From: a virus
Length of the DNA stretch: 25,706 bases
IMG/VR virus record: IMGVR_UViG_3300043449_002711
Coordinates: 1-25,706 of that record
Strand: one strand, 5' to 3'
Part shown: positions 1 to 25,706 of the stretch, piece after piece
How the letters are laid out: every line of letters begins with the position of its first letter
Position numbering within the stretch: position 1 is the first letter of the stretch
Program-made: the position numbers and the translations under genes
Notes under the pieces: generated by a model
The model's database searches: none
What the model was told of the DNA's origin: nothing
Seen by the model: only the letters and a program-made list of their open reading frames with translations

Positions 1-339
1 CAACGGCCAACGCTTGTGCGTTTTCGCCTTTTCAATTCCAGAACTGACCGTGCGTCCGTTCCAGCAGGAAAATTGAAGGCGCTTTAAACAAACTTCCGCT
101 TCAGTTAAAACGGAACCTCGCGAGCGGTTCGCGATAACTTCGCGCACCGCTTCCATTCCCTTTGCGCCCTCGCCGCCCGCTTCCAAAATCAGAGTTGCGG
201 CAACAACTTGAATGTCATTTGACCGAATCGTGATTTGCGGAACGATGTCGGGCAATGCCCGCAGCGATGAAACCAGCCCAAAAATGCACAGCAGGAGAAG
301 GACTCTCAAAACCAAGATTGCCAAGATGCGTTTCAACAT
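1..339 (-). CDS. SleB-type cell-wall hydrolase (partial, runs off left edge)
   Basis: The minus-strand reading frame stays open for 113 codons to the window edge. It begins with a hydrophobic signal or anchor segment (residues about 4-27, rich in L, I and V). The Hydrolase_2/SleB signature follows: a VVAATLILEAGGEG segment with the expected Glu at about 57, then G-M-x-A-V-x-x-V-I-x-N-R, then QFSCWNG. SleB-family enzymes cut peptidoglycan glycan strands, so in a phage this is most likely an exported endolysin. The start at 339 has a GGAG eight bases upstream. An in-frame ATG at 390 overlaps the stop of the upstream gene as ATGA and would add 17 residues. The C-terminus lies outside the window. 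The family call is confident; the exact start is less so. Confidence 0.87.
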   Translation of the reverse strand, partial: MLKRILAILVLRVLLLLCIFGLVSSLRALPDIVPQITIRSNDIQVVAATLILEAGGEGAKGMEAVREVIANRSRGSVLTEAEVCLKRLQFSCWNGRTVSSGIEKAKTHKRWPL

Positions 340-386
340 CGTCAAGTCTCCAGTTGAAGTCAAGGTAAAGGCGCGCCAGCGCGTGT

Positions 387-590
387 TCATCGATTTGACA
401 TTTCATTTGCGTAAGCCTCGGCGCGAGCCTTGGCCTGTTCAACCTGCTCCAGCATTTGCTTGCGGAAGTTCTCGAAAGCCTCGCCGCTCCCAACGGAAAG
501 GGGCAGCAGGTAAACCGAGTTACGGATGACCGCTTCAAGGGAAGCGACGTAGTAGGTGTTTTTGATTTCGTTGATTTCGTTTTTGTTCAT
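387..590 (-). CDS. Small helical protein, function unknown (67 aa)
   Basis: This 67-aa product is acidic and mostly helical, with a Lys/Glu/Ala-rich C-terminal half (FRKQMLEQVEQAKARAEAYA) that could form a coiled coil. I do not recognise a family. It lies directly upstream of the SleB-type hydrolase and its stop overlaps an in-frame ATG of that gene, so the two are probably co-transcribed and it may belong to a lysis module (inference). A -35/-10 pair ends seven bases before the ATG and there is no Shine-Dalgarno site, so the mRNA may be leaderless. Confidence 0.7.
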   Translation of the reverse strand: MNKNEINEIKNTYYVASLEAVIRNSVYLLPLSVGSGEAFENFRKQMLEQVEQAKARAEAYANEMSNR

Positions 591-597
591 GGGATAA

Positions 598-625
598 AGA
601 GTAAGGAGAAAAGGGGAAACGTCAA
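598..625 (-). promoter_or_regulatory. Sigma70-like promoter, leaderless type
   Basis: Minus strand TTGACG, 16-bp spacer, TACTCT, then seven bases to the ATG at 590. The expected transcription start falls at or next to the start codon. Confidence 0.6.
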
Positions 626-638
626 GGGGTTTTTTGAA

Positions 639-830
639 TTATTTTTTGAAGTATCGGATGATCGTCGGGCGGTTGCCCTTGGTGTTGATCCGCACGATGT
701 ATTCGTTAAAAGAGGCGGGAACCTCTTCAAAAACCGTGTTGTAAGGATTTGACGCTTTCAGATCGGCAAAAGCCTTGGCGCAATCCTGCGGAGCCTTCGC
801 GATGATTTGGGTGTACCAGTCGTATTTCAT
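639..830 (-). CDS. Small protein, MKYDW family, copy 1 (63 aa)
   Basis: This 63-aa protein starts MKYDWYTQIIAKAPQDCAKA and ends in a basic IIRYFKK tail. It is clearly related to the product of 1626-1826: they share MKYDW-x-TQI, a Cys near residue 17, an AF-x-x-LKA-like segment, a FEE motif and an EYI near the end. Function is unknown; the size and pattern look like a small regulatory or anti-host phage protein (inference). It has its own promoter-like element ending six bases before the ATG. Confidence 0.72.
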   Translation of the reverse strand: MKYDWYTQIIAKAPQDCAKAFADLKASNPYNTVFEEVPASFNEYIVRINTKGNRPTIIRYFKK

Positions 831-836
831 GGTTTC

Positions 837-864
837 AGAATGAGGGATTTTTTCGTGAAGTCAA
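837..864 (-). promoter_or_regulatory. Sigma70-like promoter, leaderless type
   Basis: Minus strand TTGACT, 16-bp spacer, CATTCT, six bases, then the ATG at 830. The -35 is good and the -10 weaker, but the geometry matches its neighbours. Confidence 0.5.
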
Positions 865-873
865 AATCTTTTT

Positions 874-1023
874 TCAGATTTTTTCTCCGAGGTCTTGGAG
901 GCGATTTTCAGTCGCCGCGATGTAGATTCGGAGCCACTCACGTTTTTCCGTTTTGTTTTCAGTCGCGAGGCGCGACTTGGCAAGTTCCAGTTGACCCTTC
1001 AGGATTTCGATTTCGTTTTTCAT
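874..1023 (-). CDS. Small charged helical protein (49 aa)
   Basis: A short open frame encodes 49 residues starting MKNEIEILKGQLELAKSRLA, with heptad-like Leu/Ile spacing and many Lys and Glu residues, consistent with one coiled-coil helix. No family is recognised. A promoter-like element (TTGTGC, 16 bp, TACTGT) ends six bases before its ATG, the same geometry as the larger genes around it, which argues that it is real. The reading frame used by the neighbouring minus-strand genes leaves no competing gene here. Confidence 0.6.
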   Translation of the reverse strand: MKNEIEILKGQLELAKSRLATENKTEKREWLRIYIAATENRLQDLGEKI

Positions 1024-1029
1024 GCTGCT

Positions 1030-1057
1030 ACAGTAGCACAAAACCGCCGTTGCACAA
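1030..1057 (-). promoter_or_regulatory. Sigma70-like promoter, leaderless type
   Basis: Minus strand TTGTGC, 16-bp spacer, TACTGT, six bases, then the ATG at 1023. Confidence 0.5.
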
Positions 1058-1109
1058 GTTTTTTTTTGCGATTCGTGCGATTTTTTTTCGAATTATTTTT
1101 CACTTTTTG

Positions 1110-1139
1110 CTTGACACGTTGGCTCCGGGCCCGGCCCGG
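1110..1139. repeat. 30-bp intergenic element with GC-rich inverted repeat, copy 1
   Basis: A CTTGACACG block is followed after six bases by CCGGGCC-C-GGCCCGG, a perfect 7-bp inverted repeat around one base. The copy at 1559-1588 matches it at about 25 of 30 positions. The element lies between the 3' end of one minus-strand gene and the promoter of the next. A TGTCAAGC at 1152-1159 makes an additional 8-bp inverted repeat with GCTTGACA at 1109-1116. No U-run follows in either direction, so an operator-like site fits better than a terminator. Confidence 0.55.
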
Positions 1140-1176
1140 AAAGAAAGGGTTGTCAAGCCTTTTTTCCGATTTTTTA

Positions 1177-1482
1177 TTAGAAATTCATCACCAAAATTCC
1201 AGACTCAAGTTCGATCACGGAAGTGTTTTCGCGCAGCAAGTCAAGGCATTTTTCTTCGCTTTCGCCCTTGAAGCCGTAAGCTTCCGCCGCTTCGGTCACG
1301 GAACTGTATTCCGTCCAATCGCAGCAAATTGCCACCGCGTCAAATTCTATTTCCTCGCCGCAGTCCTGTTCCAATTCGGTAAGGTAAGAGAACAGCGCAC
1401 GAAGCGCGGGCCGCGAAAAGTTTTCGGGGCGAAACGAAACAAACCGATTCACAAACTCCGATTCAGTCAGGGTGATTTTCAT
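1177..1482 (-). CDS. Conserved hypothetical phage protein (101 aa)
   Basis: The product starts MKITLTESEFVNRF and contains a central acidic segment, E-x-x-x-GEEIEFDAVAICCDW, followed by TEYSSVTEAAEAYG. I recognise this arrangement (ALF-x-YL, then EEIE(F/L)D, then CCD(W/F)-x-EY, then EAA-x-x-YG) from small proteins carried by many phages and prophages; their function is not established as far as I know. The frame is open upstream to 1566, but the promoter (TTGTTT, 16 bp, TATCTT) ends six bases before the ATG at 1482 and the conserved block starts there, so I choose 1482. Confidence 0.8.
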   Translation of the reverse strand: MKITLTESEFVNRFVSFRPENFSRPALRALFSYLTELEQDCGEEIEFDAVAICCDWTEYSSVTEAAEAYGFKGESEEKCLDLLRENTSVIELESGILVMNF

Positions 1483-1488
1483 GTTGTT

Positions 1489-1516
1489 AAGATACCACAA
1501 ACGCGCAGGGAAACAA
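1489..1516 (-). promoter_or_regulatory. Sigma70-like promoter, leaderless type
   Basis: Minus strand TTGTTT, 16-bp spacer, TATCTT, six bases, then the ATG at 1482. The -35, -10 and part of the spacer (CCCTGCG) match the promoter at 1833-1860. Confidence 0.6.
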
Positions 1517-1558
1517 GTTTTTTCTGCGCTTTTTTTATTTTTTATTCTGCATTTTTTT

Positions 1559-1588
1559 CTTGACACGCTTTCACCGGGCCGGGCCCGG
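1559..1588. repeat. 30-bp intergenic element with GC-rich inverted repeat, copy 2
   Basis: Second copy of the element at 1110-1139: CTTGACACG, then CCGGGCC-G-GGCCCGG. The inverted-repeat arms are identical between copies while the six bases between the two blocks differ, as expected of a protein-binding site. It again sits between a minus-strand gene's 3' end and the next promoter. Confidence 0.55.
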
Positions 1589-1625
1589 CATAAGCCCGCC
1601 TACTAGGTGGGCAGTAGCCGCCCTA

Positions 1626-1826
1626 CTACTTGCGGAACAGCACGAACTTTAGCCCGCGCACCTTGGGGTCATTATCTTGCAAGATGTATTCTTGAAAGAC
1701 CGCCTTGCGCTCTTCGAAGGTGGCGGTGGGGTACTTCGCCTTTAGCTCTTCGAACATCGCCGCGCAGGGTTGCGGCTGGATCGCGAGGATTTGCGTGCGC
1801 CAATCGTATTTCATCGTCTTTTTCAT
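1626..1826 (-). CDS. Small protein, MKYDW family, copy 2 (66 aa)
   Basis: Paralogue of the 63-aa product at 639-830. It begins MKKTMKYDWRTQILAIQPQP and ends in a basic LKFVLFRK tail. The shared core is MKYDW-x-TQI, a Cys near residue 21, F-x-x-LKA, a FEE motif and EYI. The promoter ending six bases before 1826 supports this start over the internal Met at codon 5. Function is unknown. Two diverged copies within 1.2 kb suggest local duplication and diversification. Confidence 0.72.
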   Translation of the reverse strand: MKKTMKYDWRTQILAIQPQPCAAMFEELKAKYPTATFEERKAVFQEYILQDNDPKVRGLKFVLFRK

Positions 1827-1832
1827 GCTCTA

Positions 1833-1860
1833 AAGATAGCGCGGGACGCAGGGAAAACAA
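1833..1860 (-). promoter_or_regulatory. Sigma70-like promoter, leaderless type
   Basis: Minus strand TTGTTT, 16-bp spacer, TATCTT, six bases, then the ATG at 1826. Nearly identical to the promoter at 1489-1516. Confidence 0.6.
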
Positions 1861-1894
1861 GCCTTTTTTTTTATTTTCTACGATTTTTTTTTCG

Positions 1895-1922
1895 TTGACT
1901 TTTCGCGCTGCGCTGCTATTCT
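1895..1922 (+). promoter_or_regulatory. Sigma70-like promoter for the GP88-like gene
   Basis: TTGACT, 16-bp spacer, TATTCT on the + strand, the best -35/-10 match in this gap. It would give a leader of about 75 nt before the ATG at 2005. It lies back to back with the leftward promoter at 1833-1860. Confidence 0.5.
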
Positions 1923-1969
1923 TCCCGCCGTTTGCCTTTCCTTTGCGTTTCCGATTTTTTATTTTTTAA

Positions 1970-1998
1970 TTGCGCAACGCACCGATTCGCGCCAATCT
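1970..1998 (+). promoter_or_regulatory. Possible second, leaderless promoter for the GP88-like gene
   Basis: TTGCGC, 17-bp spacer, CAATCT, then six bases to the ATG at 2005. Individually weak, but the spacing is the same as at the other genes of this region. Confidence 0.3.
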
Positions 1999-2004
1999 CC
2001 TCGC

Positions 2005-2697
2005 ATGAAACTCCACTTGCTCTCATTTAACACCGACGCCAAGACTACCAAGGGCAACGCCTTCGGCTGGTTTACTGCTATCCTTTACCTTGCGCCCGCT
2101 CGCCTTGCGGGGCGTGGGGAAGTGTGCGGACACCGCTCGCCCCATTGCACGGCGTGCTGTCTTAACACCGCAGGACGTGGAAAGTTTTCGAACGTGCAGC
2201 AAGCGCGCATTCGTAAAACGCAATTGTTTTTCGATTCGTTCGCCACTTTCAAGGCGCAGCTAGTCGCGGACATTGCAACGTTTCAAGCTTACTGCGCCAA
2301 GCAAGGCGCGAAGTGTTGCGTGCGTTTGAACGGTACAAGCGACATAGCGTGGGAACGGTTGGGCGTGTTCGAATTGTTTCCTTCGGTGAGCTTCTACGAC
2401 TACACCAAGTCGCCCGTTCGTGCGTTGCAATTCGCCAAGGGCGCTTTGCCTAGCAACTATCATTTGACTTTCTCGCGCAGCGAAACAAACGAGGCGCAAG
2501 CGTTCGACGTGCTGCGCAACGGCGGAAGTGTTGCGGTAGTGTTCGCTTCCCTGCTTCCCTCACATTGGAACGGCTTCGAAGTTGTCAACGGTGACGAATC
2601 GGATTTGCGCTTTCTTGACAAGCGGGGCGTCGTCGTGGGCCTCAAGGCGAAGGGCGAAGCAAAGAAAGACAAGAGCGGATTCGTGGTGCAGGGGTGA
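2005..2697 (+). CDS. GP88-like phage protein
   Basis: The 230-aa product resembles the GP88 family (named after a mycobacteriophage gene product) by an ordered set of motifs: a Cys/His cluster at 41-52 (C41, H43, H47, C48, C51, C52) followed by LNTAGRGKFSNVQQAR; an RLNGTSDIAWE segment near 107-117; FYDYTK near 130-135; and NYHLTFS near 151-157. The Cys/His cluster could bind a metal. No biochemical role is established that I can cite. The C-terminus is Lys-rich. Codons are GC-rich, unlike the AT-rich operon starting near 3 kb. There is no Shine-Dalgarno site. The 23-aa membrane peptide begins three bases after its stop. Confidence 0.75.
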   Translation: MKLHLLSFNTDAKTTKGNAFGWFTAILYLAPARLAGRGEVCGHRSPHCTACCLNTAGRGKFSNVQQARIRKTQLFFDSFATFKAQLVADIATFQAYCAKQGAKCCVRLNGTSDIAWERLGVFELFPSVSFYDYTKSPVRALQFAKGALPSNYHLTFSRSETNEAQAFDVLRNGGSVAVVFASLLPSHWNGFEVVNGDESDLRFLDKRGVVVGLKAKGEAKKDKSGFVVQG

Positions 2698-2700
2698 CGC

Positions 2701-2772
2701 ATGGACTTTGCAATTGTTTTGTTTGCTGTCCTTGTGTTAGTGTTGCTAACTAAAAGGACGAAAAAAAAATGA
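2701..2772 (+). CDS. Tiny single-pass membrane peptide (23 aa)
   Basis: An ATG three bases after the GP88-like stop opens a 23-codon frame: MDF, a run of about 14 hydrophobic residues (AIVLFAVLVLVLL), then the basic tail TKRTKKK. This is a textbook single-pass topology with the positive end inside. The close spacing suggests translational coupling to the preceding gene. Such peptides are often missed; the function is unknown. The main doubt is that so short a frame can arise by chance. Confidence 0.45.
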   Translation: MDFAIVLFAVLVLVLLTKRTKKK

Positions 2773-2780
2773 GAAAAGGC

Positions 2781-2809
2781 TTGCGGTGGGGCGCGCTGCG
2801 CCCCATATT
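2781..2809 (+). promoter_or_regulatory. Leaderless-type promoter with palindromic spacer
   Basis: TTGCGG, 17-bp spacer, CATATT, then six bases to the ATG at 2816. The spacer holds GGGGCGC-GCT-GCGCCCC (2788-2804), a perfect 7-bp inverted repeat that could be an operator, or a terminator remnant from the upstream gene. Confidence 0.45.
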
Positions 2810-2815
2810 TACAGC

Positions 2816-2995
2816 ATGAAAAACAAGATGATAGTTAACGGTAAGGAAGTGGATGACTACAAGCTGCACGTCGAAGGGGATTGCGGTGACGATTCGTGGA
2901 TTGAATGGGCCACGTTCACCGATGGAACGGAACTAGATGGAAAGGAACTAGAGGAGTTCGAAAAGACTTACCTTGCGGAACTAGTGTGGGGATGA
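2816..2995 (+). CDS. Small acidic phage protein (59 aa)
   Basis: The product starts MKNKMIVNGKEVDDYKLHVE and is strongly acidic. The segment WIEWATFTDGTELDGKELEEF resembles a small-protein pattern seen widely in phages (EA-x-W-x-DGT-x-L-x-x-x-EL). No function is known. An in-frame ATG at 2786 would add ten unlikely residues and overlap the -35; the promoter geometry favours 2816. It converges on the minus-strand operon that ends near 3188. Confidence 0.68.
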   Translation: MKNKMIVNGKEVDDYKLHVEGDCGDDSWIEWATFTDGTELDGKELEEFEKTYLAELVWG

Positions 2996-3187
2996 CCCTC
3001 CCCCATTAATTAAAAATCGCGACCCGCTTTTCCGTGGGGCGCGGCGGGGGGTGGTATTTAGTCCGCTCAACTTCAATTTTAAACCCGCCAACTCTATATG
3101 ATCTATTAGTGTCTTAACTATATAAGATGCTAAATGTGGGGATTCTCCCCTTTAACTCCCGTTCAATTTTAATATTTTAAATTCTTT
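2996..3187. other. Convergent intergenic gap
   Basis: No gene is seen here. Base composition changes from GC-rich to AT-rich across this gap. It contains a small perfect hairpin, GGGGA-TTC-TCCCC at 3138-3150, between converging genes. That could help termination, but no U-run follows on either strand. Confidence 0.4.
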
Positions 3188-3280
3188 TTATGGGCCAAAT
3201 AAAGCAAAGTAACCAACCGTAATGATAAGCATAAGAATAATAACCAACCAATCTATTTCTAGATCGTCGTTCTTTTTCAT
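3188..3280 (-). CDS. Tiny single-pass membrane protein (30 aa)
   Basis: The minus-strand frame encodes 30 residues: a charged head MKKNDDLEID followed by a hydrophobic segment WLVIILMLIITVGYFALFG. This is a typical small membrane protein. It is supported by a GTGTAAAC motif on the same strand ending exactly six bases before the ATG, the same arrangement as at the + strand genes starting at 8760 and 9925. No family is recognised; holin-like, inhibitor or superinfection roles are all possible and undecided. Confidence 0.58.
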   Translation of the reverse strand: MKKNDDLEIDWLVIILMLIITVGYFALFGP

Positions 3281-3286
3281 GGTAGA

Positions 3287-3294
3287 GTTTACAC
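3287..3294 (-). promoter_or_regulatory. GTGTAAAC late-type promoter motif
   Basis: Minus strand GTGTAAAC followed by six bases and the ATG at 3280. It matches the motif in front of the genes at 8760 and 9925. Confidence 0.45.
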
Positions 3295-3301
3295 CCCCCA
3301 C

Positions 3302-3323
3302 CCCCATTTTTAGAAAAATGGGG
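3302..3323. other. Perfect 10-bp stem inverted repeat
   Basis: CCCCATTTTT-AG-AAAAATGGGG, a perfect 10-bp stem with a two-base loop, just upstream (minus strand) of the GTGTAAAC motif at 3287-3294. It may terminate transcription arriving from the large minus-strand operon, isolating the 30-aa gene. A loop this tight may also form a cruciform. Confidence 0.45.
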
Positions 3324-3377
3324 AAAAACTCCCAGCTTATAGGGTATTAAGAACCGGGAAACCGGGAGCCCTCTATT

Positions 3378-3473
3378 TCACCAATGGTGAATAATATTAA
3401 TTATCAAAGCAACATCAGCTACGATTGCGAGAACCATTATTATTACGTTTACTGTTTCGTTTTTGATCTTCAT
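3378..3473 (-). CDS. Possible tiny membrane protein, overlapping frame (31 aa)
   Basis: Thirty-one codons: MKIKNETVN, then a hydrophobic stretch VIIMVLAIVADVALIINII, then HHW. It overlaps the 3' end of the 55-aa gene 3415-3582 in another frame for 59 bases and has no clear ribosome site. The hydrophobic segment is long and clean. The C-terminal part of the overlapping gene is a low-complexity Asn/Arg/Ser tail, suggesting that selection may act on this frame instead. Tentative. Confidence 0.35.
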   Translation of the reverse strand: MKIKNETVNVIIMVLAIVADVALIINIIHHW

Positions 3474-3582
3474 CGTTCTTTTTTAATAATTCAAATAGGT
3501 CTTTTACCTTAATAAGTTTGTTGTTGTGTGTGGTGTAGTGTTCTGCGGGAATCTTTTTTAATAGCTCAAGATCATAGTTCAT
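3415..3582 (-). CDS. Small protein coupled to the HAD phosphatase gene (55 aa)
   Basis: The ATG overlaps the stop of the upstream HAD gene as ATGA. The product starts MNYDLELLKKIPAEHYTTHN, continues with an amphipathic KVKDLFELLKK helix, and ends in a basic, low-complexity tail rich in Asn, Arg and Ser. No family is recognised. The coupled start makes it a likely gene of the operon; the last third overlaps the possible membrane peptide at 3378-3473. Confidence 0.5.
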   Translation of the reverse strand: MNYDLELLKKIPAEHYTTHNNKLIKVKDLFELLKKNDEDQKRNSKRNNNGSRNRS

Positions 3583-4067
3583 TTAATCTTAGAGAGTAAG
3601 TTGTTTATTGTTTTTTCGTCTAGGGGCAAGGTTTCTCCCCCAGAAAACGTTGAGCATTGTATGTAGTTGATTATTTTCTGTTTAGAAACTGATCTTAAAA
3701 AATGTATTTTAGTATGATTCTCTCGCTTAGGCAAGTTATCAATAAGATGAACACTTTCAACTGGTTCTAATTGTATATCATTGCCATGAACATCTTCTCT
3801 GGCATAAATATGCATTGGATCGAAACCAAAAGAAAATAATTCGTTAACCATGTCAGCATACTCTGTTGTTGCTGCCGTAAGCATGTAAACAGGAGCGATT
3901 TGTCTGAGTTTGGCGAGGAATTCCAAAGCGCCCGGTCTTTCGCAAGTCTCATAAGAGTCCCCATCGCTAAGGGTGAAAGATTTTATATTGTGCCCAGCCT
4001 TCTCTTCCCAACTGTTAAAAGTATGGATGAGAGTCTCGTCCAAGTCAACGAATATATAAGAATTCAT
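3579..4067 (-). CDS. HAD-superfamily phosphatase, NIF/FCP1-like
   Basis: The 162-aa protein has HAD motif I VDLDETLIHTF (D8, D10, T12), a Thr-rich motif II in YMLTAATTEY (about T64) and a motif IV HLIDN (D110). The order and the DLDETL form resemble the NLI-interacting-factor/FCP1 branch of HAD phosphatases, which remove phosphate through an aspartyl-phosphate intermediate. Length fits a single HAD core domain. It is one base from the upstream membrane-protein gene and overlaps the downstream 55-aa gene by four bases. The substrate is unknown; a sugar phosphate would fit the operon (inference), but a protein or nucleic-acid 5'/3' phosphate is equally possible. Confidence 0.82.
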   Translation of the reverse strand: MNSYIFVDLDETLIHTFNSWEEKAGHNIKSFTLSDGDSYETCERPGALEFLAKLRQIAPVYMLTAATTEYADMVNELFSFGFDPMHIYAREDVHGNDIQLEPVESVHLIDNLPKRENHTKIHFLRSVSKQKIINYIQCSTFSGGETLPLDEKTINNLLSKIK

Positions 4068-4068
4068 A

Positions 4069-4251
4069 TTAATAAGAGTCTATGCCGTTTCTAACAAATC
4101 TGCATATAGAAAATACTGCTTCCCGATAATCTTTCCATGCGTGTGGGTATAAAACACAGCCGATAAAAAAAACCACAGTCATAGGAACAAACAACATCAA
4201 AGCGACTAATAGTCTAGCTGGAACAAAAAGATATCTTACGAGATCATTCAT
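4069..4251 (-). CDS. Small membrane protein (60 aa)
   Basis: The 60-aa product has one long hydrophobic span (about residues 12-35, LLVALMLFVPMTVVFFIGCV) preceded by MNDLVRYLFVPAR and followed by a soluble tail with several Arg and Asp residues. Its ATG overlaps the stop of the upstream gene (eight-base overlap). The function is unknown. Confidence 0.65.
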   Translation of the reverse strand: MNDLVRYLFVPARLLVALMLFVPMTVVFFIGCVLYPHAWKDYREAVFSICRFVRNGIDSY

Positions 4252-4438
4252 ACTTTACTGTCCAATCAGTTTCGTTCATAACATGGTCCCAAAGGGTTTC
4301 AAAATCATCTCCGCTTGTATTTACGCCAGCGTCTTTGGCGAGCTTTAAGATCCAACCGTCCTGCTGCTTTTGCTGCAAAGTGATTTTCCTTCTGAGGGCA
4401 GCGACTTTGCTTTTATATTTTTTATTTATTGTTAACAT
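4244..4438 (-). CDS. Small hypothetical protein (64 aa)
   Basis: The 64-aa product is basic at the N-terminus (MLTINKKYKSKVAALRRKI, helical) and acidic at the C-terminus (DDFETLWDHVMNETDWTV). No family is recognised. It starts one base after the stop of the upstream gene and overlaps the downstream membrane-protein gene by eight bases, so it is part of the coupled operon. Confidence 0.6.
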   Translation of the reverse strand: MLTINKKYKSKVAALRRKITLQQKQQDGWILKLAKDAGVNTSGDDFETLWDHVMNETDWTVKYE

Positions 4439-4439
4439 A

Positions 4440-4994
4440 TTAAGTCCAGAAATATTTTCTATTTTTAACTAACCAAAGTAAAAGAGCATCGTCTTTTTTT
4501 ATCAACTTTGTTTTAAAATTGCCAAGCGAAATGGTTTCGATTTCCTTTTCATCTAAACCCCGCATCTCCTCAATAAGTTTTTGCCTTTCATATTTGACGT
4601 ACTTATAGTATTTATTTAATTCTTTTTTAAATTTAGATTCGCAGCCACTAAGATTAGTGAGCGCGTCCTCTTTTTCGACAAATTCTTTTACCATTTCACA
4701 GGCAAAACTTTCAAACATAATATCTAAATCTTGCCAGCATGGCGCAAAAACCTGATCTCGCATCTCTTTTCTAGGATGATGGGCGTTATGCTTCAATCGC
4801 TCAAAATAATATTTTATTTTATACTTGAAGCGTGCCAAATTAATCGGAAGAGTTTCTCTGAAAAAGTATTGTGCGGGGTATTTCTTTTTTATTTTTGCGC
4901 GAAACAAATCCCAATCCTCCCAAGATAGCGTAAGTGGATATAGATAAATAGGATGTGGCCAATACCACACTTTTTTTGCTTTAACAAAAATCAT
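4440..4994 (-). CDS. Hypothetical phage protein, Trp/Tyr/Lys-rich (184 aa)
   Basis: The 184-aa protein opens with KKVWYWPHPIYLYPLTLSWE. A basic central part (YKIKYYFERLKHNAHHPRKE) is followed by W-x-D-L-D-I-M-F-E-S-F-A-x-E-M-V-K-E-F-V-E, a pattern that recalls phage hypothetical proteins with a basic helix followed by D-x-x-x-x-x-x-LA-x-x-I-x-x-x-L. No enzyme motif is visible. Its start overlaps the cupin gene's stop by one base, placing it in the same translational chain. Confidence 0.65.
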   Translation of the reverse strand: MIFVKAKKVWYWPHPIYLYPLTLSWEDWDLFRAKIKKKYPAQYFFRETLPINLARFKYKIKYYFERLKHNAHHPRKEMRDQVFAPCWQDLDIMFESFACEMVKEFVEKEDALTNLSGCESKFKKELNKYYKYVKYERQKLIEEMRGLDEKEIETISLGNFKTKLIKKDDALLLWLVKNRKYFWT

Positions 4995-5368
4995 TATTTT
5001 GGCTGAGAGTCTCCTGGGACAACTCTATACGAATCATCATCAAAATGCTGAGTAGAAATTTCTATGATAACAGTATCTTCTATCGCTTCTACTTGATGAG
5101 GATTCAGCTTAGGGATATCCACAACATCTCCAGCGCACAAAATAACAATAGACATTTTTGCAGTTTCTGTATTTATTACGCTTAATGCTATTTTGCCAGT
5201 TTGGATGTACCAAGTTTCATGCTTTTTGACATGAAAATGCATGGAGCCTTTTGCTCCTTGAGCGAAACGAAGAAACTTCATGCAGTAATCTGGACAATTA
5301 ATTATCCAATCTTCTCTGCCCCACCCTTTTGGATGAAGCTCTGGTTTTAAAAGGGAAACTTTGTTCAT
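4994..5368 (-). CDS. Cupin, mannose-6-phosphate isomerase type II-like
   Basis: The 124-aa single-domain cupin has motif 1 GSMHFHVKKHETWYIQTG, with likely metal ligands H44, H46 and E51, and motif 2 GDVVDIPKLNPHQVEAI, with P86 and H91. The C-terminal ISTQHFDDDSYRV segment is typical of the mannose-6-phosphate-isomerase-like cupins that isomerise or epimerise phosphorylated or nucleotide-linked sugars. It overlaps the carbamoyltransferase gene by four bases (ATGA), so the two are translated together, suggesting that the cupin prepares the sugar that is carbamoylated (inference). A binding-only cupin remains possible. Confidence 0.85.
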   Translation of the reverse strand: MNKVSLLKPELHPKGWGREDWIINCPDYCMKFLRFAQGAKGSMHFHVKKHETWYIQTGKIALSVINTETAKMSIVILCAGDVVDIPKLNPHQVEAIEDTVIIEISTQHFDDDSYRVVPGDSQPK

Positions 5369-6978
5369 TTTTTTGTAAAAACAAAATTTTCTACTACAAG
5401 TATATCAACTATATCATTGTCAAGATGCACAAAAGCTTCTTTGGGAGAGCAGATTATTGGTTCTTCGTGAATATTAAAAGAAGTATTCAATAGCACAGGA
5501 ATATTGCTAATATCATTAAACTTATTTATTAATTTGTAAAATTTTGGATTACTTTGTTCTGTGACGATTTGTATTCTTGCTGTTTTGTCAATTGGATGAA
5601 CTACAGCTGGAATTTTATCCGCCCATTCATCTCTTGTATCGTACAGCATAGTCATAAACTCCGCTGTATATTTTGATTTTTCAATTTTAAAAACTTTATC
5701 TGCATAGTTGTCTATTACAACTGGAGCAAATGGCATAAAATCATTTCTTTGAAGTTTTTTGTTGATTCTGTCGTATGTACCAGGAATACTTGGATTTGCA
5801 ATTATGCTGCGGTTGCATAGCGCTCTGGGGCCATACTCTACTCTGCCCCAAGCAATTCCAACTATTTTCCCTTTGGCTAATTCAAGGGCAATTTCATTTT
5901 CATTATATGGGTGTCTTTCAAATTTGTTTTTATCCCAAAAAATATTTTCGACTTCCGAATCTGAAAATTGTGCTCCCCAAAACATATCATTAACTCTAAA
6001 CGGCTTGAAATTATTTTCAAATAATTTATAAGTCGCAAAGCAACAACCAAGCGGCAAACCTTCGTCTCCCATTGGAGGAGCAACAAAAACTTCATCAAGC
6101 CAAGGTAATTCATTTAATCTTTTATTTACTTTTACATTTGCAAAAACTCCTCCAGCAACGGCTGCTTTTTTTATACTTGGATACATTTTATGTAAATTAT
6201 CAAAAAGTTGTAAAATTTTTTCTTCAAATACAAGTTGACCATTAAATGCTATATCGGCTTTTCTATGCGCAAAGAATGAACTTCCAAATTCAGTAAAAAA
6301 ATTATTATAAAAATCTTTATAAATTCCACCTAAAGCACATTTAGACCCTAAATCAAGATCTGTTTTTAAGCCATCAATTTTAATTGATTTGTCAAAAATT
6401 GAATAAAATTTTTCATTAAATCTTCCGTGAGAAGACATTCCTACCACTTTGCCTTCATCTTTTAAACGTTTCCAGCCCAAAAATTCCGTTAGCATTGCAT
6501 AATAATGACCAATTGATTTTCTCGAAAGATCAATCCCACTAATATATTGCAAATTACCATTTTTTCCTATAAAAAATTTAGCACTATGATTGTTTCCACT
6601 TGCATCTATAGAAACAACGAAAGCGTCTTCTTGAAAATTGCTTAAAAAGTAAGCTAAATTACAATGAGATTGGTGGTGGCCAGCTTGAATAAATTTATCC
6701 TTTAAATGCAGCAATCCACAAGAATTTAAGCATTTTTCCATTATTTCATCAAGTGCAAAACAACTTGTTATAAAATCAATATTATTCATTTCGTCCAAAA
6801 ATTTTTCTTTTGCAAATTTAGTCGATAATACTGGAAATCGCAAAAAATTATTTTCAAAATCTTTTTGCGCTTTAATTCTAGAAAATCTTTCTTCTTCAAA
6901 GCAAAAGATGATTTTGCCATCTTTGATTAAAGAAATTCCACAGCTGTGGCTTCCATAAGTTATTCCAAGAATATTCAT
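5365..6978 (-). CDS. NodU/TobZ-family carbamoyltransferase
   Basis: The 537-aa protein has both halves of the O-carbamoyltransferase family. The N-terminal Kae1/TsaD-like domain shows ILGITYGSHSCGISLI, EEERFSR, the metal-site H-x3-H at H101 and H105, SIDASGN (D125), and GGVFAN (276-281) with GDEGLPLG (304-311). The C-terminal domain shows GRVEYGPRALCNRSI (378-392) and PVLLNTSFN (494-502). Known members make carbamoyl-adenylate from carbamoyl phosphate and ATP and transfer it to a sugar or antibiotic hydroxyl. Length and motifs look intact, so it is probably active. It sits one base after the 192-aa gene and overlaps the cupin gene. The target could be a surface glycan, a nucleotide sugar or a modified DNA base; context favours a sugar. 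Confidence 0.92.
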   Translation of the reverse strand: MNILGITYGSHSCGISLIKDGKIIFCFEEERFSRIKAQKDFENNFLRFPVLSTKFAKEKFLDEMNNIDFITSCFALDEIMEKCLNSCGLLHLKDKFIQAGHHQSHCNLAYFLSNFQEDAFVVSIDASGNNHSAKFFIGKNGNLQYISGIDLSRKSIGHYYAMLTEFLGWKRLKDEGKVVGMSSHGRFNEKFYSIFDKSIKIDGLKTDLDLGSKCALGGIYKDFYNNFFTEFGSSFFAHRKADIAFNGQLVFEEKILQLFDNLHKMYPSIKKAAVAGGVFANVKVNKRLNELPWLDEVFVAPPMGDEGLPLGCCFATYKLFENNFKPFRVNDMFWGAQFSDSEVENIFWDKNKFERHPYNENEIALELAKGKIVGIAWGRVEYGPRALCNRSIIANPSIPGTYDRINKKLQRNDFMPFAPVVIDNYADKVFKIEKSKYTAEFMTMLYDTRDEWADKIPAVVHPIDKTARIQIVTEQSNPKFYKLINKFNDISNIPVLLNTSFNIHEEPIICSPKEAFVHLDNDIVDILVVENFVFTKK

Positions 6979-6979
6979 A

Positions 6980-7558
6980 TTAAATAGAAAATTTTATTTT
7001 CTCAGCGCCTTTTGCAATTCCGCCCCAAAATGGATACCAAATATTATGCCTAATTACCCAAAACCATTTGGTGTTAAAAATATATTTATTTCTCCAAAGA
7101 TTTTGCTTGGCAAAAAGTTCTTCTCTCCATTTTTCATCTGATCTAACTCTTTCGGCATTATCTTCTTTCTTAAAAGAAAATAATTCAAATCCATCAAGAA
7201 TTCCTTTGGTAAAAGTTGCTTTAAATTCTATCCAGCAATCCCATTTGCCTTCGACATCATTCGCGAAATCATAGAAAAAAATTTCTCCATGAAATGGGAC
7301 TTCCTCTAAATATGGCTCTTCTCTCTTCAAGTGCCCAATTCTATCCATTACGCTTTTTCCTTTTGGGTTTCCTTCTACCCAAGTGTCAACTTTATACTTT
7401 TCAATGAAAAGTTTTCCGCCCTGAATAAAATAAAGACTCATTGATTGCCCAAGGTCTTTTGTTTGCCAGATGCGGTTGTTTTTATCCAAGCCAAGATCCT
7501 TCATTTCCTGAGTATAAGGAAGAGGATCGGAAATAGAGATATCATCGAACATGCCCAT
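6980..7558 (-). CDS. Conserved MGMFD-type phage protein (192 aa)
   Basis: It begins MGMFDDISISDPLPYTQEMK, a start seen in conserved phage proteins of unknown role, and includes a QTKDLGQSM-x-x-YFIQGGKLF segment. It is rich in Trp, Phe and Lys, with a C-terminal aromatic stretch. A good Shine-Dalgarno (AAAGGA) lies six bases before the ATG, unlike most genes of the operon. No enzymatic motif is visible. Confidence 0.72.
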   Translation of the reverse strand: MGMFDDISISDPLPYTQEMKDLGLDKNNRIWQTKDLGQSMSLYFIQGGKLFIEKYKVDTWVEGNPKGKSVMDRIGHLKREEPYLEEVPFHGEIFFYDFANDVEGKWDCWIEFKATFTKGILDGFELFSFKKEDNAERVRSDEKWREELFAKQNLWRNKYIFNTKWFWVIRHNIWYPFWGGIAKGAEKIKFSI

Positions 7559-7559
7559 A

Positions 7560-7796
7560 TTATTCCTTTGTTATACTAAAAGTGCCATCTTCGTTTTCAG
7601 AAAAAATTAATTCATCGCCAACTTTCCAATTTAAATTCTTTATCATGCTATCTGGGATTTCAATATACTGCTCTTTTGTTTTTTCGTCAATTTTTATTGG
7701 AACGACAGCTTTTTGCGAAAAAATATTATCCCAGTTATCAGAATATTCATCATAGCTGATAGATAATGGTCTTGGCTTTGAACCTTTGCCGTTCAT
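7560..7796 (-). CDS. AbrB/SpoVT-like small phage protein (78 aa)
   Basis: Two parts are visible. The N-terminus MNGKGSKPRPLSISYDEYSD with NWDNIF is a conserved phage signature (GKGS-x-PRP). The C-terminus (about 45-78, IEIPDSMIKNLNWKVGDELI followed by an acidic turn and FSITKE) matches the swapped-hairpin AbrB/MazE/SpoVT pattern found in transcription regulators and antitoxins. No toxin gene is adjacent. The start overlaps the upstream stop by one base (TAATG). A DNA-binding regulatory role is inferred. Confidence 0.75.
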   Translation of the reverse strand: MNGKGSKPRPLSISYDEYSDNWDNIFSQKAVVPIKIDEKTKEQYIEIPDSMIKNLNWKVGDELIFSENEDGTFSITKE

Positions 7797-8005
7797 TAGT
7801 TATAATTTTTATAATCTGGATAATTAAACTGAGTTTCTAAAAACTCACTAAGAGCGTCATGGAAACGATCATCGCTAGTTACAGAATTAAACCAAATATC
7901 ACGCTTATTTAAAGTTTCATAGACGTTCAAACAGATTGCTCTCACATCTTCCATATGAACTTCGCGGCTTAAACTGAGTTTAGGATTTTTATTTTTTGGC
8001 TTCAT
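7796..8005 (-). CDS. Small hypothetical protein (69 aa)
   Basis: The 69-aa protein has a basic head (MKPKNKNPKLSLSREVHMED) and an acidic, aromatic tail (DDRFHDALSEFLETQFNYPD). It overlaps the metallophosphoesterase gene by four bases and the AbrB-like gene by one. No family is recognised. Confidence 0.62.
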   Translation of the reverse strand: MKPKNKNPKLSLSREVHMEDVRAICLNVYETLNKRDIWFNSVTSDDRFHDALSEFLETQFNYPDYKNYN

Positions 8006-8694
8006 GTTACGTTAACTATACTGATGTTTTTGTCTTTGTCAATATCAAAAACGAAAGGTTTGTTTGTTGCGAGATATTCTTCGCTGCAAATACTGCAATT
8101 TACAAAAAGAGTATGCTCTTGTTGAACTTGCTGTCCAGCACAAAAATGGATATGCCCAAATAAATGAACCGATGGTTTTATTTTTTTTACTTTTTTAAGA
8201 AGTTCGTCGCAACCAACTTGATCGTAAAGGCCATATCCTCTAGGAGCAGCATCGCAAATTCCATGAGGGGGACCATGAGTAATTAAAACATCCGTGCCTT
8301 TTGGAATTTTATCCCAATGCTTTTTAATATTCGCTCCCCTGTCTCTGTTAAACGCCCAATTGAAAAAACGAGGCTGAACTGGACTGCCCCAAAAATTAAT
8401 TCCAAAAAGATTGATTCCACTATCGTTGAGATAGTGAGTTGAATCATTTAGGTGAATTTTTGTTAGCATTTCAATATCGTGATAGGAGCCTTGCTCAAAA
8501 ACAAGATCGTGATTACCGGCAATAAAAATCTTTCGTTGGTGAGGGTGGGTCTGAAACCAATGAATGAATCTTGTTGCGTCGAGGTATTGACCATGAGTGC
8601 AAAAGTCGCCGCAATGGATAAGAATATCGCCATCTGGAATCATTAATTCATTGTGGCGTCCGTGGGTATCTGAGATAACAACTATTCTAGTCAT
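8002..8694 (-). CDS. Calcineurin-like metallophosphoesterase (MPPED-like)
   Basis: The 230-aa protein carries the full set of metal-binding motifs in order: SDTHG (D9, H11), CGDF (D30), AGNHD (N61, H62), THGPPHG (H140) and GHIHF (H181, H183). The THGPPHG-then-GHIH layout and the length fit the MPPED1/2-like branch of metal-dependent phosphodiesterases, whose members hydrolyse phosphodiesters such as cyclic nucleotides. All catalytic residues are present. It is the first gene of the long minus-strand operon and has the operon's promoter. A role in clearing a nucleotide signal would suit an early gene but is not shown by the sequence. Confidence 0.9.
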   Translation of the reverse strand: MTRIVVISDTHGRHNELMIPDGDILIHCGDFCTHGQYLDATRFIHWFQTHPHQRKIFIAGNHDLVFEQGSYHDIEMLTKIHLNDSTHYLNDSGINLFGINFWGSPVQPRFFNWAFNRDRGANIKKHWDKIPKGTDVLITHGPPHGICDAAPRGYGLYDQVGCDELLKKVKKIKPSVHLFGHIHFCAGQQVQQEHTLFVNCSICSEEYLATNKPFVFDIDKDKNISIVNVT

Positions 8695-8701
8695 AGAAGA
8701 G

Positions 8702-8729
8702 ATGATAAATATTTTTGCTGGTTTGTCAA
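8702..8729 (-). promoter_or_regulatory. Sigma70-like promoter of the main minus-strand operon
   Basis: Minus strand TTGACA, 16-bp spacer, TATCAT, seven bases, then the ATG at 8694. It is the best -35 in the window and has the same leaderless geometry as the region-1 promoters. It probably drives the whole 8.7-3.4 kb gene chain. Confidence 0.65.
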
Positions 8730-8745
8730 TAGTTTTTTCAAAGAA

Positions 8746-8753
8746 GTGTAAAT
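8746..8753 (+). promoter_or_regulatory. GTGTAAAT late-type promoter motif
   Basis: GTGTAAAT, then six bases to the ATG at 8760. It lies back to back with the leftward sigma70-like promoter at 8702-8729. Confidence 0.5.
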
Positions 8754-8759
8754 ATTCAA

Positions 8760-9122
8760 ATGGAAAAGGAATTTAATAATTTTATTTCCGAAAACTCGGT
8801 TATTTTAGTAGCCGGTGTCGCCTCCTTATTTTTTAAGGAGTTCATAACAAACATTGTCAAAAGTCTTTTGTTTCGAATCACTTCTGGCTTAAAAGAAGAT
8901 GACATTTTAATTTTTTGGGACGGCTCAAAAAGCCCTGCAAGAATAGTAAGGATCGGATGGCTCTCGACCACTTTGTTTCTGTACGATGTTGACGAAAAGG
9001 GAATCATAACTGGTGGTCATAGCATAACCTTACAAAACTTTAAACTTGAAAGTGTTAAACTTTTGAAAAGGTTAGCGTCAATTGACGAAAATGATTTAAA
9101 ATCTATCGCCAGAAAAGGTTAG
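8760..9122 (+). CDS. Small membrane protein with MscS-like beta domain
   Basis: The 120-aa product has an N-terminal hydrophobic part (residues about 12-38, SVILVAGVASLFFKEFITNI and onward), then GLKEDDILIFWDG, then ARIVRIGWLSTTLFLY. The D-D-x-I/V then R-I-V-x-I-G-x-x-x-T sequence resembles the beta domain that follows the pore helix in MscS-type mechanosensitive channels. It is much shorter than a full channel and lacks a clear Gly/Ala pore helix, so it may be a remnant or a phage-specific modulator. Its stop overlaps the convergent gene's stop by four bases. A GTGTAAAT motif six bases before the ATG supports expression. Confidence 0.68.
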   Translation: MEKEFNNFISENSVILVAGVASLFFKEFITNIVKSLLFRITSGLKEDDILIFWDGSKSPARIVRIGWLSTTLFLYDVDEKGIITGGHSITLQNFKLESVKLLKRLASIDENDLKSIARKG

Positions 9123-9871
9123 TAGTTCGGATAGATCAAATCCATTTTGGAGCTATATTTTGTCTCACCAATATAATGGATATCATCTAAATGCGTTGAT
9201 TTGGGCAAAAGCTCAATTGTTCTTTTCTTATTGAGAGCGCAAGCTATTGCTCCTGGTCCACTTTGATTAGCTAAAATTGCAGTTGCAGAATTAAAATAAA
9301 AAAACCAATCAGAAAGAGTTTGGGGGTTTTCGTTTAAACAGAGATGTTTTAATGGGAATTGTTCGTAAGCTTCTTTTGATCCTAGGAATAAAGCTTTTTT
9401 ATATTTTTTTATTTCGTTTTCAAACGAATTAATGATGTGCCTGTTCATTGAATTTTTTGGTTTTCTTGAAATAAAAATTGTGTCATCGCAATCGAATGAC
9501 TTATTGTACGTTGTCCAAGAGCCATGAATAGGTTTTGCATCAGGACCAAAAAAAGTTTTTGTTAAAATTTCCGTCCAACAAGTTTTATAGAGATACTCGC
9601 TATCTCTAAATTTAATTGTATTTACGTCTATATTTTCTCCTGCCCATAATTTAAATGAATTGCAATATTCCTGCTGAGACATGATAGGGCAAAGCTCTTT
9701 GTAAGTATTTTCTAAACCAAATTCAAAATTTGCATTGCCATAATAGCTATTTCCAGAATCACAAATAAAAATATTTGAAACTATGCCAGTAGTTTTGTAT
9801 ATATAATTTGGAACATATAAACAATGCACGAAATCTCCGAACTTGCCTCCAATTAAGACGTTGATTGACAT
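9119..9871 (-). CDS. GT9/heptosyltransferase-like glycosyltransferase
   Basis: The 250-aa protein begins with a nucleotide-sugar-binding style strand and loop (INVLIGGKFGDFVHCLYVPN), and near its end has NQSGPGAIACALNKKRTIEL, the Ser-Gly-Pro-x-x-x-x-A-x-A signature of GT-B enzymes such as GT9 heptosyltransferases and related phage proteins. The two Rossmann-like halves are compact and the protein is shorter than bacterial GT9 enzymes (about 320-350 aa). It could add a sugar to a host glycan, a virion protein or DNA. It is transcribed leftward from its own promoter. Confidence 0.7.
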   Translation of the reverse strand: MSINVLIGGKFGDFVHCLYVPNYIYKTTGIVSNIFICDSGNSYYGNANFEFGLENTYKELCPIMSQQEYCNSFKLWAGENIDVNTIKFRDSEYLYKTCWTEILTKTFFGPDAKPIHGSWTTYNKSFDCDDTIFISRKPKNSMNRHIINSFENEIKKYKKALFLGSKEAYEQFPLKHLCLNENPQTLSDWFFYFNSATAILANQSGPGAIACALNKKRTIELLPKSTHLDDIHYIGETKYSSKMDLIYPNY

Positions 9872-9877
9872 ATTGAA

Positions 9878-9906
9878 TAAATAAACTACGCTTATTATAA
9901 TTACAA
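9878..9906 (-). promoter_or_regulatory. Sigma70-like promoter, leaderless type
   Basis: Minus strand TTGTAA, 17-bp spacer, TATTTA, six bases, then the ATG at 9871. It faces away from the GTGTAAAT motif at 9910-9917, only three bases away. Confidence 0.5.
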
Positions 9907-9909
9907 AGA

Positions 9910-9917
9910 GTGTAAAT
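9910..9917 (+). promoter_or_regulatory. GTGTAAAT late-type promoter motif
   Basis: GTGTAAAT, then seven bases to the ATG at 9925, at the head of the + strand structural block. There is no Shine-Dalgarno, so a leaderless start is likely here too. Confidence 0.5.
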
Positions 9918-9924
9918 TATACCA

Positions 9925-10734
9925 ATGGCATATATCGCGTACAATAATATTAGAGCTTTTCTTTCGACTGGAGACGAGCAAAGTGTCTCTACAGGAAGCT
10001 ATAATATTTTATACGCTACGAATTTTAATGCCAGCAACACGACTCAATTAAAAAGGGTAAGAAGAATTGGCCAAGAGCTTGATTATTATATACAAACAAG
10101 CCCAAAAAGCGCTTCTGTCTCAACAACTGTAATACCAGTTACAGGAACTAATTTTAATCAGTTTACTGGATTTTTAGCTTTAACTGGAGATTTTACAAGC
10201 GGTTCCTATATTCAGGTTCCAAATTACAGGTTTGATAAATGTTTCTTAAAATCTTTTTCTTTTTCGGTCGAGCCTTGGAGTCCATTATTTGTGCAAATGG
10301 AGTTTGATTCTTATGGTCTGGCAACTGGAAACGGAATAACTTCTTACGCTGGTCAAACTTCGGAAACTGGAATTGTTTCGCCATTAAGAGGAATGTCGAT
10401 TACTTTTACCACAACAAATTTTACTCAAACTATCAGTGAATACGAAAATTTAAATTTTAATATCGAAGTTGAACGCGCACCTAATTACGAAATAGGCAGC
10501 GCTTATCCAAGAAAAGTTAGCGTAACAAAAATTACCAAAACGTTGCAGGTTAATGGAATTTCTAATACAGATTGGCTTTCTGACTACCAACCAAACACAT
10601 CTGTAACAGGAACAATTACAATGGCAGATGGAAATTCATTTTCTGTTATTGGCGTGTTAGCTTCTCAAACATCATCTCTAGATAGCAATGGCGTAGCAAA
10701 AGGAGGTCTACAGATAGTTGAAGAGATGGTTTAA
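9925..10734 (+). CDS. Putative tail tube-like structural protein
   Basis: The 269-aa protein is rich in Ser, Thr, Asn, Phe and Tyr with alternating beta-strand patterns and no enzymatic motif, as in phage tail tube or tail sheath-associated proteins. Segments such as FTGFLALTGDFTSGSYIQVP and FRFDKCFLKSFSFSVEPWSP-like beta hairpins fit a tail-tube fold. It opens the late block just before phoH. The call is structural rather than motif-based; a baseplate or other virion protein is possible. Confidence 0.5.
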   Translation: MAYIAYNNIRAFLSTGDEQSVSTGSYNILYATNFNASNTTQLKRVRRIGQELDYYIQTSPKSASVSTTVIPVTGTNFNQFTGFLALTGDFTSGSYIQVPNYRFDKCFLKSFSFSVEPWSPLFVQMEFDSYGLATGNGITSYAGQTSETGIVSPLRGMSITFTTTNFTQTISEYENLNFNIEVERAPNYEIGSAYPRKVSVTKITKTLQVNGISNTDWLSDYQPNTSVTGTITMADGNSFSVIGVLASQTSSLDSNGVAKGGLQIVEEMV

Positions 10735-10739
10735 ACTTT

Positions 10740-11513
10740 ATGGCAAAAAAGCCCAAAAAAACAAAATCGGCATCTACGGAACTAGTTATTCCGCAGATGA
10801 AAATGGAAATAAAATTCAAAGAACGTAAATTTAAATTCACAGAAAAACAACAACACCTTTTAAAGATTCTTTTAAACGACGAAACTAAGATTGTCTTTAT
10901 TGCTGGACCAGCGGGAACCTCAAAGACTTTCATGGCCGTTTATGCAGCACTCAACCTCATCAACCACAATGAAAAAGATATTATCTATATTAGAACAATC
11001 GCTGAAAGCGGCGAAAAATCTCTTGGCTCGCTGCCAGGAACAGTTGGCGAAAAGTTTCAGCCATACCTGCTCCCTCTTGAAGACAAAATTCAAGAAATAA
11101 TTGAACCCACTGATGCTCATAGACTTAAAGACGAAGGCAGAGTTTCCGCAACGCCAATTAATTTCTTAAGAGGCAGCACGCTTACCGATAAGATAGTTAT
11201 AGCCGATGAAGTCCAAAATTTCACAGCAAAAGAAATTACAACTCTCATCACCAGAATTGGTGAGGGGAGTAAGATTTTCTTATGCGGAGATTTTATGCAA
11301 TCAGACATCAAAAGTAAAAATGGATTTATCGACTTTTATAATTTATTTTCAGACGAGAGTTCCTCACAGCATGGAATTTTCTCATTCGAATTTACCGAAG
11401 AAGACATAAAAAGAAGCGAAATTCTAAAATTTATCGTAAAGAAAATAAAACATCTTAACTCGGTTGACCAGTCTCATAGCCGAAAAGATTTTCGTTTTGA
11501 GCAGGCGGGTTAA
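10740..11513 (+). CDS. phoH: PhoH-like P-loop ATPase
   Basis: The 257-aa protein has a basic N-terminal tail, a FTEKQQHLLKILL lead-in helix, Walker A GPAGTSKT (56-63), the family segment GSLPGTVGEKFQPYLLPLED (96-115) and Walker B IVIADEVQN (152-160), followed by a sensor-like FLCGDFMQSD. This is the PhoH/PhoL ATPase family, which is very common in tailed phages and related to helicases acting on RNA; its phage role is unsettled. It begins five bases after the tail-tube-like gene. Confidence 0.92.
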   Translation: MAKKPKKTKSASTELVIPQMKMEIKFKERKFKFTEKQQHLLKILLNDETKIVFIAGPAGTSKTFMAVYAALNLINHNEKDIIYIRTIAESGEKSLGSLPGTVGEKFQPYLLPLEDKIQEIIEPTDAHRLKDEGRVSATPINFLRGSTLTDKIVIADEVQNFTAKEITTLITRIGEGSKIFLCGDFMQSDIKSKNGFIDFYNLFSDESSSQHGIFSFEFTEEDIKRSEILKFIVKKIKHLNSVDQSHSRKDFRFEQAG

Positions 11514-11532
11514 GGCCATAAATACAGATAAG

Positions 11533-11598
11533 ATGGTTGAAATTCATATAGATATAGATACTATACTAATAAAGTTGGAAAATTTTAGCAAAAGTTAA
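11533..11598 (+). CDS. Possible 21-aa peptide
   Basis: A 21-codon frame (MVEIHIDIDTILIKLENFSK and a final Ser) sits in the gap between phoH and the zinc-ribbon gene. CATAAATA, close to the T4 late-promoter core TATAAATA, lies eight bases before its ATG. Either the peptide is real or this is only a leader for the next gene. Weak. Confidence 0.22.
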   Translation: MVEIHIDIDTILIKLENFSKS

Positions 11599-11615
11599 TA
11601 AAATTAAACAAATAT

Positions 11616-11984
11616 ATGGCAACCATCTTCTGTACAAATTGTGGAGGCAAGCACGAATATAGTGGATTTGCTCCTAATTTTTGTTCAAAATGCGGCACAC
11701 CTATAAACGGCAAATCTCAGAAAGAGGCGCCAGTAAAAAAAATTGCTAGGGAAGATGTTGAAACTGAATCAGAAGATAATACTGATATTGATGAGCTTCC
11801 TGACATCAAAAAACTTGATGTTGAAATAGAGGTAGAGGGTGGATTTAGACAGTTTAATTTAGAAGAACTGTCAAAAAATCCAACAGCAGCAAAAGCTAAA
11901 AGGTTCGCTCCAACTCGCCACAATGGTCTTGGAGACCTTTCTCCCTCTAAATATGGAAGCTCAAAAAACAAAGCGCAAGATTAA
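11616..11984 (+). CDS. Zinc-ribbon protein (122 aa)
   Basis: The N-terminus has a zinc ribbon with Cys pairs C6-x2-C9 and C23-x2-C26 (FCTNCGG and FCSKCGTP). A long acidic linker follows (about 46-80, many Glu and Asp), then a basic tail KAKRFAPTRH. The architecture suits a protein that bridges nucleic acid or polymerase and another partner. The sigma-factor gene begins inside its 3' end, so the two are coupled, and it may assist sigma-dependent late transcription (inference). Confidence 0.75.
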   Translation: MATIFCTNCGGKHEYSGFAPNFCSKCGTPINGKSQKEAPVKKIAREDVETESEDNTDIDELPDIKKLDVEIEVEGGFRQFNLEELSKNPTAAKAKRFAPTRHNGLGDLSPSKYGSSKNKAQD

Positions 11985-12666
11985 ATACGAAGACAAAAGA
12001 GAAGTAATAGATAGAATTATAGAAAAGCATAGATATATCTGGCAGCTAAGAGCTATAGCTTGGATGGATTACGAAGATGTCGCGCAGATAATTAGGTTTC
12101 ATATTTCCAAAAAATGGCATATGTGGAAACAAGATAGGCCGCTTGAACCTTGGATATCTAGAATAACCTCCAATCAAATCAAAAATCTTTTGCGCAATAA
12201 TTATTCTAATTATGCGCGCCCTTGTTTGGGCTGCAAGTTTAATCAAGGCAATGAACCTCCAGCATGTTCGATCACGCCAAGTGGAAAACAGTGTGGAGAA
12301 TGTCCTCTTTATAAGAAATGGGAAAAGACAAAGAAAAGCGCTTATGATGTAAAACTGTGTGTTTCAATAGAGGGCCACAATGATAAAGTTTTTGGAATGG
12401 CCGATAATAATTTTGATATATTATCAAGCGCTTCAAGACTGCATGAAGAGATGAAGCTTTACTTGGCTCCAAAACAATACAAAGTATATTCTAGATTATA
12501 TATTGATGGCGCTGATGAAGAAAAAGTAGCGGCTGAAATGGGCTATAAAACAAACGAAAAGGGCAAGAAAGCGGGATACAAACAAATAAAAAATCTAAAA
12601 AAGCTTTTCAAGAAAGTTGCTCTAAAAATACTTCAGAACGAAGATATTTTAACCACCCATGAATAA
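11953..12666 (+). CDS. Phage sigma70-family sigma factor with Cys cluster
   Basis: From the ATG at 11953 the product is 237 aa. Residues about 37-80 resemble sigma region 2 (DYEDVAQIIRFHISKKWHMW, then PLEPWISRITSNQIKNLLR). A cysteine cluster follows (C91, C94, C105, C114, C117), then a region-4-like helix set (LAPKQYKVYSRLYIDGADEE and KVAAEMGY) and a basic C-terminus. A sigma factor in the late block is reminiscent of T4 gp55, which directs host polymerase to late promoters. The Cys cluster between the two domains is unusual and may bind zinc. The frame is open to 11923, so that start is possible. It overlaps the zinc-ribbon gene by 32 bases and the next gene by eight. Confidence 0.78.
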   Translation: MEAQKTKRKIKYEDKREVIDRIIEKHRYIWQLRAIAWMDYEDVAQIIRFHISKKWHMWKQDRPLEPWISRITSNQIKNLLRNNYSNYARPCLGCKFNQGNEPPACSITPSGKQCGECPLYKKWEKTKKSAYDVKLCVSIEGHNDKVFGMADNNFDILSSASRLHEEMKLYLAPKQYKVYSRLYIDGADEEKVAAEMGYKTNEKGKKAGYKQIKNLKKLFKKVALKILQNEDILTTHE

Positions 12667-13720
12667 TGAAATTAAGTTTTCACCAGAGGATGGCGAAAAG
12701 ATAAAGCAGCTTGCAGCGGAATTCCCAGATTTAAATTTAATTACAAAAAAATTCTTCAATAATGAGGAGTTGGATGGCAGAAGTAAAGAGGGTATAGCTA
12801 TAAGAGCTTACCTTGTTACAAACAAGATAAACTACAAAACATCAAAGTATCAAAAAGTTGGTAATCTGCCCCTCTCTGAGGCACAAAAAGAATTTATTGT
12901 TCAGCAAACTAAACTTGGCTTATCTAGTTTAAAAATTGCAGAGTTGCTATATCCAGACAAGCAAGTTGTTCAGATGAGTCTTGAGCAGAGAACGGTCATG
13001 AATTATATACGTTCTCTTGAGGATTTGCCTCAAGTCGAAAGCGAAAGCGCGCTCGGAACTAAGTATCAAGTTCCTCGTTCTGTTGAGCGTATAGCTAATA
13101 AGATTAATGATGCCACTGGGGAAAATATAAATAAAGATAGGCTCACTAGGCAGCAAAAGGTATGTATAGATAAACTGGGCATTAACTTAAACAATTCAAG
13201 GTTTCAGAAAATAATTAATTGCTATACCTCGCTCGACGATAGAAATATATTTGAGCAGGAATTTATAAGAATGACTTGGGACAAGCCTGATCTTACGGCT
13301 GATGAAGTTAATCTATACATGAATGTTTGCAAAGAGATTATAAACTTAGAAACTACTTCTAGGCATTTAGATAAATTGAATAAAATGTTTGAAGAGACTC
13401 AGGAGCAAAACGAAATGAGTATTCGTTTAGCTGAAATCATTAAGGCAAAAAGTAGTGAATATCATCAATGCGAAGGCCGCGTCGAAAGTTTAATTAAAAA
13501 ATTACAAGGGGATCGTAGGGAAAGAATATCCTCTAAACAAAAAGAAAACGCATCTATATTATCTATAGTTCAACTCTTTCAAGATGAAGAAGAAAGAGCT
13601 AATATGATAAAAATTGCTGAAATGCAAAAGTCGTTAGTTGCAGACGAGGCAAAAAAGATGGAAACTATGGTGGAATGGAAAGCTCGTATTCTTGGCATAT
13701 CATTAGATGATGCAATTTAG
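12659..13720 (+). CDS. Helical DNA-binding-like protein, possible small terminase role (353 aa)
   Basis: The 353-aa protein is mostly helical. A segment at about 71-115 (LPLSEAQKEFIVQQTKLGLS, then LKIAELLYP) looks like a helix-turn-helix. The middle (about 225-300) is a long charged helix and the end is acidic. No family is firmly recognised. Its place just before the nuclease and terL genes is where small terminase subunits usually lie, which makes that the main hypothesis, but it is longer than a typical TerS. It overlaps its neighbours by 8 and 14 bases. Confidence 0.5.
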   Translation: MNNEIKFSPEDGEKIKQLAAEFPDLNLITKKFFNNEELDGRSKEGIAIRAYLVTNKINYKTSKYQKVGNLPLSEAQKEFIVQQTKLGLSSLKIAELLYPDKQVVQMSLEQRTVMNYIRSLEDLPQVESESALGTKYQVPRSVERIANKINDATGENINKDRLTRQQKVCIDKLGINLNNSRFQKIINCYTSLDDRNIFEQEFIRMTWDKPDLTADEVNLYMNVCKEIINLETTSRHLDKLNKMFEETQEQNEMSIRLAEIIKAKSSEYHQCEGRVESLIKKLQGDRRERISSKQKENASILSIVQLFQDEEERANMIKIAEMQKSLVADEAKKMETMVEWKARILGISLDDAI

Positions 13721-14687
13721 CGACTCCAACTGTTGCAAAATATGCCACAGTTCCTTTAATTCAGAAAGGAGCTTGCACGCACATTTAAAGAAGCATAAGG
13801 TTTCTCTTAACGAGTATTATATTACTCATTATCCTAGAAAAAACCTTTTAACGGGAACTCTTTTGCCCTTTAAAGATAAAGAGTCTTATTTTCAAAATGA
13901 TTTTGCCAACAGAGAGCAGCTATTACGTTGGTGCGAGATAGAAAAGCCAGAAATTGTAAAAGAATATATAAAAAAAATGCTTGCTAATCGAATAGAAAGT
14001 AAAGGTTTAAAATATGCACCATGCCACTTAGACTTGGAAACTAGCGAAATGCCTTCCATAGATATTTATAAAAAACATTTCGGCACATATTCAAAAATTT
14101 GCGACGAATTAAAAATAAACCCGATGTTCAGGAGATCTCTGCCAAAAAAGTTCCATGAAGATTATTCCAATGTTAATATTTTTATAGATACTAGAGAGCA
14201 GCAGCCACTAACATTCAAAAATCAAAAAAGCGTTAAGTTAGATTTCGGAGATTATACAGCGAGTGGAACAAATTATACAAAAACATTTGTTGACCGCAAA
14301 TCAGAATCTGATTTTAAAGGAACTCTTGTTGGAGAAAATTTAGATAGGTTTAGGCGCGAGCTTGAAAGATGCAAGAGCATGGAATGTTATTTGTATATTG
14401 TTGTGGAGTCTTCTTTAGATCGTATAAAAAATAATAATGACTTTGCTCCTCATAAGGCTAATCTTAAATTTATCTATCATAACATGAGATTATTGCAGCA
14501 TGAGTTCGCTGGATATTGCCAATTTGTATTTTCTGGAAACAGATCGAATAGTGAAATTTTAATTCCTAAGTTGACTGCAATTGGAAACATCCTTTGGGAT
14601 GTGGACGTTCAATACTTTTTAGACAAGGACTCATCATGGCTTGGATCGAAGGAAATCAAAAAAGAAAATCTCCATTTCGCAACGTAA
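13707..14687 (+). CDS. C2H2 zinc finger + ERCC4-type nuclease
   Basis: Three parts are visible in 326 aa. A C2H2 finger is at the N-terminus (C10-x2-C13-x12-H26-x3-H30). A segment at about 113-141 (MPSIDIYKKHFGTYSKICDE) resembles the homing-endonuclease-associated repeat (FG-[ST]-[WY]-x-x-x-x). An ERCC4/XPF-like nuclease core has DTREQ (D161, R163, E164), FGDY (181-183) and VDRKS (D196, R197, K198), followed by a basic helix LDRFRRELERCKS. ERCC4 nucleases cut branched or structured DNA. The gene overlaps terL by 52 bases. It could resolve DNA before packaging or be a mobile endonuclease settled beside terL. Confidence 0.82.
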   Translation: MMQFSDSNCCKICHSSFNSERSLHAHLKKHKVSLNEYYITHYPRKNLLTGTLLPFKDKESYFQNDFANREQLLRWCEIEKPEIVKEYIKKMLANRIESKGLKYAPCHLDLETSEMPSIDIYKKHFGTYSKICDELKINPMFRRSLPKKFHEDYSNVNIFIDTREQQPLTFKNQKSVKLDFGDYTASGTNYTKTFVDRKSESDFKGTLVGENLDRFRRELERCKSMECYLYIVVESSLDRIKNNNDFAPHKANLKFIYHNMRLLQHEFAGYCQFVFSGNRSNSEILIPKLTAIGNILWDVDVQYFLDKDSSWLGSKEIKKENLHFAT

Positions 14688-16504
14688 ATGAAGAAATCCT
14701 GTCTAAACAGGGGTTCTTAGAAGAAAGAGAGGCGAAGATTTTGCTTTATAAATTTTTGCGTTCAAATATCTCTTTTTCTTCCGAAATTATTTGCGGCGTA
14801 AAGCTATTTCCATTTCAACACATGGCAATTAAAACCATGTTTGAAACAGATTACTCTATGATGGTGTGGAGCCGTGGATTATCGAAGAGCTTTACCTGTG
14901 CTGTTTTTGCATCTTTAGATGCAATATTAAATCAGGGAGTTCATATTGGAATTGTTAGCAAAACATTTCGTCAGGCAAAAATGATTTTTAGAAAGATAGA
15001 AGAAATTGCCGAAAAACCCAACGCTGCGTTTTTGAAACAATGCATGACTAAAGTGTCAAAAAGCTCAGACGAATGGACTATGGAGTTTGGCAGAAGCAAA
15101 ATAACTTGTTTGCCTCTAGGCGACGGCGAAAAACTTCGCGGTTTTCGCTTTCACCGCATGATGATTGATGAATTCTTGCTTATGCCAGATCGTATTTTTA
15201 ACGAAGTAATTATTCCGTTTCTTTCTGTAGTGCAGAATCCGACAGAGAGAAAACAGGTTTATGATCTAGAAACCGAATTGATAAAACGCGGAGAAATGAA
15301 AGAGGAGGATAGGTTTGTTTGGCCGAACAATAAAATTATTGTTCTTTCTTCTGCATCTTACCAATTTGAATACATGTATAAGCTTTACAAGCAGTATGAA
15401 AACCTTATCGTTACGCCAGAAAAAAATGCCAAGGGCGCTGCAACAAGGGCAATCTTACACTTTAGTTATGATATTGCGCCTCATGGGTTATACGACGAAA
15501 GTTTGTTAACTCAGGCTAAAGCTACAATGTCAGAGTCTCAATTTAAACGAGAGTTCGGATCTCAATTTGTTGATGATTCCTCTGGATATTTTAAGTTAAG
15601 CAAAATGCACGAATGCACTATAAAGGTTGGTGAAGGTCAGTGCATTGAACTTGCTGGAGAAAAGAATGCCGAATATATTTTAAGCTTTGACCCATCTTGG
15701 GCAGAAAATGAATCTTCTGACGACTTTGCCATGAATATTATAAAGCTAGATAAGACAAGTCGTAAAGGCACCCTCGTTCATAATTACGGCCTGTCAGGAA
15801 CAAATTTAAGAAAGCATATTGAATATTTTCACTACTTGCTCACAAACTTTAATATTGTTGCAATGTGTGGCGACTATAACGGAGGCTTGCAATTCATTAA
15901 CGCCGCAAACGAAAGTGAGCTTTTTAAAAATAGCAAGATAGAAGTTAAAACATTTGAAGCAGATTTTGATACTCCTGAAATTTATCAAGATGAGCTAAGA
16001 AAAGCTAGATCTTCTTACAACAAGAGCACAAATAAGATTTGCTATTTGCGAGTTCCAACTAGCAATTGGATAAGATATGCTAATGAACTATTACAGTCAA
16101 ACTTTGACCACAGAAAAATACTATTCGCCGCCGAAGCTGTAGATAATGACTTTTCCGCGCAAAAAAGCAAAAATATTCCAATTAAAAATCTTAAATTTAT
16201 TAGAGATCAGGAAGATGGGCAGAGCTTAGAGGCGAAAATGGTAGACTTCGTTGATCATCAAGCGGATATGATTGAATTAGTAAAAGCTCAATGCTCTCTT
16301 ATAGTTCCAACAACAACAGCTAATGGGCACCAAAGCTTTGATCTACCGCCAGAATTAAAAAAACAAAGCGGTGCAGAAAAAACAAGGAAGGACTCTTATT
16401 CTTGTTTAGTCCTCGGAAATTGGATGGCAAAAGTTTACTTCGATATGATTGATATTAAAGTCGAAAGAACAAGTGCCACATTTGTTCCATTTTTCGCTAG
16501 GTAA
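14636..16504 (+). CDS. terL: Terminase large subunit
   Basis: From 14636, which has AGGA seven bases upstream, the product is 622 aa. The ATPase half has a variant Walker A SRGLSKS (79-85), Walker B RMMIDE (D178, E179) and the coupling motif IIVLSSASY (about 234-242). The nuclease half has ILSFDPSWAE (D352), MCGDYNGG (D413) and a late FVDHQADMI acidic segment, consistent with an RNase H-like packaging nuclease. It powers DNA translocation into proheads and cuts concatemers. The frame is open to 14594, but the Shine-Dalgarno favours 14636. It is followed by a hairpin and then the portal gene. Confidence 0.93.
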   Translation: MAWIEGNQKRKSPFRNVNEEILSKQGFLEEREAKILLYKFLRSNISFSSEIICGVKLFPFQHMAIKTMFETDYSMMVWSRGLSKSFTCAVFASLDAILNQGVHIGIVSKTFRQAKMIFRKIEEIAEKPNAAFLKQCMTKVSKSSDEWTMEFGRSKITCLPLGDGEKLRGFRFHRMMIDEFLLMPDRIFNEVIIPFLSVVQNPTERKQVYDLETELIKRGEMKEEDRFVWPNNKIIVLSSASYQFEYMYKLYKQYENLIVTPEKNAKGAATRAILHFSYDIAPHGLYDESLLTQAKATMSESQFKREFGSQFVDDSSGYFKLSKMHECTIKVGEGQCIELAGEKNAEYILSFDPSWAENESSDDFAMNIIKLDKTSRKGTLVHNYGLSGTNLRKHIEYFHYLLTNFNIVAMCGDYNGGLQFINAANESELFKNSKIEVKTFEADFDTPEIYQDELRKARSSYNKSTNKICYLRVPTSNWIRYANELLQSNFDHRKILFAAEAVDNDFSAQKSKNIPIKNLKFIRDQEDGQSLEAKMVDFVDHQADMIELVKAQCSLIVPTTTANGHQSFDLPPELKKQSGAEKTRKDSYSCLVLGNWMAKVYFDMIDIKVERTSATFVPFFAR

Positions 16505-16545
16505 AAGTTACAAAAAGTACTTTTGATACTTTTAGTGTAACTTTT
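16503..16545. terminator. AT-rich stem-loop between terL and portal
   Basis: The arms at 16503-16519 and 16527-16545 pair over about 17 bp with a two-base bulge and a seven-base loop, flanked by A- and T-runs. It could act as a weak intrinsic terminator in either direction, or as an mRNA stabiliser. The right arm includes GTGTAACT (16535-16542), one change from the GTGTAAAT motif. Confidence 0.5.
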
Positions 16546-16556
16546 ATTATAATAAA

Positions 16557-18467
16557 ATGCCAAGAGAATATAATAAAAAGTCAGAGTATTGGAATAGATT
16601 TAAAGCCCCACAGCCTATCGGTCAAAATAATTTTGAGCCAAAGCTAGTTGGAGACTCTTATTTTACTGATATTTCTAAGGCATCAAGATCAACTGCCGCC
16701 AGCAAGTCTACTCAGATTAGAGTTCCCGCAAATGGCACAGACTCCAATATTAGAAGGTATGCTCTTTTAAGTCAGGGAATGCTCCCTTATGACTTCTCTA
16801 AAGATGGCGTTGATGTAAGAGATGCAATTTTACTCTGTCAAAAAGCTTACGCTAATGTCGCTATTGTTAGAAATACAATAGATATCGCCACCGAGTTCGC
16901 AAATACAGATATATATTTAGAAGGCGGCACCGAGCGTAGCAGAGAATTTTTCAACAAATGGTTTAAAAAGATAAAGCTTTGGAAATTAAAAGATCAGTAT
17001 TTTCGCGAATATTATCGCAGTGGCAATATTTTTTATTACCGCATCGATGGAAAATTTAATGCGGAAGACTTTAAACTACTCTCTGGTTTAAGCGAAAATG
17101 GAATCGTCAATAACCAAGTTCCTCTTCGTTATATCCTTATTAATCCATACGATATCGTAGCAAAGATATCAAGTTCATTTGCGGAGGCTGTATATGAAAA
17201 AGTATTGTCGGAGTACGAGCTTGAAAAATTAAAGAATCCAAAAACTGACGAAGATGTTGAATTATTGAAAGGCTTTCCTCAAGAAGTTCAAGATCAAATA
17301 AAAAAGAAACAATATTTTCGCGACGGATTGAAGATGAAGCTTGATCCAAAATTTTTGCTTTATTCATTTTACAAAAAACAAGATTATGAGCCATTCGCTA
17401 TCCCATTTGCTTATCCAGTTCTTGAGGATGTAAACGCCAAAATAGAATTAAAACACATTGATCAAGCAATTGCCAGAACTGTCGAAAATGTTATTTTGCT
17501 TATCACTATGGGCGCAGAACCAGACAAGGGTGGAATTAATCCAGCGAACATGACAGCCATGCAAAACTTATTTATGAACGAAAGCGTGGGTCGCGTTCTT
17601 GTTTCCGACTATACCACCAAGGCAGACTTTGTAATTCCAGATCTTAAAAAAGTAGTTGGAGAAGAAAAATACAAAATACTGAACCAAGATATTAAAGAAG
17701 GCTTGATGAATGTAATGCTTGGCGATGATAAATACAATGGTCAAAGCGCAAAAATAGGCTTCTTCATGGAAAGATTAAAAGAGGCTCGCAATGCATTTTT
17801 GAATGATATTCTTCAACCAGAAATTATTCGCATATCAAAAGATTTAGGATTTAGATCTTATCCAATAGCCAAGTTTAGCGAGATTGATCTCAAGGACGAA
17901 GTACAATACATGAGAACAATTAGCCGCTTGATGGAAGTTGGAATCCTTACGCCACAACAAGGCATTGAGTCTATTAATAATGGTAAGTTGCCAAATGTTG
18001 ACGATATGGACGCCGCTCAAAATAAACTTGTAACAGACAGAGAAAAGGGATATTACAATCCTATTGTTGGTGGAGTTCCAATGATGCAAAGTGAAGCTCC
18101 AGCTTTAACTGCGGCTCCAAAAGAATCTGGTGCAGGTAGACCAATTGGCGCAACAGCTTCGCGCAAAGATATACAATCTACAATTTATGAAATTGATGCT
18201 TTCATGAAAGCTTCTGAGGATTTTGCCGCTAAAAAATTTAGCGTTAAAAAATTGAACAAAACTCAAAAAGAGAACTTAGAAAGTCTTTGCAAAAAAGTAA
18301 TAGCGTCAAGTAGTAGAGATGATTGGGTCGCTAATATTCAAAAGTGCATGGCTAGTTTTGATGAAATAGAGAAATTGCAGCCAATGAATGAAGTAGTAAA
18401 AGTAGCAGATGAATTTCAATTAGATGAATATTCTGCGGCTATTTTGCATCATTCTACTGTAAAATAA
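16557..18467 (+). CDS. Portal protein
   Basis: The 636-aa protein directly follows terL and precedes the protease gene, the canonical portal position. Visible features are a polar N-terminal arm, an alpha/beta core with YREYYRSGNIFYYRIDG-like and LRYILINPYDIVAKI segments, a long helix-rich stem region (about 295-420, including KHIDQAIARTVENVILLITM), and a C-terminal charged tail. Portals form the dodecameric ring at the capsid vertex through which DNA passes. The length is at the upper end of the usual range. The C-terminal 100 residues (rich in Ala, Ser and Lys) may be a crown extension. Confidence 0.88.
   Translation: MPREYNKKSEYWNRFKAPQPIGQNNFEPKLVGDSYFTDISKASRSTAASKSTQIRVPANGTDSNIRRYALLSQGMLPYDFSKDGVDVRDAILLCQKAYANVAIVRNTIDIATEFANTDIYLEGGTERSREFFNKWFKKIKLWKLKDQYFREYYRSGNIFYYRIDGKFNAEDFKLLSGLSENGIVNNQVPLRYILINPYDIVAKISSSFAEAVYEKVLSEYELEKLKNPKTDEDVELLKGFPQEVQDQIKKKQYFRDGLKMKLDPKFLLYSFYKKQDYEPFAIPFAYPVLEDVNAKIELKHIDQAIARTVENVILLITMGAEPDKGGINPANMTAMQNLFMNESVGRVLVSDYTTKADFVIPDLKKVVGEEKYKILNQDIKEGLMNVMLGDDKYNGQSAKIGFFMERLKEARNAFLNDILQPEIIRISKDLGFRSYPIAKFSEIDLKDEVQYMRTISRLMEVGILTPQQGIESINNGKLPNVDDMDAAQNKLVTDREKGYYNPIVGGVPMMQSEAPALTAAPKESGAGRPIGATASRKDIQSTIYEIDAFMKASEDFAAKKFSVKKLNKTQKENLESLCKKVIASSSRDDWVANIQKCMASFDEIEKLQPMNEVVKVADEFQLDEYSAAILHHSTVK
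18457..18464 (+). promoter_or_regulatory. CTGTAAAA variant of late-type motif
   Basis: CTGTAAAA is followed by six bases and the ATG at 18471, the same spacing as at 8760. It overlaps the last portal codons, so it could be coincidence. Confidence 0.25.
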
Positions 18468-18470
18468 AAT

Positions 18471-20087
18471 ATGGCATTTAAATATAGAACGAAATTAGAT
18501 GGGATTTCCATCGCTTGCCATAAGTTTGGAGACGAAAAATTTCAAGTATCAAAAGCTTCGTTGGAAGAGTTAAAAAAGCTATCTCCAAATATAAATTTAA
18601 AAGATAATCCTGATTTGCTCGGAGTATCGTTTAATCTTGCTGTCCCAAATATGATAAATAACAATGGAGACGGTATTTCTGGAGTTACCGCATCCAAAAT
18701 AGCAAAAAGATTTTTGCATAAATATTTAAATATTGAGCATAACAAAAAACGAGTAGTAGGGCATATAACTAATTATTCTTTTAACAAAATTGATACAAAT
18801 GAATTCTTAGATGATTCTGATGCGGCTAAAACTTTAGACCCACTTTATTTTTCTGTCGCTGGGGTTATATACAGAACAGTAGATAAAGCGTTCACTTCGT
18901 TGATGCTTAGAAATTCCGACATCAACGATTCGTTCAATAATTCTATTTCTGCAAGCTGGGAAATTGGTTTTAGTAATTATTATTTAGCAATTGGAAGCCA
19001 GAAATTAAAAGAAGCTGAAATTGTTACAGATCCCAATCAAGTAGAAGAGCTTTCTCAATTTTTAAAAGCCAAAGGCGGTTCTGGCAAAATGAAAGACGGA
19101 ACTCCAATTTATCGTTTGATTGTTGGAGAAATATATCCTCTTGGTGGAGGCTTCACTACAAATCCAGCTGCTCAAGTAAAAGGAGTTGTATCTCTGGATG
19201 AAAATGCAACGTTCTCTCTCAAAAGTTCAGAGGACGAAGAAGAAAATGAAGAAATGAACGAGGATTTAGAGATGGAAGATTCTTCTGCTGATTACAAGCA
19301 AGAAGTAGCTGCATTTCTATCAAATAAAAAATCAAATTCCATTTTTACAATAAAAAATGTAAAAAACATAAACCATATGGACTTAGAAAAATTAATCGCA
19401 GAATTAAAGTCTGCTCTTCTTGAGAAGAAGTTCGGTGAAGAGGCTGTTGCTTCAATGACCAGCCAATTCGCAGAAGCTATCAAGCAAAAAGATGCAGAGT
19501 ACCGCGACTCCATTGCTTCTGAGAAAGAAGCCAAAGAAAAAGCTGAGAAGCTTTACAATGAGACTGTCGCTTCAGTAGAATCAATGAAGACTGAACTTGC
19601 TAAAACTCAAGAAGAGCTTAACAAAATTAAAGAAGCCAAAGCTCAAGAAGAGGCCATCGCTCGCCTGAACGCTCGCGTTGGCGAACTTGATGCCGCCTAT
19701 GATCTTTCTGATGAAGATCGTAAAGTTATCCTCTCAGAAGTTCAAGCTCTTGATGCCGCCGAAGAGTCATTTGCTTCATACAAAGAAAAATTTGCCACTG
19801 TTTGGAAACACAAGAATAAAGAGTTTATCAAGGCTCAGGCTGCTGAGATCGAAAAGAAAATCGCGGAGCAAGTTGAGGCTCGCCTCAAGGAAGTCAGCAA
19901 AGCTTCTACCACTGCAAATGCAGAGGTAAAAACAGAAGAGAAAAAAGCTGATGTTGCCGCTGCGCTCGAAAACGCAACAGCTACGAACAAAGCTCCCGAT
20001 AGCAAAATCGCTGTCGAACAATCTTTCCGTGAGAAGTTTGCAAAAGCTTTCTCTCGCGAAAATATTAGCGTAAGCTATTCTAAATAA
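18471..20087 (+). CDS. Prohead protease fused to scaffold
   Basis: The 538-aa protein has two parts. Residues 1 to about 245 resemble a herpes/HK97-type prohead serine protease: KKRVVGHITNY gives the likely catalytic His (H98) and NNSISASWEIGF the Ser region (S158-S162), followed by beta strands to GGGFTTNPAAQV. An acidic linker (about 250-275) leads to residues 303-538, which are highly helical and charged, as in scaffold proteins. M303 (19377) begins a self-contained 236-aa scaffold frame, and codons become GC-richer soon after it. Such a nested scaffold is known in other phages, for example lambda C/Nu3. Confidence 0.83.
   Translation: MAFKYRTKLDGISIACHKFGDEKFQVSKASLEELKKLSPNINLKDNPDLLGVSFNLAVPNMINNNGDGISGVTASKIAKRFLHKYLNIEHNKKRVVGHITNYSFNKIDTNEFLDDSDAAKTLDPLYFSVAGVIYRTVDKAFTSLMLRNSDINDSFNNSISASWEIGFSNYYLAIGSQKLKEAEIVTDPNQVEELSQFLKAKGGSGKMKDGTPIYRLIVGEIYPLGGGFTTNPAAQVKGVVSLDENATFSLKSSEDEEENEEMNEDLEMEDSSADYKQEVAAFLSNKKSNSIFTIKNVKNINHMDLEKLIAELKSALLEKKFGEEAVASMTSQFAEAIKQKDAEYRDSIASEKEAKEKAEKLYNETVASVESMKTELAKTQEELNKIKEAKAQEEAIARLNARVGELDAAYDLSDEDRKVILSEVQALDAAEESFASYKEKFATVWKHKNKEFIKAQAAEIEKKIAEQVEARLKEVSKASTTANAEVKTEEKKADVAAALENATATNKAPDSKIAVEQSFREKFAKAFSRENISVSYSK
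19377..20087 (+). CDS. Probable internal in-frame scaffold product (236 aa)
   Basis: An in-frame ATG at codon 303 of the protease gene begins MDLEKLIAELKSALLEKKFG, followed by long coiled-coil-like stretches (KEAKEKAEKLYNETVASVES and onward) and an Ala/Lys-rich tail. The 90 bases before it are very AT-rich and include ATGTAAAA (19357-19364), near the late-type motif. From about 19.4 kb codon choice shifts to that of the capsid genes. Scaffold is needed in far higher amounts than protease, so separate expression makes sense. No Shine-Dalgarno is visible. Confidence 0.55.
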   Translation: MDLEKLIAELKSALLEKKFGEEAVASMTSQFAEAIKQKDAEYRDSIASEKEAKEKAEKLYNETVASVESMKTELAKTQEELNKIKEAKAQEEAIARLNARVGELDAAYDLSDEDRKVILSEVQALDAAEESFASYKEKFATVWKHKNKEFIKAQAAEIEKKIAEQVEARLKEVSKASTTANAEVKTEEKKADVAAALENATATNKAPDSKIAVEQSFREKFAKAFSRENISVSYSK

Positions 20088-20097
20088 TAAAAATTAA

Positions 20098-20105
20098 CTG
20101 TAAAC
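20098..20105 (+). promoter_or_regulatory. CTGTAAAC late-type motif with SD downstream
   Basis: CTGTAAAC lies 19 bases before the ATG at 20125. The leader contains AAAGGAAA, a Shine-Dalgarno site at good spacing. A likely promoter for the capsid genes. Confidence 0.4.
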
Positions 20106-20124
20106 AACACTAAAGGAAAATAAT

Positions 20125-20754
20125 ATGGCACTTCGTCTATTACCATTTCGTCAATACGACGATCATGATGTAGTAAATATGTACGCTCTCGCTGACGCCT
20201 CCGTCAACGACAACGTAACAGGCGTTGGTAGCGGTGATGCTGGTGTTTTCGTTAAAGTTTCCGCTGGCAACTTTGACTTAGACCCCGTATCTTACGCTTC
20301 CGACTCTTATCTCGGCAAGACCGACTATCCATTCGTCGGTGCAAACTCATATCCCAAGGTAAATCTCAAAGTTGAGCCCGCCGCTTCAGGCGATCTCACC
20401 AACTGCCTTGGCCTCACCCTCCGTCAGACTGCAAAGTTCGACGAAAACGGTGAAAAGCTTCTTTATTATCGCCAGAAAGCTGAAGAGCTTATGTGCGTTC
20501 TGCCTGGTCAAGCTGTACCAGTCGCTACACGCGGCGTATTTACACTTGGACCAACAGCCATCGACGGTACTCTTACCGTTGGCAACGCATTCAAGCTTTC
20601 CGCTAATGCCGGTAAAGTAACAGGCTGCGCCCATGATGACGCTGGCAAGCTCGGTCTTGTACTCGGTACAGGCACCCGCTCACCACTCACCTCCACAGCA
20701 AACCTCAACGACCAGTTCTCCGGTGCATTCGCCGTAGTTGGTCTGCGCATGTAA
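20125..20754 (+). CDS. Capsid accessory or decoration-like protein (209 aa)
   Basis: The 209-aa protein begins MALRLLPFRQYDDHDVVNMY and is rich in Gly, Ala, Val and Thr with beta-strand patterns (TRGVFTLGPTAIDGTLTVGN). It lies between scaffold and the major capsid gene, as do capsid decoration and stabilising proteins of many phages. Codons are markedly GC-enriched and uniform, like those of the major capsid gene, which signals high expression. AAAGGA precedes the start. The exact role is inferred from position and codon use. Confidence 0.68.
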   Translation: MALRLLPFRQYDDHDVVNMYALADASVNDNVTGVGSGDAGVFVKVSAGNFDLDPVSYASDSYLGKTDYPFVGANSYPKVNLKVEPAASGDLTNCLGLTLRQTAKFDENGEKLLYYRQKAEELMCVLPGQAVPVATRGVFTLGPTAIDGTLTVGNAFKLSANAGKVTGCAHDDAGKLGLVLGTGTRSPLTSTANLNDQFSGAFAVVGLRM

Positions 20755-20774
20755 TAAGAAAGGAATTATCTTAA

Positions 20775-21920
20775 ATGAAAATCACATTAAAGCGCACTCC
20801 AGAACAAATTGAGCTTATTAAAGCAATGGCTAGCCGCAATCGCACCGTTGCTTATGATGCTCAAGTCGCACTCGCTGAGTTTATCGGTCCCGTTCTCGCG
20901 GAAGTTGTCAATAATGCTCCTACACTGAGCAACCTGTTCTCAACTCTTCCCTTCAACGCTGACGACAATCCCAGCATCCCCCTCGATCTTTACTTCGACA
21001 TTAATGACGAGGACTACATCACCGTATATTCACAGTCTGTAGCTGGTGGACTTCCCACAAATCAAGTCCTCCCCACAGTATCGGAGATGAAAGTCGCTAC
21101 CTATACTCTGGATAGCGCCCTTTCCTTCGACCGTAAATATGCCGCCAAGCATCGTATGGACGTTGTCGCTAAGACATTCACCCGTATGGCTCAGGAAATC
21201 CTCCTCAAGCAGGAGCGCACTTCCGCCACTCTGGTAATGGCTGCTCTCGCCAACGCTAGCACAAATGGCAAAGCTCACGTTCAACGCTCAAATCAAGCTG
21301 GTCGTTTCCTGCTTGCTGACTTGAACGAGCTTCTGACACTCGCAAAGCGCATCAATACCTCTTGGGCTAAAGGCACACCCGCCACTGGCGGACGCACAGG
21401 TCTGACCGATCTTCTGGTTTCGCCAGAAATCGTTGAGCAGATCCGCGCTATGGCCTACAACCCAATTAACACTGTTGCTGGTATCACTGATACCACTGGC
21501 ACAGAGGCTGGTTCAACAGTAGGTATTGCCGCTCCAGATGCAATGCGCATGGCCGTTTACGGCAGCGCTGGTATCCCCAGCTTCTATGGTGTTTCTATCC
21601 TTGAGTTCAATGAAATGGGCAAAGGCCAGAAATTTAACACCATCTTCGACACAGCTGCTGCCTCCACCAACTACACAACTGCTGGTGGTACAGGTTCAGC
21701 CGTATTCGATGGCGCTAACACCGAAATCCTCGTTGGTATCGACCGTTCACGCGAGTCTCTTCTCCGTGTTGTCGCTACCGATCCAGATTCAAACTCCGAG
21801 TTTACTCTGGTTGCCGATGACCAATACAGCATTCGTCAGAACAAGATTGGTTACTTCGGTTCGATGGAAGAGGGTCGTATCATCCTTGATACCCGCGCCC
21901 TCGTCGGAAAGATCGTCTAA
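20775..21920 (+). CDS. Major capsid protein
   Basis: The 381-aa protein follows the scaffold and accessory genes and precedes a strong terminator. AGGA lies upstream of the ATG. It starts MKITLKRTPEQIELIKAMAS, has a long N-terminal helix, a mostly alpha/beta core (VATYTLDSALSFDRKYAAKH, QEILLKQERTSATLVMAALA) and a C-terminal beta region with GIDRSRESLLRVVATD and QNKIGYFGSMEEGRIILDTR, consistent with an HK97-fold capsid protein. Codon use is the most GC-shifted of the late genes. The fold assignment is inferred; the position is strong. Confidence 0.85.
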   Translation: MKITLKRTPEQIELIKAMASRNRTVAYDAQVALAEFIGPVLAEVVNNAPTLSNLFSTLPFNADDNPSIPLDLYFDINDEDYITVYSQSVAGGLPTNQVLPTVSEMKVATYTLDSALSFDRKYAAKHRMDVVAKTFTRMAQEILLKQERTSATLVMAALANASTNGKAHVQRSNQAGRFLLADLNELLTLAKRINTSWAKGTPATGGRTGLTDLLVSPEIVEQIRAMAYNPINTVAGITDTTGTEAGSTVGIAAPDAMRMAVYGSAGIPSFYGVSILEFNEMGKGQKFNTIFDTAAASTNYTTAGGTGSAVFDGANTEILVGIDRSRESLLRVVATDPDSNSEFTLVADDQYSIRQNKIGYFGSMEEGRIILDTRALVGKIV

Positions 21921-21942
21921 CACCAAACAACACAAAATTAAC

Positions 21943-21971
21943 AAACCCGCCCAGAAATGGGCGGGTTTTTT
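21943..21971 (+). terminator. Rho-independent terminator after the capsid gene
   Basis: AAACCCGCCC and GGGCGGGTTT form a perfect 10-bp stem around a six-base loop, followed by a run of T. It is the strongest terminator in the window and probably ends the capsid transcript. Confidence 0.93.
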
Positions 21972-21991
21972 ATTCTTTCTCTTTTAGAAAA

Positions 21992-21999
21992 GTGTAAAG
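21992..21999 (+). promoter_or_regulatory. GTGTAAAG late-type motif
   Basis: GTGTAAAG lies just after the capsid terminator and 18 bases before the ATG at 22018, where a new transcript must begin if the terminator is efficient. Confidence 0.4.
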
Positions 22000-22017
22000 A
22001 TTAAAGTAATATGTAGT

Positions 22018-22413
22018 ATGGAGATATCTACTGGACAATCTACTGAACAAAACAGAAAAAGCTTAATTGACGAAATCAACTCTATTCAAGATAAAAATTC
22101 TCCTGAATATAGAAAAAAAATACGTCAATTAGAGAGTGCTCTCGGCATTGGAGAAATTAATATCTTTGGCACAGCTAATCGTAAAATTTTTGAAGAAAAT
22201 TTAGATAACATGTCTAACGAAGAAATCAGAAGCTTGGCTATGAAATTAAAACTAGATCCATCTGGAGCCAGACCAGTTTTAAAGAAGCGTTTAATGCAGC
22301 AGTTTGACACTCAGAATGTTAGAAGCAGGACACATTTTAGCCCACAGCCTCAAGCAAAAGCTTTATTTTCAGAAGAGCAAAAAGAAAAATTAAATAAAAT
22401 TTTAAATGGCTAA
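22018..22413 (+). CDS. SAP-domain-like protein (131 aa)
   Basis: The 131-aa protein has a charged helical N-terminus and, at about 62-96, a SAP-like helix-loop-helix (NMSNEEIRSLAMKLKLDPSG, then ARPVLKKRL). SAP motifs bind AT-rich DNA. The C-terminus has a KEKLNKIL helix. It lies between the capsid gene and a neck-like gene, so a DNA-contacting head-completion or connector-associated role is possible. It overlaps the next gene by eight bases. Confidence 0.65.
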   Translation: MEISTGQSTEQNRKSLIDEINSIQDKNSPEYRKKIRQLESALGIGEINIFGTANRKIFEENLDNMSNEEIRSLAMKLKLDPSGARPVLKKRLMQQFDTQNVRSRTHFSPQPQAKALFSEEQKEKLNKILNG

Positions 22414-22882
22414 TTTAGCGCAAATAGCTAGTGATATTTTTTATTACGAATTTGATGCTGACACTAATGAAACAAATATAAGCTCTATTTCTGGCTGGCT
22501 TAATGCCAACGTAGGAGAGCTAAACAATTTGATTTTTACTTCTTATAGCGGCACAGGAATAGACCTCGCTAGAGAAGAGCAAGATATCTTCAAGCATCTT
22601 TATTTGGCTAGCTATTACAAAAAGAAGTCTAGAAATGCAATTAAAACAATAGGATCTTCGTCTCCTACAAATAATGTTGTTTCTGTTTCTGACGAAGATT
22701 CTTCCGTTACTTTCGTAAATGGAAATGAAGTCAGCAAGCAGTTTCGAGCCTTATCAAAAGACCACCTTGAAGAGCTAAATAAGCTTGTTTACGCTTATAA
22801 TTATTATCAAGCCGCTCCAATACAAACAATTGCAAAAAATATGGTTTACGAGGTTTTAACTCTAACAGGTACGGGAGTTTAA
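22406..22882 (+). CDS. Neck or head-tail connector-like protein (158 aa)
   Basis: The 158-aa protein is mostly helical at its ends (REEQDIFKHLYLASYYKKKS, HLEELNKLVYAYNYYQ) with a short polar middle. Size and position after the capsid genes fit a head-tail connector or head-completion protein. No specific family is recognised. It starts inside the SAP gene's 3' end and is followed by a terminator. Confidence 0.5.
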   Translation: MANLAQIASDIFYYEFDADTNETNISSISGWLNANVGELNNLIFTSYSGTGIDLAREEQDIFKHLYLASYYKKKSRNAIKTIGSSSPTNNVVSVSDEDSSVTFVNGNEVSKQFRALSKDHLEELNKLVYAYNYYQAAPIQTIAKNMVYEVLTLTGTGV

Positions 22883-22903
22883 TATCTTTTTATATTTTAT
22901 ATT

Positions 22904-22933
22904 AAAAGCGCATCATCATGGTGCGCTTTTTTT
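22904..22933 (+). terminator. Rho-independent terminator after the connector-like gene
   Basis: AAAAGCGCA and TGCGCTTTT pair over nine bases around a nine-base loop, then a T-run. It is also bidirectional in principle, because A-runs precede the stem. Confidence 0.88.
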
Positions 22934-22941
22934 GTGTAAAT
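22934..22941 (+). promoter_or_regulatory. GTGTAAAT late-type motif after terminator
   Basis: GTGTAAAT begins immediately after the terminator T-run. It is followed by an AGAGGAAAAAGG purine-rich ribosome site and the ATG at 22964. A likely promoter for the fibre genes. Confidence 0.48.
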
Positions 22942-22963
22942 TTAAGAGGAAAAAGGTGCCACT

Positions 22964-23311
22964 ATGTCCGCTTCATCATATGATTTATGTATCCCAAGAA
23001 ATACTGATTATGATATTACTATTCAGTTAAAAGCGGCTAATGGAAGCCCAATAAATCTTACGGATGCGTTTGTGTATTCGGAGATAAAACAAGAATATTA
23101 TTTACCACTTATTGCAAATTTAAATGCTGCAATAATTGATGAAGCCAGCGGGATTGTAAAATTATCAATGACTGCGGAACAAACATCCGCTCTCCATCCT
23201 GGAACATTAAAATATGATGTTTTAGTGAGATACTCTAATAATATATTTCAAAAAGTTTTGCAGGGTAACGTGGAAGTAGAAACTAATATAACTTCACTAG
23301 GTGTATTATAA
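22964..23311 (+). CDS. Baseplate/fibre-associated Ig-like protein (115 aa)
   Basis: The 115-aa beta-rich protein begins MSASSYDLCIPRNTDYDITI and has QLKAANGSPINLTDAFVYSE and an ASGIVKLSMTAEQTSALHPG segment, then LKYDVLVRYSN. This order (intrinsic property statement, D-x-x-x-G, T-x-x-x-T-x-x-L-x-x-G-x-Y-D-V) is typical of phage baseplate proteins related to the BppU N-terminal region. It overlaps the next gene by one base (TAATG) and is part of the fibre operon. Confidence 0.62.
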   Translation: MSASSYDLCIPRNTDYDITIQLKAANGSPINLTDAFVYSEIKQEYYLPLIANLNAAIIDEASGIVKLSMTAEQTSALHPGTLKYDVLVRYSNNIFQKVLQGNVEVETNITSLGVL

Positions 23312-23841
23312 TGTCCTGCGATATTATTCAAGTTACTGTTATTTCTGGAACTCAAGGACCAACATCAGTTGTTGATGTTGGGCTTGCTGATATTCACAAT
23401 CAAATGCTTGGGTTGCAGGGAGGTGCTAGCGGAGAATATTATCATTTAACAAGTAATCAGTACGCTTCACTGTCTGGTAGTTTTAATTTAACTGGAACTT
23501 CTACTGATTCAAATTTATTAGAACTAGGAGTTAGCGATTCAAATTTGTTGTTGATTCCAAGTGGTTCGGTAATTTCTTTTGAAGGAGATATTGCCGCTTT
23601 TGATACAACAAATTTAAAAGCAGCATCTTGGCATTACAAATGTTTATTGGCAAATAAAACTGGCTTAGTGCAAAAAATAGGTTTTAGCCAAGTATATGGA
23701 ATCGCTGATGATTCTTCGGGTTCTTGGGGCGTTTACATTAATCCAAACACTGGTGTAGGGTATTTTCAAATACAAGTAAAAGGAGAAAATTCAACAACAA
23801 TTAAATGGAATGCTAGCGTTGAAGCTACTTCTGTTTCTTAA
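23311..23841 (+). CDS. Short tail-fibre-like protein (176 aa)
   Basis: The 176-aa protein has the fibre signature GEYYHLTSNQYASLSG (about 43-58), common where tail-fibre domains begin, then beta-rich repeats (TDSNLLELGVSDSNLLLIPS) and a jelly-roll-like end (WGVYINPNTGVGYFQIQVKG). It has no enzyme motif. It probably forms part of the fibre tip or an adaptor to the next gene, 13 bases downstream. Confidence 0.65.
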   Translation: MSCDIIQVTVISGTQGPTSVVDVGLADIHNQMLGLQGGASGEYYHLTSNQYASLSGSFNLTGTSTDSNLLELGVSDSNLLLIPSGSVISFEGDIAAFDTTNLKAASWHYKCLLANKTGLVQKIGFSQVYGIADDSSGSWGVYINPNTGVGYFQIQVKGENSTTIKWNASVEATSVS

Positions 23842-23854
23842 TTTTTTTTAAAAA

Positions 23855-25706
23855 ATGCCAATTTATTATATAGCAGCAGATGGTACGGGAGTTAGCGGTA
23901 CAACCGGAACATATTTTACTATTGTTGATATAGACACTGGCGTTTTCGGCGCTTTGTATTTGGTTAAAACAGGAACAGCAGTTAATTCAGATAAATTAAA
24001 CGGACAAAGTGGCAATTATTATTTAGATGCTTCCAATCTTACTGGAAATTTAGATTTGTCTTCCGCTTCTCTTTTAAGAGACGTTTCAGTAAAAAATGGA
24101 AATTATACAATTTCTTCTGGAGACGATATCGTTATAGTTGATTCAAATACTTACGCTACAATAACTTTACCCCTCGCTAGCGGATATTCTGGCAATCAAT
24201 TTTTTGTTAAAAATAAAGGTACTGGAATCGTTAGTATTGCTGCTGATCATTTAGATTTAATTGACGGTGAACCTAATTACGAATTAAGTCAGTATGAAGT
24301 TGTTGAAATTGTTAGTGATGGGTCTGCTTGGTATTCTATTAGTTCAAATTCTCAAACTGCTGGAAGCAATGGACCAAATACAAGTGGAAGCTCTGGAGTA
24401 AGCGGAACTAATGGAACTAGTGGAAGCAGCGGAAGAACTGGGAGTAGCGGCTCAAGTGGCAGAACAGGAACTTCTGGCACAAGTGGACAAAGAGGAGCTT
24501 CCGGTAGTTCTGGAACAAGTGGTAGTAAAGGACAAGCGGGAAGCTCTGGAACAAGTGGCAGTCAAGGCCCATCAGGAAGTTCAGGAACAAGTGGTGGCCA
24601 AGGTCCATCAGGAAGCTCTGGAACAAGTGGAGCCAGAGGAACTAGTGGTAGTTCAGGAATCACTGGTTCGTCAGGAACTAGTGGAAGTGGAGCGCCTGGT
24701 ACAAGTGGTTCTTCAGGTATAAGTTCAAATTACCAAACAACTTCAAATTCTACTCTTAATTTAAGCTCGATTAATCCCAATGACATTATAACTATAACAT
24801 TAGTTGGTAATGTTAATTATACACCTGCTCAATATATTGTTGTTGCTTACGCAGATCATTCTTGGATGAGCGGGAGAGTTATATCTTATAATAGTTCGAC
24901 CCAAGAATTACAATTTACTGTTATAGAATCTGAAGGAGGCGGAACGTATTCAAGTTGGAGTGTTAATTTGCAAGGTAGTTATGGGCAAGACGGTAGTTCT
25001 GGACAAAATGGAACAAATGGCTCTAGTGGCATAAACGGCACAAGCGGAAGCGCTGGCTCATCTGGTTTAAGTGGCACAAGCGGAACTGCTGGCTCTAGCG
25101 GAGAAAATGGCACAAGCGGAAGTGCTGGTTCATCTGGCGCAAACGGCACAAGTGGAACAGCAGGATCTAGCGGAGAAAACGGCACAAGCGGAAGCGCTGG
25201 TTCATCTGGCTTAAGTGGCACAAACGGAACTGCTGGTTCGTCTGGCGCAAACGGCACAAGTGGAACAGCAGGATCTAGCGGAGAAAATGGCACAAGCGGA
25301 AGTGCTGGTTCGTCTGGCGCGAATGGCACAAGTGGAACAGCAGGATCTAGCGGAGAAAATGGCACAAGCGGAAGCGCTGGCTCATCTGGTTTAAGTGGCA
25401 CAAACGGAACTGCTGGCTCTAGCGGAGAAAATGGCACAAGCGGAAGCGCTGGTTCATCTGGCGCAAACGGCACAAGTGGAACAGCAGGATCTAGCGGAGA
25501 AAATGGCACAAGCGGAAGCGCTGGTTCATCTGGCTTAAGTGGAACAAACGGAACTGCTGGTTCATCTGGCACAAACGGTACAAGTGGAACAGCAGGATCT
25601 AGCGGAGAAAATGGCACAAGCGGAAGTGCTGGTTCGTCTGGCGCGAATGGCACAAGTGGAACAGCAGGATCTAGCGGAGAAAATGGCACAAGCGGAAGCG
25701 CTGGCT
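23855..25706 (+). CDS. Collagen-like tail fibre protein (partial, runs off right edge)
   Basis: The frame is open for 617 codons to the window edge. Residues 1-169 are a beta-rich head (MPIYYIAADGTGVSGTTGTY, LNGQSGNYYLDASNLTG, ITLPLASGYSGNQFFVKNKG). Residues 170 to about 289 are Gly-X-Y repeats based on GSSGTSG. Residues about 290-373 form a folded island (NDIITITLVGNVNYTPAQYI). Residues 374 to the edge are longer Gly-X-Y repeats with GENGTSGSAGSSG. Such triplets make trimeric collagen-like rods in phage fibres. There is no Pro-rich stabilisation; Ser, Thr, Asn and Ala dominate the X and Y sites. The C-terminal tip, which would decide receptor binding, is outside the window. Confidence 0.88.
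   Translation, partial: MPIYYIAADGTGVSGTTGTYFTIVDIDTGVFGALYLVKTGTAVNSDKLNGQSGNYYLDASNLTGNLDLSSASLLRDVSVKNGNYTISSGDDIVIVDSNTYATITLPLASGYSGNQFFVKNKGTGIVSIAADHLDLIDGEPNYELSQYEVVEIVSDGSAWYSISSNSQTAGSNGPNTSGSSGVSGTNGTSGSSGRTGSSGSSGRTGTSGTSGQRGASGSSGTSGSKGQAGSSGTSGSQGPSGSSGTSGGQGPSGSSGTSGARGTSGSSGITGSSGTSGSGAPGTSGSSGISSNYQTTSNSTLNLSSINPNDIITITLVGNVNYTPAQYIVVAYADHSWMSGRVISYNSSTQELQFTVIESEGGGTYSSWSVNLQGSYGQDGSSGQNGTNGSSGINGTSGSAGSSGLSGTSGTAGSSGENGTSGSAGSSGANGTSGTAGSSGENGTSGSAGSSGLSGTNGTAGSSGANGTSGTAGSSGENGTSGSAGSSGANGTSGTAGSSGENGTSGSAGSSGLSGTNGTAGSSGENGTSGSAGSSGANGTSGTAGSSGENGTSGSAGSSGLSGTNGTAGSSGTNGTSGTAGSSGENGTSGSAGSSGANGTSGTAGSSGENGTSGSAG
24362..24720 (+). repeat. Collagen-like repeat block 1
   Basis: Gly-X-Y coding repeats. 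In the central part the 12-residue unit GSSGTSG-x-x-G-x-x recurs about every 36 bases, with substitutions concentrated in the last five residues. Confidence 0.85.
24974..25706 (+). repeat. Collagen-like tandem repeat block 2, 36-bp module
   Basis: The coding unit G-x-NGTSG-[ST]-AGSS (12 residues, 36 bp) repeats to the window edge. GAGAAAA landmarks occur at 25101, 25173, 25281, 25353, 25425, 25497, 25605 and 25677, spaced 72 or 108 bases, all multiples of 36. Near-identical DNA between units points to recent recombination. The block may continue outside the window. Confidence 0.92.

Follow-up and report, generated by a model that had tools for sequence, protein, structure and literature searches.

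Packaging motors have to deal with branched DNA and with the cutting of genome ends, and the known helpers are of the His-Me-finger or RuvC-like types. T4 endonuclease VII has a His-Me finger fold, which is unrelated to ERCC4, and its gene is not located beside terL. This resolvase (gp49) frees packaging motors stalled at Y-junctions and was reported to be portal-bound (PMC9958956). As for the HNH proteins, gp74 of HK97 stimulates cos cleavage (PMC9410871; PMC11331095), and HrdP is located between terL and the portal gene in all Skunavirus genomes examined (PMC12724721). A search of the open-licence literature gave no report of a zinc finger fused to ERCC4 or of an ERCC4 gene linked to terL; in a first-pass annotation of the present DNA, the combination was given as one not known to be a described family.

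The DNA analysed was a viral sequence of 25,706 nucleotides (IMG/VR record IMGVR_UViG_3300043449_002711, positions 1 to 25,706; hereafter, the window), of which the terminase block is as follows.

11923-12666, + strand: first gene of the block, for a conserved sigma-70 region-2-like protein (PF04542, 8e-5)
12659-13720, + strand: conserved 353-aa gene, small-terminase candidate, at a constant position upstream of the nuclease
13707-14687, + strand: fused zinc-finger/HNH-repeat-like/ERCC4 nuclease gene (326 aa, ATG start)
13728-13799, + strand: C2H2 zinc finger (residues 8-31; ligands C10, C13, H26, H30)
14019-14126, + strand: helix-turn-helix like the homing-endonuclease-associated repeat (about residues 105-140; PF18780 in 26 of 51 members)
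14169-14594, + strand: ERCC4/XPF-type nuclease domain (residues 155-296; DTREQ at 161-165, GDY at 181-183, DRK at 196-198, D202)
14636-16504, + strand: terL, large terminase, 622 aa (Terminase_6N, 2.1e-8; phrog_2, 2.8e-29)
16557-18467, + strand: gene that follows terL, for a conserved 636-aa protein without family match (probable portal, judged from the position)

A second ATG at 13710 is an alternative start of the nuclease. The nuclease ORF shares 14 bases with the preceding 353-aa ORF (end, 13720) and 52 bases with terL, which starts at a conserved ATG (14636); the program-made ORF list has a TTG at 14594, upstream of this ATG. The reading frame and the 52-base overlap described in the first-pass annotation were therefore borne out. 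The dN/dS of the nuclease gene against its relatives was about 0.09-0.10, which indicates purifying selection and argues against a chance ORF. Elsewhere in the window, we observed a NodU/CmcH-type carbamoyltransferase gene (4994-6978, - strand) with a cupin gene as its neighbour, in a cluster on the reverse strand, and a gene for a tail or virion-surface protein with collagen-like Gly-Ser-Ser/Thr repeats (23855-25705), which runs off the contig end. The G+C content was 48-53% in positions 1-3000, in which a GP88 family gene is located (2005-2697), and 29-40% in most of the window.

When the window protein alone was used as the query, Pfam gave ERCC4 (PF02732) at E = 8e-4, below the gathering score, and C2H2 at E = 0.015-0.05, below the curated cut-offs, and PHROG gave phrog 3490 ('ERCC4-type nuclease') at 1.8e-11; HNH_repeat gave no Pfam match at E <= 1 for this protein itself, and the profile search gave none for HNH, GIY-YIG, or LAGLIDADG. 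In alignment A3 (51 members, identity down to 32%), zf-C2H2 matched all 51 members, ERCC4 matched 42 (best, 5.4e-15), and HNH_repeat (PF18780) matched 26 at E <= 1 (best, 8.6e-5; the L146 member was below the curated cut-off). The finger and the ERCC4 domain thus occur in one protein as first proposed, together with a segment like the homing-endonuclease-associated repeat, and the similarities to ERCC4 and to the finger, which had been left to a profile search, were both recovered. Among 256 full-length homologues, the finger spacing C-x2-C-x12-H-x3-H was exact in 253, the zinc ligands C10, C13, H26, and H30 were conserved at 99-100%, and the finger core residues F17 and L23 were also conserved, while the positions of the recognition helix were rather conserved. 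In the nuclease domain of the same homologues, D161, R163, E164, G181, D182, Y183, R197, K198, and D202 were conserved at 99-100% (97-100% over DTRE, GDY, [D/E]RK, and D202 taken together), and at position 196, 69% of the homologues had D and 31% had the canonical E. Judged from its sequence, the window protein has the active-site pattern of the ERCC4/XPF superfamily, GDx(n)[E/D]RKx3D with an upstream DTRE. The (HhH)2 domain is absent, since no HhH profile matched and only about 30 residues are C-terminal to the nuclease domain.

The structure was predicted with AlphaFold2 on A3 (mean pLDDT, 91.8). The model consists of the finger, a helical linker, a helix-turn-helix at 107-134 (helices at 107-112, 118-125, and 128-134), and an alpha/beta nuclease at 155-296, in agreement with the three segments. 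Foldseek against the PDB retrieved Aeropyrum pernix XPF (2.3e-5), Pyrococcus furiosus Hef (6.4e-5), and Mus81-Eme1 (7.8e-4), with alignments of about 150-160 columns of the 326, which is the size of the nuclease domain; this modelling and structural search had been suggested with the first-pass annotation, and its result is in favour of the ERCC4 assignment. The significant matches in the viral library were also ERCC4 proteins with alignments of the nuclease-domain size, and no full-length match was present among them. The best NCBIfam leads for the nuclease were Hef and archaeal Xpf, and a sequence search of the PDB with the window protein gave zinc fingers only, weakly. The fold predicted for the window protein is the restriction-endonuclease-like ERCC4 fold.

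For the gene linkage, the best 80 loci were taken from the first scan of viral contigs, and a profile-guided scan gave at least 547 relatives; the sampling therefore covers the nearest relatives (best 80 per scan), and a rare unlinked copy could be missed. terL was located downstream of the nuclease on the same strand in all of the 318 testable loci, namely those in which the 3' end of ERCC4 is complete (representing fewer distinct contigs, because some were counted twice), with gaps of -97 to +1049 and a median of -16 (overlap). One locus flagged as being without terL (L207) has 330 bases after the nuclease, in which terL was detected with the nearer L146 query. In the converse test with TerL as the bait, the nuclease was present in 51/51 terL relatives for which 1.1 kb or more of upstream DNA was available, and no unlinked or lone nuclease copy was found among the sampled loci. 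Thus, to the question raised at the beginning, whether the homologues stay beside terL or appear as isolated insertions, the answer for these loci is the former. The gene is carried by uncultured phages of lakes and oceans, on hundreds of freshwater and marine contigs, and no homologue of the window protein was found in 50,697 cultured phages or in plasmids. Three full-length copies were found in bacterial bins (two of Flavobacteria and one of another bacterium; the phage hosts are uncertain). The chromosomal matches L148-L172 were set aside as ERCC4-only proteins without the finger, of which only L170 is near a terL relative.

As for the neighbouring genes, a homologue of the 353-aa gene adjoins the nuclease upstream, directly or nearly so, in the loci of the relatives. 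The model of the 353-aa protein has an HTH-like N-terminus and a long helical hairpin (AlphaFold pLDDT, 79), and no significant PDB fold match was obtained (G20c TerS only at E = 2.7); for these reasons, we do not claim its small-terminase identity. The genes upstream of the distant terL in MaeS and Stahl were also considered; they have no homology to the 353-aa gene, and no ERCC4 was found there. In TerL, the conserved D352, D413, and D586 would fit the three acidic residues of the nuclease, judging from the motif positions. We rejected the idea that the ERCC4 domain substitutes for a lost TerL nuclease, since these acids are conserved at the nuclease motif positions in alignment A4; the ERCC4 protein is thus an addition, not a replacement. 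The sigma-70 region-2-like protein, which has a conserved Cys-rich stretch, heads the terminase block in both of the lineages compared here. In some relatives, accessory genes are located beside the nuclease or after terL, as if at a preferred insertion site: an SNase gene by the nuclease (L074:1716-2075), inserted genes including a sulfotransferase gene (L243:1833-2570 and L243:3505-4185), a 193-aa gene with an HNH-like look (L068:4418-4999), a 350-aa gene that separates terL from the gene after it (L002:7795-8847), and a further accessory gene (L114:5315-5989). Insertions are therefore tolerated at the junctions on both sides with the nuclease retained.

The chromosomal locus near a terL relative (L170; alphaproteobacterial MAG, 1-6559) pointed to a second, deeply diverged lineage of 80 viral contigs (L253-L332), which are the best 80 loci of the scan. 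The gene order in this lineage is the sigma-like gene, the homologue of the 353-aa gene, usually a GDP-mannose dehydratase gene, which is thus within the terminase block, and then HNH, ERCC4, and terL. The ERCC4 protein is standalone (162 aa) and is encoded between the HNH gene and terL; the HNH gene (92 aa) was present in 78 of the 80 loci, and the remaining two are truncated on the upstream side. Comparison between the lineages with hhalign gave 8e-46 for terL, 1.3e-18 for ERCC4, 2.4e-16 for the sigma-like protein, and 3.7e-7 for the 353-aa gene and its equivalent. We also considered whether the fused N-terminal half originated from the second-lineage HNH gene, and rejected this idea (hhalign probability, 0.1%). 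Because the homologous block carries a standalone ERCC4, the ERCC4 domain was probably at the packaging locus ancestrally, and the DNA-binding module was gained in one branch or lost in the other; this would be the simplest history from the comparison of the blocks, made without a tree.

Action on branched DNA is suggested by the fold and packaging by the location, so that the best explanation is a terminase-dedicated, structure-specific endonuclease that clears branched DNA for packaging, which we regard as rather probable. The ERCC4 domain would cut branched or flapped DNA, i.e., intermediates of recombination and replication within the concatemer; the zinc finger and the HNH-repeat-like helix-turn-helix would keep the nuclease on DNA, substituting for the (HhH)2 of cellular XPF/Mus81; and the nuclease, made along with the packaging motor, would probably work there and prevent TerL from stalling at junctions. 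Its substrate preference, contact with TerL or the portal, and role in packaging are what we infer from this arrangement. The first-pass annotation had offered a branch cutter dedicated to packaging as one possibility; the part on architecture and location stood (domain content, predicted fold of the XPF type, catalytic and zinc residues, and linkage to terL in both directions and in both lineages), and the activity is a prediction. The phages also have replication and recombination genes of their own (the 127-kb relative G001 encodes RecA, DnaB, primase, PolIII alpha, and ribonucleotide reductase), yet other resolvases are absent or few, which is in favour of the debranching role: among the large contigs, which may be partial, RuvC was found in 0/6, RusA in 0/9, T7 endonuclease I in 0/10, and RecU in 0/10, and an EndoVII-like gene, which could be the resolvase there, was found in only 4/15. 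Against the debranching role, the protein is without (HhH)2, which the XPF family uses for junction binding and dimerisation, and a sequence-reading DNA-binding module would be unneeded in a pure branch cutter.

The same features can be read in other ways. The HNH_repeat is a module of homing endonucleases, which the fused DNA-binding half resembles, and the protein might be a selfish element, namely a free-standing homing endonuclease with an ERCC4 catalytic domain taken up later, as the first-pass annotation also proposed. A further point for this idea is found in L003, of which the upstream genes are mostly about 98-100% identical to those of the window (85-94% close to where the 353-aa gene ends), with a mosaic drop in the N-terminal part of the nuclease: against window positions 13700-14100, the initial 300 bases of the nuclease gene have a DNA identity of 66-79%, and the identity is higher again after them. 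This drop indicates that the finger half was exchanged by recombination, for which the usual mosaicism of phages can account. Sporadic insertion or empty sites in relatives, which are the hallmark of homing endonucleases, were not seen (51/51 and 318/318), and the gene is under purifying selection. Moreover, a search of 10 large contigs gave no second copy; with the ERCC4 Pfam model, exactly one copy was detected in seven of them, and in the other three (G004, G010, and G011), to which this model was blind, the copy at the terL locus was detected with closer profiles. No full-length copy was found outside the terL block in the bacterial genomes searched, and none was found in plasmids or cultured phages. 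Mobility is therefore not supported as a current behaviour of this gene, and the homing reading is largely refuted and very improbable. Alternatively, the protein may be a general nuclease for replication, recombination, or repair, or for degradation of host DNA, that merely resides in the terminase operon. The ERCC4 domain alone does not imply packaging, since the ERCC4 nucleases of haloarchaeal tailed viruses are located away from terL (annotated stretches of two haloviruses), and the ERCC4 genes of phages DLP3 and A9Y are annotated outside the packaging module. However, the linkage to terL is unbroken in hundreds of loci despite accessory insertions on both sides and recurs in the second lineage, and we consider a general role distinctly unlikely.

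Packaging could also be served in another manner, which is the main rival reading: the finger and the HNH-repeat-like module would read a cos- or pac-type sequence, at which one strand would be nicked by the ERCC4 domain, and the protein would join TerL in the formation of genome ends, as an analogue of HK97 gp74 (HNH). In favour of this reading, the nuclease is fused with two modules of DNA-binding type, the finger helix positions are fairly conserved, and ERCC4 is paired with an HNH gene wherever the second-lineage loci are not cut short upstream; adjacency to terL is also typical of the packaging HNH proteins (PMC9410871; PMC12724721; PMC11331095). On the other hand, the ERCC4 protein of the second lineage is without any fused DNA-binding module. 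To our knowledge, the ERCC4 enzymes of known activity are structure-specific, and we regard this site-directed role as unlikely, though less so than a general role. Clearing of branched DNA is thus the role that we prefer. In broader terms, we lean slightly to the view that the XPF-fold nuclease is a standing component of the terminase in a large uncultured clade, either as a motor-coupled resolvase or as a site-directed end-former, and we are inclined to the same slight degree to a component whose DNA-binding half is fused in one branch and whose partner is an HNH gene in the other. If this is true, the XPF-type class, which is best known for its part in the repair systems of archaea and eukaryotes, joins the phage packaging machine, and a packaging-associated nuclease besides the HNH and the EndoVII/RuvC types would be previously undescribed. 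With the nuclease-terL pair, junction resolution coupled to the terminase could then be put to the test, and a likely role would be given to a gene family for which we found no cultured representative.

Among known proteins, XPF, Mus81, and Hef resemble the window protein in the predicted nuclease fold and in the DTRE and GDx(n)[E/D]RKx3D motifs. Those enzymes have (HhH)2, whereas the phage nuclease has neither (HhH)2 nor a helicase and has the N-terminal finger and the HNH-repeat-like helix-turn-helix; it also has D for E of the ERK motif in 69% of the members and sits at the terminase locus. The PHROG 3490 proteins (e.g., Halorubrum tailed virus 7 gp72) have the homologous ERCC4 domain (1.8e-11), but they are standalone (about 145-160 aa) without a zinc finger and, in the annotated stretches of two haloviruses, are not encoded beside terL. 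The homing endonucleases with PF18780 may have the helix-turn-helix module in common with the window protein, whose segment is repeat-like; they are sporadic, whereas the nuclease locus is fixed and the protein is without HNH, GIY-YIG, or LAGLIDADG matches. The packaging HNH proteins (HK97 gp74 and Skunavirus HrdP) are likewise fixed beside terL and are likely packaging aids, but their nuclease fold and motifs differ from those of the ERCC4 protein, and the HNH motif of the gp74-type proteins had no match in the window protein. T4 endonuclease VII shares the proposed job, i.e., freeing the packaging motor from branched DNA.
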